Both the position numbers and the translations under genes were made by a program. Below the pieces are notes generated by a model. It saw only the letters and a list, made by a program, of their open reading frames with translations. It was not told where the DNA came from and ran no database searches. Of a stretch of DNA of 51,996 bases, positions 1 to 51,996 are shown piece by piece. Position 1 is the stretch's first letter, and each line of letters begins with the position of its first letter. Origin of the DNA: Pseudomonadota bacterium (lineage in GTDB: Bacteria; Desulfobacterota; Desulfobacteria; Desulfobacterales; Desulfolunaceae); assembly GCA_018818835.1 (NCBI GenBank), contig JAHIRD010000131.1, positions 1 through 51,996 of the forward strand. The letters are read 5' to 3'.

Positions 1-1
1 A

Positions 2-79
2 CATATCGTTTTAATTGCCTTCATGGATTTCCCACGTCTCGTCATGGAAGCCTGTGAACGTATAAAAACAAGGGAATAA
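2..79 (+). CDS. 3' end of an unidentified gene (partial)
   Basis: An open frame enters from the left edge and ends at TAA 77-79, giving a 25-residue tail that ends in ACERIKTRE. Composition and the charged amphipathic end look like a real protein C-terminus, but the family cannot be named from so little. The following 376 bases are repeat-rich non-coding sequence, as expected downstream of a gene. It could be a chance frame. Confidence 0.3.
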   Translation, partial: HIVLIAFMDFPRLVMEACERIKTRE

Positions 80-455
80 TAGTTTTTTCTTTGTGATCTT
101 TGTGCCTCTGTGAGAAAAATTTATGAGCATCCCCCCAAGGGGGATGAGAACAGTTTGATGCCTACTATAAATGAGGTTGTTCTATAAGCATAAGCCACAG
201 AAAAAACGAATAAAAATTATATATTGCATGTAACTTCCAGCAAAAAAAACTAAATTTTACGAGATAGTAGCACAAAGAAGGTCAAAAGATTGTGACCATG
301 GCAGTCCTTGCCAGGGGCCAAATTTTTGAAACGTTTGATTCGTCGTCGCCAAGGCTATAGGGCATTATTTGCCTGTCCCCGTCAGTGAGCCTCGCGAACG
401 GGTTGTGAACACCTGTTTGATAGACAGGCACAGAGCTTCACCCATAGGAGTATGC
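80..455. repeat. Gene-free gap with dispersed intergenic repeats
   Basis: No gene is seen. Bases about 100-125 (TTTGTGCCTCTGTGAGAAAAATTT region) recur near 7843-7865 and in reverse near 5355-5372. Bases about 229-290 (TAACTTCCAGC, then TAAATTTTA, then GAGATAG) recur almost unchanged at 7760-7822. A short palindrome CCCCCCAAGGGGG lies at about 131-143. These are fragments of a repeat family scattered between operons in this window. Confidence 0.6.
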
Positions 456-860
456 TCATCTGGCATTCCGTTTGATCAAACTTTTGGTAATGGTGGCCCT
501 GGCAATGATTTTCCCCTGGACATGGGCTGAAACGTCGATAAAACACAGGGTCCGTCCCAATTTCAGGATGTTGGACTCCATGAAAACCTGGTCTCCCTGC
601 CTGGCCGGACGCATGACCGACACGTGGATGTCGTGGGTCACTGCGTCCTGATCATCGGCAAGAACACTGATAAGGCCCGCATAGGCACAGACATCCAGAA
701 GGGCATAGACCACACCGCCGTGCAGCACGCCTGTGGCGTTGATCAGATGATCCTTGACCATGAAGTCAAGGGAGCCTTTTCCCTTTGATGAGGCCATATG
801 ATCAATCCCAAGGTGTTTGTGTAGCGGAAGTTGCAAACTTTTTTCCAGTCGCTTATTCAT
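456..860 (-). CDS. PaaI/YdiI-type hotdog acyl-CoA thioesterase
   Basis: A single hotdog-fold protein of about 134 residues, the usual length for PaaI-type thioesterases. The family motif lies mid-protein: a GVLHGGVVYALLD segment where the HGG turn and the following Asp contribute to the active site. It probably hydrolyses acyl-CoA or aryl-CoA thioesters in the cytoplasm and recovers CoA from dead-end intermediates. The start at 860 is preferred because GGAG lies about six bases upstream. The in-frame ATG at 872 has no ribosome site, and that GGAG lies inside its first codons. The gene is transcribed away from the beta-oxidation operon at 1664. Family is clear; substrate is unknown. Confidence 0.8.
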   Translation of the reverse strand: MNKRLEKSLQLPLHKHLGIDHMASSKGKGSLDFMVKDHLINATGVLHGGVVYALLDVCAYAGLISVLADDQDAVTHDIHVSVMRPARQGDQVFMESNILKLGRTLCFIDVSAHVQGKIIARATITKSLIKRNAR

Positions 861-907
861 GAACCTCTCCATGTGATTGCAAAACAGGACGTTGGTCCTG
901 TCCGGGT

Positions 908-1141
908 TTATGTTTTTTTAATATGTTTCAGGGCATTGAGATACAAATCCTCGGTTTTTTTTCGTGCCCAGGGCGTCTTTCTCAGAAATTTCAGACTGGA
1001 CTTGACCGATGGATTGTTGCTGAAACATCGGATGTCGATGAGTCTGCCCAGCTGGTCCCATCCATAGTGTTCAACGAGAGTGTTCATGATCATTTCAAGG
1101 GTGATGCCGTGTAAGGGGTTCTTATCTTGGTGCTGACTCAT
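908..1141 (-). CDS. VF530-family (DUF2132) small DNA-binding protein
   Basis: A 77-residue protein starting MSQHQDKN. It carries the signature of the VF530/DUF2132 family: DPLHG-like NPLHGITLE near the start, [32 protein letters not shown] in two blocks, then a basic C-terminus. Members are small proteins with a DNA-binding-like fold and unsettled function. The start at 1141 is chosen because homologues begin just before this point and AGGGTGGG lies upstream. A 30-residue longer frame to 1231 has no family similarity. It lies 47 bases before the thioesterase and may share its transcript. Confidence 0.8.
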
Positions 1142-1325
1142 AAATCCCACCCTGTCCTTACTTGAAAAATGTGAGATGTCACTCAACGGGATAGACTTGG
1201 GCTTTTTACGAAAAATGGGGACGTATGGCAAGAACTCTTTTAACCGGAATACCTGTTGTCCCTTATCCTTTAAAAAATGTATTCACAGAATCGTTTGATT
1301 ATTTAGGACTGTTTTAATAGAATAT

Positions 1326-1386
1326 TGATGGCGTCGCCTATGGATCTTATTCCATAGCCATTCGGCGATTTTTTAAGAGTTCATCA
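1326..1386. repeat. Internally deleted copy of the TGATGGCGTCG inverted-repeat element
   Basis: Begins TGATGGCGTCG and ends GAGTTCATCA, with CCTATGGA and TCCATAGCCAT between. This matches the left tip joined directly to the right third of the full elements at 27577-27727 and 31073-31226, so it looks like a roughly 60-bp deletion derivative. Confidence 0.75.
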
Positions 1387-1522
1387 ATTGTGAACGTGAT
1401 TATTTTTTTTTATCAAGCCCACCCTCATCACCTGGGTTAAGCTGACGTGTGATGATTTTAATGTCCTGGGGTTTTAAAAAAGTCTTTATTGACGGTATTG
1501 TTTTGTTTACATCAATGAATTC

Positions 1523-1596
1523 CATCAAATGATAGAATTTATTGATTGACATTATAAAAGGCCTGTATTAAATCATACTCAATCAAATGATGGAAT
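1523..1596 (+). promoter_or_regulatory. Putative promoter and operator repeats of the MaoC-thiolase operon
   Basis: Two direct copies of ATCAAATGATRGAAT lie at 1523-1537 and 1582-1596, 59 bases apart. Between them are TTGATTGACA (1542-1551) and TATTAA (1566-1571), which read as a -35/-10 pair with an 18-base spacer if TTGATT is used. The arrangement suggests an operator flanking the promoter of the operon beginning at 1664. The regulator is unknown. The rest of the 1142-1663 gap holds only the deleted repeat element at 1326-1386. Confidence 0.4.
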
Positions 1597-1663
1597 AACT
1601 TGTTTGAGTGCCGGGTAAGCAGATTAAATGACCCTCGCGGTACAAGAAAAAAGGAGATAGACC

Positions 1664-2512
1664 ATGACGCTGAATAGGGATGCACTGGGTAAAACCATTG
1701 GACCTATCAAAAAGGACTATGTATGGAGAGATGTGGCCATCTATGCCCTGGGTGTGGGGGCGGGATACGATGACATTGAGTACTGCTGGGAGAAAAACCT
1801 CAAGGTTCTGCCCACCTTTTCCATTGCCTCGGTCTTTGAATTTTTCGGTCATGTGGGGATTAATTCCGGAATGAATCTGGCGGGTATTCTTCACGGGGAG
1901 CAAGAATTGATTTTTCATCGTCCCATACCCGTGGAAGGATCGCTGATCACCGAAGGCAGGATTTCCGGGTATTACGATAAAGGCGAGGGGAAAGGCGCAC
2001 TGGTTGTTGCAGAAAGTGATACCAGGGGATCTGATGGAGACCTATTGTTCACAAGTATTTTGACGGTTTTTTCCCGGTTTGACGGGGGCTTTGGGGGCGA
2101 GAATATATCCCGAAAAGAAAGGGTTTTACCGGACAGGAAACCGGATTTTGTGGTCATGGACACACCGTCAAAAAATCAGCCCCTGCTCTACAGGTTGTCA
2201 GGAGACCTTTTTGATATTCACGTGGATAAGGCATTCGCCGCCATGGCGGGTTTTGAACGGCCCATCATGCATGGCTTGTGCACCCTGGGCTTTGCCTGCC
2301 GTGCCCTGGTGAACAAGCTTGTTCCCGGTGAACCCTCAAAGGTGAGGCGTCTGGCCTGCCGTTTTTCCAAACCACTGTATCCAGGGACGCCCATCCGGAC
2401 CCTGATCTGGAAAATTGACGAAAAAACGGCCTTGTGGACAACGGAAAATATGGAAACAGGCGAACTTGCCATTTCCCAAGGACTGTTTGAATATGGAGAC
2501 GCACCGGTTTAA
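1664..2512 (+). CDS. MaoC-type enoyl-CoA hydratase 2 (double hotdog)
   Basis: 282 residues in two hotdog halves, like the hydratase 2 unit of peroxisomal multifunctional enzyme type 2. The C-terminal half has the hydratase 2 signature YRLSGD-x4-H followed by a GFERPIMHGLCTLG block. Asp181 and His186 sit where the catalytic pair lies. The Asn-Pro between them in most family members is replaced by Phe-Asp. It should add water to trans-2-enoyl-CoA to give the (3R)-hydroxyacyl-CoA. AAAGGAG precedes the ATG by six bases. First gene of a plus-strand operon with two acyl-CoA dehydrogenases, an MFE-2-like SDR and a thiolase. Hydratase family is secure; stereochemistry and substrate are inferred from the family. 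Confidence 0.88.
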   Translation: MTLNRDALGKTIGPIKKDYVWRDVAIYALGVGAGYDDIEYCWEKNLKVLPTFSIASVFEFFGHVGINSGMNLAGILHGEQELIFHRPIPVEGSLITEGRISGYYDKGEGKGALVVAESDTRGSDGDLLFTSILTVFSRFDGGFGGENISRKERVLPDRKPDFVVMDTPSKNQPLLYRLSGDLFDIHVDKAFAAMAGFERPIMHGLCTLGFACRALVNKLVPGEPSKVRRLACRFSKPLYPGTPIRTLIWKIDEKTALWTTENMETGELAISQGLFEYGDAPV

Positions 2513-2523
2513 GGAGAGGACAG

Positions 2524-3684
2524 ATGCTGGAATTCAACACATCGCAAAAACAGATTCAAAAAGCTGTACGTGCCTTTGCAAAGGGCGAATTTGATAAAGA
2601 AAAGGTTCTTGAACTCGACAAAAGCGGCGACTATCCCCAGGATCTTTATGTCAAAGCAGCAGACCTGGGATTGATTGGAATCCATTTCCCCGAAGACTAT
2701 TCCGGCGGAGGTATGGGACTCTTTGAACAGGCTTTGGTGGCTGAAGAGATGTGTGCTGTGGACTCGAGTCTTGGTATCACCCTGGGCATGGCCAGTTACG
2801 GGGCTGAATTCATTCTGCGTTTTGGCAGTCCTGATCAGAAAAAGGCTTTGTTGCCGGGTGTGGCCGAAGGTCGCTTTCGTTGCGGTTCCGCCATCACAGA
2901 ACCTGGAAACGGATACGATATTTCGAAAATCAGCACCGTGGCCGTGAAAAACAAGGGGAATTACACCATCACGGGACGGAAAACCCATGTGGTCAATGGC
3001 GGGAATGCCGGGTTCTATATGGTATTGTGCCAGACGGATCCGACCACTGTGCCTCTAACCTCGGGATTTTCTCTGTTTATCGTTGAGGCGGAGAAAAAAG
3101 GTGTCACTGTGGAATCAAGCGGACAGCGTCTGGGCTTGAATATGCTTTCCTCAGCAACGCTTGATTTCGACTCGGTGGAGGTTCCGTCCACCAACCTCAT
3201 CGGCGATTTGGGCAAAGGATACGATTATGTCCAGGCATTTCTTATGGAAAGCAGGATGCTGGCTGCTGCCCAGGCTGTGGGGCTGGCAAGGGGTGCCTAC
3301 GAACGGGCTCTTGCCCATATCAAGGCCAGGGAACAGTTTAATCGACCCATTGCGGCGTTTCAGGCTCTGCGCCACAAAATCGCTGATATGGCCACCACAA
3401 TCACGCTGGCCCGTCTGGTTACCTATGATGCGGCCCGGCGCTTTGATTTGAACATTTGCGACGCTTCCACGGCCTGTCTTGCCAAGACAGCTGCCTGCAA
3501 GGCAGCCATGACGGTCAGTGATGATGCGGTCCAGCTTCTTGGTGGTTACGGTTACATGAGAGAATACGAGGTGGAACATTTTTACAGGGACGCCAAGATG
3601 CTTGAAGTCCGGGATGGAAGTCCGTATCTGCTTAAGGACATCATCGCCGACTCGGAAATCGGAAAACTTAAAGCCAGAAAATAA
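2524..3684 (+). CDS. Acyl-CoA dehydrogenase with Asp at the usual catalytic Glu position
   Basis: 386 residues, normal length for the FAD-dependent acyl-CoA dehydrogenase family: helical N-domain, beta-barrel with an ITEP motif near 124-127, and a C-terminal helical domain with the QLLGGYGY segment near 337-344. It takes two hydrogens from an acyl-CoA and passes electrons to electron-transfer flavoprotein. In most members the base is Glu in an IYEGT motif after RDAK. Here RDAK is followed by MLEVRDGS, putting Asp364 at that place. From memory, Asp-type bases occur in cyclohexane-ring acyl-CoA dehydrogenases, so a cyclic or unusual substrate is possible. Eleven bases separate it from the MaoC gene; GGAGAGG precedes the start. 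Confidence 0.88.
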   Translation: MLEFNTSQKQIQKAVRAFAKGEFDKEKVLELDKSGDYPQDLYVKAADLGLIGIHFPEDYSGGGMGLFEQALVAEEMCAVDSSLGITLGMASYGAEFILRFGSPDQKKALLPGVAEGRFRCGSAITEPGNGYDISKISTVAVKNKGNYTITGRKTHVVNGGNAGFYMVLCQTDPTTVPLTSGFSLFIVEAEKKGVTVESSGQRLGLNMLSSATLDFDSVEVPSTNLIGDLGKGYDYVQAFLMESRMLAAAQAVGLARGAYERALAHIKAREQFNRPIAAFQALRHKIADMATTITLARLVTYDAARRFDLNICDASTACLAKTAACKAAMTVSDDAVQLLGGYGYMREYEVEHFYRDAKMLEVRDGSPYLLKDIIADSEIGKLKARK

Positions 3685-3715
3685 TCATCCGTCATGCAAA
3701 AAGGAGAGGGTATTT

Positions 3716-4861
3716 ATGAATATACTCAACTATACGGAAGAACATCAGGCCTTTCGCGAAAGGTTTCGGGCCTTTATTGAAACCCAGGTGCTGCCCCATG
3801 CAGAGACCTGGGAAAAGGACCATTTTGTGCCCAGAGACGTGTGGCGTGCCATGGGCCGGGAAGGCTTTTTGTGTACCTCTGTGGCAAAGGAATATGGCGG
3901 TTTGGGCGGCGATTTTATCTATTCGGCCATTGTATGTGAGGAAATGGCTTCGTCCATGCAAACCGGTCTTGCCCCAACCCTCCACAGCGATGTGGTGGTG
4001 CCCTATATCGACGAATACGGATCACTTGAGCAGAAAAAGAAATACCTTCCCGGCTGTGTGACCGGTGACATTGTCACGGCCATCGCCATGACAGAGCCTG
4101 ATGCAGGTAGCGATCTCACATCCATGCGGACCACGGCTGTTGACCATGGGGATCACATTATCCTGTCCGGTTCGAAAACCTTTATCTCCTGCGGAATCCA
4201 TGCCGATCTCGCGGTGGTTGCCGCCCGGAATCCCGAGATTGAAGATCCGTACGCCGGCATGTCCCTGTACCTCGTCGAAGCCGGGACCCCTGGTTTTGAA
4301 AAAGGGAAAAAACTGGACAAGATGGGTTGGCACAGCCAGGACACAGCCGAGCTGTTTTTCAATGACTGCCGCATACCCAAAGAAAATCAGCTGGGGGAAA
4401 AGGGTTTTGGTTTTCTGATGCTGGTGGGAAAACTTCAGCAGGAACGCCTGTGTTGTTCCATGGGTGCGGTATATGGAGCGGAAATGTGCATGAAGGTGAT
4501 CATGGATTATTGCAGGGACACCACAGACGCATCTGAAAAACCCCTTTCAAAATTTCAGGCCATCCAGTTTGATTTGGTTGAAATGCTGACAGAGGTCAAG
4601 CTGGGGCGAACATTTCTGGACAAACTCATTGCCGACCACATGGAAGGGCTGGATGTCAAAGCCGAAACATCCATGGCCAAATACTGGACAACGGATATGG
4701 CCAACAGGGTTTTGGGAAAAAGCCTTACGATCATGGGCGAATACGGAACCCTTGAGGAAAATCCACTGGTCCAGGGCTGGCGGGACATGCGGGTGACCTC
4801 CATTTTTGCAGGCACCAATGAAATCATGAAGTATATCGTCGCCAAATTGATGCATCTCTGA
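3716..4861 (+). CDS. Acyl-CoA dehydrogenase, long-chain/isovaleryl catalytic type
   Basis: 381 residues starting MNILNYTEEH after AAGGAGAGGG. An upstream extension of the frame overlaps the previous gene and is rejected. Family marks are AMTEPDAGSD near 124-133 and FAGTNEIM near the C-terminus. The usual C-terminal catalytic Glu is Ala (FAGT). The alternative base of long-chain and isovaleryl enzymes, a Glu on helix G, is present as Glu243 in LQQERL. It is therefore expected to be active on long or branched acyl-CoA. It pairs with the preceding, differently built dehydrogenase in the same operon, so the two probably act on different chain lengths or positions. Confidence 0.9.
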   Translation: MNILNYTEEHQAFRERFRAFIETQVLPHAETWEKDHFVPRDVWRAMGREGFLCTSVAKEYGGLGGDFIYSAIVCEEMASSMQTGLAPTLHSDVVVPYIDEYGSLEQKKKYLPGCVTGDIVTAIAMTEPDAGSDLTSMRTTAVDHGDHIILSGSKTFISCGIHADLAVVAARNPEIEDPYAGMSLYLVEAGTPGFEKGKKLDKMGWHSQDTAELFFNDCRIPKENQLGEKGFGFLMLVGKLQQERLCCSMGAVYGAEMCMKVIMDYCRDTTDASEKPLSKFQAIQFDLVEMLTEVKLGRTFLDKLIADHMEGLDVKAETSMAKYWTTDMANRVLGKSLTIMGEYGTLEENPLVQGWRDMRVTSIFAGTNEIMKYIVAKLMHL

Positions 4862-5422
4862 TGTTTGCCACCCGCACCATTTGGTCGCTCAAGAACACGA
4901 AGAGCAACGCGCGGCAAAGCCACAACCAAAAATCAGGTCTCTCACGGAGGCACAAAGAACACGGAGTGAGATCATCGCACGGAGGGGCACGATGCGTCGT
5001 ACCCGTGCTTGCATCTCGACAGCGGACATTTGACTCATCCCAAAATTCATGTTTGGGGCCCCCGGCAGGGATAATCTTTTGCCCTTCTTCGTGGTTAAAC
5101 CGTTTTTTTATTTCGTTTCCAGGCAAAGCCTTGAAACTTAACTTTTTTTTTCATCATGAACGTCATGCTCTTGGTAAACTTGTTTTTTATTTTGTTAAAC
5201 CACCCGTTCGCGTTGCTCACTGAAGGACACGAAGAGCACGAAGAAAAACATGCCTCCGGTGGCCCGCTCCCCGCCTTCGCGGGGACAAGCTTTAAAAAGC
5301 TGGTCAACAGGATAGAAATTGAGCGCGAGTATGTTTTAACTGAGGGGAGTGCTCATAAATTTTTCTCACAGAGACACTAAGATCACTAAAACACTCTAAA
5401 CACATAAACAAGGAGACGGGCC
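4862..5422. repeat. Gap within the catabolic operon filled with degenerate dispersed repeats
   Basis: No convincing gene. Bases about 4888-4975 (CGAAGAGCAACGCGCGGCAA, then CACAA and TCTCTCACGGAGGCACAAAG) match 7650-7725. Bases about 5100-5200 (TTTCCAGGCAAAGCC, then CATGCTCTTGGTAAACTTGT) match 49545-49580 and 49640-49685. Bases 5198-5260 (CCACCCGTTCGCG, CTCACTGAAGG, CGAAGAGCACGAAG) match 49356-49400, 49689-49735 and 51157-51205. The end near 5355-5372 is a reverse copy of the CTGTGAGAAAAATTTATG piece at 112-125. AAGGAGACGGG at the right end is the ribosome site of the SDR gene. Confidence 0.65.
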
Positions 5423-6331
5423 ATGGACGATATCAGATTTGACGGACGGGTTGCCATAGTAACAGGTGCAGGTGCCGGACTTGGAAGAACCTATGCCCTT
5501 GCACTGGCCGAAAAGGGGGCCATGGTGGTTGTCAATGATCTGGGTGGCGCCCCTGACGGTTCAGGTGCAAGTAACCGTGCTGCGGATGAGGTTGTTGCGG
5601 ACATTCTTGACGCCGGGGGCAAGGCCGTTGCCAATTACGACAGCGTGGCCACGAAACAGGGTGGTGATAATATCGTAAAGACAGCTGTGGACGCCTTTGG
5701 GAAGGTGGATATCCTGATCAATAACGCCGGCATACTCCGTGATAAAAGCTTTTTGAAATTAGAAGAAGCCGAATGGGATATCGTTCTTGCCGTTCACCTT
5801 AAAGGCGCATTCAATGTAGCCCAGCCCGCCTTTAAAATCATGAAGGAAAACAGCTATGGGCGAATCATTAATACGGCATCAGGAGCAGGGTTGTACGGGA
5901 ACTTCGGCCAGGTCAACTATTGTGCGGCCAAGATGGGTCTGGTGGGACTGATGAACAACATATGCATCGAAGGAGCCAGGTACAACATCCTGTGCAACGC
6001 CATTGCCCCTATTGCAGCATCGCGCCTGACCAAGGATGTTCTCCCACCCTCGATCTGTGAGAAACTCAAGCCTGAATTTGTCACCCCCTTGGTTCTTTAC
6101 CTGGTCTCGGAACAGAACACCGACTCGAAAATGATTTTCAACTGCGCGGCAGGCTGGTTTAGTCGAACTGAAATTCTTTGTGCACCGGGAATCTGTCTGG
6201 GTGATGGCAAGCGACCTGTCAAGGCTGAAGAAGTGCGGGATAATTGGGCCGCGATCACCAGCATGGAGCAGGGCAGGCCCCTTGCCAATATCACAGAATC
6301 CTTCGGATTTTTAGGATCCATTCTGTCATAA
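5423..6331 (+). CDS. SDR dehydrogenase of the MFE-2 / 17beta-HSD type 4 kind
   Basis: 302 residues. The Rossmann motif TGAGAGLGR lies at 14-22, NNAG at 100-103, Ser153 in TASGAG, and Tyr166-x3-Lys170 complete the SDR catalytic set. The length, the FDGRVAIVTGAG start and the VNDLGG stretch after beta-2 are those of the (3R)-hydroxyacyl-CoA dehydrogenase domain of peroxisomal multifunctional enzyme type 2. It should oxidise (3R)-hydroxyacyl-CoA to 3-oxoacyl-CoA with NAD+. This matches the MaoC hydratase at 1664. The cytoplasmic enzyme stands 561 bases after the dehydrogenases and 70 before the thiolase. Exact substrate unknown. Confidence 0.87.
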   Translation: MDDIRFDGRVAIVTGAGAGLGRTYALALAEKGAMVVVNDLGGAPDGSGASNRAADEVVADILDAGGKAVANYDSVATKQGGDNIVKTAVDAFGKVDILINNAGILRDKSFLKLEEAEWDIVLAVHLKGAFNVAQPAFKIMKENSYGRIINTASGAGLYGNFGQVNYCAAKMGLVGLMNNICIEGARYNILCNAIAPIAASRLTKDVLPPSICEKLKPEFVTPLVLYLVSEQNTDSKMIFNCAAGWFSRTEILCAPGICLGDGKRPVKAEEVRDNWAAITSMEQGRPLANITESFGFLGSILS

Positions 6332-6401
6332 ATTTGATCAGGTGAAATCATCTTCAGATGAAACGATAACAAAAAATTTATAAGCGATAGGGGGCAGTCA
6401 C

Positions 6402-7583
6402 ATGGAAAATGTCAATGTAATCGGAGTAGGAATGACAAAGTTCACCACGCCCAAGGCAGGGATACCCTATACAATCATGGGAGTGGAAGCCGCCAGAGAT
6501 GCCTTGAAAGACGCCGGAATTGATTTCCGTGATGTCAAGCAGGCGTATACGGGATGGGTTTATGCAGACAGTTGCGCCGGGGAAAAAGTTCTTTATGAGA
6601 TCGGCATGACAGGGATTCCCATTTTCAATGTGAACAACAACTGCTCCACCGGATCCAATGCCTTGTATCTGGCCCGTCAAGCCGTGGCATACGGTGTGGC
6701 CGATTGCGTCATGGCTCTGGGCTTCGAGCAGATGGCACCCGGAGCCCTGGGAATGACCTTTACCGATCGTCCTGCCCCTTTGGAGAATTTCTTTGTCAAA
6801 TTAAACGAGGTCTATCCCCTCAGTGCAACAGCCCCGCCCGCAGCCCAGCTATTCGGAGGTGCCGGAATGGAGCATATGGACAAATACGGAACAAAACCCG
6901 AAACCTTCGGAAAGATCTCGGTCAAAGCTCGGAAACATGCGGAACATAACGAGCGGGCCGTTTTCAGAAATCTTCTGACCCTGGAAGAGGTCATGGCCTC
7001 ACCCCACCAGTATGGCCCACTCACCCGTTTCCAGTGTTGTCCGCCCACATGTGGTGCTGCGGCCGCCATCGTATGCAACGATGCCTATGCAACGCGTCAT
7101 GGGATCACTCCCTCGGTCTATATCGCAGGTCAATCCATGACAACGGATTTCCAAGGCACCTATACCGCCAAAAGTCCCATGATCATTGCTGGCTATGAGA
7201 TGACAGCCATGGCGTCAAAAGAGGTGTATGAACAGGCCGGAATCGGACCCGACGAGGTGGATGTGGTGGAACTCCACGACTGTTTCACGGCCAATGAACT
7301 GATCACCTACGAAGGCCTGGGCCTTACCCCCGAAGGCACAGCCGAACAATTTATCAATGATGGTCAGAACACCTACGGCGGCAAAGTCGTCACCAACCCC
7401 TCGGGCGGCCTCCTGTCCAAAGGCCATCCCCTGGGCGCCACCGGCCTTGCCCAATGCGCCGAATTGGTCTGGCAACTTCGCGGCACGGCAGGGGTCCGCC
7501 AGGTCCCGAATGCCAAAATCGGACTTCAACACAATATCGGTCTCGGAGGCGCCGCCGTGGTGACCATGTATCGCAGTTATTGA
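6402..7583 (+). CDS. SCP2-type thiolase (acetyl-CoA acyltransferase)
   Basis: 393 residues of the SCP2/SCPx thiolase branch. The nucleophile is Cys81 in NNNCSTG. The HDCF motif is followed by TANELITYEGLG. The C-terminal active-site loop reads NPSGGLLSKGHPLGATG, and a glycine-rich end follows. All usual catalytic elements are present, so it should cleave 3-oxoacyl-CoA with CoA to give acetyl- or propionyl-CoA. It closes the beta-oxidation spiral begun at 1664. It contrasts with the Cys-less relative at 11381. Start follows a GGGGG ribosome site. Confidence 0.9.
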   Translation: MENVNVIGVGMTKFTTPKAGIPYTIMGVEAARDALKDAGIDFRDVKQAYTGWVYADSCAGEKVLYEIGMTGIPIFNVNNNCSTGSNALYLARQAVAYGVADCVMALGFEQMAPGALGMTFTDRPAPLENFFVKLNEVYPLSATAPPAAQLFGGAGMEHMDKYGTKPETFGKISVKARKHAEHNERAVFRNLLTLEEVMASPHQYGPLTRFQCCPPTCGAAAAIVCNDAYATRHGITPSVYIAGQSMTTDFQGTYTAKSPMIIAGYEMTAMASKEVYEQAGIGPDEVDVVELHDCFTANELITYEGLGLTPEGTAEQFINDGQNTYGGKVVTNPSGGLLSKGHPLGATGLAQCAELVWQLRGTAGVRQVPNAKIGLQHNIGLGGAAVVTMYRSY

Positions 7584-7932
7584 TGTGGACAACACAAAAA
7601 AAAATATGGCAACACCGCCATGGTGGAAAAAAAATAAAACAATTTTAACTACGAAGAACACAGCGCGGCAAAGCCACAATCAAAAAGCCTTGTCTCTCAC
7701 GGAGGCACAAAGAGCACGAAGAAAAACAAATAATTTTAGTTTGTTATTTGTTTATGATTTTAACTTCCAGCAAATAAAACTAAATTTTATGAGATAGAAG
7801 CACGGAGAAGGGCAAAAGTTTTTTTACCTTTAACTTTACCTTTACCTTTGTGAGAAAAAATTTATGAACGACGAAAACAGCTCCGCCCCAAACTCCATGC
7901 ATCCGTCAGTTGGGGGTAAATTTCAAATAATA
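7584..7932. repeat. Gene-free gap with dispersed repeats
   Basis: No gene. Bases 7650-7730 (CGAAGAACACAGCGCGGCAA, AGCCACAA, CTCTCACGGAGGCACAAAGA) match 4888-4975. Bases 7760-7822 (TAACTTCCAGC, TAAATTTTATGAGATAGAAG) match 229-290. Bases 7843-7865 match about 107-125. Confidence 0.65.
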
Positions 7933-8454
7933 TCAGTATTTTCCGGCATTTTTAAGAGCAGCTTCGATTGTAATAAGCGGAATAAGAAGAGTTAAGGGCG
8001 CATCCAGCAGCGGTATTGCACCATAGTGGGCATACCATCCGGCCACATTTTCATTTTTTGCATCAATAACAAGCACCACGCCGCCGATTTCTTTAGATGC
8101 CAATAAACAGCGTCTACCCGCTGCGAGAAGGAGCTGGCCGCCAATTCCCTGACCTTGACGTTTGAGATCCACAGCCAATCGCACCAGACGGAAGCCAGGA
8201 ACATCATGGTGCGGAAGTCTTCGACGTATGATCGCCGGTGTTCTGGCATAGTCAACAGAGGCGGGGCTTAAACTATAGTAGCCGAGAAGTGTTTTATTGT
8301 CGACATCGTCGATGGCAAGGAATGTTTTCGCTCCACCCAGCTCGTGGCTCTTTCGTGCATAACGACGCAAGAATACATTCAGTACTTCTTCTCCGCAATC
8401 AAAGGCTTCCCGGTCATGCTGCTTGGTGATCGACTCTTCGTGCCATGCTCTCAC
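7933..8454 (-). CDS. tacT: GNAT-family acetyltransferase toxin, TacT-like
   Basis: 173 residues with the GNAT fold: a central LVRLAVDLKRQGQGIGGQLL block holds the acetyl-CoA-binding RQGQGIG loop, followed by WYAHYGA. It lies two bases after a DUF1778 antitoxin gene, the standard order for TacAT/AtaRT pairs. Such toxins acetylate the amino group of aminoacyl-tRNA and stop translation when the antitoxin is lost. The assignment rests on fold motif plus partner; which tRNA is modified cannot be seen. It lies in a visibly A+T-rich island with a second toxin-antitoxin pair, consistent with transfer. Confidence 0.85.
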   Translation of the reverse strand: MRAWHEESITKQHDREAFDCGEEVLNVFLRRYARKSHELGGAKTFLAIDDVDNKTLLGYYSLSPASVDYARTPAIIRRRLPHHDVPGFRLVRLAVDLKRQGQGIGGQLLLAAGRRCLLASKEIGGVVLVIDAKNENVAGWYAHYGAIPLLDAPLTLLIPLITIEAALKNAGKY

Positions 8455-8456
8455 CC

Positions 8457-8735
8457 TTATACTCGCTTTGGCAGAGACTGTGCGGCTGCAATAAGTTTTG
8501 GGTTCGGAGCAGGCGGGTTCTCTAATAAATCAAGAACCCGCAAACTGTCTCTCTCGGAGAGTTCCACATGATCTGCTGCTTCAATGACGGCTTTGGCGGC
8601 AATCACGGCGTGGCGAATGACAAATTCAGTCAAGTCGGTGTGGTTTAGTGACACGGCACGTAAGATCAGCGCTTTTTCCTCGGCCCGAATTCGCAAGGAC
8701 ATCCGGCTGTTGTTTTCAACGGCTATTCTCGGCAT
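8457..8735 (-). CDS. tacA: DUF1778 antitoxin, TacA-like
   Basis: 92 residues. The N-terminal half (SRMSLRIRAEEKALILRAVS) is a ribbon-helix-helix DNA-binding unit with the EEKALI start of DUF1778. The C-terminal half, from about residue 60, is the toxin-wrapping tail ending PKRV. It should neutralise the following acetyltransferase and repress its own promoter. GGAGT precedes the ATG by five bases, and a palindrome lies just upstream. Two bases separate it from the toxin gene. Confidence 0.85.
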   Translation of the reverse strand: MPRIAVENNSRMSLRIRAEEKALILRAVSLNHTDLTEFVIRHAVIAAKAVIEAADHVELSERDSLRVLDLLENPPAPNPKLIAAAQSLPKRV

Positions 8736-8747
8736 AATAGTAACTCC

Positions 8748-8800
8748 TGTATAATTATGTACACATTTAAATAGTACAATATAAAGCGGATAAGAGTCAA
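8748..8800 (-). promoter_or_regulatory. Promoter and likely operator of tacAT
   Basis: On the minus strand TTGACT (8795-8800) and TACTAT (8771-8776) form a -35/-10 pair with an 18-base spacer. The near-palindrome TGTATAATTATGTACA (8748-8763) lies between the -10 and the ribosome site. It is a reasonable target for the ribbon-helix-helix antitoxin, giving autoregulation. Confidence 0.5.
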
Positions 8801-8873
8801 GGTATGTGTGTATTCATTACAGGAAAATGAAAGTCAGAGACGCGATTTTAATCGTTTTCAATGGACTTCAATC

Positions 8874-8902
8874 TTGACATCGCCAATGAGTGTAATTACA
8901 AT
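8874..8902 (+). promoter_or_regulatory. Promoter of the mazEF-like pair
   Basis: TTGACA (8874-8879), 17-base spacer, TACAAT (8897-8902): close to the sigma-70 consensus. The palindrome TGTAATTACA (8891-8900) overlaps the -10, a likely site for repression by the AbrB-type antitoxin. The tacAT and mazEF promoters are divergent. Confidence 0.6.
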
Positions 8903-8944
8903 AGTTACATTATTTAATGAATAAAATCTTAAGGAGCAAAATAT

Positions 8945-9217
8945 ATGGAAAATCAATTACGATCAAGGGATGTTAAGCTGGTCGCCATTGGAAACTCCAA
9001 AGGAGTTCGAATACCCAAGGCGCTCCTTCAAAAATATGGATTGAAAAATTCCCTTATAATGGAAGAAACAGACAAAGGACTTCTTCTTCGTAATAATGAA
9101 GAAAGCAAGCTTTCTTGGGAAGATACTTATAAAATAATGGCTGATGAAAAGGAAAATTGGGACGATTTTGATACAACGCTCCATGATGGTTTGGAGGATG
9201 ATGGCTTTGAATATTGA
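8945..9217 (+). CDS. mazE: AbrB/MazE-type antitoxin
   Basis: 90 residues. The N-terminal SpoVT/AbrB DNA-binding fold is seen in VKLVAIGNSKGVRIPKALL (about 11-29). It is followed by an acidic tail rich in Glu, Asp and Trp (about 55-90) of the kind that blocks the MazF active site. AAGGAG precedes the ATG. Its stop lies inside the toxin gene, so the two are translationally coupled. Expected to repress its own promoter and inhibit the ribonuclease. Confidence 0.82.
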   Translation: MENQLRSRDVKLVAIGNSKGVRIPKALLQKYGLKNSLIMEETDKGLLLRNNEESKLSWEDTYKIMADEKENWDDFDTTLHDGLEDDGFEY

Positions 9218-9533
9218 AAGGTACGAAATATATTTTGCTGATCTCAACCCCACCATGGGGAGTGAAATAAAAAAAGTACGTCCCGTCGTCATAATTAGCC
9301 AAAATGAAATGAATAAATATTTGGATACAGTCGTTGTCTGTCCATTAACCTCTAAATTGCATCCACTGTGGAGAACCCGGATACAGATAAAATGCGCAAA
9401 TAAAAATGCTGAAATTGCAGTTGACCAAATTCGCACCATCAGCAAGCAAAGATTGAAGAATAAACTTGATACCTTATCTGATATCAAAGCCGCCCAATTA
9501 CGAAAGCTGATAACTGATATGTACGGCGAATAA
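9201..9533 (+). CDS. mazF: MazF/PemK-type mRNA endoribonuclease toxin
   Basis: About 110 residues. Family marks are IYFADLNPTMGSEIKKVRPVV (seen as IYFADLNPTMGSE then RPVVIIS), VVCPLTS and AVDQIRTISKQRL. This is the PemK/MazF fold that cuts mRNA at short sequence motifs. Start is uncertain. ATG 9201 is annotated, but the only ribosome site, GGAGG (9193-9197), lies three bases before it. TTG 9207 in the same frame has ideal spacing of nine bases, and either start overlaps the antitoxin stop at 9217. The longer frame from 9144 has no family similarity. Confidence 0.82.
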   Translation: MALNIERYEIYFADLNPTMGSEIKKVRPVVIISQNEMNKYLDTVVVCPLTSKLHPLWRTRIQIKCANKNAEIAVDQIRTISKQRLKNKLDTLSDIKAAQLRKLITDMYGE

Positions 9534-9604
9534 AATCAGAAAAACAGTAAAATCAGGTGACATGCAAAAAATACACGTCCCATTTAAGAATTTCGAGGGG
9601 ATGT

Positions 9605-10108
9605 TTATCTGTCCGCTGGGAAGAGGGCGGTTTCGTTGTTTTCTCTCAGAGCGGTTCGTGAAGCCCTGTCCACAAGAGTGAAAATCCTGTCAATATTATC
9701 TTTCCTGTTGGATGGGTTGTGGCCTTTCACTTTGATTAATTCCCAGTCCATCATATCCATACGTTTGAAAAATTCCTGGTACAGATCACCATGGGAGAGG
9801 GGCTTATTCTTCTTGGAAAGATAGGCGTTTTTCTCCAACCCCAGGCGTCTTTCCGGCAAGCCCATGATGGTTTGAGAGTCCGTATATATAATTACCTTAA
9901 AATCCGATCGATGAAGGCCGTCAAGAGCCCAAAGAAGGGTTTGTAATTCCAGCCGGGTGGACGATGTATTCTCAAAGCGTTTTACTGTGATGAGGGTCTT
10001 TAATATGTCAAGGGGAGTGTCGGGATCAGAGATGACTAAGCAGGCTCCGTATCCAATGTTTGAACGGGTATTGACACTGCCGTCTGTAAATATCATTCGT
10101 TTATTCAT
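9605..10108 (-). CDS. RNase H-like protein
   Basis: 167 residues with the RNase HI core in order: FTDGS near residue 8 (first Asp), RLELQTLLWAL (Glu), YTDSQ (second Asp), VKGH, and LVDRASR supplying the last Asp. All four metal-binding acids appear present, so it should cut the RNA strand of RNA-DNA hybrids. An insertion-like basic stretch (YLSKKNKPLSHGDLY) lies between the third and fourth motifs. It is not a typical rnhA by sequence. The gene converges with mazF, 71 bases apart, and is followed upstream by the MerR-TetR regulator on the same strand. Confidence 0.75.
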   Translation of the reverse strand: MNKRMIFTDGSVNTRSNIGYGACLVISDPDTPLDILKTLITVKRFENTSSTRLELQTLLWALDGLHRSDFKVIIYTDSQTIMGLPERRLGLEKNAYLSKKNKPLSHGDLYQEFFKRMDMMDWELIKVKGHNPSNRKDNIDRIFTLVDRASRTALRENNETALFPADR

Positions 10109-10168
10109 AGGATATATCTTTTTACTTGTCTTGCACGGGTTTTGATTTCAAACCAGGTTGAAATTCAA

Positions 10169-11053
10169 CTATTTGCTGCTTGATTTCTTTTTTTCACGGA
10201 ATAATGAAACAATCGTCAGGTCGGTTATAAATTCGATAATATCGTCCAGATTATATTTATTATCCAGCGAAAGTCTCAGCGACATAATCTCAATCAGTCC
10301 GGTCAAACTATACCCCAGTAAGTCCGGGTCAATTTTTCTTATGAGTCCTTCATTCATAGCCGTTTCAATCTCCCGGATCACAGGCTGGGTCAGGCCGCGA
10401 TAGATGATTTGAATTTTTTCAGCCGGCCATTGTTCCTCACTGGCCATTTCGGCCCGCAACTGATTTAAAATTTCACTGTATTTCGTGTAATTATTGTAAA
10501 ATACACGTCCTCTGATTTTCAATCGTTTCAGAAAATCATCCTCACCTTTTATGGCGATAGCCGCCTCTCCGACAATATGTTTGAACACATCATCAATGAC
10601 TTCGATGAACAAATCACGCTTGTTTTTGAAATAGAGATAGAATGTCCCTGTGGAAATTTTAAGGGAACGGGTGATGTCGGAAACTTTTGTCTGGTGGTAT
10701 CCCTTCTTGCTGAAAATCTGTATGGTTTGATTGATAATGTCCTGCCGTTTTTTCGCTTTTTCTTTTGTGGTGGATACCGGTTTACTTGCATCAACCCTAT
10801 CATCTTGCCTGGTCGTCGTTGAATTCCCTTGATCAATTTGGTTGATCTGTTCTTTCAGAAACGTGATCGGGACACGTGTCCCTTTTTTCAGTGCCTGTAT
10901 TTCTTTAAGACGGCGAAGATGGCTGTCATCATAGTATGCCATGGTTCTACCGGTTTTATGGGGTGCGTGGAGCAGGCCCTGGCGCAGGTAAAAATGTATG
11001 GTTGTGCGAGGCACACCGGATATGGCTTCCAGTTCTTTGATTCTCATTGTCAT
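10169..11053 (-). CDS. MerR-TetR fusion transcription regulator
   Basis: 294 residues with two DNA-binding units. Residues about 3-75 form a MerR-type winged helix: MRIKELEAISGVPRTTIHFYL, then GLL, then YYDDSHLRRLKEI (shown in pieces). After a Thr/Lys-rich linker, residues about 100-150 form a TetR-type helix-turn-helix (IFSKKGYHQTKVSDI, STGTFYLYFKNKRDLF), and the rest is an all-helical ligand-binding domain. It lies divergent to the 11.4-22.6 kb catabolic cluster and is the natural candidate for its substrate-sensing regulator. Such fusions exist in Desulfobacterota but none with known effector is recalled. Start could be the second ATG six bases later. Confidence 0.82.
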   Translation of the reverse strand: MTMRIKELEAISGVPRTTIHFYLRQGLLHAPHKTGRTMAYYDDSHLRRLKEIQALKKGTRVPITFLKEQINQIDQGNSTTTRQDDRVDASKPVSTTKEKAKKRQDIINQTIQIFSKKGYHQTKVSDITRSLKISTGTFYLYFKNKRDLFIEVIDDVFKHIVGEAAIAIKGEDDFLKRLKIRGRVFYNNYTKYSEILNQLRAEMASEEQWPAEKIQIIYRGLTQPVIREIETAMNEGLIRKIDPDLLGYSLTGLIEIMSLRLSLDNKYNLDDIIEFITDLTIVSLFREKKKSSSK

Positions 11054-11380
11054 AGATGGTCCATTCTCTTTCTGACTATAGACTTTAACTCTACAGATTA
11101 AATAATTACCGCTTCATATTCTACAGCTGTTCGGCAATGAACATTGTTTCTTGATTTGCAAAAATATAATAAAATCATGTTGTTATTACTGTTCATCCGA
11201 TTTTATCGGCAATCGATGTTATATATTGACACTCCGTTTTCTATAGACTAACTTCAAAAACAGAAACAATTCGTCATTATCTATAGATTTACCAGTATGC
11301 CATGGAACTGTCAAGGGACAACATGGCATGGCCTACTTAGTGTTCATCTTACAGCAGTTGCTGAAGAAAAAGGAGACGCA
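11054..11380. promoter_or_regulatory. Divergent control region with TCTATAGA repeats
   Basis: Exact palindromes TCTATAGA occur at 11240-11247 and 11280-11287, 40 bases apart. Relatives are ACTATAGA (11075-11082), TCTACAGA (11090-11097) and TTCTACAG (11119-11126). Near the downstream gene, ATGCCATG (11297-11304) and CATGGCAT (11322-11329) form an 8-bp inverted repeat. TTGACA is at 11226-11231 but no well-spaced -10 is clear. The repeated motif between a regulator and its likely target operon suggests operators for the MerR-TetR fusion, though this is only positional. Confidence 0.5.
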
Positions 11381-12559
11381 ATGAGCAAAAAAAATCTGGC
11401 AATCATTGGTGTCGGTGAGGTTCCCACAGGAACGTATCCTGACCGGTCACCATGGGACATTATTTATGAATCCTGCATCGCCGCAGTCAGGGATGCAGGA
11501 ATTCATAAAAACGATGTGGAAGGGGTTATCGCCGTCGCCCCCCAGGCTCAAAATCAGCTGGCCGGTGAAATATCTTTTGGAAAGATCCCCGAAGAACTCG
11601 GGTTAAACGGATGCAGGGACGTTTGCACCTGCAATGCTGGGGGTGCGTCCACATCCAATTGTCTTCGGCTGGCTGAACAGTATATTGAAAGCGGTCTGGC
11701 AAAAATCGTTCTGATTCCCCATGTGACGGTTCATTCCACCATTCCTGTTCCCGATCTGATTAATTTTTTTGCCAAGGCAGGCATTGATCTTCAGTGGGAA
11801 TATCCCTTCGGCAATACCTATAACAGCATTATTGCGATGATGACCCGGCGGTATATGCATGATTCAGGAACAACCGACGAAGAAATGGCATCCATTGTGG
11901 TTTCTTTAAGGAAGTGGGCCGCCCTTGATCCGAACTCCATTTTTTACAAAAAAAAGGTGCCGTCTGTTGAGGAGGTGCTTTCGTCGGGCATGGTGTCATC
12001 ACCTCTGCATAAACGGGAGTGCAATGTGCTGGGAGACGGGGGCGGCGCAATGATTGTCACATCGGCTGAGATTGCAAAAAAAATGGGAAAACCTGCCGCC
12101 TACAAACGGGGTGAAAGTGCACGCTATTTCAGCGCCTTTACCACCACCAGAAACAATGATGAGTTTGTTAACGGATTTCGTGATTCCACCCGGGAAGCCC
12201 TGGACGATGCGGGGATAACAAAGGATGACATTGATATCTGGAATACCTACCTCGCCTATCCGGTGTGTCATCCCATATTCATGGAGGCGGTGGGCCTCTG
12301 TGAGCCGGGGCAGGCAGGGAAAATGTTTATGAATGGAGATACCTGGCCTGGTGGGAAAATGCCATGGTCAACCATCGGTGATGCGGTAGGTCGTGGGCAT
12401 ACCGGTTCTGGTGTCAGCATGGCCACCTATATTGAAACCGCCCGTCAGTTGATGGGAAAGGCCGGTGAAAAGCAGGTGCCAGACGTGAAATACGTGTTTC
12501 AGAACACATCCGGTGGCTCGGGAATGAACTTTATCGCAACCGTTTGGGGGAGGGAATAA
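11381..12559 (+). CDS. Thiolase-fold protein lacking the catalytic Cys, Ltp2/SCP2-aldolase-like
   Basis: 392 residues of thiolase fold. In the active thiolase at 6402 the nucleophile motif is NNNCSTGSNAL; the equivalent here is NAGGASTSNCL, which puts Gly88 in place of Cys. The HDCF motif is replaced by NTYLAYP (Tyr290). The GHPLGATG loop becomes GHTGSG with His340 kept. These are the changes of SCP2-like retro-aldolases such as Ltp2, which use tyrosines and need a DUF35 partner. The next gene begins with exactly such a DUF35 domain. Likely role: retro-aldol cleavage of a beta-hydroxyacyl-CoA. Alternative: a thiolase working with DUF35, like BbsAB of benzylsuccinate degradation. AAGGAG precedes the start; a longer frame from 11297 is rejected. 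Confidence 0.8.
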   Translation: MSKKNLAIIGVGEVPTGTYPDRSPWDIIYESCIAAVRDAGIHKNDVEGVIAVAPQAQNQLAGEISFGKIPEELGLNGCRDVCTCNAGGASTSNCLRLAEQYIESGLAKIVLIPHVTVHSTIPVPDLINFFAKAGIDLQWEYPFGNTYNSIIAMMTRRYMHDSGTTDEEMASIVVSLRKWAALDPNSIFYKKKVPSVEEVLSSGMVSSPLHKRECNVLGDGGGAMIVTSAEIAKKMGKPAAYKRGESARYFSAFTTTRNNDEFVNGFRDSTREALDDAGITKDDIDIWNTYLAYPVCHPIFMEAVGLCEPGQAGKMFMNGDTWPGGKMPWSTIGDAVGRGHTGSGVSMATYIETARQLMGKAGEKQVPDVKYVFQNTSGGSGMNFIATVWGRE

Positions 12560-12561
12560 TC

Positions 12562-13881
12562 ATGACAGACTATCAGAAGCCAATTCCTGCGATTCAACCC
12601 TGGACCAGAGAGTTCTGGAACGCAACGAAACAGGGAAAACTCCTTATACAGAAATGTCAGGACTGCCATTCCATGATTTTTTTTCCCAAAAAAGTCTGCC
12701 CGGAATGCTGGTCAGACAATCTGTGCTGGCAGGAGGCCAGCGGGAAAGCGCAGGTGTATACCTATACGACCCAGATGGATATGGTGGAACCCAAGTTCAG
12801 GGCCGACCTTCCCTATGTGATTGCCATGGTTGATCTGGAAGAAGGGATTCGCATGACAACCCGGATTGTGAATTGCAACCCGGAGGATGTGACGATTGGC
12901 ATGAATGTCCACGTGGTGTTTGAAGATATTTCCCCGGAATGTTCTCTGCCCATGTTTCAGCCGGCGGATGAAACATTAAGGCGATTGCCACCGTGTATTG
13001 ACGAATGTGAGAGCCTTGCGACACGTTCCGGAAGTCCGGTCAGTCCGGATACATACGAGACCATTATCTACGACATCGGCGGGAAGAATGGCGCTGTATG
13101 TACGATTACACTGAACCGGCCGAGCAAATACAATGCCATTAACTACCGGATGGCCGCTGAACTCATCGATGCGTTTCGCAGGGTCCGTGATGAATCGTCC
13201 GTGGGGGTTGTCGTGTTGACAGGGGCGGGTGAAAAAGCGTTCTGCACTGGCGGTGACCTGGAAATATTTCCGTCTCTTTGCGAGCATAAGAGCAGTCTCA
13301 ACTGGCTTTCCCATGAGGGTCTGGATGTGCAACGGGCCATCAGCGGCTGTGAAAAAGTTGTCATATGCAAAATCAACGGGCATTGCCTGGCTGGTGGCCT
13401 GGAATTGGCTCTGTCCTGTGATCTTATTTATGCCAGGGAATCGGCAATGATGGGTGCAACGGAAATCAACATGGGGCTGTTGCCAGGCTGGGGTGGAACG
13501 GCAAGGCTGCCACGAAGTATGCCCATATTCAGGGCCCGGGAAATTATTTTCTCCGGTCGAAAAGATTACCCGGCGAAAGACATGTACGACATGGGTCTGC
13601 TTACGAGGGTGTTCAAGGATGACGAGTTTGAGGAGCAGGTTGAAACCGTCGTGAAAAACATTGCGTCCAAAAAACCGGAAGCCCTTCGCATGGGCAAGGA
13701 AATCATGGCACGGTCTGTTGATGGCTGCGATATCGAAACAGCCCTTTCGGTTGAACGAAACGGGATCCAGTGGCTGACATATGCCCCGGACGTCCAGAAA
13801 ATGATGGAGGGTTTCAGGCAGAAACCCTCCGATCTTCTGGCCAGGCAGAAAGAAACGAATCTGAGGAGTGATAATAAATAA
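12562..13881 (+). CDS. DUF35 (zinc ribbon + OB) - crotonase fusion, enoyl-CoA hydratase
   Basis: 439 residues. Residues 10-135 are a DUF35 unit: an FWNATKQGKL helix, zinc-ribbon Cys32, Cys35, Cys46 and Cys49, then an OB fold. Residues about 165-430 are a crotonase: ITLNRPSKYNAIN, AFCTGGD oxyanion loop near 227-232, and both hydratase glutamates, Glu281 in GGLELAL and Glu301 in ATEINMGLLPG. It should hydrate an enoyl-CoA and, through DUF35, bind the thiolase-fold partner encoded two bases upstream. In the steroid system the DUF35 domain is fused to a MaoC hydratase (ChsH2); fusion to a crotonase is not one I recall being described. Starts at ATG 12562 after GGAGGG. Composition matches its neighbours. 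Confidence 0.85.
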   Translation: MTDYQKPIPAIQPWTREFWNATKQGKLLIQKCQDCHSMIFFPKKVCPECWSDNLCWQEASGKAQVYTYTTQMDMVEPKFRADLPYVIAMVDLEEGIRMTTRIVNCNPEDVTIGMNVHVVFEDISPECSLPMFQPADETLRRLPPCIDECESLATRSGSPVSPDTYETIIYDIGGKNGAVCTITLNRPSKYNAINYRMAAELIDAFRRVRDESSVGVVVLTGAGEKAFCTGGDLEIFPSLCEHKSSLNWLSHEGLDVQRAISGCEKVVICKINGHCLAGGLELALSCDLIYARESAMMGATEINMGLLPGWGGTARLPRSMPIFRAREIIFSGRKDYPAKDMYDMGLLTRVFKDDEFEEQVETVVKNIASKKPEALRMGKEIMARSVDGCDIETALSVERNGIQWLTYAPDVQKMMEGFRQKPSDLLARQKETNLRSDNK

Positions 13882-13975
13882 AGGTCTTGTGAACGGGTGA
13901 TCCGGTGGATTGTACACCTCGTCCACTGGTATCCCAAGTTGTACCAGAACAAGACATACGACCAGGAGAAGCGCC

Positions 13976-15139
13976 ATGGATTTTGATATAAGTAAAGAAC
14001 AGAAGATGATCCAAAAAGAGATGAGCAATTTCTGCAAAAAAGAACTGAATAAAGACTATGTCCGCTGGATGGACGAAAATGTGGATTTCCCCCCGGATGA
14101 ACTCTGGAAGAAGCTGACGGATGTCGGTATTTTCCGTGCCGCTGTACCCGAGGAATATGGAGGAGACGGGCTCAGCTGTTTTGATCAGATGATTGCCTAC
14201 GAGGAAATCTGCAAGGCATCCATGTCGGTGGCCCTGGCCGTGGGAACCACCTTTAGTTTTGGTCCGCGATTCATTACCGATCTGGGGACAAAAGAGCAGA
14301 AGGAAAAATACCTTCCCCTCATCGGTGACGGAAAGCTTAAAACATGCATGGCGTTGACGGAGCCGGCCGGAGGCACGGATATTCTCGGTGCCATATCAAC
14401 ATCGGCTGAAGAAAAGCAGGACCGGTGGGTGATCAACGGGGAGAAAGTGTTTATTACTGCCGCCCATGTCTCTGATTATATGATCACCATCTGTAAGACG
14501 GAAAAAGATGCCAAACCCTCTAAATCCCTTTCCGTGTTACTGGTTCCTTCCAACAGCAAAGGAATCACGATCACCCGGATCCCAAAGATCAGCTGCCACC
14601 ATTGTGATTCTGTGGGCATCACCTTTTCTAATGTGGAAATTCCCCATGAAAACATTCTGGGGACGAAAGGGAATGGCTGGTATGAGATGCTGGATGTCCT
14701 GAATCCGGAACGTATCGGATGCGCCATGATGGGGGTCGGCCTGATTGCGGCGGCCTATGACGATGCCTTTGAGTATGCAAAGACACGTCACGCGTTCGGC
14801 GGACCCATCAGTCGGTTTCAGATCCTTCAACACTATCTGGCCGATATGTATATCAATCTGGAGAATTCACGGAATCTTACCTACAAGGCCGCATGGCTTT
14901 TTGATCAGGGAAAACCCTACCACCTGGAATCGACCATGGCAAAACTGGTTTCTTCAAACGGCGCGCTGCATGCCGGCAGATTTGGTGCTGAGATCCTAGG
15001 CGGTTACGGGATCTGTTCGGAATACGCGATGCAGCGATATCTGCGGGATGCCTATCAGCTGCAGTTTTCACCCATATCAAATGAGATGAGCAAAAATATG
15101 ATGATGCAGTTCCAGGGATATCCCAAATCATGGGCGTAA
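13976..15139 (+). CDS. Acyl-CoA dehydrogenase, helix-G Glu type
   Basis: 387 residues of the flavin acyl-CoA dehydrogenase family: N-terminal helices, ALTEPAGGTD near 127-136, ILGGYG near the C-terminus. The C-terminal EGT motif is replaced by FSPISNEM, so the usual base is absent. Glu245 in LNPERIG occupies the place of the helix-G Glu of long-chain and isovaleryl enzymes and is the likely base. It would make the double bond that the DUF35-crotonase hydrates. Start at 13976 follows CAGGAG; the preceding 94 bases include a possible 8-bp hairpin (about 13901-13929). Electron acceptor is presumably ETF, which is not encoded here. Confidence 0.88.
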   Translation: MDFDISKEQKMIQKEMSNFCKKELNKDYVRWMDENVDFPPDELWKKLTDVGIFRAAVPEEYGGDGLSCFDQMIAYEEICKASMSVALAVGTTFSFGPRFITDLGTKEQKEKYLPLIGDGKLKTCMALTEPAGGTDILGAISTSAEEKQDRWVINGEKVFITAAHVSDYMITICKTEKDAKPSKSLSVLLVPSNSKGITITRIPKISCHHCDSVGITFSNVEIPHENILGTKGNGWYEMLDVLNPERIGCAMMGVGLIAAAYDDAFEYAKTRHAFGGPISRFQILQHYLADMYINLENSRNLTYKAAWLFDQGKPYHLESTMAKLVSSNGALHAGRFGAEILGGYGICSEYAMQRYLRDAYQLQFSPISNEMSKNMMMQFQGYPKSWA

Positions 15140-15160
15140 ACGTCCCATCAAGGAGGCCAT

Positions 15161-16177
15161 ATGAGTGAGTTTAAAAAAGACGATTATTTTAAAATCGACC
15201 CCGAACCCCACCTGATCGGCAATATGGATCTTGTTAATCATTTCCCGGGTGTCCAGATGTGGTGGCGGGCAATTGATGCCATCCACCGCCCCTTGCTAAC
15301 CGGCATTCCACCGGAGGCATATGCGGGGATGGAGGACTGGGAAATGGAGAAATCGTCTGACCCGGCAGGAATCATCAGGGCCATGGATAAATATGGTGTG
15401 GACATCGCCTGTCTCCTGCCGGAATCCATGATGGACACCACAGGATACACCACCCGGTGGTGTACGAACACCGAAATGGCCAAGGTGGTGGAATCCAACC
15501 CGGAACGATTCATGTACCAGCCCAATCTCTCACCGATCAAACACAAAGGGGTGAAAAATACCCTCTGGGAGCTGGAGTACTGGGTCAAGGAAAAGGGGGC
15601 GAAAATATTTAAGTTTTATCCTCCGGAAGATACCTATATCAACGATCCTGATCTCTGGCCTTTTTATAAGAGAGCCGAGGAATTGGATATTGTATTAGAT
15701 ATTCACACCGGATTTTCATGGGTTCCGCCGGGAAAAAGCAAATACTCTCTTCCGATTTACCTGGATGATGTGGCCCGGGATTTTCCAGGACTGAAAATCA
15801 ATGCCTTTCATATGGGATATCCCTATTGTGCGGATTTAAACATGATCGCCATGCAGCATCCCAATGTGTATGTCTGCCTGAGCCTTCTCCTTCCCTGGTC
15901 AATCAGTTCACCACGAAATTTTGCAAAGATTATCGGAGAGGCACTCCGATGGGTCGGCCCTGATAAAATTACCTGGGGAACCGATTATGCCGGTTACGGG
16001 GTTCAGATCCGGACAGGCGTTATGGGCATGAGGGAATTCCAGATTCCGGAGGATATGCAGAAGGATTACGGGTATCCGGCCATTACAGACGAAGATCGGA
16101 AAAAAATATTTGGAGAAAATCTTGGCAGGCTGCTGGGTGTCGATACGACAAAACGTAGGATAAAACAGAACTCATAA
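15161..16177 (+). CDS. Amidohydrolase-2 (ACMSD-like) protein with ExH metal motif
   Basis: 338 residues, TIM-barrel amidohydrolase of the ACMSD group. Instead of the N-terminal HxH the sequence reads IDPEPHL, giving Glu15-x-His17. Further ligands would be His182 (DIHTG), His217 (AFHMG) and Asp275 (WGTDYAG). As I recall, the Glu-x-His form is that of gamma-resorcylate decarboxylase and LigW, which remove carboxyl groups from aromatic acids. So a non-oxidative decarboxylase or a C-C or ester hydrolase is more likely than a simple amidase. It lies between an acyl-CoA dehydrogenase and an ene-reductase with short gaps, in one operon. AGGAGG precedes the ATG. Reaction is inferred. Confidence 0.78.
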   Translation: MSEFKKDDYFKIDPEPHLIGNMDLVNHFPGVQMWWRAIDAIHRPLLTGIPPEAYAGMEDWEMEKSSDPAGIIRAMDKYGVDIACLLPESMMDTTGYTTRWCTNTEMAKVVESNPERFMYQPNLSPIKHKGVKNTLWELEYWVKEKGAKIFKFYPPEDTYINDPDLWPFYKRAEELDIVLDIHTGFSWVPPGKSKYSLPIYLDDVARDFPGLKINAFHMGYPYCADLNMIAMQHPNVYVCLSLLLPWSISSPRNFAKIIGEALRWVGPDKITWGTDYAGYGVQIRTGVMGMREFQIPEDMQKDYGYPAITDEDRKKIFGENLGRLLGVDTTKRRIKQNS

Positions 16178-16188
16178 GGAGAAGAACC

Positions 16189-17547
16189 ATGACACATGCG
16201 ATGAAATTTAAGCACATCTTAAGCCCCATCAAAATCGGGCCCGTGGAACTGAAAAACAGAATTGTTCTGGCACCAATGAACGAAACCATGTCCGGCTATA
16301 ATGGTGAAGCCACGGAACAGATGCTCGCCTATTTTGCGGCCCGTGCAAAAGGTGGAACGGCACTGGTTGGGACCGGTGCCATCATGGGAACACGGCTTGC
16401 AGCGGAATTTGTGTGGGGCCGTAACTTATACTGTTTTAACCATGGACATCTGCAGGGATTGAACATGCTTACCGACCGGATCCATTACTTTGGCGCCAAA
16501 GCGTCCGCACAGATGACCATCGGGTTTGGCCGACAGGGCCATTCTTATGATCATGAAAAACTGGCACCGGCAGCTACCGGTGGGCTTCCCTACGAGATCT
16601 CCGGGGAAACGGCACCCAAAGGGGTGGTCGATGCATGGAGGATGTCCGAGCATCCACGATCTTTTCTTGTGGGGCAGAACACCCGTGAAATGTCCATTGA
16701 TGAAATCCATAAAGAACAGAAGGAATTTGCAAACAGCTGTCAGCTGGCTGTTATCGCTGGTTTTGATGTGATTGAAATCCATGCTCCCCATGGATACCTT
16801 GAACATCAGTTCCTTTCTCCTCTGTCAAATAAGCGGACGGATATGTATGGCGGTGAATGGCGGAACCGCAAGCGGTTCTTGAATGAAATCATGGAGCAGG
16901 TCCGATACGCCTGTCCGGGAGTTGCGGTGGGTGTGCGTATCAGTGCGGAAGAGCATATGGTCGGCGGGTTGACGGAAGAGGAAATGATTGATGTCGCCAG
17001 AGATATGGAAGCACGGGGCGCGGATTATATCAGTCTTTCCGATGGCGCCGGGTATGAGGAAGGCGGGCATCTGATTGCGGACATGGACCGATCAAAACAT
17101 TATCCGGAACATGGGGAAGCGTTCAAAAAAGCATTGAAAATTCCGGTGATCGTCACGTCACAGCATGATCCGGTGAAGATTGACGCCAATATTGCTGCAG
17201 GGAAATATGATATTCAGGCCATGGGACGTCAGCTGTTTATCGATCCCGAGTACATCAATAAACTGATGGACGGAAGGGAAAAGGACATTGTCCGGTGCAA
17301 GCGCTGCAACACCTGCCTGATGCGCTGCCTGGCCGGTATCGTTCCTGCCTGTCCGGATAACCCGAATCTGGGCCGTGAGTATGTTATGGATGATTACAAA
17401 ATCGGCCCATGGCAGAAACATGAGTCCATTCTTCCTGAAGGAATGATCCGGGTGCCCATGCCGGCACTGGAAAGACCCTGGTGGAAAAAAGAAGTGGAGC
17501 TGATTGAAAAGAGCTGGCGGCCTCTGCAGGGACGAACCAAGCGATGA
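16189..17547 (+). CDS. Old-yellow-enzyme-family Fe-S ene-reductase lacking the FAD/NAD half
   Basis: 452 residues. Residues about 8-360 are the FMN-binding TIM barrel, with His198 and His201 in IHAPHGYL followed by QFLSPLSN and RTDMYGG. Cys370, Cys373, Cys376 and Cys388 follow, the [4Fe-4S] site of 2,4-dienoyl-CoA reductase, 2-enoate reductase and 2-naphthoyl-CoA reductase. Those enzymes continue for about 200-250 residues with FAD- and NAD(P)H-binding domains; here only about 60 residues follow and no dinucleotide motif is seen. It probably reduces an enoyl- or aryl-CoA double bond with electrons from a separate donor. The stop is clean, with no sign of a broken downstream half. AAGGAG precedes the start. 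Confidence 0.83.
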   Translation: MTHAMKFKHILSPIKIGPVELKNRIVLAPMNETMSGYNGEATEQMLAYFAARAKGGTALVGTGAIMGTRLAAEFVWGRNLYCFNHGHLQGLNMLTDRIHYFGAKASAQMTIGFGRQGHSYDHEKLAPAATGGLPYEISGETAPKGVVDAWRMSEHPRSFLVGQNTREMSIDEIHKEQKEFANSCQLAVIAGFDVIEIHAPHGYLEHQFLSPLSNKRTDMYGGEWRNRKRFLNEIMEQVRYACPGVAVGVRISAEEHMVGGLTEEEMIDVARDMEARGADYISLSDGAGYEEGGHLIADMDRSKHYPEHGEAFKKALKIPVIVTSQHDPVKIDANIAAGKYDIQAMGRQLFIDPEYINKLMDGREKDIVRCKRCNTCLMRCLAGIVPACPDNPNLGREYVMDDYKIGPWQKHESILPEGMIRVPMPALERPWWKKEVELIEKSWRPLQGRTKR

Positions 17548-17699
17548 TGCTGAATGTTTATTAACCATCTGGATCAGAGAGCCGTTTATCGCCTGACAAA
17601 TCCGGAACCGTGATCTTCTTTTCGTGATGACGGTTTCGTTGAATACGAAAATAGTTTATCGGTACGTCAGGCGGATAATCTCTATAAAAGGAAAATCTT

Positions 17700-19007
17700 A
17701 TGAAACAGAAGAAATTACACATATCGGTAATCGTGATTCTGTTGACAATGGTCTTTCCATCCCTGGCATTGAGTCATGGCTGGGCCGGGTATGAACAGGG
17801 GGCAAAAGCAAGGGGGATGGGAGGTGCTTTCACAGGCCTTGCCGATGATCCTACAGCCATTTATTACAATCCGGCCGGTATTGTTCAGCTTGAGGGCACC
17901 GAGTTGTCTCTTGGATTTGCCGCTGTATCGGGCATTGGACGCTTTGAAAGCGCAGGGACTTCCGGTATGCCGGGTATCAGCCCGGGGAAGACAGCGGATT
18001 TGGATCAGCAGTATTTCTTTATACCCAATCTCTATATCACATCAAAAATTAACGATAAAATCTCTCTGGGCCTTGCTGAATACACCATTTACGGACTTGG
18101 CTTCACGTGGGAGGATTCGTTTGAGGGCCGTTTCGCACCGGGAAGCAAACATGCTGAACTGAAAACCATGACCCTGAACCCCGTGATAGCCTGTCAGGTC
18201 ACCGACACGCTGTCGCTGGCCGTCGGAGGTCGGCTGGAAAGAGCAGACTTAACCCTTGAAAACAAAATTTTTGTGGCGCCAGGTGTGGATGAGGTCAATT
18301 CGGAAATAAGCGGTGATGATTATAGTCTGGGGTGGAATGCCGCACTCCTGTATACGATTTCCAAGGAGTGGCATGCCGGCTTGAACTACAGAAGCCAGAT
18401 CAGGCATTCCTTTAAAGATCTCGATGTTGAGTTCTCTCCTCAGATTGATGCTCTCGGCCCGATACCCGTGGGAATCATCAACACGAACGCCAATCTCAAT
18501 GTCATATTGCCGCAGTTCGCATCATTTGGACTTGCCTGGTCCAGAGGGCCTCTTACCGTGACGGCTGATGGATACTGGTGGCAGTGGTCTAAAATCAAGG
18601 AGTTACGTTTTGATCTGGAAAATCCGGTTGCAGGGCAAACGGCCCTGGGTGTGCCGATGAACTGGGAGGATACCTTGAGCTGGGCCATGGGAACAGAATA
18701 CATGGTCAAGGCTTTCGACAGGGATATCCGTCTGCGGGGTGGATTCATGTATGAACAATGTCCGATCCCCGATAACGCGGTCAGCCCGGTCGGATTTCAG
18801 GGAGATAACCTGATTTACAGTGTCGGTGCCGGTTCCCGGATAGGTCCGTTTTATTCGGATTTTTTCTTCTCCTATGTCAAGACCAATGACCGCACGTGGA
18901 ATAACGCCATCGGTAATGCCCCGAATCCTGGCGGAGGACCGGTTTCCGGCGAATTTAAAGATTATGGAACCTATATTATAGGGAGCAACATAACGTACAA
19001 ATTCTGA
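17700..19007 (+). CDS. FadL/OmpP1/TodX-type outer-membrane hydrophobic-compound transporter
   Basis: 435 residues. A signal peptide of about 25 residues (MKQKKLHI, hydrophobic core, ending ALSHG) is followed by a FadL start: GARGMGG-like KARGMGGAFTG, then DDPTAIYYNPAG with the conserved NPAG. The rest alternates polar and hydrophobic as in a 14-strand barrel and ends in an aromatic residue, Phe, as outer-membrane proteins do. It should let fatty acids, aromatics or steroids cross the outer membrane, and so fits a hydrophobic growth substrate for the cluster. The stop TGA is also the first three bases of a TGATGGCGTCGTAAAA repeat end. Confidence 0.9.
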   Translation: MKQKKLHISVIVILLTMVFPSLALSHGWAGYEQGAKARGMGGAFTGLADDPTAIYYNPAGIVQLEGTELSLGFAAVSGIGRFESAGTSGMPGISPGKTADLDQQYFFIPNLYITSKINDKISLGLAEYTIYGLGFTWEDSFEGRFAPGSKHAELKTMTLNPVIACQVTDTLSLAVGGRLERADLTLENKIFVAPGVDEVNSEISGDDYSLGWNAALLYTISKEWHAGLNYRSQIRHSFKDLDVEFSPQIDALGPIPVGIINTNANLNVILPQFASFGLAWSRGPLTVTADGYWWQWSKIKELRFDLENPVAGQTALGVPMNWEDTLSWAMGTEYMVKAFDRDIRLRGGFMYEQCPIPDNAVSPVGFQGDNLIYSVGAGSRIGPFYSDFFFSYVKTNDRTWNNAIGNAPNPGGGPVSGEFKDYGTYIIGSNITYKF

Positions 19008-19056
19008 TGGCGTCGTAAAAGGGATGTGTGAGTTTTGCTAATTTCTTACACATCCC
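19005..19056 (+). terminator. Repeat-element end and hairpin after fadL
   Basis: TGATGGCGTCGTAAAA (19005-19020) is an isolated end of the dispersed inverted-repeat element. Right after it, GGGATGTGTGAG (19021-19032) and CTTACACATCCC (19045-19056) form a 12-bp stem with one G-U pair and a 12-base loop. There is no T-run, so it may attenuate or protect the 3' end rather than fully terminate. Confidence 0.5.
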
Positions 19057-19094
19057 TCCACAACATTATATGTGATTTACCAGGAGTGCACACG

Positions 19095-20099
19095 TTGAAA
19101 GCAATTGATCAAAGCCATGGAAAATTATTTATGGATCCGGACCCGGATCATGCCAGAAAATTTTTTCGGAAGAAAAATCGAAAAAAAATGAACAAGGTCA
19201 TGGATCTTGGTCAGGCCATCGAAACATTTGTTTTAGACGGCGAATACCTGGCCATCGGCGGATTCGGTTCTAACAGGACCCCCATTGCGGCCTGTCATGA
19301 GATTGTCCGGCAGGGAAGAAAAGGCATGGGCTTTCTGGGGCACACATCCACCCACGACATGCAGGTTCTAAGTGCCGGTGAAGTGTATGACCGAATCGAC
19401 ATTTCCTATGGGGTGGGCCTGGAGGCCAGGGGCTTGTCGCGCTGTTCCAGGGCTTACCTGGAAAGTGGCAAGGTGATGGTGACCGAATGGACCAATTACG
19501 CTCTTACGGCACGTTTGAAAGCAGCATCCATGGGTATCCCCTTTATGCCTGCCCGTACCATGCTGGGCACGGATACATTTAAAAAAAGCGCCGCCATCCA
19601 GGCGATCTGTCCCTTTACGAACACGACTCTCGCTCTGGTTCCAGCCCTGTATCCGGATGTGGCCGTTATCCATGTCCATGAAGCGGATATTTACGGAAAT
19701 GCCCGGTTTAAAGGTATCGCTGTGGCAGATATCGAACTGGCCCATGCGTCTAAACGGCTGATCATCACCACAGAACGCCTGATCCGCCATGATGAGATCT
19801 CCCGTGATCCTTCCATGACCCAGATCCCCTTTCTCCTGGTGGATGCTGTGTGCGAAGTGCCTTACGGCGCATATCCCGGCGGCATGCCCGGCGAGTATTT
19901 TTCCGATGAAGATCACCTCACGGACTGGTTGGATGCGGAAAAAAACGACGAAACATTCAACGCGTTTATCAAAAAGGAGATTTTCGGTTGCAGGAACCAT
20001 GAGGATTACCTGAATCTCCATGGTGGCCGTGAACGCATGGCGGCGCTGAGGGCTGAAGAATGTCTGTTGCATAAGGAGTTTTATCGTGAAGACGTATAA
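19095..20099 (+). CDS. CoA-transferase subunit A, glutaconate-CoA-transferase (GctA) type
   Basis: Class I CoA-transferase alpha subunit: the MDLGQAIETFV region, then YLAIGGFGSNRTP, and a long Rossmann-like body ending near LHGGRERMAAL. A TTG start at 19095 is chosen because CAGGAG lies eight bases before it and it keeps a charged N-terminal extension (KLFMDPDPDHARKFF) that, from memory, is seen in related proteins. ATG 19131 or 19188 are alternatives; a TTG at 19035 would run through the hairpin and is rejected. It overlaps the B subunit by 14 bases. With it, CoA should move from a donor acyl-CoA to the pathway acid. Confidence 0.83.
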   Translation: MKAIDQSHGKLFMDPDPDHARKFFRKKNRKKMNKVMDLGQAIETFVLDGEYLAIGGFGSNRTPIAACHEIVRQGRKGMGFLGHTSTHDMQVLSAGEVYDRIDISYGVGLEARGLSRCSRAYLESGKVMVTEWTNYALTARLKAASMGIPFMPARTMLGTDTFKKSAAIQAICPFTNTTLALVPALYPDVAVIHVHEADIYGNARFKGIAVADIELAHASKRLIITTERLIRHDEISRDPSMTQIPFLLVDAVCEVPYGAYPGGMPGEYFSDEDHLTDWLDAEKNDETFNAFIKKEIFGCRNHEDYLNLHGGRERMAALRAEECLLHKEFYREDV

Positions 20100-20856
20100 C
20101 CACATGGAAATGATGATTATTGCAGCGGCCCGGGAACTTGAAAACGGGTCTACAGCCGCTGTGGGAACCGGTGCTCCCTGTGCTGCGGCAATGCTGGCCC
20201 AGAAAACCCATGCACCGGATCTGATCATTCTGTTCGAGGCTGGAGGGATCAGTCCCCGGCTTGTGGATATGCCCATATCTGTGGGAGACTCTCGAACCTT
20301 TCACCAGGCCTCAAAAGCAGGAACCATGGGGGATGTGATGGATGCCTGCGCCAGAGGGACGGTGGATTACACCTTTCTCGGCGGCGCTCAGATCGACCGG
20401 TACGGCAACCTTAATTCGACGATGATCGGCAGGGACCATAAGAAGCCGAAGGTTCGGTTTCCCGGCAGTGGAGGTGCCAATGATTTTGCATCCCTGTGCT
20501 GGCGAACCATGGTCATGACCGTACAGGACAAACGGCGTTTTGTGGAGAAACTGGATTTTATAACCACACCGGGCTGGCTTGATGGCGGGAACTCCCGTGA
20601 GCAGAGCGGTCTGCCCAGAGGAACCGGGCCTTACCGTATCATCACCCATATGGCGGTGATGGATTTTGAGCCGGTATCAAAACGCATGCGGGTGATATCC
20701 CTTCATCCCGGGTATTCCTTTGATGATGTTCAGGAGGAATGCGGATTTGAGCTGCTTCGGTCGGAGATAATTCTGGATACTCCGAAGCCCGGTGTCAGCG
20801 AATTGGAGATTCTGCGGAAAGAGGTGGACCCCAGGGGCTATTTGATTGGACGATAG
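20086..20856 (+). CDS. CoA-transferase subunit B, GctB type
   Basis: 256 residues, GTG start after AAGGAG, overlapping subunit A. The fold is that of glutaconate CoA-transferase beta. Glu51 in LFEAGG aligns with the region of the catalytic glutamate (Glu54 in GctB) that forms the glutamyl-CoA intermediate. That favours a true transferase over the IpdAB-type ring hydrolases, which as I recall lack this residue. Later marks are TFLGGAQID and KVRFPGSGGA. The pair may activate the imported acid or deacylate an end product. Subunit stoichiometry and substrate are unknown. Confidence 0.84.
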   Translation: MKTYNHMEMMIIAAARELENGSTAAVGTGAPCAAAMLAQKTHAPDLIILFEAGGISPRLVDMPISVGDSRTFHQASKAGTMGDVMDACARGTVDYTFLGGAQIDRYGNLNSTMIGRDHKKPKVRFPGSGGANDFASLCWRTMVMTVQDKRRFVEKLDFITTPGWLDGGNSREQSGLPRGTGPYRIITHMAVMDFEPVSKRMRVISLHPGYSFDDVQEECGFELLRSEIILDTPKPGVSELEILRKEVDPRGYLIGR

Positions 20857-21081
20857 TATCTTGGTGGCAGGGATAATAATCGCGTATAGCTCCGACGATT
20901 AAAATGAATCCGGGGGTCTTTGGATTATATCAAACGACGTTGGATTGACGTTGGTCATGAGGGAGCACTCTCCGCCCCTCGCCCTCCTGCCACGTTGGTC
21001 CGACATTGTTTGCATGAACAATGGCCCCCCCCATTTATGAAACCTTATCACATAAACCTGATAATTGGATAAGACGAGGAT

Positions 21082-22422
21082 ATGATGACTTTATCACAGC
21101 AATACATTCAAAAAAACGTGTCGGCGGAAAAGGCTGCCGGGATGGTCAAGTCAGGAGACTGGATCGATTACGGCCATATGCTGGCATCGCCCATGTTTAT
21201 GGACAAGGCGTTGAGCCGAAGGGTGGGAGAGCTTACCGATGTAAAAATCCGTTGTTCAGGGTTTCCAGGTTATTCCGCTGTGGTTATGGCCGACCCGGAG
21301 CAGAAAAGTTTCATATACAACACAGCGTTTATGACGTTTGCGGACAGGGGGTTGAACGCCCGGGGCATTATCAGTCATATCCCCGCTCTGTACCATGAAA
21401 TACCGGGATTCAGCACCCGTCATCACCACACGGATGTATGTATTATCCGGACAGCGCCCATGGATAAGAATGGTTTTTTCAACTTCGGCATCTGCAACGA
21501 CTGCCAGAGTGAAATGATCCCCAACGGGAAGATGCTGATTGTGGAAGTCAACGAGACGATTCCCCGTTGCCTGGGGGGCCTCCATGAATCGGTCCATATC
21601 TCAGATGTGGACTACATTGTGGAATCAGATAATGAACCGTTGCTGGATCTGCCTTCGGAAGAACCCTCGGAAAACGACCGGTTGATTGCCGGACATATCA
21701 TCAAAGAGATCCGGGACGGAGCCTGTATCCAGCTGGGGATTGGCGGCATGCCCAATGCCCTGGGAAAACTCATCGCCCAGACGGATCTGAAGGATCTGGG
21801 CGTGCACACGGAAATGATGGTGGACGCGTATCTGGATCTTTACGAATCGGGGCGGGTGACCAACCTGAAAAAGAAGCTGGATAAAGGGAAAATGGTCTAT
21901 ACCTTTGCCATAGGAAGCCGGCGGCTGTATGATTTTATGGATAACAATCCCCTGTTCGCCAGTTATCCGGTGAGCTATACCAATCATCCGTCACGGATCG
22001 CTTTAAATGACCAGGCCGTGTCTATCAACGGATGCATTGACGTGGATTTGTTTGGCCAGGTCTCGTCCGAGTCCTCCGGATTTCGTCAGATATCGGGGAC
22101 GGGGGGGCAGTTTGATTTCCATTTTGGTTCCTACCAGTCCCATGGCGGTAAATCGTTTGTCTGCATGAATTCAACCCGGATGGATAAACACGGAACACGC
22201 CATTCAAATATCCGACCGTTTTTTGATCCCGGAACAATTGTGACACTCCCACGGACCGTGGTTCACCATGTCGTCACTGAATACGGCATCGCCATGCTGA
22301 AAGGTAAATCTGACTGGGAGCGGGCCGATGCGCTGATCGCCATCGCCCATCCGGATTTCAGGGACAGCTTGATTCGGCAGGCCGAAGAGATGAAGATCTT
22401 TACAAACAGAAACCGTGAATAG
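21082..22422 (+). CDS. Acetyl-CoA hydrolase/4-hydroxybutyrate CoA-transferase family protein
   Basis: 446 residues, one-chain CoA-transferase of the butyryl-CoA:acetate / 4-hydroxybutyrate type. Marks are LGIGGMPNALG (about 218-228), the catalytic Glu244 in HTEMMVDAY, and a C-terminal TEYGIA-LKG segment near 418-427. It should exchange CoA between acetyl-CoA and another carboxylate. Together with the GctAB-type pair upstream, the cluster has two unrelated CoA-transferases, perhaps one for entry and one for a fragment. The 225 bases before it hold nothing recognised. Start is ATG 21082 or 21085 after GACGAGGA. Confidence 0.87.
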   Translation: MMTLSQQYIQKNVSAEKAAGMVKSGDWIDYGHMLASPMFMDKALSRRVGELTDVKIRCSGFPGYSAVVMADPEQKSFIYNTAFMTFADRGLNARGIISHIPALYHEIPGFSTRHHHTDVCIIRTAPMDKNGFFNFGICNDCQSEMIPNGKMLIVEVNETIPRCLGGLHESVHISDVDYIVESDNEPLLDLPSEEPSENDRLIAGHIIKEIRDGACIQLGIGGMPNALGKLIAQTDLKDLGVHTEMMVDAYLDLYESGRVTNLKKKLDKGKMVYTFAIGSRRLYDFMDNNPLFASYPVSYTNHPSRIALNDQAVSINGCIDVDLFGQVSSESSGFRQISGTGGQFDFHFGSYQSHGGKSFVCMNSTRMDKHGTRHSNIRPFFDPGTIVTLPRTVVHHVVTEYGIAMLKGKSDWERADALIAIAHPDFRDSLIRQAEEMKIFTNRNRE

Positions 22423-22435
22423 GCATGATCCGAAA

Positions 22436-22591
22436 ATGCTGGAACGGATTAAAGACCGAATCTCTTTAAAGCGTATGGGGTACCCGGATGAGGTGGCTTT
22501 TTTTGTTTCATATCTGGCATCCGATCTGTCGAGTTACATGACAGGCACAGCCATACCCGTCACCGGTGGAGCAGATCTCTTTGCTTTTTAA
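22436..22591 (+). pseudogene. C-terminal remnant of an SDR (FabG-like) gene
   Basis: A 51-codon frame reads ERIKDRISLKRMGYPDEVA, FFVSYLASDLSSYMTGTAI, PVTGGADLFAF. This is the end of classical SDR oxidoreductases (FabG: PLGR-x-G-x-PEE, FLASD, S-Y-x-TG, DGG). The Rossmann half and active site are missing, and the frame begins right at the end of the CoA-transferase gene. So an SDR gene once followed that gene and most of it was deleted. A start at GTG 22415 is possible but a functional protein is unlikely. Confidence 0.75.
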
Positions 22592-22689
22592 ATTGTGATA
22601 GATGCAGCAGGATGACAGGAAACAGGCAAATTATGCTTTATCCATGTCCGTTTATCCGTTCACATTTCGGACGCCCTCGCATTTTATAT

Positions 22690-22781
22690 GGAGTCGGCCT
22701 GGACGCGAAGACATACCTGCCCTTTGTCGAGTGTCCAGCCAAACACCATAAGGACGCAGAGGCTTTTTTAAGACGCCATCA
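22690..22781. repeat. Diverged half-copy of the TGATGGCGTCG element
   Basis: Read on the minus strand it starts TGATGGCGTCTTAAAAAA at 22781 and continues with ATGGTGTTTGGCTGGAC and TCGACA, parallel to the left half of the full copies (GTGTTTGGACAGACCTTCGACA). The right half is not recognisable. Its tip encodes the last codons and the stop of hflX. Confidence 0.55.
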
Positions 22782-24153
22782 TTTTTTTTACCCAGGTTAA
22801 TGTGTCCGGGAATGTCTTGAATGTCACTTCCGTCCCTGTTTCATTGTATGACTCATTTATGATACCGGCTTTGGTTCTTAACTGCCCTAAAAAATGGCCT
22901 TTGTGGTAGGGGATCACCATGGTGGATTGGATCATATTTGATTCGAAAAATTGAAGAATGTTATTTCTAAGACGTGCGACATCCTCAGGGCTATGTGCAG
23001 ACATAAAGATTCCATCGGGGAATTCACCTTGTAACTCTTCCAGCTCTCCGGTTGTGAGTTTATCTATTTTATTCAGGATTAGACGGTGTGCAATGGTTTC
23101 TCCACCGATTTCTTTCAGGACCGATTGTGTCACAGCCAATTGAGATCGAAACGCCGGATCCGAGGCATCGACTGTAAACAAGAGTAGAGACGCGGCAAGG
23201 GCCTCATCAAGGGTCGATTGGAAAGAGGCCACTAAATCGTGGGGTAATTTCTTGATAAATCCAACGGTATCAGAGATGAGGACTGGGGGGAAGGTTTCTG
23301 GTTGCAATGCTTTCACACGGGTATCAAGCGTTGCAAACAATTTATCTTCGACCAGGACATCGCTGCCTGTCAACATTCGCATCAGAGAAGACTTTCCGGC
23401 ATTGGTATAACCGACCAGAGACACCTGGAAATTTTCTTTTCTGCGGCTACGTCGTCTGTTCTGCTCATCGTGAATTTCAACAAGACGTTCCTTTAACTCG
23501 GATATACGGTCTCGAATACGGCGTTTGTCAAGTTCGTGAGCTGTTTCTCCCGCACCTTTAGAACCAAGACTTCCGCCTTGACGGTCACCACCAATACGTG
23601 ATGCCCGTATCCTGGGTGCCAAATAAGCCAGCTTGGCGATCTCCACCTGAATGAGGGCTTCCCTGCTTTTGGCATGGCGGCTGAATATTTCGAGGATCAC
23701 TCCGGTTCTGTCTAAAACTTCGACGCCGGTGGCTTGCTCAAGGTTTTGCAATTGCTTGGTGGAAATTTCACCATCATAGATGACAAAATTGGCTTTTACT
23801 TTTGGGTCATCGCTTGATATCTCTTCGTCAGAGTCATGGAAATCATCCATTGGCTCATCGTCGTCCAGGTCGTCGCCCTTATCTTCCGATTTTCGGCTGA
23901 ATCCTTCAACAATACCCGTGCCGCCGGTATAGCCGGCAAGTTCTTTTAATCTCCCTGCGCCCAATAAGGTAGCTTTCTCAGGTTTTGGGCGGCGTTGGGT
24001 CATCGTCGCGACGACGTCGAGACCCATGGTTTTAACTAAACGCTTGAGTTCGAGGAGAGACGATTCGTTTTCTTCATCGGAAACGCCATGGGTTTGAACA
24101 GAGAACAAGACTGCGGTCTTCTTTTTTTCGTTATTATGTAATTGGTCGATCAT
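22768..24153 (-). CDS. hflX: Ribosome-associated GTPase HflX
   Basis: 461 residues. The HflX N-domain ends in GAGRLKEL. Then comes the helical stretch with SRIGGDRQGGSLGSKGAGE, and the GTPase domain: GYTNAGKSS (G1), DTVGF (G3), NKID (G4). HflX splits stalled or hibernating 70S ribosomes after stress. Unusual here: a very acidic insert of about 40 residues (DDLDDDEPMDD, DSDEEISSDD) between the N-domain glycine-rich segment and ANFVIYDGEIS. The last residues KKMMAS and the stop are written by the tip of a dispersed repeat (ATGATGGCGTCTTAA), so the original C-terminus has been altered. No neighbour is related. Confidence 0.93.
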   Translation of the reverse strand: MIDQLHNNEKKKTAVLFSVQTHGVSDEENESSLLELKRLVKTMGLDVVATMTQRRPKPEKATLLGAGRLKELAGYTGGTGIVEGFSRKSEDKGDDLDDDEPMDDFHDSDEEISSDDPKVKANFVIYDGEISTKQLQNLEQATGVEVLDRTGVILEIFSRHAKSREALIQVEIAKLAYLAPRIRASRIGGDRQGGSLGSKGAGETAHELDKRRIRDRISELKERLVEIHDEQNRRRSRRKENFQVSLVGYTNAGKSSLMRMLTGSDVLVEDKLFATLDTRVKALQPETFPPVLISDTVGFIKKLPHDLVASFQSTLDEALAASLLLFTVDASDPAFRSQLAVTQSVLKEIGGETIAHRLILNKIDKLTTGELEELQGEFPDGIFMSAHSPEDVARLRNNILQFFESNMIQSTMVIPYHKGHFLGQLRTKAGIINESYNETGTEVTFKTFPDTLTWVKKMMAS

Positions 24154-24464
24154 CGTTTGGTTTGAAAACCCTATTTAATTTAAATTGTTGTTTTTATAAA
24201 GCCATATGAATTTATACTGTTTATTTTAAGAAAGCAACAAGACAAAACCGAACAGATGTTTTCAAACACACACTCAAAATATAGAAACAGTTAGCCCCGG
24301 ATTTCATCTTGAGTACTCTATGTCCTCGTGTTTATGGTTTAAGGTTGCAATTTTCTACAATTTCGACATATTCTTCGGAAGATGCAGTTCGATTCTTGAG
24401 AGACAAGATGGAGGGATAAATTATTATTTCGCAATAACTGACCCTGGAAAGACGTGATATCGGC
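24154..24464. other. Divergent intergenic region, no gene
   Basis: The 311 bases between hflX and the MalT-like gene are A+T-rich and hold no gene or strong repeat that I can see. Both flanking genes must be promoted from here. No convincing -35/-10 pair or operator stands out. Confidence 0.5.
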
Positions 24465-27236
24465 ATGGATCCTCAAATCATTAAAACCAAGCTCAACATT
24501 CCACCATCAAGGGCTGATCTCGTTCACCGGCCACGTTTGTTGAAAAAAATGGATATTGGGAAATCCGTAAAATTAACCGTTATTACGGCACCTGCGGGTT
24601 CCGGTAAAACAACGATCCTGAGTGATTGGGTTCGTAAAATAAAATTGCCGGTGGCCTGGATATCCCTGGACGATAGCGACAATGACCCGGCCAGTTTTTG
24701 CGCATACATCCTTGCTGCCATCCAAACGACACCCCTTAACATTGGTCACCCCGTCTCCCTCATGCTTCAGACGCCTCCATCTCCGCCGATGAAAGCCATT
24801 TTAACGGCATTGCTCAATGAGTTTGAGAATAATACCCAGGAATTGGTTTTTGTATTAGACGACTATCATGAAATCACCAATGAGAAAATTCATGACGGCT
24901 TGTCTTTCTTGCTGCAACATTTACCGCCGCAAATTCATCTGATCATCGCAAGCCGGGCATCGCTTCCCATTAACCTTGGGCGTTGGCGTCTTCAGGGGCA
25001 ATTACATGAGTTGAACGGTGATGATTTGAGGTTCAATGCTGCCGAAGCAACCCTTTTTTTCAATGAAACCATGAAACTGAGGGTCAACAACAACGAAATA
25101 AACATCATTGAAAAAAGATCTGAAGGGTGGATCGCCGGCCTTCAAATGGCGGCCCTATCGCTTAAAAGATGTCAAAACACGTCCGAATGCATTGCCAATT
25201 TCAGTGGCGATAATGCCCATTTTTCAGATTTTTTTGTGGAAGAAGTTCTTCAGCATCAACCCGACCCCATTCGACATTTTCTATATAAAACGGCGATTCT
25301 CGATCGTCTTTGCGGGCCGTTGTGTGCAGCCGTGACCGGGCTGAAAGACAGTACGGAAATTTTGAATCAGATCTATGATGCCAATTTATTTCTGATTGCC
25401 CTTGATGAAAAAAAAGAGTGGTACCGATATCATCGTCTATTCTCCGAACTCCTCTTGTCTCAACTTGAGAAGTCAGAGACGGCCCCATTGTCTGCCTTGC
25501 ACTTGAACGCAAGCCGGTGGTTCGAGGCGCATCATAACGCTGACGAGGCCATTCAACATGCCTTAAAAGCCGGAGCCAACGACATGGCCATTGATCTGGT
25601 GGGGAAATTCGGCGAGGACTATTTATTTCGCAGCAAACGAGCCACTGTCTGCAGATGGATCGAAACACTTCCCGAAGCTGTTATCAAAAAGCATGCCTTG
25701 CTCTGTGTTACCCATGCATGGGCTATTTATCCCGAAAAATCGAAGGATACATTTCACAAGGTAGAGGAACGTCTGGCCCAGGCAGAGGAATTATTGCAAC
25801 AAACCACAAGAGATGCCACACGTTCCAAGTATTTTACAAACAGACATGGCATAAGTTCTATCGCTGCACTAAAAGCCATACTGGCGAGGGAAAAGGCTGA
25901 AGATCCCCAAAAAATTATAAGCCTTTCAAAACAGGCCCTGGAAAATTTAGGCGAAGAAGACAGCGCACTGAGGAGTATCATGCTGCTTAATCTGGGTCTG
26001 ATGTATTTCATAACCGGAAATTATGATTCGGGAAACACGTTGTTGTTGGAATGTGAGTCCAGCCAAAAGGGAAGCACAAATTTCCATACCATAGCCTGTT
26101 CAGCTTATTTCAGGGCTTGGCTGGTGGCCGGGAGGGGACATTTATTACATGCCCTGGACATTTGTGAAACAGCCCGTAAGGCCATTATTAAACGGGCGGA
26201 TATCGGCGCTCCCATCGTGGGATGCCTTAATATATTTATGGCCCATATCTGGGTTGAGCAAAATCAGATCGATAGAGCCACAGACGTGTTGACAAAAAGT
26301 ATTGAATCCATGCGCCTGACCAAGGAGTGGGGATTTTTTATAAAAGGGTATGCAACCTTGATCCGGATAAAGCTGGCCCGAAAAGAAAGCATCTGTGGGA
26401 TTCTTCAGTTAATCGATGAGATTGCACTCATGGATAAATATCGATCCGGAGCGAAATTCCTGGCAGTCGCGTTGAAACTCAAGGTTTTAACAGAGAATAA
26501 GGACGTTATACCAGAAGCCTTAAACAAAGCAGAAGTCTGTGTTCTGGAAAGCAACCTGGAATTGGAAACAACGCCGATTTACGGTGGTCATTTTCAGTAT
26601 GAAGAATGGTATTTCGCCTCTCAGATGGCGATGGTCCGTCTTATCATTAAACAACACCGATTCGGCCTGAAATCCCGTATGAAAAAGGGCATTGCGGATG
26701 TATTGGTCTATTTGGAATCCCGCATGGTTATCGAAAAACAAAAAAGACTGGATGGGAGGCTCATTGAAATTTACATTCTTCAAGCAATGGCTCACGACGC
26801 TTTAAAGGATCAAAATGCCGCATTGAAAGCCGTCAAAAAAGCGATTCTCATGTCTGCGCCCGAAGGCTTTGTCCGTTTATATATTGAAGAAGGCGATGCC
26901 ATGGAACATCTCTTGGTGAAGGTCACCGCCCAAGGGCATCACGTCCCAGATATCCAACGCCTGATGGATGCCTTTCGAATGAACAAACAAATCATGCGCG
27001 CCCATGTCACAAATAAAATAAACGTAGAATCGCTGGTAGAGTCGTTGAGTGAACGCGAACTCGAAGTATTACGATTGATTGCCGCAGGCCTGTCAAACCG
27101 GGAAATCGCCATTAAACTTTTTATATCAGAAGGAACAATTAAAAAACATAACTACAATATCTATGGCAAACTCCAAGTCACCAAACGCACCCAGGCCGTT
27201 AATAAAGCAAAATTCCATGGCATTTTAGAAGACTAA
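24465..27236 (+). CDS. MalT-like LuxR-family (LAL) transcription activator
   Basis: 923 residues, the size of MalT (about 900). Walker [10 protein letters not shown] is at 42-50. The [10 protein letters not shown] segment is the Walker B/Asp block, followed by the [14 protein letters not shown] motif of the STAND NTPase. A long TPR-like helical region spans about 330-830. The last 65 residues are a LuxR helix-turn-helix ([21 protein letters not shown], split here as LSERELEVL and GLSNREIA). It should form an ATP- and inducer-dependent oligomer that activates sigma-70 promoters. It lies directly before three exported esterase genes on the same strand and is probably their activator. No good ribosome site precedes 24465, so a later start is possible. 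Confidence 0.88.
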
Positions 27237-27576
27237 GAAAATAAACCCCCCCAATACCACTTTCGTATGATGACAAGCCATCTCTAATTCAGTATCCATT
27301 ATACACTTGTTTAAAATACTTTGTGCTCAACATTGCGCAGATTCTTGCGTTTATTCGACTATTTAATCTCTGGGTTTGGCTTTTACACAGACCTGCTGGG
27401 AATAATTGTTGTGCGCAAAATTAATAAACAGTGTTTTCTGGCATAAACATAGATATTTCCAAATATCGGGGAAAAACTTTCTGCTGTGTGTATGTCCAGG
27501 CATCGGAGGAAAGGAGGTTGCATAAGACAAAATACGTTCAAATTTACGTGTCCATCCAGTTCGAATGCAATACGTT
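27237..27576. other. Gap before the first esterase, no recognised gene
   Basis: About 340 bases between the MalT-like regulator and the repeat element. An AAAGGAGG ribosome-like site at about 27508-27516 precedes TTGCATAAG, but the frame gives only a short peptide that runs into the repeat element, so no gene is called. A promoter activated by the MalT-like protein would be expected here; none was identified. Confidence 0.4.
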
Positions 27577-27727
27577 TGATGGCGTCGTAAAAGTCCCATA
27601 TGCTGCGTTGTAGTGTTTGGACAGACCTTCGACATACGCTCGTGTATGCCTTCCGCCTGGCAAAACACTATGCCTTGCTTATGGACCTTTTTCCATAGTC
27701 ATCCGTCGACTTTTTACGAGTTCATCA
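27577..27727. mobile_element. MITE-like inverted-repeat element, full copy 1 (151 bp)
   Basis: Left end TGATGGCGTCGTAAAAGTC, right end GACTTTTTACGAGTTCATCA: imperfect terminal inverted repeats of about 20 bp. Inside is a second nested pair, TAGTGTTTGG with CAAAACACTA, and CATACGC with GTGTATG at the centre, so the whole element could fold into one long hairpin. There is no coding capacity. Same family as 31073-31226. Confidence 0.75.
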
Positions 27728-27788
27728 CGTTTTAAAAAACCCATTATAATTTCAGATGAATCTGAAATCTCAAGTTGGAGGGGGCAGG

Positions 27789-29567
27789 ATGCAAAAACAA
27801 CATATCAGTTCATATTTTAATACAGCTTTGATGGCGTTCATTTTAATAAATGCTCTATCAATTCTCGGTTGCAACAATAGTGATTCAACCGATAACGCCA
27901 CAAAGGCCCAAACACAGTTTGGCTATGTCAGTGGTTATATATCCGATAACACCATGATATGGCAGGGAATCCCTTATGCCAAGCCGCCTGTGGGATCTCT
28001 TCGGTGGCAGGCACCTGTGGATCCGGCGCCCTGGAAGGGCATTCGAGATGCTACGGCGCCTTGCAGTGAGTGTACGCAACAATTGATGGATGAATTCTGG
28101 AAACCCATTTCCGATGATTTTGTCGGCAGCGAAAACTGCTTGTATCTGAATATCTATCGTCCCGTTACAAATATAAAAGATCGTCTTCCCGTGGTTGTAT
28201 GGATTCACGGAGGTGGAAACAGAATTGGTTCGGCTGAAGCTTATGACGCAAGTATCCTTGCCAAGAATGGTAATATGGTAGTTGTTGTGATCCAGTATCG
28301 CTTGGGGACACTTGGGTGGCTGACAAATCCGGCGCTCAGAGCATCCGGGTCGACTCTGGATCAATCGGGCAATTATGGTTTGCTTGATCAGATGAAAGCT
28401 TTGTCCTGGGTAGAAAATAATATCACTGCTTTTGGAGGTGATGCCGACAGGGTAACCATATCCGGCCAGTCTGCCGGTGCCCATGCCGTCATGAATCTGA
28501 TCATATCCCCTCAGTCCAATAATTTTCAAAGAGCTGTAGCGATAAGTCCGGCTTTGAATAACATCATGCCGCTGAGAACTTCAGTTGCTGGTGACACAGA
28601 GTCCAATGAAATCATCGACTGGTTGCTGGTTGATGACGGTACATGTGACGATGCGGGTGTTGCGGCGACATATCGGGGCATCATGACCAGTGAAGAGATT
28701 ACGAACTACCTGCGAGGCAAGGCTGCGACTAAAATTCTGCAGGCGACTATCGGCGCTGGAATTAACACAATGCCAGCATCCTTTATGGACGGAGTTGTCA
28801 TGCCGACAAGCAGCTGGCTCGACTCGATTGAAGCGGGAAATTTCAAAAAGGTGCCCCTGATTTTAGGATCAACACAATACGAATATAAGGATTTAATGAC
28901 CCTCTACTTCGGCCTTTTAAAAGCGTATGCCGGTGTGCCCTCAGGACCCTATACCTGGGAAAACGTGTACGATGTTTTGAATGGAACATTGACCTTAGAT
29001 GAGGTGCTTCCGACAGATCAGGACAAAGTGGCATATGAACAGTCCGGATTGTTGAAATCACGGAAATGGCAGGCTGAATTAGCCGCAATCGCCAGTGCGA
29101 TCACGGACAATGATTCCGCCACCCCAGTTTACAATTATTACTTTACTTGGGCTGGCGGCGGTGATCCGGCTTTGGAAAACTTCAGAAAAATATTTGGTGC
29201 ATCACATACCCAGGACCTGCCCTTCTGGTTTGGCTCCCTCTCCGATCTTTGGGGCTATTCCTTCACGGATGTCAATCAGGTTGGACAAGATGCTCTTGAA
29301 AAAGCCATGATGGCCTATCTCTGTTCGTTTGCGAACACAGGGGATCCCAATCCAAGCGAGTCTTTGTTGCCGACCTGGACGCAGTGGTCAAATACATCAG
29401 GCGATTCGAAATATATCACATTTGACGCCGACCTGGATCAGTATCAGATCAGCATGGACACGACCGAGGTGACTGACACCATTGTGACAGGAGAAATCGC
29501 GACAGTGTTGGGCAGTAATCCGAGCCTTGGAACGCTGTTCTATCTTCTTGGCATCTGGCCGTATTAA
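27789..29567 (+). CDS. Type B carboxylesterase, lipoprotein
   Basis: 592 residues. The N-terminus is a lipoprotein signal with lipobox ILGC (Cys28). The alpha/beta-hydrolase of the cholinesterase/carboxylesterase B family follows: QGIPYAKPPVG, SENCLYLNIYRP, the oxyanion HGGGN, and the nucleophile Ser228 in GQSAG. A late Glu and a His (GASHTQDLPFWFG) complete the triad. It should hydrolyse carboxylic esters at the cell surface or in the periplasm. Start at 27789 follows GGAGGGGGCAGG; the in-frame ATG 27756 has no ribosome site. First of three exported hydrolases placed after a MalT-like regulator. Confidence 0.87.
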   Translation: MQKQHISSYFNTALMAFILINALSILGCNNSDSTDNATKAQTQFGYVSGYISDNTMIWQGIPYAKPPVGSLRWQAPVDPAPWKGIRDATAPCSECTQQLMDEFWKPISDDFVGSENCLYLNIYRPVTNIKDRLPVVVWIHGGGNRIGSAEAYDASILAKNGNMVVVVIQYRLGTLGWLTNPALRASGSTLDQSGNYGLLDQMKALSWVENNITAFGGDADRVTISGQSAGAHAVMNLIISPQSNNFQRAVAISPALNNIMPLRTSVAGDTESNEIIDWLLVDDGTCDDAGVAATYRGIMTSEEITNYLRGKAATKILQATIGAGINTMPASFMDGVVMPTSSWLDSIEAGNFKKVPLILGSTQYEYKDLMTLYFGLLKAYAGVPSGPYTWENVYDVLNGTLTLDEVLPTDQDKVAYEQSGLLKSRKWQAELAAIASAITDNDSATPVYNYYFTWAGGGDPALENFRKIFGASHTQDLPFWFGSLSDLWGYSFTDVNQVGQDALEKAMMAYLCSFANTGDPNPSESLLPTWTQWSNTSGDSKYITFDADLDQYQISMDTTEVTDTIVTGEIATVLGSNPSLGTLFYLLGIWPY

Positions 29568-29595
29568 CTCACGTGAAACAATTAGGAGGTATGTA

Positions 29596-31062
29596 ATGAA
29601 AAAACGTCAATTTGTATTTGGATTTTTAGTATTGTCAATTCTGTTAAGCTTTTCATATCAGGCTTTTTGTTCCACTTTGGACGTCTTTGAAGTTCCTCCA
29701 GGGTCAGGCTTATATGGTTACCCATACGGCGCTGTACCTACCCAGTCTTATTTTCCAGGTTCGCCAGTACTTGATCTGGACGCCTTTGGATATATAGAGA
29801 AAGAATTCTTCATGTCAGGAACAGCAAATACATACAGACAGAAAGGCTTATGGTTGAATAATGGCAAATGGGGCGTTTCGGTCCGCAAGGCGAACGTCCC
29901 TTACACAACACGACTCATCGTCCGCTATCCAGAAGATCCCAATCAATTCAACGGAACTGTGGTAGTCGAATGGCTTAATGAATCCACAGGCACAGAAGTC
30001 AGTCCTGACTGGTCAGATTCGTACACCTATTTTCTGCGTAAAGGATATGCCTATATAGGTGTAACTGCTATGAATGGACAAGCCGGAGTTCCTTTTCTAA
30101 AAGATTGGGACTCTGATCGATACAGTTCTCTTATGTTACCTACAGATGGCTTGTCCTATGATATTTTTACCCAGGTCAGCGAGGCGATTAATCAATTTTC
30201 TTCCGAGATTTTAGGTTCGCTTAGGCCAACTAAAATCCTTGCCGGTGGTGATTCCCAGTCAGCCATGCGCCTGTCGACTTATGTCAATGCCTTTCAACCA
30301 CAGACCAAGGCTTATGACGGGTTTCTTCTTCGCGGTCGCTCTTCATTAACGGCGCCCCTCAAAGATGGAATCTTAAGACCTTATCCCATTGCTTTTATAC
30401 GCAGGGACAACACGACGCCTGTAATCCAGGTTATAGCAGAGGGAGATCTGGTTGAGTTAGCTTTTATCATGGCAAGGCAGGCAGATACGGCGTATCTCAG
30501 GACATGGGAGATTGCTGGGGCTGCCCACATCGATGTTTATGGAGCAGCATATGAACTGGCACTCACGACAAGAGATTTGCCTTCGCTGGGAAAAATGGAA
30601 TGTATCAATGGTCGATTGGATCCTTACACTGGGAGCCACCTGGTGTCAACTCTTCCTTATTTTCGTATCGAGCATGCAGCATGGGATTCCCTAAATAATT
30701 GGGTCTCCAACGGAATCCCACCGGCTAAGGGTAACCCGATCAAGACTAACTTCTATGGAGTTATAAAACGAGATAAATATGGCAACGCACTGGGCGGTGT
30801 TCGCCTTCCAGAGTTGGATGTGCCGATATCAACATACTACTATTACAACGTCGGGGCAAATTTCATGTCATCTTTTGTTTGCCTGCTGGGCGGTTATGAT
30901 GAACTTTTTGATGAGGCAACGCTGGCGGCTCTTTATCCTACACATGCGGACTATGTTACGGATTATACGGCAGCTGCCCAAAAATTACTCAAAGCAGGAT
31001 TTCTACTTGAGGAAGATTACGATGATGCAGTTACTCAGGCCCAATACGCTCCAATTCCATAA
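29596..31062 (+). CDS. Exported alpha/beta-hydrolase (Abhydrolase_10-like)
   Basis: 488 residues with a Sec signal peptide (MKKRQFVFGFLVLSILL, cleavage probably after QAFC). The body resembles the alpha/beta hydrolase domain family: TRLIVRYPEDPNQFNGTVVV (in pieces TRLIVRYP, FNGTVVVEWLNE), GYAYIGVTAMNGQ, and a nucleophile elbow GGDSQSA with Ser220. A late His in the WEIAGAAHID segment would fit the triad. Substrate is unknown; it is likely an esterase acting outside the cytoplasm. AGGAGGT precedes the start by six bases, 28 bases after the carboxylesterase stop, so the two are co-transcribed. An extended frame from 29527 inside the previous gene is rejected. Confidence 0.8.
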   Translation: MKKRQFVFGFLVLSILLSFSYQAFCSTLDVFEVPPGSGLYGYPYGAVPTQSYFPGSPVLDLDAFGYIEKEFFMSGTANTYRQKGLWLNNGKWGVSVRKANVPYTTRLIVRYPEDPNQFNGTVVVEWLNESTGTEVSPDWSDSYTYFLRKGYAYIGVTAMNGQAGVPFLKDWDSDRYSSLMLPTDGLSYDIFTQVSEAINQFSSEILGSLRPTKILAGGDSQSAMRLSTYVNAFQPQTKAYDGFLLRGRSSLTAPLKDGILRPYPIAFIRRDNTTPVIQVIAEGDLVELAFIMARQADTAYLRTWEIAGAAHIDVYGAAYELALTTRDLPSLGKMECINGRLDPYTGSHLVSTLPYFRIEHAAWDSLNNWVSNGIPPAKGNPIKTNFYGVIKRDKYGNALGGVRLPELDVPISTYYYYNVGANFMSSFVCLLGGYDELFDEATLAALYPTHADYVTDYTAAAQKLLKAGFLLEEDYDDAVTQAQYAPIP

Positions 31063-31072
31063 AGTCCAAATA

Positions 31073-31226
31073 TGATGGCGTCGTAAAAAGTCCCATATGC
31101 GGCGTTATAGTGTTTAGCCGGACGTTCGACATACGCACCACGTATGCCCATAACCCCGGCCAAACACTATGCCTTGCCTATGGACCTTTTTCCATAGCCA
31201 TCCGTCGACTTTTTACGAGTTCATCA
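31073..31226. mobile_element. MITE-like inverted-repeat element, full copy 2 (154 bp)
   Basis: Ends TGATGGCGTCGTAAAAAGTC and GACTTTTTACGAGTTCATCA, inner arms TAGTGTTTAGCCGG and CCGGCCAAACACTA, centre CATACG and CGTATG. Compared with copy 1, several arm positions differ on both sides in ways that keep pairing (the CCGG/CCGG inner stem), as expected if the folded form matters. It separates the second and third hydrolase genes. Confidence 0.78.
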
Positions 31227-31275
31227 AATATAATCGAAGATGATTTGGTAAGAATTTTACAAAAAAGGAAAAAAA

Positions 31276-32505
31276 ATGAAAAAAAGCTCATTGGCACTAC
31301 TTGTTTGTATAGTGATCATTACATCTTTACTTCCCGGATGTGATGATTTGGTTCAGGGCACCAGGCAGAACACCTATCCGATTATTCTCGTTCCTGGTTT
31401 TGGGGGAAATGACAAAATCATGGGATCGCCTTATTACGGTGGCTCCCATTCTATTGAAGAAGATCTGAACAACAACGGGTATGAAACCTATACAGCAAAT
31501 ATCGGTCCATTTAGCAGCAATTGGGACCGTGCTTGCGAACTCTACGCTCAAATCAAGGGCGGTACGGTGGATTACGGCAAAGACCATTCGGATAATGCAG
31601 GGCACGCCCGTTACGGAAAAACTTATCCCGGTTTTTTCCCCCATTGGGGAGACGTTGATCCTGCCACTGGAAACGTAAAAAAGATTCATCTTATAGGGCA
31701 CAGCATGGGTGGACAGACGGTTCGGCTCCTTGCACAGCTGATGGAAGCGGGAAGTGCAGAAGAATTGGCAGCAACCGGGTCAGATACCAACGCTTTTTTT
31801 AGCGGAGGGAAATCCTGGATCAGCGGCGTTGTAACCATCTCGGCCAGTCATAACGGAACCAGCCTGATGTATATGATACCGACTGAATTTGTATCACAGA
31901 TGGTTGGTGTGATGGCCTCAATCGTTGGAGCCGGCCAGTTTGAATCACTTTATGATTTCGGTTTTGATCAGTGGGGATTGCAGCGAAATAAAGGCGAGTC
32001 ATTCAGAAGTTACTTGAGCCGGGTAAACAATAGCGGAATCTGGACCGAAACCCATGACATCGGCACCTGGGATCTCAACCCTCTGGGCGCACAAGAATTC
32101 AACAGCTGGGTTAACACGCAACCGGATATCTACTATTTTTCTCAAGCCACCTCTGATACTTCTCGAAAGCCAGGGATTGGATACTATCAGCCCAATTCGA
32201 CGATGAATTTTTTGCTAAAACCCTTTGCGACTATGATTGGGAAGTACACCCAGAATGAACTGATTATGATTGATAAGACCTATTGGGAGAATGACGGCAT
32301 GGGTTCAACGATCACACACAAAGGGCCGTTCCTTGGTTCAACAGACCAGATTGTTGAATATAATGGGATCCCGGAGATCGGCAAATGGAACTATCTTGGA
32401 GTATTAACCCATACCGATCACTTTGCGGCTGTGGGCCTTACAGGAAATGATCAAAGGCCGCTTTATTTTGACTATGCAGAATTGTTAGGTTCGCTTGACA
32501 AATAG
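31276..32505 (+). CDS. Family I.5-like triacylglycerol lipase, lipoprotein
   Basis: 409 residues. A signal with lipobox-like LPGC (Cys22) is followed by a lipase of the Staphylococcus/Geobacillus family: YPIILVPGFGG, TANIGPFSSNWDRACELYAQ in two runs, GHARYGKTYPG, the nucleophile Ser143 in GHSMGG, ASHNGTSL, YWENDGM for the Asp and HTDHFAAVG for the His. The resemblance to Geobacillus lipase is strong along the whole length, including the zinc-region WDRA Asp84. It should hydrolyse long-chain triacylglycerols outside the cell. Such a lipase is more familiar in Gram-positives, so transfer is possible. AAGGAAAAAA precedes the ATG. Confidence 0.9.
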   Translation: MKKSSLALLVCIVIITSLLPGCDDLVQGTRQNTYPIILVPGFGGNDKIMGSPYYGGSHSIEEDLNNNGYETYTANIGPFSSNWDRACELYAQIKGGTVDYGKDHSDNAGHARYGKTYPGFFPHWGDVDPATGNVKKIHLIGHSMGGQTVRLLAQLMEAGSAEELAATGSDTNAFFSGGKSWISGVVTISASHNGTSLMYMIPTEFVSQMVGVMASIVGAGQFESLYDFGFDQWGLQRNKGESFRSYLSRVNNSGIWTETHDIGTWDLNPLGAQEFNSWVNTQPDIYYFSQATSDTSRKPGIGYYQPNSTMNFLLKPFATMIGKYTQNELIMIDKTYWENDGMGSTITHKGPFLGSTDQIVEYNGIPEIGKWNYLGVLTHTDHFAAVGLTGNDQRPLYFDYAELLGSLDK

Positions 32506-32605
32506 GTTGGCCATGGAAACGGTTTCAACAGTGTCCTGATTTCGTTTAAAGATAGACCTCCAGCCGTCTGATAAAAAGTGTATTTAACATAGCCAAAAGA
32601 TTCTA

Positions 32606-32650
32606 TTTCTTGATAAATCCAAAACGGTATCGGAGATGAGGACTGGGGGG
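32606..32650. repeat. Stray 45-bp copy of an internal hflX segment
   Basis: These bases match 23248-23290 inside hflX (the complement of the codons for the DTVGF G3 motif) with one substitution and a 2-base insertion: TTTCTTGATAAATCC, then CGGTATC, then GAGATGAGGACTGGGGGG. Same orientation. It could be the last trace of a second hflX copy or a small duplication. Confidence 0.7.
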
Positions 32651-32719
32651 GGATGGCGATCTGTGCTGAAGGTTTTAAGAAGTTCATGATGGTTGTGTTT
32701 GTGATTGATAAGGAATTTA

Positions 32720-32757
32720 AAACCGATCAAGAAAACTCCTGATCGGTTTCTTTTGTT
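32720..32757. terminator. Terminator after the lipase gene
   Basis: AAACCGATCA (32720-32729) and TGATCGGTTT (32740-32749) pair perfectly over 10 bp, with a 10-base loop and CTTTTGTTT after. It reads as a rho-independent terminator for the plus strand. Confidence 0.7.
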
Positions 32758-32761
32758 TATT

Positions 32762-32802
32762 CCGTATCGGTGAATTGATAAATCATCAATTCACCGATAC
32801 GG
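32762..32802. terminator. Perfect 18-bp hairpin between convergent genes
   Basis: CCGTATCGGTGAATTGAT (32762-32779) and its exact complement (32785-32802) are separated by five bases. It stands between the plus-strand lipase and the minus-strand TetR gene and may terminate in both directions. A T-rich tail (TGTTTTATATTATTT) follows on the plus strand. Confidence 0.65.
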
Positions 32803-32924
32803 TGTTTTATATTATTTGGCTCCGAATTTGATATGGGACAATAATTGTGTCTCATGGAATATTTATTGAAATCAGGGGATATAGAACAGTAAATTAATAT
32901 GGAGAACGCATGGTTTGCATGTCC

Positions 32925-33551
32925 CTATTTATAAGGGGCAATGTTGTAGAAATTCAGGGTTTGCTTGGCCAGTTTTCGGTATTCGTCACGGTCGATTTTA
33001 AGCATGGAGCGGAAAAATGTTTCGCCGGATACGAAATTATGCAGGGCGTTCATCATGAAAATCACTTTCATCTGGGCATCACTGGATACTGTTTTTCTAT
33101 CTTTGGAAAGCCCCATGGAATAGGCGATGTCCGAAATGTATTCAGGAACACTGCCAAGGCCGATATCAAGGTCCAGATCCGATGTGGTCTGGGTGAAATA
33201 TCTGAAGATGGTGTGATTTGAAATTTCAGGGTTCTCGAAAAGAAAATCAAGCATATCATCCAGAGCGATTTCAATTCTCGTGGTCAGGGGCTTGCCTTTG
33301 ATTTTTTTCTCGATTTCAATGAGTTTGTTCCGGGTTTCAAAATTTAGATCGTGGATAACGGCTTCGAAGAGATCTCCCTTGTCTCCCCAGTGGTAATGAA
33401 GGGTGGAGATGTCAATGCCCGCTTCTTTGGCGATCATGCGTGTGGTTGTGCCCTGGAAACCATACTGACCGAACAATTTACGTGCAATGCCCAGTATTTT
33501 CGCTTTAATCGAATCCGGATTTTTCCGGGCTTTTTCCAAAGGTGTTGCCAT
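32925..33551 (-). CDS. TetR/AcrR-family regulator
   Basis: 208 residues. Residues about 15-65 form a TetR helix-turn-helix: ILGIARKLFGQYGFQGTTT then MIAKEAGIDISTLHYHWGDK, with the usual LHYHW recognition helix end. The rest is a helical ligand-binding domain. It probably represses genes of acyl-CoA or lipid metabolism, as many TetR proteins of this shape do, but no operator is seen. It is the last gene of a minus-strand group with HdrB/HdrC, 213 bases away. A relic of the dispersed element lies just upstream. Confidence 0.85.
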   Translation of the reverse strand: MATPLEKARKNPDSIKAKILGIARKLFGQYGFQGTTTRMIAKEAGIDISTLHYHWGDKGDLFEAVIHDLNFETRNKLIEIEKKIKGKPLTTRIEIALDDMLDFLFENPEISNHTIFRYFTQTTSDLDLDIGLGSVPEYISDIAYSMGLSKDRKTVSSDAQMKVIFMMNALHNFVSGETFFRSMLKIDRDEYRKLAKQTLNFYNIAPYK

Positions 33552-33580
33552 AGTGACCCTTTATCAACATTGATAAGTAA

Positions 33581-33640
33581 TGATGAACTCGTAGAACGTA
33601 GACATATGGCTATGTCATCAGTAATGGACATACCTATCAC
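33581..33640. repeat. Relic of the TGATGGCGTCG element
   Basis: TGATGAACTCGTAGAACGT (33581 onward) is the right-hand tip of the element in inverse orientation, followed by CATATGGCTATG, similar to the inner TATGGA/TCCATAG block. The rest has decayed. Confidence 0.5.
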
Positions 33641-33764
33641 ACCAACTTATAATGTCAAGGCGTATTATGGGGCTGTCGATAAGTTAACGGTCTGAATTAA
33701 AAGAAAAAAGGTTGTTTTTGATGGGGGCAAGGGGGGCGGTGTCCGTCCCCCTTGTCCCAACAGA

Positions 33765-34622
33765 TCAGGGAATCAAGCCCAGCCTTGTCAAAAGAGGCGT
33801 GGGGTCCACCAGATGTCTGGGGAACCAGCGCTTGTATTTATTGGTTCCCATGGCCAGGGAAAGAACCTCAGAAAAATGAAGTGTCGGGATCTGGTGTTTC
33901 AGATCACACCGGATTTCAAGGTTAAGCTGGCACATGGAGCAGGCGGTGATAAGGCAGTCGGCTCCGGTATTAATTCCGTTCTGGATGATTTCATTGATAA
34001 TGGGGGTGATGGCTTCGGGTTTTGCAACGGAAAGAAAGGTGCCGCAGCAACGGGATCCGCTGCCCCAGTCCAAGGGGGTTGCACCCAGAGCTGCCAGCAT
34101 GTTTTCAAGCAGGTTGTGATAGTTCTTTGCATGCCTCATCTCCGGGGGGCGGGCCAGCATGCATCCGTAATAGGGCACAAATTTGAGACCGGTCAGGGGT
34201 TTTTTGATTTCCTTGGCCAGTTTGGAAAAATCCATTTCTTCCAAGAGTTCAAAATAGTGAATAACCTTCAGGTCAGGATTAAAGGATTTGCCCCATTTGT
34301 CTTTGAAACGTTTCTGGAGATTCTCATCTTCCGAGATATGTAAATGGGCCTGTTTCAGTCTTAGGGTGCAGCTGGGGCAGGACACAAGAAGGGGCTTGTC
34401 AGGCGGTGCTATGGCCAGGTTACGACTGGCCAGATCAAGGGCAAGGTCCGTGTCGACACAGTGGGCAGAGGAACTTCCGCAGCAGCTCCAGTCCGTCAGT
34501 TCAACCAATTTTATGCCGATTTTATTGAAAAACTCCTTGAGTGACTCGTTGTTCTCTTTTGCGGACGTTTTCATGGAACATCCTGGAAAATAGGAAACTT
34601 CAACCGGTTTTTTTGCGCTCAT
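33765..34622 (-). CDS. HdrB-like CCG-domain protein (heterodisulfide reductase B family)
   Basis: 285 residues with two CCG domains. The first has YFPGCS, WSCCGSSSAH and SCPSC; the second has YYGC, SRCCG and CSMC. These cysteines hold the non-cubane iron-sulfur clusters that carry out disulfide chemistry in HdrB. In Desulfobacterota such subunits couple electrons from NADH, formate or ferredoxin to disulfides or quinones. Its start follows the HdrC stop directly, so they are co-translated. No HdrA gene is nearby, so the flavin-bearing partner must lie elsewhere or the pair works with another donor. Confidence 0.87.
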   Translation of the reverse strand: MSAKKPVEVSYFPGCSMKTSAKENNESLKEFFNKIGIKLVELTDWSCCGSSSAHCVDTDLALDLASRNLAIAPPDKPLLVSCPSCTLRLKQAHLHISEDENLQKRFKDKWGKSFNPDLKVIHYFELLEEMDFSKLAKEIKKPLTGLKFVPYYGCMLARPPEMRHAKNYHNLLENMLAALGATPLDWGSGSRCCGTFLSVAKPEAITPIINEIIQNGINTGADCLITACSMCQLNLEIRCDLKHQIPTLHFSEVLSLAMGTNKYKRWFPRHLVDPTPLLTRLGLIP

Positions 34623-35153
34623 CTATCCTGCCTTGTTAAATAGTTTTTTGATTTCCGGGAGTTCTTTGACCTTGGATGCCCTTAAATCAAGCTTCCGTTT
34701 GGCCAACATGCGCAGACCTATGTCCATGTCACTGAACAGATCCCGCTGAATCAGCTTGTAACGCATCATGATTTCAATCTTGTGGGTCCGTCCGTATCGT
34801 TTGATGGAGTTGAGGACGGCATTGTGGAAATTGAGCACATTGGGTTCGGGTATTTTTCGTTTTTCAACGATGGCAGTCTGGCGGATGGCATCCATGACCG
34901 CAGGGATGTCAATGGCGTTGGGGCAGTTTGTGCTGCATGTGTTGCAGCCCACGCAGAGCCATGGGCCAGATGCGGAAAGAGCTTCTTCTCTGAATCCTGT
35001 CTGGACCATGCGGATGATTGCGTGGGGCTTGACATCCATGATGTGCTGGAACTGGCATCCACTTGAACAGGTCATGCAACTGAAACATCGGGTTAAGCTT
35101 GTCTTGGATTTCTCCATGATTTCACGTGCGAAATTTGGATCACATGCTTTCAT
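34623..35153 (-). CDS. HdrC-like 2[4Fe-4S] protein
   Basis: 176 residues. Two classical clusters near the N-terminus, CFSCMTCSSGC (about 23-33) and CVGCNTCSTNCP (about 67-78), match HdrC. A basic helical tail of about 75 residues ends the protein. It should pass electrons to the HdrB-like protein encoded next. GAAGGTG precedes the ATG. No membrane segment is seen, so the complex is likely cytoplasmic. Confidence 0.87.
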   Translation of the reverse strand: MKACDPNFAREIMEKSKTSLTRCFSCMTCSSGCQFQHIMDVKPHAIIRMVQTGFREEALSASGPWLCVGCNTCSTNCPNAIDIPAVMDAIRQTAIVEKRKIPEPNVLNFHNAVLNSIKRYGRTHKIEIMMRYKLIQRDLFSDMDIGLRMLAKRKLDLRASKVKELPEIKKLFNKAG

Positions 35154-35710
35154 GACACCTTCTTTGATAGTCTTTATATTTTTATATACCGATTGTAAAA
35201 ATTAAATAGTATATAAGTATAATATTTTCAATAGATTACAATTCTCCCCCTCGGAAGAAATGTGCACAATACATGAAAAATGACCAAAACTCAATATGAA
35301 ATATTACAGGTTCAACAAGAGCCCTGGAATACTCCGAACGTTTATTTTCCTTGGCCCATGGGCCTAAAGAAAAGGAGCCGTATTACATAATGCAACAGGT
35401 ATGCCGTTTTTTAAAGATACGTTTCAAACGGGCAGTGGACATGCATAAAGCGCAAAAATTGGAGCTTGACCAGAAAATAATTTATAACGTCATGGTGATG
35501 TGTATCGCATAAGACAAATGTGTCTCAAAATAATAATGATGCAATTGTGTCTTGCCAGACCTCATATACCTGTACAGAAGATTGACACCAACCGGTTGTT
35601 GAGTTATGATTATTATCATACTTTCCTATCCCGACCCATTTTCTGCGAAGTCTATTGATGGGATAATCGAAATCGAAATCGGGATCGCAATCGAAAAGAA
35701 AATGAAATGA
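35154..35710. other. Gap upstream of hdrC with no secure gene
   Basis: The sequence is A+T-rich near hdrC and must hold its promoter. A 40-codon frame at 35390-35512 (MQQVCRFLKIRFKRAVDMHK start) follows AAAGGAGCC at long spacing; it matches nothing I know and is not called. Bases 35668-35698 (repeated ATCGAAATCG) are the inverse of 35862-35893, so the four-helix relic after it is bounded by inverted repeats. Confidence 0.45.
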
Positions 35711-35955
35711 AATGACACTTGGACACGAAACGCTTGATGTCTATCGTCGCTCAATCGGCTATGTCGCCCGGTTTTTCGGGAAAGCCCACAATCTGAGCGG
35801 TGTCCACCGTCCTGCGTGGGTTTACGGAAGACTGCGCAATCTATGGATTTGAGCAAATGGATTTCGATCCCGATAGCGATTTCGATTCCGGAGGAACTAA
35901 ATCCCAACAAACGGACGCACTGGGTGATCATTCTTCGCGCCAGAGCCAACGTCAA
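35711..35955 (+). pseudogene. Broken four-helix-bundle (23S rRNA intervening-sequence type) protein gene
   Basis: ATG 35711 opens MTLGHETLDVYRRSIGYVA, followed by GVHRPA: the start of the four-helix-bundle family found in 23S intervening sequences and free in many Desulfobacterota. The frame is then lost. A different frame downstream gives an acidic FDPDSDFDS tail like the ones I associate with this family. The middle, about 60-70 residues including the usual NIAEG segment, is missing. So this is a deletion relic lying against the EAL-HDOD gene. Confidence 0.65.
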
Positions 35956-35970
35956 AGGTCAGGTTTACCT

Positions 35971-37179
35971 ATGAATATTTATGTTGCAAGACAGCCCATA
36001 TTTGATAAAAAAAGGCAGGTGTTTGCCTATGAACTTTTGTTCCGGGACAGTATGGAGAACTACATGCCCCAGGTTGATGGCGACTCGGCAACGTCATCGG
36101 TTCTTTCCAGTTCATTTCTCAATATGGGTCTTGACTCCTTGTCCGGAGGAAAGACGGTCTTCATCAATTTTACCCGAAAACTCATTGTGGACCTGATTCC
36201 CCTGATGTTTCCATCCAAAGATACCATTGTGGAAATCCTAGAGACAATCCAACCGGAAGAGGATGTTATTGCAGCCTGCCACATCCTCCGGAAAAATGGC
36301 TTTCGGCTTGCTTTGGATGATTATGTGTTTGAACCCGCCATGAAAGACTTTTTAAATGTGGTGGATATTGTGAAGGTCGATTTTATGGCTGCCCCCATGG
36401 ATGAAATTCGGGAAAAAGTGAAAGACTTGCCCCGTAAAATTACACTGCTTGCCGAAAAAATCGAAACATGGGAGGAATTCCGGGACGCCATCGCCATGGG
36501 CTTTACCCTGTTTCAGGGTTATTTCTTCTGTAAACCGGAAATTGTCAAAGGCCGTGAGGTTCCGGCAGGATCAATGACTCTTCTTGAAATCATGAAAGAA
36601 GTCAATAACCTGGAAATTGATTTTGAACGCATTACATCCCGTATCACCCGGGATGTTTCGATCTCTTATAAACTGTTGCGATATATCAACTCGGCATTTT
36701 TCAAGCGGATTCAGGAAATCAGCACCATCAAAAATGCCCTGATTTATCTTGGCCAGAATGAACTCAGGCGTTTTATTTCCGTCATCATCATGGCAAATCT
36801 TGCATCAAGCGGGACCCCGGAGCTGGCCATCGCGTCCTGTGTCCGAGGGCGTTTCTGTGAATTGGTGGGGGATCGCATGGCTAAGCCTGGAATGAATCAG
36901 GATCTGTTTACCCTTGGACTTTTTTCTTTGATCGATGCCATTCTGGACCAGCCCATGGAGAGGATTATGGAAAACCTCCCCCTGTCCGAATCCCTCAAAG
37001 ATGCCCTTGTGTGTGAAAAGGGACCTTTGGCAGATATTCTGAAGGTATCTGTTTGTTTTGAAAAAGGGGACTGGGATAATGTGGCTGCACAGTGCAGGAA
37101 GTTGAACCTTGATGCCGGATGTTTGCCTGGCTTGTACAAAGACTCCGTAGAATGGGCCGATGCCCTCCGGTCCATCTGA
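35971..37179 (+). CDS. EAL-HDOD (YuxH-like) signalling protein
   Basis: 402 residues. It starts MNIYVARQPIFDKKRQVFAYELLFR, given as NIYVARQPIF and YELLFR, the mark of the YuxH-type family. Residues 1-200 are a degenerate EAL domain: the EAL signature itself is absent and catalytic metal ligands look incomplete, so c-di-GMP hydrolysis is unlikely. Residues about 205-395 are an HDOD domain. Such proteins relay signals in motility or stress. The frame stays open upstream through the four-helix relic, but family similarity begins at 35971, which is chosen as start. Confidence 0.87.
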   Translation: MNIYVARQPIFDKKRQVFAYELLFRDSMENYMPQVDGDSATSSVLSSSFLNMGLDSLSGGKTVFINFTRKLIVDLIPLMFPSKDTIVEILETIQPEEDVIAACHILRKNGFRLALDDYVFEPAMKDFLNVVDIVKVDFMAAPMDEIREKVKDLPRKITLLAEKIETWEEFRDAIAMGFTLFQGYFFCKPEIVKGREVPAGSMTLLEIMKEVNNLEIDFERITSRITRDVSISYKLLRYINSAFFKRIQEISTIKNALIYLGQNELRRFISVIIMANLASSGTPELAIASCVRGRFCELVGDRMAKPGMNQDLFTLGLFSLIDAILDQPMERIMENLPLSESLKDALVCEKGPLADILKVSVCFEKGDWDNVAAQCRKLNLDAGCLPGLYKDSVEWADALRSI

Positions 37180-37374
37180 TAGGGAAGATTTTTACGGCAC
37201 AATAGATACACAGGGTTGGGCTGCTCAGATGTCAATCTCCGGACGCTTTCCGCTTTAGAGATATATTCCATCTTGAATTTTTCCCAGTAATTTACTACGT
37301 TCCCATGATTAAACTTCGGTTTCTTGCAAAGGAAAAACCACAATCAAACATAAATAATCCTGTTGAGGTTTACG

Positions 37375-38169
37375 ATGAAGCGAATACTACTGATGGTTGT
37401 TTTAATTGTTTTTACGGGCTTGTCATCACCAGCCATGGCCTTTGATCATGATCATGGCGTGTGGGACATTCTTTTGAAAAAACACGTGATGATGAAAGAC
37501 ACTAAGCAAAGTTCACGGGTTGATTATGAGGGGATTAAAAAAGACGAAGCCTTATTTGAAACCTATTTGTCAAACCTGTCATCGGTCAGTCAGGCTGAGT
37601 TCGATGCCTGGACCCGTGACCAGCGCCTTGCCTTTTTGATCAATGCTTACAATGCCTTTACCATCAAGCTTATTGTGGAACATTATCCGGTGAAATCAAT
37701 CCGGGATATTGGTGGCTGGTTTAAAAAACCCTGGAAAATTGAATTTGTTCCCTTGCTTGAAAAAAAGAGATCACTGGATGACATTGAACACAATCTGATC
37801 CGTCAAAAGGGTGTCTTTGACGAGCCCAGGATCCATGTGGCGCTGGTCTGTGCCTCCATTGGATGCCCGGCCCTGATCAATGAGGCCTACGCCTATGATA
37901 AACTGGATAATATGCTGGAATCAGCCCTGGTTCATTTTTTGTCGGACAGGTCCAGGAACCGATTTGATCGTGAAAAAAACCGATTTGAGATATCATCACT
38001 GTTCAGCTGGTATGAACAGGATTTTAAAGATAAATACGGCTCCTTGAACGATTTTCTGATCAGGTACGGGAAGGTTTTTACCCTGACAGGGAGTGAACTT
38101 GAAATCATTAATCAGGGGAAGTTCTCTGTGGACTATCTTGATTATGATTGGTCGCTGAACGATTATTAA
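37375..38169 (+). CDS. DUF547 exported protein
   Basis: 264 residues. A signal peptide (MKRILLMVVLIVF, cleavage near PAMA/FD) precedes a DUF547 domain: RLAFLINAYNAFTIKLIVEHYP, shown as RLAFLINAYNAFTI and LIVEHYP, then DDIEHNLIR, IHVALVCASIGCPAL, and FLSD. DUF547 proteins are distant cysteine-protease-like proteins of unknown role, found in the periplasm. Here the Cys in SIGCP and a His in ARIH-like RIHVA could be active residues. The TTG at 37363 is in frame, but ATG 37375 has TGAGG upstream. It probably forms an operon with the two glycosyltransferases that follow. Confidence 0.85.
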   Translation: MKRILLMVVLIVFTGLSSPAMAFDHDHGVWDILLKKHVMMKDTKQSSRVDYEGIKKDEALFETYLSNLSSVSQAEFDAWTRDQRLAFLINAYNAFTIKLIVEHYPVKSIRDIGGWFKKPWKIEFVPLLEKKRSLDDIEHNLIRQKGVFDEPRIHVALVCASIGCPALINEAYAYDKLDNMLESALVHFLSDRSRNRFDREKNRFEISSLFSWYEQDFKDKYGSLNDFLIRYGKVFTLTGSELEIINQGKFSVDYLDYDWSLNDY

Positions 38170-38198
38170 GTGGCCTATAGGGTTTTGGGGAGTTGATG

Positions 38199-39686
38199 AT
38201 GATCACCGAATATGCGGGATATGTCCTGATTTTTGTTTACATGACAACGGCTTTCTTGCTGATGATTTACGGCCTGAACTGCTATGTCATGATTTATCTT
38301 TTTACAAAGAACGGAAAAAAAGCGGCTGAGAAGCGTCAAAACGTACGTCGAGTCTTTGATGATGACCATGCAGCGTCTGATCTCCCCCGGGTGACCACCC
38401 AGATACCCATATTCAATGAATACAATGTGGCAGAGAGGATCATACGGTCCGTCTGCGCCATGACATATCCTTTGGGTCGGCACGATATTCAGGTTTTGGA
38501 TGATTCCACGGATGAAACGCGCGATCTTGTGGATCAACTTGTTCGGGAGTACTCGGACAAGGGCCATGATATTGTCTGCCTGAGAAGAAAGGAACGAGTT
38601 GGCTACAAAGCAGGAGCCCTGGCTGAGGGCTTTACCCGTGCCAAGGGCGATTTTGTGGCGATTTTTGATGCGGATTTTGTCCCCCCCCATGATTTTCTAA
38701 TAAAAAGCATGCCGTTTTTCCTGGTCCAGGAAAACCTGGGGTTGGTCCAGGCACGGTGGGGTCATCTAAACACAAACCATTCAATGTTGACGCGTGCTCA
38801 GTCCATCGGCATTGACGGCCATTTCATGGTGGAACAAGGGGCCAGAAACGGGGCCGGACTTTATATGAATTTCAACGGAACCGCCGGGATCTTTCGAAAA
38901 CAGGCCATTTCTGATGCAGGGGGTTGGCAGTGGGATACATTGACCGAAGACATGGATTTGTCCTACAGGGTTCAATTTGCGGGATGGGAGACCCTTTACC
39001 TGCCAGATCTGGTTGTCCCCGCTGAAATTCCTGAAGATATCAGGGCGTTTAAGAGCCAGCAGTTCAGATGGGCCAAAGGCTCCATGGAAACAGCTCTGAA
39101 ATTGTTTCCCACCATCTTTGGGTCCAGGGTGTCTGTTTTTAAAAAAATGGAGGCTTTTTTTCATCTGACCCATTACATGGTCCATCCGCTGATGCTTCTT
39201 CTGTCCATTTTAGCTTTACCTGTTATGACTGTTATGAATACAGGGCCGGGACCCGTTATGTTCGGTTTTCTGGCGATTCTTTTGTTTTTTTCCATGAGTG
39301 CTCCCAGTGCCCTGTACCTGGTAAGTCAGAGATCAGGGTATAAAAACTGGCTGTCCAGGATCATCTACCTCCCTTTTTTGATCATCACCGGGACCGGGAT
39401 CGCTTTGTCCAATTCACGGGCGGTGTTCGAAGCCCTGATCGGTCATAAAAGCGCGTTCATCAGAACCCCGAAAAAAGGGGATAAGCAGAAGAAAAAGTAT
39501 AGGACCATGGTGCCGGTATCGGCCTTGTTCGAGCTTGGGCTCGGGCTTTACTGCGCCTTTTCCTTTTGCATGTATATGGCCCATGGTAAGTATCTGGTGG
39601 GGCCCTTTCTGGGTATCTATGCAACAGGCTATCTTTATACCGGGATCTTGACACTGCTCCATTCTCTGGCTGCAAATGAATCCTGA
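38199..39686 (+). CDS. Membrane family 2 glycosyltransferase (cellulose/mannan-synthase-like)
   Basis: About 495 residues. One N-terminal membrane helix is followed by a GT2 domain with QVLDDSTDET, IFDADFVPP (DxD), TEDMD as the base and QQFRW (QxxRW). Four or so membrane helices follow from about residue 325 on. This is the layout of processive beta-glycan synthases such as CslA-type glucan/mannan synthases. It should extend an extracellular or periplasmic polysaccharide from a nucleotide sugar. GGGGAG precedes ATG 38199; ATG 38196 is also possible. It overlaps the next gene by 11 bases. Confidence 0.88.
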   Translation: MITEYAGYVLIFVYMTTAFLLMIYGLNCYVMIYLFTKNGKKAAEKRQNVRRVFDDDHAASDLPRVTTQIPIFNEYNVAERIIRSVCAMTYPLGRHDIQVLDDSTDETRDLVDQLVREYSDKGHDIVCLRRKERVGYKAGALAEGFTRAKGDFVAIFDADFVPPHDFLIKSMPFFLVQENLGLVQARWGHLNTNHSMLTRAQSIGIDGHFMVEQGARNGAGLYMNFNGTAGIFRKQAISDAGGWQWDTLTEDMDLSYRVQFAGWETLYLPDLVVPAEIPEDIRAFKSQQFRWAKGSMETALKLFPTIFGSRVSVFKKMEAFFHLTHYMVHPLMLLLSILALPVMTVMNTGPGPVMFGFLAILLFFSMSAPSALYLVSQRSGYKNWLSRIIYLPFLIITGTGIALSNSRAVFEALIGHKSAFIRTPKKGDKQKKKYRTMVPVSALFELGLGLYCAFSFCMYMAHGKYLVGPFLGIYATGYLYTGILTLLHSLAANES

Positions 39687-41754
39687 ACATAGACGTTTGA
39701 TCGATGATTATACTGTATTCGGTGCAGTGTTTCTCGTGTTTCTCTGTCTTTGCCTGCGAGGAGGCATGTCCGGGAACCCGGGCCTTGCCCCCCTTTGTAT
39801 CGGGAACCTTGTAATACCTTCGGGAATGTTTATTCTCGTGTATGGTCTGATTTGGATAACAGCCCTGGCCCTTTTCCTGTTGTTTCCCAGAATACACCAG
39901 GCCAAAACAGAATGTGCCCTGATCCTTGCCCTTTCACTGGGGGCACGGGCGGCATGGCTGGGTCATCCTGCCTCTGATGACGTTAATCGTTACCTGTGGG
40001 AAGGGTTTCTCATTATAAAAGGGATCAGTCCTTATCACCATGCACCAGTCGATCCCGGACTTTCTATTCTGGCCCAAGGATTTACGTTTTTCAAAGGCAT
40101 TAACCATCCGGAGATTTCTGCGGCCTATCCCCCTGTGCTCTTGTATTTTTTTTCATGGATAACAAGACTTTGGCAAAACCCCATGGCCATAAAAATTGCC
40201 ATGGCCCTGCTGGATGTATGTGTGGTTTATCTTCTGATGGTTTACCTTGCCGGACGGGGCAAGAGCCGCCGCTGGGCCCTTGTTTATGCCTTGAACCCTC
40301 TTGTTTTAGTCAGCTTTGCGGGTCAGGGCCATGGGGATGCACTTCAGGCTGTGTTTCTGCTGGCGTCCTTGTGTTTGCACGAAGGGAAATCCCCGATTTT
40401 GATGTTTGTCTGTCTTGGTCTTGCCGTGCAGTCAAAAATTGTTGCCATTGTGGTCGTGCCCTTTTTTTTGTCCCGAGAAAACGTTCGCTTTTTCCCGGTT
40501 TTTTTGATCACAATCATCCTTCCCTGTCTGCCCTTTCTGGCCCAGGGACCAGGAGGCCTTATTGACGGTCTGGTGGTCTTTGGAAAATATTATGCCTTTA
40601 ATGGCCCTGTGCTGTCACTGCTGCAGGCCTTTGGCTTAGGGTCCGAATTGTCTCGGATGATCTGTGCAGTGGCCTTTGCAGGTGCTTTGGCCATGGGAAT
40701 CCTAATGTTCAGGGCTGGTGGAATGGCAAACAAGGAAAAAGATCCGGTGCCGGGAATACTCTGGGCCCTGGGTTCCCTGATTTTGTTTTCACCCACAGTC
40801 CATGCCTGGTATCTGTGTTGGGTTCTCCCTTTTGCCGTGATCCGGCAGAAACAATCCTTTATTTTGCTATCCTTAACCCTGTGTTTTTACTATGTGGTCC
40901 TTGGTGTAGAAGCACAGACGGGGCAATGGTTGCTTCCCGGCTGGGCCATGATTCCGGAGTGGTTGCCCTTTGTACTGGTGCTCCTTGTGGAAGCCTATTA
41001 TTTTATGCTCCGATTTTCCTTGGGCCAGGAAAAAATTGAGGCGTTAAACGTATCTGTGATTGTCCCGGTGATCAATGAGGAACATGGCATTGCCCATTGT
41101 GTGAAACAGATCATGCATGACGTGGCTGTGCTTGAGGTGATTGTGGTGGACGGGGGCTCCACGGACAGGACCATTGAAGAGGCCCATGGCGCCGGAGCCC
41201 GGGTGATCGTTCATGATAAATCACCGGACAAGGGCGGTGGACGAGGCGGCCAGATTCACAGAGGCGTTTCAGAGGCAAAGGGTGATGTGGTTGTGGTGGT
41301 TCATGCTGATACTCGCACGGAAATGCATGCGTTTACAACGATATTGACATATCTTTCCTTGAATCCCCAAGTGGTGGGCGGTGCTGTGGGAACCATATTT
41401 AATGAAACATCTTTCAGAATGAAAATCATTGAATTTTTAAATGGTTTTCGGGCCGTATTTCTCAATATCCCCTTTGGTGATCAGATGCAGTTTTTCAGGC
41501 GCAGGCCCGTGGTTGAAAAAGATTTTTTCCCGGCCATACCGCTCATGGAAGATGTGGAGTTCAGCTTGCGGCTCCCATCTCTGGGACAGACAGGGTACCT
41601 GTTCGGAGGTTCCCAGGTATCGTCAAGGCGATGGAACAAAGAAGGATTCAAAAATATGTTCACGGTAATTTATTATTTTGGCATCTATCTGCTTCAGCGT
41701 ATATGGAAAACACCGGATACGGTTGCCATGTATAGACGCTACTATAAGAAATGA
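39676..41754 (+). CDS. GT-C membrane glycosyltransferase fused to a GT2 domain
   Basis: 692 residues in two parts. Residues 1-450 have about ten membrane helices and the motif SDDVNRYLWEG with GISPY, as in polyprenyl-phosphate-mannose-dependent (GT-C) transferases. Residues from about 457 are a GT2 domain: SVIVPVINEE, VVDGGSTDRT, DKGGGRGGQ, VHADT, GDQMQFFRR, EDVEFSLRL, with a tail like the TIGR04283 selenodomain-associated transferases. Fusion of these two kinds in one chain is unusual. Together with the preceding synthase it may build or decorate one polysaccharide. Starts inside the previous gene, indicating coupling. Confidence 0.83.
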   Translation: MNPEHRRLIDDYTVFGAVFLVFLCLCLRGGMSGNPGLAPLCIGNLVIPSGMFILVYGLIWITALALFLLFPRIHQAKTECALILALSLGARAAWLGHPASDDVNRYLWEGFLIIKGISPYHHAPVDPGLSILAQGFTFFKGINHPEISAAYPPVLLYFFSWITRLWQNPMAIKIAMALLDVCVVYLLMVYLAGRGKSRRWALVYALNPLVLVSFAGQGHGDALQAVFLLASLCLHEGKSPILMFVCLGLAVQSKIVAIVVVPFFLSRENVRFFPVFLITIILPCLPFLAQGPGGLIDGLVVFGKYYAFNGPVLSLLQAFGLGSELSRMICAVAFAGALAMGILMFRAGGMANKEKDPVPGILWALGSLILFSPTVHAWYLCWVLPFAVIRQKQSFILLSLTLCFYYVVLGVEAQTGQWLLPGWAMIPEWLPFVLVLLVEAYYFMLRFSLGQEKIEALNVSVIVPVINEEHGIAHCVKQIMHDVAVLEVIVVDGGSTDRTIEEAHGAGARVIVHDKSPDKGGGRGGQIHRGVSEAKGDVVVVVHADTRTEMHAFTTILTYLSLNPQVVGGAVGTIFNETSFRMKIIEFLNGFRAVFLNIPFGDQMQFFRRRPVVEKDFFPAIPLMEDVEFSLRLPSLGQTGYLFGGSQVSSRRWNKEGFKNMFTVIYYFGIYLLQRIWKTPDTVAMYRRYYKK

Positions 41755-42008
41755 TGATGCCCCCGGTTATTTATCAACATCTTTTAAATTACAGAATTTT
41801 CCAATCTCCTTGATTTATAATGCGCTTTTTTTTATAATGACCTAATCTTTCTTGTGAGGTTTTTCTACTTTTCTGAATCAGCTATTCTTCTTCATTTTTT
41901 ATTTGTGGTTTGATTTTTGCTTTCATGATCCGTTGGGATGTGCGTGCTATTCCCATCGTCACCTTTTTCACGAAAAGAACCCATTATTGTTTATGAGGGG
42001 GCATTATT
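41755..42008. other. Gap before mdh, no gene
   Basis: 254 bases, T-rich on the plus strand, with no recognised gene or repeat. GAGGGGG before 42009 is the mdh ribosome site. Confidence 0.4.
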
Positions 42009-42935
42009 ATGACCATACCAAGAATTTTTATGTACGGAGCTGGGAATGTGGGCTCATCGTGTGCTGCTGTTCTGGAATGCAGGCATATGGGACGGATCAC
42101 ACTCTACGATATTATTGATGATGTGGCCATTGGACAGGCCATGGACATCAACCAGACAGCACCTTTCTGGGACAGCGATTCCAAAGTGGTGGGCACCAAT
42201 TCCATTGAAGATATGAAGCAGGCTGATGTGGTGGTGGTCACGGCCGGTGCCCCAAGGAAAGAAGGCATGTCACGTGAAGACCTTTTGAAAAGCAACCTTT
42301 CGGTCATCCATGAAATCGGGGAAGCGGTGGATAAATACTGCCCCAAAGCATTTGTTCTGGTGGTGAGCAATCCCGTGGATGTTTTGACCTGGTATTTGAA
42401 AGACACCTGGCCGGATATGAATGTGGTGGGGCTGGGCTGCTGCCTGGACAGCATGCGATTCCGTTATTTCCTGGCCGAGTCCCTGAGAGTCTCTGTTCAT
42501 GCCACTGACGGCATGGTTATTGGGACCCACAACGACGACATGGTGCCCCTGATTAAACATGCAAGCGCAGGTGGACTGCCGGCCATTAAGCAGATGGATG
42601 CCGACACGGCTGCGAAAATTATCAGACGGACCAAGGAAGGCGGGACAGCCATTGTGAAACGCCTGAAGACCCGCAGCGGTTTTTTTGCAGCAGGAACTGC
42701 CACGGCCCAGGTTGTGGAAGCTGTGATCCGAAACAAACAGGGGCTTTTCCCTGTGAGTGTGACCACCCGGGGCGAATATGGCTACAAGGGAATCTGTATG
42801 TCCTTGCCTGCAGTAATTGGTGAACGGGGTGTTCAACGGATTGTGGATATTGATCTGGATAAGGAAGAACGGGGCTTTTTGGATATCTGCGCCACAAAAA
42901 TGCAGGAAACCATTGATAAGATCAAAAAACGATAA
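42009..42935 (+). CDS. mdh: Malate dehydrogenase (lactate-dehydrogenase-like type)
   Basis: 308 residues. The NAD site is YGAGNVGSSCA. The mobile loop RKEGMSREDLL gives the substrate arginines of malate dehydrogenases. SNPVDVLTW, GCCLDSMRFR and the catalytic His in IGTHNDDMVPL follow. It interconverts malate and oxaloacetate with NAD(H) in the citric acid cycle. The usual GAGGVLD loop is changed to GLGCCLD, adding two cysteines. Immediately downstream are a glutaredoxin and a ferredoxin:thioredoxin reductase subunit, and the KorAB genes; this reads as a citric-acid-cycle/redox operon. Confidence 0.92.
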   Translation: MTIPRIFMYGAGNVGSSCAAVLECRHMGRITLYDIIDDVAIGQAMDINQTAPFWDSDSKVVGTNSIEDMKQADVVVVTAGAPRKEGMSREDLLKSNLSVIHEIGEAVDKYCPKAFVLVVSNPVDVLTWYLKDTWPDMNVVGLGCCLDSMRFRYFLAESLRVSVHATDGMVIGTHNDDMVPLIKHASAGGLPAIKQMDADTAAKIIRRTKEGGTAIVKRLKTRSGFFAAGTATAQVVEAVIRNKQGLFPVSVTTRGEYGYKGICMSLPAVIGERGVQRIVDIDLDKEERGFLDICATKMQETIDKIKKR

Positions 42936-42976
42936 CAGGTCGTTTTATTCACCTTCGAATACTGAGTGGAGTCGTT

Positions 42977-43231
42977 ATGGAAGATAGGAAAATCATTGTA
43001 TATTCATTGAGTACCTGTGGCCATTGCAGGGATACCATTAAATTCATCCGTGAAAAGGGGGTCGATTTTTCATTTATAGACATTGATCTCCTGGAAAAAC
43101 AGGAACGCATGAAGGTTCTGGATGAAATAAAAAAAATCAACCCTGAATGCAGTTTTCCCACCACTGTGGCAGGAGACCGAACTGTGGTTGGGTTCAATGA
43201 GGAACTGCTGGAGGAGGCTTTGAATATATAA
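42977..43231 (+). CDS. Glutaredoxin-family protein, CGHC
   Basis: 84 residues, thioredoxin fold. The active site CGHC is at 14-17 after IIVYSLST. A TxxxGxxxVG-like end (FPTTVAGDRTVVGF) contains the cis-Pro, and the family glycines close the fold. It reduces protein or small-molecule disulfides. CGHC is more like thioredoxin-type grooves than the CPYC of glutaredoxins. Its stop TAA shares a base with the ATG of the FTR-like gene, so the two are coupled and probably work as reductase and substrate. Confidence 0.88.
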   Translation: MEDRKIIVYSLSTCGHCRDTIKFIREKGVDFSFIDIDLLEKQERMKVLDEIKKINPECSFPTTVAGDRTVVGFNEELLEEALNI

Positions 43232-43566
43232 TGGACGCCCAAGCACTTTACAACGCCTTGAAACCTCTGCAGGAAAAAAAAGGTTACTATTTCAACAGGA
43301 CCATGGATCGGACCATGGATATTTTAAATGGCCTGTTAAAAAATAAAGACCGATACGGATATCTGGCCTGTCCCTGCCGGCTGGCCTCAGGTGAACGCGA
43401 AGAAGATAAGGATATCATCTGTCCCTGTGAGTATCGGGAGCCGGACGTGAAGGAATTCGGAACCTGTTATTGCCATCTTTATGTGTCCGAAGATAAAAAA
43501 AATGATGACGACATTTCCAAAATCAAGGTTCCGGAGCGGCGTCCCAGGGAACGTATGCCGTTTTAA
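43231..43566 (+). CDS. Ferredoxin:thioredoxin reductase catalytic (beta) subunit
   Basis: 111 residues. The six cysteines of the catalytic subunit are present: CPC (47, 49), CPC (64, 66) and CYC-His (79, 81). In characterised enzymes, four hold a [4Fe-4S] cluster and two form the redox disulfide beside it. It takes electrons from ferredoxin and reduces a thioredoxin or, here, probably the neighbouring CGHC protein. The variable subunit of plant-type enzymes is not encoded nearby, as is common in anaerobes. Confidence 0.9.
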   Translation: MDAQALYNALKPLQEKKGYYFNRTMDRTMDILNGLLKNKDRYGYLACPCRLASGEREEDKDIICPCEYREPDVKEFGTCYCHLYVSEDKKNDDDISKIKVPERRPRERMPF

Positions 43567-43636
43567 ACGTCCGGTCATATGTATTTATGACCCTGCATGT
43601 GTATTTCCGTTTCATATATGACAACAGGATATACGG

Positions 43637-43656
43637 GGCAGGCCTCGGTGCCTGCC
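43637..43656. terminator. Short hairpin after the FTR gene
   Basis: GGCAGGC (43637-43643) and GCCTGCC (43650-43656) pair perfectly around a six-base loop. No T-run follows. A weak terminator or RNA-processing site between the mdh group and the flavoprotein-Kor group. Confidence 0.35.
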
Positions 43657-43744
43657 TGATATCATGTGATCATGTACATACGAAGGCCATCATGATTCAG
43701 CCCTGGATCTTTGTTAAACATCAACAAGAAAAACAAGGTGTATT

Positions 43745-45550
43745 GTGAAAAACACAGACAGATACAAAAAAAATCTCATCGTATCCACGGGGAAGAACAA
43801 GACTTATGCCTCCGAGTCCGTGAAAAGTATTATCTATTCCACGGATCCCAGGGATTTCGGCCAGGTCAAAAAAAGCATTCCCTGCCAGGATGCCTGCCCG
43901 GCCCATACCAATATTCCGGGCTATATCCGTTGTATCCATGAAAAGCGCTTTGGCAGGGCCTATGAACTGAACCGTCTGGCCAATATTCTGCCAGGTGTTC
44001 TGGGGCGAATATGCAGTAGGCCCTGTGAACTGTACTGTCGCCATGGGGAACCTGACCTGGGCAAACCGGTGAGCATCTGCAGTTTGAAACGGTCGGCTGC
44101 GGATTTCAAATCCCCCATGCACCGCATATTGGAAGGCCTTTATTCCCCGTCGGGAAAGAAGGTTGCTGTGATCGGTGCCGGACCGGCAGGCCTGGGTGCG
44201 GCCCATGAGTTATCCGTGCTTGGCCACAAAGCCGTGATTTATGAGGCATTTGAAAAACCCGGGGGGATGTTGATGTATGGTATTCCGGATTTTAGATTGC
44301 CCCGGAATGTTTTGATGCTTGAAATAGAAAATATTCTTCGTCTGGGTGTGGAGTTGAAAACCGGAGTTAAGGTGGGAACGGATGTGAGCCTTGACTCCCT
44401 TCTATCGGACTACGATGCCGTGGTGATCGCCACGGGATGCACCATGCCCAATCGTCTCGGAGCGCCAGGGGAAGATCTTGAACATGTTTATTCAGGTGTC
44501 CGTTTCATGGAACAGGTCAACAACGGTGAGACACCTTATGTGGGCAAGAACGTCATGGTCATCGGTGACGGATTTACGGCCATGGACTGCGCACGGTCTG
44601 CCGTACGGCTCGGTGCAGCTGAAGTCAAGGTGAATATTCGTAAAACCGAAGAGTACATGCCCATCGACGACCAGGAAAAACATGAGGTGAAATTCGAAAA
44701 GATCCGTTTCTACAGTCTGGTGGATACCAAACGGATCATCGGTGAAAAGGGCAAGGTCACGGGCATCGAATTTTTAAGAACAAAACTCGAATACTCGCCC
44801 AATCCTCCATACCGTAATGCGGTTCCCATTGAGAACTCAGAGTTTATCCTGCCTGCGGACTCGGTCATTGTGGCCATTGGTCAACAGCCTTTTCCCGGGG
44901 AAATATCAGGAAAAATTGAGCAGAATGGGGCCAGGATATTGACGCGTGAGAGTGGCTTCTCAACATCGATTACCGGTCTTTTTGCGACAGGAGACTGTGC
45001 CAGCGGAGCCTCCAATGTGATCACAGCCATTGCTAATGGACGTAAATGCGCCGTGGATGTGGATGAATTTTTAATCGGACGGAAACGAAAGATCCATGTG
45101 GTGCGCCTTGAATCCGTGGATAACACGGACAGGGACCGGGCCTATGATTTTATCAAACGGACCCCCATGAATACCTTGGATTTTGATCAACGGGTGTCCC
45201 AGCGATCCAATGAGGTTGAAAAAGGCTACAACGAAGAACAGGCTGCCCAGGAATCCAAACGGTGTTATCTGTGCAGTCTGAAATATGAAATCGATACCAC
45301 GGCCTGCATTTACTGCTCGGCCTGCATTGACGTGGCCCCCAGAGATTGCATCAAAATGATACAGGATGTATCCATGAACCCGGATGGATCATTTGGCCAT
45401 TACACCGAGACCCGGAATTGGAATAATGTATCGGCCATCGCCATTGACAATGAACGTTGTATCCGTTGCGGTCAGTGTTACGAGGTCTGCCCCATGGACT
45501 GCATAAGCGTGACTAAAACCGAACGCATTGAGCTGAACATCGAAGAATGA
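43745..45550 (+). CDS. GltD-like NAD(P)H:ferredoxin-type oxidoreductase with C-terminal ferredoxin domain
   Basis: 601 residues. The Cys-rich N-part (PCQDACPAHTNIPGYI and CSRPCELYCRHG) holds iron-sulfur clusters as in the small subunit of glutamate synthase. FAD site VIGAGPAGLGAA and NAD(P)H site VIGDGFTAMDCA follow, then TGDCASGASNV. The C-terminal about 90 residues have two ferredoxin motifs. One, CIRCGQCYEVCP, is complete. The other, CIYCSACIDVAP, has Ala where the fourth Cys belongs, with Cys a few residues later (PRDC). It likely links NAD(P)H to the Kor complex encoded downstream. GTG start after AAGGTG. Confidence 0.85.
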   Translation: MKNTDRYKKNLIVSTGKNKTYASESVKSIIYSTDPRDFGQVKKSIPCQDACPAHTNIPGYIRCIHEKRFGRAYELNRLANILPGVLGRICSRPCELYCRHGEPDLGKPVSICSLKRSAADFKSPMHRILEGLYSPSGKKVAVIGAGPAGLGAAHELSVLGHKAVIYEAFEKPGGMLMYGIPDFRLPRNVLMLEIENILRLGVELKTGVKVGTDVSLDSLLSDYDAVVIATGCTMPNRLGAPGEDLEHVYSGVRFMEQVNNGETPYVGKNVMVIGDGFTAMDCARSAVRLGAAEVKVNIRKTEEYMPIDDQEKHEVKFEKIRFYSLVDTKRIIGEKGKVTGIEFLRTKLEYSPNPPYRNAVPIENSEFILPADSVIVAIGQQPFPGEISGKIEQNGARILTRESGFSTSITGLFATGDCASGASNVITAIANGRKCAVDVDEFLIGRKRKIHVVRLESVDNTDRDRAYDFIKRTPMNTLDFDQRVSQRSNEVEKGYNEEQAAQESKRCYLCSLKYEIDTTACIYCSACIDVAPRDCIKMIQDVSMNPDGSFGHYTETRNWNNVSAIAIDNERCIRCGQCYEVCPMDCISVTKTERIELNIEE

Positions 45551-45573
45551 TGGTGCCTTTTACGACGCCATCA
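45548..45573. repeat. Solo palindromic tip of the TGATGGCGTCG element
   Basis: TGATGGTGCC, then TTTT, then ACGACGCCATCA: the element's left tip on the minus strand facing a short partner, forming a hairpin. Its first three bases are the stop codon of the preceding gene. Confidence 0.6.
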
Positions 45574-45589
45574 GCTTTAAGGAGACAGC

Positions 45590-46609
45590 ATGCCCAAAAA
45601 CGATCACTATGTCATCATCGGAAACGGACCGGCCGGGAATCTTGCAGCGGACACACTGAGGGACAGTGACCCGGATGCTCGGATCACCATTGTATCCAAC
45701 GAGTCCATGACTTATTATTACCGGCACAAACTTACTGAGTTTATCAAGGGGAAAGCCAGGGAAGAGGACCTCACCGTGAGGCCCTACAGTGTTTACAAGG
45801 ACAAGAATATTCGTCTGCGCCTGGGCCAGCAGGTGGATAAAATTGATCCCAATAAGAAAATCATTTATCTAAAGCACATGGAAACCGTCAGCTACACCAA
45901 GCTGATCATCGCCACAGGAGCAAGCCCCAGAGCCCTGCCTTCGGTGTCCAACTTCAGTAAATGCCTGAACGTTCTTTCAACCTATTCCGACGCCCTGGCC
46001 CAAATTCCCATGATCAACAAAAATAAAACCTTTCTTGTCCTGGGTGGAGATATTATAAGTTTCAAATTTATCCGTATGCTTAAAGACATGGGCAAGGAGG
46101 TCACGACCCTGCTTTATTCCGAAGCCTTCTGGCCCTTCAGCCTGGAAGCTGACATGGCCCAGCAAGTTAAGAAAAGTCTCAGTGACAAAGGGGTCACCGT
46201 TATTTCGGATGATCATATCAAATCTGTGAAAAAATCCGGGGAGGCCTTTGACATCGTCACTGAAAAAGGTCTTAACCAGTCCTTTGACAGTGTCTATTCT
46301 TTTCTGGGCATGATTCCAAACATTCGATTTATTCTGGGCAGTGGTATTGATACGGACCGTGGGATTCTTGTGGATGATCATTTGAAAACCAATTTCGACG
46401 ATGTTTATGCGGCCGGAGACTGTGCACAGATTTACAATCCGGACATGAAGAGCTACTGGCTTTCCATCGGATGGAACAATGCGAAAATCCAGGGAACCCT
46501 GGCGGCCCAGAACCTTCTGGGTGCCCACAAGGTTATAAACCCTGCACCCCAGAAAATTTTGGAGGTGGAGGGCCTAAAAATAAACACATCCTGGTGGGAG
46601 TCCTTTTGA
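45590..46609 (+). CDS. FAD-dependent pyridine-nucleotide oxidoreductase (rubredoxin-reductase-like)
   Basis: 339 residues. N-terminal FAD motif VIIGNGPAGNLAA, then TKLIIATGASPR, and DDVYAAGDCAQ. The middle NAD domain is present but its GxGxxG is altered to LVLGGDIISFKF, so the second nucleotide may bind differently or not at all. It resembles the NirB/rubredoxin-reductase family, shortened at the C-terminus. It lies between the GltD-like gene and KorA and is likely a further electron carrier for the complex. AAGGAG precedes the ATG. Confidence 0.82.
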   Translation: MPKNDHYVIIGNGPAGNLAADTLRDSDPDARITIVSNESMTYYYRHKLTEFIKGKAREEDLTVRPYSVYKDKNIRLRLGQQVDKIDPNKKIIYLKHMETVSYTKLIIATGASPRALPSVSNFSKCLNVLSTYSDALAQIPMINKNKTFLVLGGDIISFKFIRMLKDMGKEVTTLLYSEAFWPFSLEADMAQQVKKSLSDKGVTVISDDHIKSVKKSGEAFDIVTEKGLNQSFDSVYSFLGMIPNIRFILGSGIDTDRGILVDDHLKTNFDDVYAAGDCAQIYNPDMKSYWLSIGWNNAKIQGTLAAQNLLGAHKVINPAPQKILEVEGLKINTSWWESF

Positions 46610-46700
46610 ACCTAAACCTGACGAATCCTTTCAGGGATAAATAACGGTATGCAAACAGTCCGTTTATATTTACATATACCTTACCATGGAGCGATCCACT

Positions 46701-48461
46701 ATGAGTGATATAGATATTGTTGTTGAAATCTGCGGAAGCGCCGGAGAAGGAACCATTTCTGCCGGTGAGATACTCTCCCGGTTTATGAGTGAAGAAGGTT
46801 ACGACATCATGTCCTTTGATTCCTATCCTGCTGAAATCCGTGGGTTTGGAAAATGTGTGGCCCATTCCAGGATTAGCAGGACCCGGGTCCTGACCCCGGG
46901 CAAGTATTCGGATGTTCTCATTGCCTTGAATGACAGCCATTCCATATCCCAGTTGCCGGTTCTCAAAGAGCAGGGTGTACTGATTTATGACAACAAACCC
47001 CCCAAATATCATGATGAAGACAAAAGCATTGCCGGTTGGCTGGAGCCGGGAATGATTCCTTACGGCATCCCCTTAAACGAGTTGGCCATCAAGGCTGCGG
47101 GTAATGCCCGTGGGAGAAATATGGTTGCCCTGGGTGCCTTTGCAGCCCTGTTCGGGATCAGCCAGGATGCCTTTATCCAGTCGGTGAAACGCCGTTACGG
47201 GAAGAAAAAACAAGTGGTGATCGATAATAATGTGGATTCCTTTGTGGAAGGGTTCAACTGGACCCGTGATAATGTCCGGAAGATCGATTTCCACCTTTTT
47301 GATTCGTCCCCTTCTGACGTGAAACGGGACCAGTTGATCATCAACGGAAATGAAGCCGTTGCCCGGGGAGCTCTGGCTGCAGGGCTTCATCTGTATGCAG
47401 GATATCCCATCACACCTGCAACCAAGATCATGGAAATCCTGAGCAAGGAGCTGCCCAAAAAGGGAGGTGTATTTCTTCAGACAGAAGATGAGATATCCTC
47501 CATCGGGCATGTTATGGGAGCGGGTTTTGCCGGTAAACGAGCCATGACCGGTACTTCGGGCCCGGGTTTCTGCCTGATGAGTGAATTCACAGGCCTGTCC
47601 GTGATGGCGGAAGTTCCGGCGGTGATTGTGAATTCCCAGAGGGGAGGGCCCAGCACAGGATTGCCCACCAAGCATGAACAGAGTGATTTGAATATCGCAC
47701 TGTTCGGCGGGAGCGGGGATTCGCCCCGGGTGGTCATTGCCCCGACCAGCGTTGACCAGTGCTACCAGGCAGCGGTCCTGGCCTTGTACATCGCGGAAAA
47801 ATACCAGACCCTGGTGATTCTTCTGATTGATTTTTTCCTGTCCAACAGCATCAAGAACCTGGACCCGCCACCACCGCCCGACCCCAGATACCTGAATGCA
47901 AACATCGCCCCGGGAAAAGACGAACTGAAAGACTACAAGCGTTATCAGATCACAGAAAACGGTATTTCTCCACGGACCATTCCGGGGACACCCGGCGGCA
48001 TGTTTTTCTCCACAGGTCTGGAGCACGATGAACGGGGAAAACCTGTCTATGATACAAAAACTCATACCCTGATGACTGAAAAACGGTTCAGGAAGCACAG
48101 GGAAATCCTCAAGGAAATTCCAGAACCCCGGATTACCGGGTGGGAAGGGCAGGGTGATATCGGCGTTGTATCCTGGGGCTCATCGGCAGGTGCCGCCGAA
48201 GAAGCTGTGATCCTGGCCTGTGAAAAGGGCCTTAAGGTCGGCTCATTCAGCAGCATGGTTTTGTCTCCCTTTCCAGCCAACGCTCTGGTCCGTTTCTGCG
48301 ACCGCTTTAAAACCATTCTGGTTCCGGAAATGAATTATTCGGGACAGTTTGCAAACATGATCGCACCCATTGTCACACGGCCTGTCATGCGCCTTAACAT
48401 GGTCACGGGCCTGCCCATGGCATCGGAAGATATACTTAAAAAGATCAAGGAGATAAAATGA
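46701..48461 (+). CDS. korA: 2-oxoacid:ferredoxin oxidoreductase, gamma-alpha fusion
   Basis: 586 residues. Residues 1-190 are the gamma domain (ICGSAGEGTISAGEIL, SYPAEIRGF). From about residue 210 the alpha domain begins (GNEAVARGALAAG, YPITPATKIME, MTGTSGPGFCLMSE, EVPAVIVNSQRGGPSTGLPT in pieces). It binds the CoA and thiamine parts and, with KorB, oxidises a 2-oxoacid, most likely 2-oxoglutarate, to acyl-CoA with ferredoxin reduction. The start at 46701 is preferred, nine bases after GGAG, over ATG 46686. Its stop overlaps the KorB start. The delta ferredoxin is absent, and the GltD-like protein's ferredoxin domain may take its place. Confidence 0.9.
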   Translation: MSDIDIVVEICGSAGEGTISAGEILSRFMSEEGYDIMSFDSYPAEIRGFGKCVAHSRISRTRVLTPGKYSDVLIALNDSHSISQLPVLKEQGVLIYDNKPPKYHDEDKSIAGWLEPGMIPYGIPLNELAIKAAGNARGRNMVALGAFAALFGISQDAFIQSVKRRYGKKKQVVIDNNVDSFVEGFNWTRDNVRKIDFHLFDSSPSDVKRDQLIINGNEAVARGALAAGLHLYAGYPITPATKIMEILSKELPKKGGVFLQTEDEISSIGHVMGAGFAGKRAMTGTSGPGFCLMSEFTGLSVMAEVPAVIVNSQRGGPSTGLPTKHEQSDLNIALFGGSGDSPRVVIAPTSVDQCYQAAVLALYIAEKYQTLVILLIDFFLSNSIKNLDPPPPPDPRYLNANIAPGKDELKDYKRYQITENGISPRTIPGTPGGMFFSTGLEHDERGKPVYDTKTHTLMTEKRFRKHREILKEIPEPRITGWEGQGDIGVVSWGSSAGAAEEAVILACEKGLKVGSFSSMVLSPFPANALVRFCDRFKTILVPEMNYSGQFANMIAPIVTRPVMRLNMVTGLPMASEDILKKIKEIK

Positions 48462-49312
48462 TAACACCCGGCAGCCAGTACCTTGACGAACAAATAAATA
48501 CAGTGAAGGAAAACGGATTTTTGCGTTACAGAACCGGTGAACTTCCAACCTGGTGTCCTGGATGCGGTTATTTCGGGATCACCGATGCCATTCTCAAAGC
48601 CTGTCTGGAACTGAATCTCAAGAATGAGGAGATCTGTGCCATCAGCGGCATCGGGTGTGCCGGACGCTATCCGGTTTTCATGAATGTCTATGGTTTTCAT
48701 ACCCTTCACGGCAGATCCATACCCGTTGCCAGCGGAGTCAAACTGGCCAGAGAGGACCTGACGGTATTTGCCGTGGCAGGAGACGGCGATGCCCTGGGCA
48801 TCGGGGGCGGGCATCTGCCCCATATTGCCCGGAAAAATATCGACATTACCCTGTTTCTTTTTGATAATTCCATTTACGGTTTGACCAAAGGCCAGTCTTC
48901 CGCCACCACACTTTTTGGTCAGGCCACCAGTTCCCATCCGGGTGGTAACCCGGATACCCCCTTGAACCCGATAAAACTTGCCCTGGCCTATGGGGCCTCT
49001 TTTGTGGCCAGGGGATTTGCAGGGGACCCCGAAGGTCTGAAACATCTTGCCAAGGAAGCCATTACCCACAAGGGCTTTAGTTTTCTTCATATCACCACAC
49101 CCTGTGTGACCTTTGACAAATTTAATTTTACCTGGAAAAATCTCAAGGAAAATCACTCTTACATTGATCAAAGCATCCACAACGTCACGGACATGGAATC
49201 GGCCATGCGTATTGCCGAACATGAACGATTCAAACTGGGCGTGTTCTACAAAGATTCAAACCGCCTGTCTTACCATGAAAATTTAAGGAATATTGCATCA
49301 AAAAAGGCCTGA
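48458..49312 (+). CDS. korB: 2-oxoacid:ferredoxin oxidoreductase, beta subunit
   Basis: 284 residues. WCPGCGYFG near the start, IGCAGR, then the thiamine-diphosphate motif GDGDALGIGG followed by the NSIYGLTKGQ segment, and the cysteines CPGC plus later CVTF as cluster ligands. The C-terminal extension is that of the KorB type. Together with KorA it should make the active site of 2-oxoglutarate oxidation. It overlaps KorA by four bases (ATGA) and has AAGGAG upstream. Last gene of the redox operon; a repeat-rich gap follows. Confidence 0.9.
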   Translation: MITPGSQYLDEQINTVKENGFLRYRTGELPTWCPGCGYFGITDAILKACLELNLKNEEICAISGIGCAGRYPVFMNVYGFHTLHGRSIPVASGVKLAREDLTVFAVAGDGDALGIGGGHLPHIARKNIDITLFLFDNSIYGLTKGQSSATTLFGQATSSHPGGNPDTPLNPIKLALAYGASFVARGFAGDPEGLKHLAKEAITHKGFSFLHITTPCVTFDKFNFTWKNLKENHSYIDQSIHNVTDMESAMRIAEHERFKLGVFYKDSNRLSYHENLRNIASKKA

Positions 49313-50026
49313 TCTCTTATGAAAACGGAACATCATCCGGCCAAAATTATTTTTTAACCACCCGTTCGCGTAGCTCACTGAAGGAAACGAAGAGCACAGC
49401 GCGGCAGAAAGTGTTCCAATGTCCGTGTCAGTCCGTGGTCGTCTGTGCTCGTCCACGAAAGAAATAGCCTGGACAAACACGGACTGTCACAGACAAACAC
49501 GGACATGTTCCACAGACGGTGTTTCAAGGTTAAACAGTTTTTTTAGTTCCTTTCCAGGCAAAGCCTGGAAACTTAACTTTTTTGTTCACCATGAAGGTCA
49601 GGAAGGACATGAAGTTTAGGGTGGATATGTTTTCTTTTCTTCATGACTGTCATGCTCTTTATGGTAAACTTGTTTTTTCTTTTTTATAAACCACCCGTTC
49701 GCGTAGCTCACTGAAGGAAACGAAGAGCACGAAGAAGGTCGTCAGGCCTCCATCAGAAACAGCCCTCCTCTGCGCCTCTGCGTGGTCAATAGAGTAAAGT
49801 GTATAACCAGAAAATATTATTTGTATTCGATCTCAGGTATATTTACCCCGTCTCGTCCCCAGGCTCCAGCCTGGGTATGCATTTCCGCACGGCTTTGCCA
49901 TGTTTACCATCGATCCTGTCTTATCTTGTCATTCGTATTGCCCTAAAGATAACAATTGTATTGTTTGGTTATTGATTATTTAATAAACTATTGAATAAAT
50001 GATTTTGTCATGATATTCCCTGTGGC
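49313..50026. repeat. 714-base gap of degenerate dispersed repeats
   Basis: No gene. CCAAAATTATTTTTTAACCA and CCGTTCGCGTAGCTCACTGA at 49341-49385 recur at 51140-51185. CCACCCGTTCGCGTAGCTCA occurs a second time at 49690-49710. The block TTTCCAGGCAAAGCC (49551 onward) plus GTCATGCTCTT (49648 onward) follows the same order as 5120-5175. Bases 49420-49510 hold a run of CCGTGTCAGTCCGTGG, CGTCTGTGCTCGTCC and CACGGACTGTCACAGACAAA, repeats of an ACGGACA theme. Together it looks like two overlapping copies of one decaying repeat. Confidence 0.65.
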
Positions 50027-51070
50027 ATGACGAAACATTCAAATGATATCTACTGCTCCCATGACAAGTTGTTCAAAATTACCTGGAGCAACCTTGAAAA
50101 TGCGCGGTCATTTCTTGAAAATTATTTACCTCCTGATCTGCTATCTATCTTTGATTTAAATAGTCTTGAAATCTGTAAGGGGAGTTTTGTAGAGAAAGAC
50201 CTGAAAGAATTTCATTCCGACCTGTTGTACAAAGTCAAAACAAACGGCGGGTCTGCCTATATTTATTTTTTATTTGAACATAAGAGCTATCCCGACAGTT
50301 TGATCCATCTTCAACTTTTGAAATACATGATCGGAATCTGGGATCTGGGTATCAAGCAAAACAAAAGGAAACACCTTGATATCATTGTGCCTCTTGTTAT
50401 GTACCACGGTAAAACCATCTGGAATTCTCCGGAAAACTTTGGAGGACTTTTTACAGGCACACCTGACATAGCGCAAATGTATATTCCTGATTTTCAATAT
50501 CTCCTTTTTGATTTGCACAATTACAGTGATCAACAGATCAGGGGAACCATTGTCAGCCGATTGGTTATGCTTATGTTCAAACATATTTTTGATCCGGATT
50601 TTGAAGACTAACTTCCTCGAATTTTGAGGTTGTTTAAGGAACTTTCCGAGAAAGAAACGGGTTTGCAATATATTGAAAGTTTGATAAGATATATTTTGTC
50701 AAACGTAGAAAACATGACTGGCGATAAATTAAAAAATATTGTTTCAAGGTCACTGCCCGGAAAAGAAGGGGACGTTATTATGAAATTTGCAGACAGTGCT
50801 TTAGGGAAAGAATATCATAAAGGTATCCAGCAGGGTATAAACCAAGGTATCCAGAAGGGTATACACCAAGGTATCCTGCAAGGTCTAAGACAAGGGCTGA
50901 AAGACACGGCGTTTGACTTGATTGATGTCCGGTTCCCCCAATCACCTGAAGCAGATCACATAAAACAACGTATCCAAAAAATTGATGATCTTGATCAACT
51001 CAAAGCCCTTAAAGAAAAAATCAAAACCGTTGAATCTGTCTCAGATTTAATGAATTGTTTCACCCATTGA
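50027..51070 (+). pseudogene. Rpn-family nuclease gene interrupted by an in-frame stop
   Basis: Codons 1-194 give an Rpn/transposase-31-type PD-(D/E)XK nuclease: HDKLFK, then FHSDLLYKV (Asp), YIYFLFEHKS (E-x-K), LDIIVPLVMYHG, PDFQYLLFDL. TAA follows at 50609-50611. The same frame then continues without shift (LPRILRLFKELSEKE) to 51070, giving the normal C-terminal helical tail with GIQQG repeats. So one base change converted a sense codon to a stop in a gene of 347 codons. Either it is a pseudogene, or the C-part is made separately from TTG 50624 (or the later ATG codons, for example 50781). Rpn proteins are linked to recombination and phage defence. Confidence 0.78.
50822..50893 (+). repeat. 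Three 24-bp tandem repeats in the Rpn C-terminal part
   Basis: Units at 50822-50845, 50846-50869 and 50870-50893 each start GGTATCC and encode the eight-residue pattern GI-x-x-GI-x-Q with small changes (GIQQGINQ, GIQKGIHQ, GILQGLRQ). Each unit is itself a pair of 12-base halves. Such GIxxG repeats are typical of Rpn C-termini and can change length by slippage. Confidence 0.85.
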
Positions 51071-51558
51071 ATTTTTTATGATAAATCCCACCCTGTAATC
51101 AAATACTATTCACTTCCTTGCCCATTAGAGTCATTCGCTGCCAAAATTATTTTTCCACCACCCGTTCGCTGAGCTCTCTGAAGCACACGAAGGGCACGAA
51201 GAAGGGCAAAAACAGGCCTCCGGCGGCCCTGCCGGGAGCCAAACTTTTAAAAAGTTTGACAAACAGGTTTTATTCATAACCGTTGACTTCTCGATATCAC
51301 CCGCAACGGGTAGGGACAATCCCCCCGTGGTTGCCCTTGTTCGCACATCCATGGTGTTGGTTGTTATGGAAGATGTTGCCATGCGGATAGGCCAAGAGAA
51401 ATGTTGGGTGGTGAGGGAAGAGCAAAAATAAATATTCACCGGTGAGAATTCCTAAGCGGCCCCTACCATGGCCTTCCGCAGGGGAGGGTGTTTTTTTCGT
51501 TGTTCGGCTACGAATTAACGTCGACATCTTACGGGGCCGGATTACCTTCGCAGGTTCA
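51071..51558. repeat. Gap between the Rpn relic and lexA with repeats
   Basis: No gene. Bases 51140-51210 repeat the CCAAAATTATTTTTCCACCA / CGAAGGGCACGAAG block seen at 49341-49400. Bases 51217-51260 (CCTCCGGCGGCC, then AAACTTTTAAAAAGTTTGAC) resemble 5253-5300. Bases about 51299-51350 (CCGCAACGGGTAGGGACAAT, CCGTGGTTGCCC) look like a GC-rich REP-type piece. The rest has no visible structure. Confidence 0.55.
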
Positions 51559-51996
51559 TTAACCAAAGGCTTCCGGTCCCCGGACCAATCCAATGACTTT
51601 CCCCTGGACCAGAACTTCACCCATGGCATATTTCACAGGCCGAAAGTCCGGGTTTTCCGGTTTGAGTTCAATGATATTCTTTCTCAGGTAAAATCGCTTC
51701 ACCGTGGCCTCATCATGGTTGATCAGAGCTGCAACAATATCTCCATTACTCGCATATTGACGGGGTTCGCAAATCACAATATCACCGTCTAAAATCCCGG
51801 CCCCCTTCATGGACTCCCCCCTGATTTTCAAGGCAAACAGATGAGATTCTCTGTAGATGTTCGGGGCCACAACAACGAAACCTTCCCACTCCTGCTGAGC
51901 ATAAAGGGGCAGTCCTGCTGCAATGGAGCCGATAATGGGGACCTTACGTGCTTCCACAGACGACTTAACCGAGTCGTCTTCCTTAAGCAGACTGAT
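51559..51996 (-). CDS. lexA: LexA repressor, 3' part (5' end beyond the window)
   Basis: The frame is open to the right edge. Seen are the hinge and the S24 peptidase domain: VPIIGSIAAGLPL with the Ala-Gly self-cleavage bond, RGESM with the catalytic Ser, GDIVICEPRQ, and the catalytic Lys in DEATVKRFY. It binds SOS boxes and cleaves itself when RecA filaments form. The N-terminal winged helix lies outside the window, so the apparent GTG at 51957 is internal. Inside the coding DNA, AGACGACT (51958-51965) and AGTCGTCT (51972-51979) form an 8-bp inverted repeat. S24 proteins of other kinds (phage repressors) are possible but the body fits LexA well. Confidence 0.85.
   Translation of the reverse strand: MSLLKEDDSVKSSVEARKVPIIGSIAAGLPLYAQQEWEGFVVVAPNIYRESHLFALKIRGESMKGAGILDGDIVICEPRQYASNGDIVAALINHDEATVKRFYLRKNIIELKPENPDFRPVKYAMGEVLVQGKVIGLVRGPEAFG

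Follow-up and report, generated by a model that had tools for sequence, protein, structure and literature searches.

Two adjacent genes on the forward strand of the 51,996-nucleotide stretch of DNA analysed here (the window; contig JAHIRD010000131.1 of assembly GCA_018818835.1) probably encode a coupled hydratase/retro-aldolase, judging from their sequences. The first gene specifies a thiolase-fold protein that lacks the nucleophilic Cys, and the second a crotonase that is fused to a DUF35 domain. Their positions agree with the earlier note on this DNA: they are 2 bases apart, since the thiolase-fold gene ends with its stop codon at 12559 and the fusion gene opens with an ATG at 12562. The genes and their domains are the following:

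11381–12559, + strand: thiolase-fold protein, likely a retro-aldolase, 392 aa, with Gly88 for the nucleophilic Cys, Tyr290 for the His of HDxF, and His340 kept
12562–13881, + strand: fusion protein, DUF35, linker and crotonase, 439 aa
12616–12723, + strand: zinc ribbon zf-ChsH2 (Pfam), residues 19–54, with Cys32/35/46/49
12727–12924, + strand: OB fold OB_ChsH2_C (Pfam, Foldseek), residues 56–121
12982–13047, + strand: linker between the two match ends, 22 residues, variable in sequence
13048–13878, + strand: crotonase (enoyl-CoA hydratase) domain with Glu281 and Glu301

Thiolases depend on a Cys residue. In the product of the first gene, which matches Thiolase_C_1 of Pfam with 107 bits, the two positions of the Cys-dependent signature (the nucleophilic Cys and the His of HDxF) are instead occupied by Gly88 and Tyr290, the latter in the motif NTYLAYP that starts at residue 288. 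The Asp of the YDxF/Y motif is Leu291, and the His of the thiolase GHP position is retained as His340 within GHTGSG, which starts at residue 339. The replacement of Cys by Gly88, claimed in the earlier note, is supported by both a profile alignment and a 46-row MAFFT alignment, in which Gly88 aligns with Cys83 of 7YVY and with Cys85 of 6ESQ. In a comparison set of 38 loci (window included), every row has Gly88, Tyr290 and His340, and Tyr293 and the surrounding glycines are equally invariant. Cys84, which lies 4 residues upstream of Gly88 and which a single-sequence phmmer alignment matches with the catalytic Cys of 7YVY through compensating gaps, was considered as a hidden nucleophile and rejected: the profile and MAFFT alignments place Gly88 at that position, and Cys84 is not a conserved nucleophile, since 14 of the 38 homologues have Val, Thr or Ile in its place.

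Although the alignments place no Cys at the thiolase site and no characterised close homologue of this protein was met, its best whole-chain match among solved structures is a Cys-type acetyl-CoA acetyltransferase (7YVY, 5.5e-34), followed by 4U4E, Ltp2 and Sal; 7YVY is also top in the profile search. The best NCBIfam match is named acetyl-CoA acetyltransferase as well, at 197 of 421 bits, far under the cut-off. In an alignment with the known aldolases, Gly88 and Tyr290 correspond to Gly83 and Tyr294 of Ltp2 and to Gly89 and Tyr302 of Sal, residues given for both enzymes in the sections of PMC12329534 used here. By this alignment, the window protein lacks the known second catalytic residue of either aldolase: where Sal has Cys304, which acts with Tyr302, the window protein has Ala292, with Tyr290 and His340, and Tyr344 of Ltp2 is replaced by His340. 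Tyr290 and His340 would form a putative catalytic pair that neither known aldolase uses.

As controls, we aligned thiolase-fold proteins encoded in related genomes (30 rows, 29 distinct genes). Cys88 was paired with His290 in 23 of 23 rows and absence of Cys at position 88 with Tyr290 in 7 of 7, that is, positions 88 and 290 switch jointly. The Gly/Tyr combination is, by alignment, what characterises Ltp2 and Sal, the retro-aldolases that bind DUF35. A neighbouring DUF35 gene alone is no aldolase marker, because one adjoins 11 of the 23 Cys/His control rows. In a tree built from 18 family members out of the 38, together with 8 other proteins, the family falls on the side of Ltp2, Sal and 4U4E, apart from the Cys-type proteins (100/99); it joins neither Ltp2 nor Sal, and branches are long.

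The Pfam matches also bear out the second architecture described in the earlier note, a zinc-ribbon/OB DUF35 fused to a crotonase (ECH_1 at residues 175–420), and all the residues and motifs that it listed (NTYLAYP, GHTGSG, Cys32/35/46/49, Glu281 and Glu301) are present. Both catalytic Glu residues are invariant in 28 of 28 ECH rows, the linker measures 21–24 residues across 13 fused loci, and the domain search found no MaoC (hot-dog) match in the fusion protein. Among solved structures, the DUF35 part is closest to the DUF35 domains of Shy (3.7e-23) and ChsH2 (1.3e-22); the acetoacetyl-CoA thiolase complex (1.5e-13), PhlB (7.6e-6) and BbsA (2.3e-4) match more weakly. Shy and ChsH2 rank first in Foldseek too, in a search with the whole fusion model. 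The AlphaFold models of both proteins are weak (mean pLDDT 38 and 46), and the meaningful Foldseek matches of the fusion model are confined to the DUF35 part, where block means of pLDDT are 47–88 except for 38 at residues 71–80.

The analogy with ChsH2/Ltp2 that had been proposed is supported, and by our comparison Sal-Shy, the bile acid aldolase/hydratase of Comamonas testosteroni (9MYR), is the closer precedent. According to the parts of PMC12329534 and PMC11321319 on which we draw, shy lies downstream of sal and Shy consists of an N-terminal DUF35 domain, a linker of 26 residues and a C-terminal hydratase, so gene order and domain order equal those in the window, as does the combination of Gly for Cys with a catalytic Tyr. 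Sal-Shy differs in that its hydratase is a hot-dog MaoC protein whereas that of the window is a crotonase, in line with the earlier proposal that a hydratase of unrelated origin has taken over this role; the substrate of Sal-Shy is a steroid. Ltp2 with ChsH1/ChsH2, from cholesterol side-chain degradation (6OK1), shares Gly for Cys, Tyr294 for Tyr290 and docking of the hydratase by DUF35, but the hydratase of that system is a MaoC heteromer, and ChsH2 carries its DUF35 domain C-terminally.

The two genes are followed by others that would fit a catabolic operon, and a regulator is encoded divergently:

10169–11053, − strand: regulator with a MerR head and a TetR domain, frequent beside the operon
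13976–15139, + strand: acyl-CoA dehydrogenase, same operon
15161–16177, + strand: Amidohydrolase_2 protein, frequent operon member
16189–17547, + strand: Old-yellow-enzyme family oxidoreductase, frequent operon member
17700–19007, + strand: FadL/TodX-type outer-membrane transport protein
19035–20099, + strand: CoA-transferase subunit, glutaconate CoA-transferase A-like
20086–20856, + strand: CoA-transferase subunit, glutaconate CoA-transferase B-like
21082–22422, + strand: acetyl-CoA hydrolase/transferase family CoA-transferase

From these genes, their domains, the invariant residues and the conserved neighbourhood we infer binding, reaction and substrate as follows. An acyl-CoA formed by the CoA-transferases of the operon would be desaturated by the acyl-CoA dehydrogenase, and the crotonase domain, with both catalytic Glu residues, would add water to give a 3-hydroxyacyl-CoA. 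The thiolase-fold partner would then cleave the C2-C3 bond, with neither a 3-hydroxyacyl-CoA dehydrogenase nor thiolysis involved; the products would be a ketone or aldehyde together with acetyl-CoA or propionyl-CoA. By comparison with Ltp2 and Sal, Tyr290 would deprotonate the 3-hydroxyl, with space and a backbone NH provided by Gly88, and His340 would protonate the enolate. Homology also suggests that the DUF35 domain docks the fusion protein on the thiolase-fold dimer, letting cleavage pull hydration. The glutaconate CoA-transferase-like genes and the amidohydrolase (one weak match; all 30 aligned rows, two of which are the window, have E15, H17 and H182, and 29 have D275) are not decisive for the substrate, and no paper tied to the operon was found in the literature searched. 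The purpose proposed in the earlier note, removal of a branch at a beta carbon without hydrogen, is unsupported as stated and is one option among others, because Sal yields an aldehyde and acetyl-CoA from a 22-hydroxy substrate (PMC12329534 and PMC11321319, in part) and the chemistry thus does not require a tertiary alcohol. The remainder of that interpretation (Cys-less thiolase fold, fusion, analogy and unrelated hydratase) is supported.

An unlikely alternative is ordinary beta-oxidation, in which hydration by the crotonase is followed by oxidation of the 3-hydroxyl by a short-chain dehydrogenase (SDR), and the resulting 3-oxoacyl-CoA is split by the thiolase-fold protein without a Cys nucleophile, by hydrolysis or direct attack of CoA. 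A FabG-like SDR does occur in many of these operons (a match, possibly a 3-hydroxyacyl-CoA dehydrogenase, lies within 10 kb in 14 of the 38 loci at ≥40% identity, window remnant included), the GHP-position His340 is retained, and over the whole chain a thiolase is the top match among solved structures. However, Gly88 with Tyr290 is the aldolase combination, a thiolase would need its Cys, and of the window SDR gene only the end is left while the neighbouring operon genes are open. The canonical dehydrogenase domain 3HCDH_N has 10 matches in the window's own genome, none of them on the window contig or on contig C184. A role as in other DUF35 complexes is very unlikely: the DUF35 matches include 6esq, 5m3k and 9vbo, but they are weaker than those to Shy and ChsH2 in both sequence and Foldseek searches, and the thiolase of the HMG-CoA synthase complex retains its Cys (6ESQ Cys85). 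In addition, the acyl-CoA dehydrogenase, the CoA ligase or CoA-transferase and, in the window, FadL make the operon look catabolic. That the thiolase-fold protein is dead and purely structural, leaving the crotonase to do the chemistry, possibly hydration and cleavage together as in feruloyl-CoA hydratase/lyase, is most improbable: its nucleophile is lost and lyase-type crotonases exist, but a scaffold would have no need to keep Tyr290, Tyr293, His340 and nearby glycines unchanged across all 38 rows, and both crotonase Glu residues are retained, as in plain hydratases.

If the coupled hydratase/retro-aldolase is real, the coupling of a hydratase to a thiolase-fold aldolase through DUF35 has been built on two unrelated hydratase folds, and the DUF35 tether would then be a general means of pairing hydration with cleavage, and a retro-aldol route would exist in anaerobic operons on contigs without a canonical 3-hydroxyacyl-CoA dehydrogenase (one genome checked). 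Gly88/Tyr290 also offers a simple two-residue test to re-annotate entries named "acetyl-CoA acetyltransferase" or "lipid-transfer protein". A more speculative and rather doubtful extension is a separate anaerobic CoA retro-aldolase family of Desulfobacterota-type genomes, with its own Tyr/His pair and covalently DUF35-tethered to crotonase, that would remove acyl side chains with a ring or branched beta carbon (e.g., cycloalkyl acids, steroid-like compounds) without oxygen. Crotonases are trimers or hexamers whereas the aldolase core of Sal and Ltp2 is a dimer, so the assembly formed by this family would be large, of mixed symmetry and very different from Sal-Shy.

BbsAB, the benzoylsuccinyl-CoA thiolase of anaerobic aromatic degradation, is a thiolase by name and by established knowledge. 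It resembles the window pair in combining a thiolase fold with a DUF35 subunit (7PXP), but its DUF35 match is the far weaker one given above. A Desulfotomaculum acetone cluster, likened by gene content only, has DUF35, ECH and acetyltransferase genes. In ibuprofen degradation, IpfE is a DUF35 protein, and we know of no crotonase fusion in IpfD/IpfE. Likened by description only, IpfD/IpfE performs a thiolase-like step that takes propionyl-CoA off a branched acid (PMC9195938, in part), and the lyase ThnQ/ThnS of anaerobic naphthalene degradation acts on a tertiary 3-hydroxyacyl-CoA for which beta-oxidation is blocked (PMC12016498, in part). The thn operon also encodes an amidohydrolase-superfamily protein, ThnN, but ThnQ/ThnS is an AtuA-like lyase (same source).

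The arrangement is not due to chance because it recurs in other genomes. DUF35 lies 3' of the thiolase-fold gene in all 38 loci (match ends 6–106 bases apart), with only 4 further thiolase-fold ORFs within these loci; 13 loci are fused as in the window, 18 carry the three genes as separate neighbours (two of these loci are from the genome of the window itself), and the other 7 lack an adjacent ECH gene. A crotonase gene beside the DUF35 and thiolase-fold genes was also present in 2 of 5 plasmid regions examined. In line with the earlier note, no description of a DUF35-crotonase fusion was found in the literature searched. The unfused three-gene set is not rare, and the novelty lies in the covalent fusion itself. 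A sequencing error was rejected as its origin, the 13 fused loci coming from 12 genomes (L006 and L033 seemingly belong to one); L009 has a frameshift inside the ECH part and the sequence of L033 ends within it. Of the fused loci, 11 group in a single clade of the thiolase-fold tree (99/98), with L090 and L091 outside, and the starred branches are compatible with a single origin. The tree of 28 ECH rows places the split locus L043 within the fused group, and its starred branches require at least 2 changes, which may reflect exchange of ECH genes, repeated fusion or a later split.

The two genes lie where the earlier note had placed them, with a spacing of two bases:

11381-12559, forward strand: thiolase-fold protein of 392 amino acids with a Thiolase_C_1 domain (the Gly88 protein)
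12562-13881, forward strand: fusion protein of 439 amino acids, composed in series of a zinc ribbon, an OB fold (together DUF35), a linker and a crotonase (ECH)

Inspection of the sequences confirmed the four zinc cysteines, Glu281 and Glu301 of the fusion and the NTYLAYP and GHTGSG motifs of the Gly88 protein. AlphaFold models of both proteins were weak, and that of the fusion was of low confidence outside the DUF35 part; when it was used in a Foldseek search, the top ranks were taken by 9MYR (Sal-Shy) and 6OK1 (Ltp2-ChsH2), 2 retro-aldolase systems with a bound DUF35. A single-sequence alignment set Cys84 opposite the catalytic Cys of the thiolase fold 7YVY, with compensating gaps, and thereby cast doubt on the claimed loss of the nucleophile. 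Both a profile of the window protein with 8 relatives and a 46-row alignment placed Gly88 in the nucleophile column, and Cys84 is missing in 14 of the 38 homologues; Cys84 was therefore dropped as a candidate and the replacement of the nucleophilic Cys by Gly88 was upheld.

In the 46-row alignment, columns 88 and 290 hold Cys and His in the Cys-type proteins 7YVY and 6ESQ and in the window's other thiolase-fold gene (6402-7583), and Gly and Tyr in Ltp2, Sal and 4U4E. As a control set we used PF22691 thiolase-fold matches from 30 related genomes (the own genome among them), with loci taken from the best 30 matches and one own-genome locus added. The 34 candidates yielded 30 rows of more than 300 residues that were read at both columns (29 distinct genes, because one gene lies in 2 loci). 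Position 290 was His in all 23 rows with Cys at 88 and Tyr in all 7 rows without it (5 Gly, 2 gaps), whereas an adjacent DUF35 was scored in 11/23 and 5/7 rows, respectively, on short loci in which a DUF35 may be missed. The residue pair is more telling than DUF35 adjacency, which alone says little. Tandem thiolase-fold genes were also seen in 3 loci (L126, L137, and L141), with Gly or a gap at 88 and Tyr at 290, some with a DUF35 beside them and some with a CNPIGATG motif, which may form another aldolase-like or acyltransferase-like group. Over the whole chain, the top solved match of the Gly88 protein was the Cys-type 7YVY (5.5e-34), followed by 4U4E, Ltp2 and Sal, and this ranking counts against an aldolase-type reading. 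A tree built from 18 family rows (out of 38) and 8 other sequences grouped the family with Ltp2, Sal and 4U4E, separate from the 5 Cys-type rows (100/99), at a point where long branches meet and false joins are possible.

The coupled hydratase/retro-aldolase proposed in the earlier note was retained as the best reading of the gene pair, to which residues 88/290 and, by analogy, a gene order like that of sal-shy point. Excerpts of the Sal paper (PMC12329534) describe Tyr302 of Sal as base, Cys304 as acid and a contact of the Gly89 amide with the hydroxyl, and name Tyr294 and Tyr344 as catalytic in Ltp2. Tyr290 of the window protein aligns with Sal Tyr302 and Ltp2 Tyr294, and Gly88 with their Gly; Ala292 stands at the Sal Cys304 position and His340 at the Tyr344/Gln352 position. 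In the proposed mechanism, Tyr290 would act as the base and His340 as the acid. As excerpted, the Shy paper (PMC11321319) places shy downstream of sal, gives Shy an N-terminal DUF35 and a C-terminal MaoC, reports that the DUF35 domain on its own co-purifies with Sal, and states that in the Ltp2 system the unfavourable hydration is overcome only through cleavage. DUF35 is described as C-terminal in the Sal paper's abstract (PMC12329534), but an N-terminal position is indicated by the 9MYR chain, in which the match begins with residue 3, as well as by the Shy paper excerpts. The order in the window is the same as in sal-shy, with a crotonase where Shy has MaoC.

Published accounts differ on the weight of DUF35 for activity: by the Shy paper's account that of ChsH2 is unimportant for hydratase or aldolase (PMC11321319), whereas in Comamonas testosteroni TA441 DUF35 is described as indispensable for aldolase activity (PMC12502768, in excerpt). 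Because MaoC and DUF35 expressed separately were still functional in TA441 (same excerpt), the covalent DUF35-hydratase link need not, by analogy, be essential. Channelling is not to be assumed, since it was tested in Sal-Shy and none was found, according to the excerpted text (PMC12329534). The suggestion that the enzymes serve a substrate with a blocked beta carbon stands as a possibility, given the lyase acting at a tertiary hydroxyl in the anaerobic naphthalene pathway (PMC12016498, in excerpt), but not as a requirement, because Sal yields an aldehyde.

In the genome_contigs collection, a pattern scan returned 7 loci, of which 6 were full relatives with 70-80% identity (by title Desulfobacteraceae, Desulfococcus, Desulfosudis and a deltaproteobacterium). 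The fusion protein was matched in 22 of 389 genomes of the window's order (E 1e-60 or better, own genome counted) and in 9 of 395 genomes of a phylum sample (1e-70). Among 38 loci with the thiolase-fold gene, window included, 13 were fused, 18 had a separate adjacent ECH gene and 7 had no adjacent ECH. In 7 split loci (L028, L040, L044, L045, L049, L089, and L094) DUF35 and ECH are in frame, 18-45 bases apart with one stop codon between them, and the step from split to fused is therefore small. One clade of the thiolase-fold tree (99/98) holds 11 fused loci, whereas the remaining 2, which belong to other families in the phylum, fall outside it. The ECH tree gives a more mixed picture: one split locus sits within its fused group, and at least 2 changes are forced. 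The own genome carries one fused and 2 split operons, the latter being paralogues within about 30 kb on contig C184 (L038 and L039). In both, DUF35 and ECH are encoded by separate genes, and each operon comes with a regulator, CoA-transferases and an SDR of its own. Because there are 3 operon versions, they may serve 3 substrates. The genome has exactly 3 DUF35 matches, each adjoining a Gly88-type protein, and its 3 remaining Thiolase_C_1 genes have Cys. Of 5 further regions opened, 2, on plasmids of Caulobacter and Achromobacter, contain unfused trios with Gly/Tyr thiolase-fold proteins, and in 3 (Rhodococcus DK180, Rhizobium etli, and Rhodococcus opacus S8) one trio member is absent beside the others. 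By eye, the Caulobacter crotonase has both Glu and the Achromobacter one neither.

We found no described DUF35-crotonase fusion in the open-licence literature, surveyed mostly by title and abstract opening; apparent mentions in 2 papers were chance matches to DUF358 and DUF3501. A 2010 structure paper (PMC2954200) names, in its excerpted text, thiolases, SDR-like domains, SCP2 and hot-dog dehydratases as fusion partners of DUF35, and crotonase is absent from that list.

Neighbours were counted within 10 kb (identity cut-off 40% for acyl-CoA dehydrogenase, ligase and SDR, 28% for others), short contigs depressing the counts. Acyl-CoA dehydrogenase was found in 35 of 38 loci (28 of the 29 having at least 8 kb downstream), an old-yellow-enzyme relative in 30 (26/29), amidohydrolase in 28 (26/29), a MerR/TetR regulator in 28 (23/29), an AMP-forming ligase in 25 (22/29) and SDR in 14, the window's remnant counted (13/29). 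Where other loci have the ligase, the window has CoA-transferases and FadL. The SDR remnant (22400-22591, forward strand), after a CoA-transferase gene, comprises the last 63 codons, with 75% identity to the SDR closing the operon of a relative; because the rest of the gene is missing, this copy looks broken. None of the own genome's 10 3HCDH_N matches lies on the window contig or C184. Beyond the 38 family genes, the loci yielded only 4 further thiolase-fold ORFs (window, L041, L096, and L097), from which we infer that C-C cleavage is the task of the Gly88 protein, provided that the operon works as a unit. In L041, a weak thiolase-fold ORF (40 bits) and, after it, an ORF starting, by eye, like 3-hydroxyacyl-CoA dehydrogenase (16240-18230, forward strand) lie across the regulator from a fused operon. 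Directly upstream of the window's aldolase operon, 1664-7583 (forward strand) is a complete ordinary beta-oxidation set, which combines 2 acyl-CoA dehydrogenases and an SDR with a Cys-type thiolase-fold protein and a hydratase that has both an MFE-2 N-terminal and a MaoC domain; no such set was seen beside the operon in the compared neighbourhood loci. In the amidohydrolase (15161-16177), the metal motif E-x-H (E15, H17) replaces H-x-H and is kept in the aligned rows; as a guess, this site may be decarboxylase-like.
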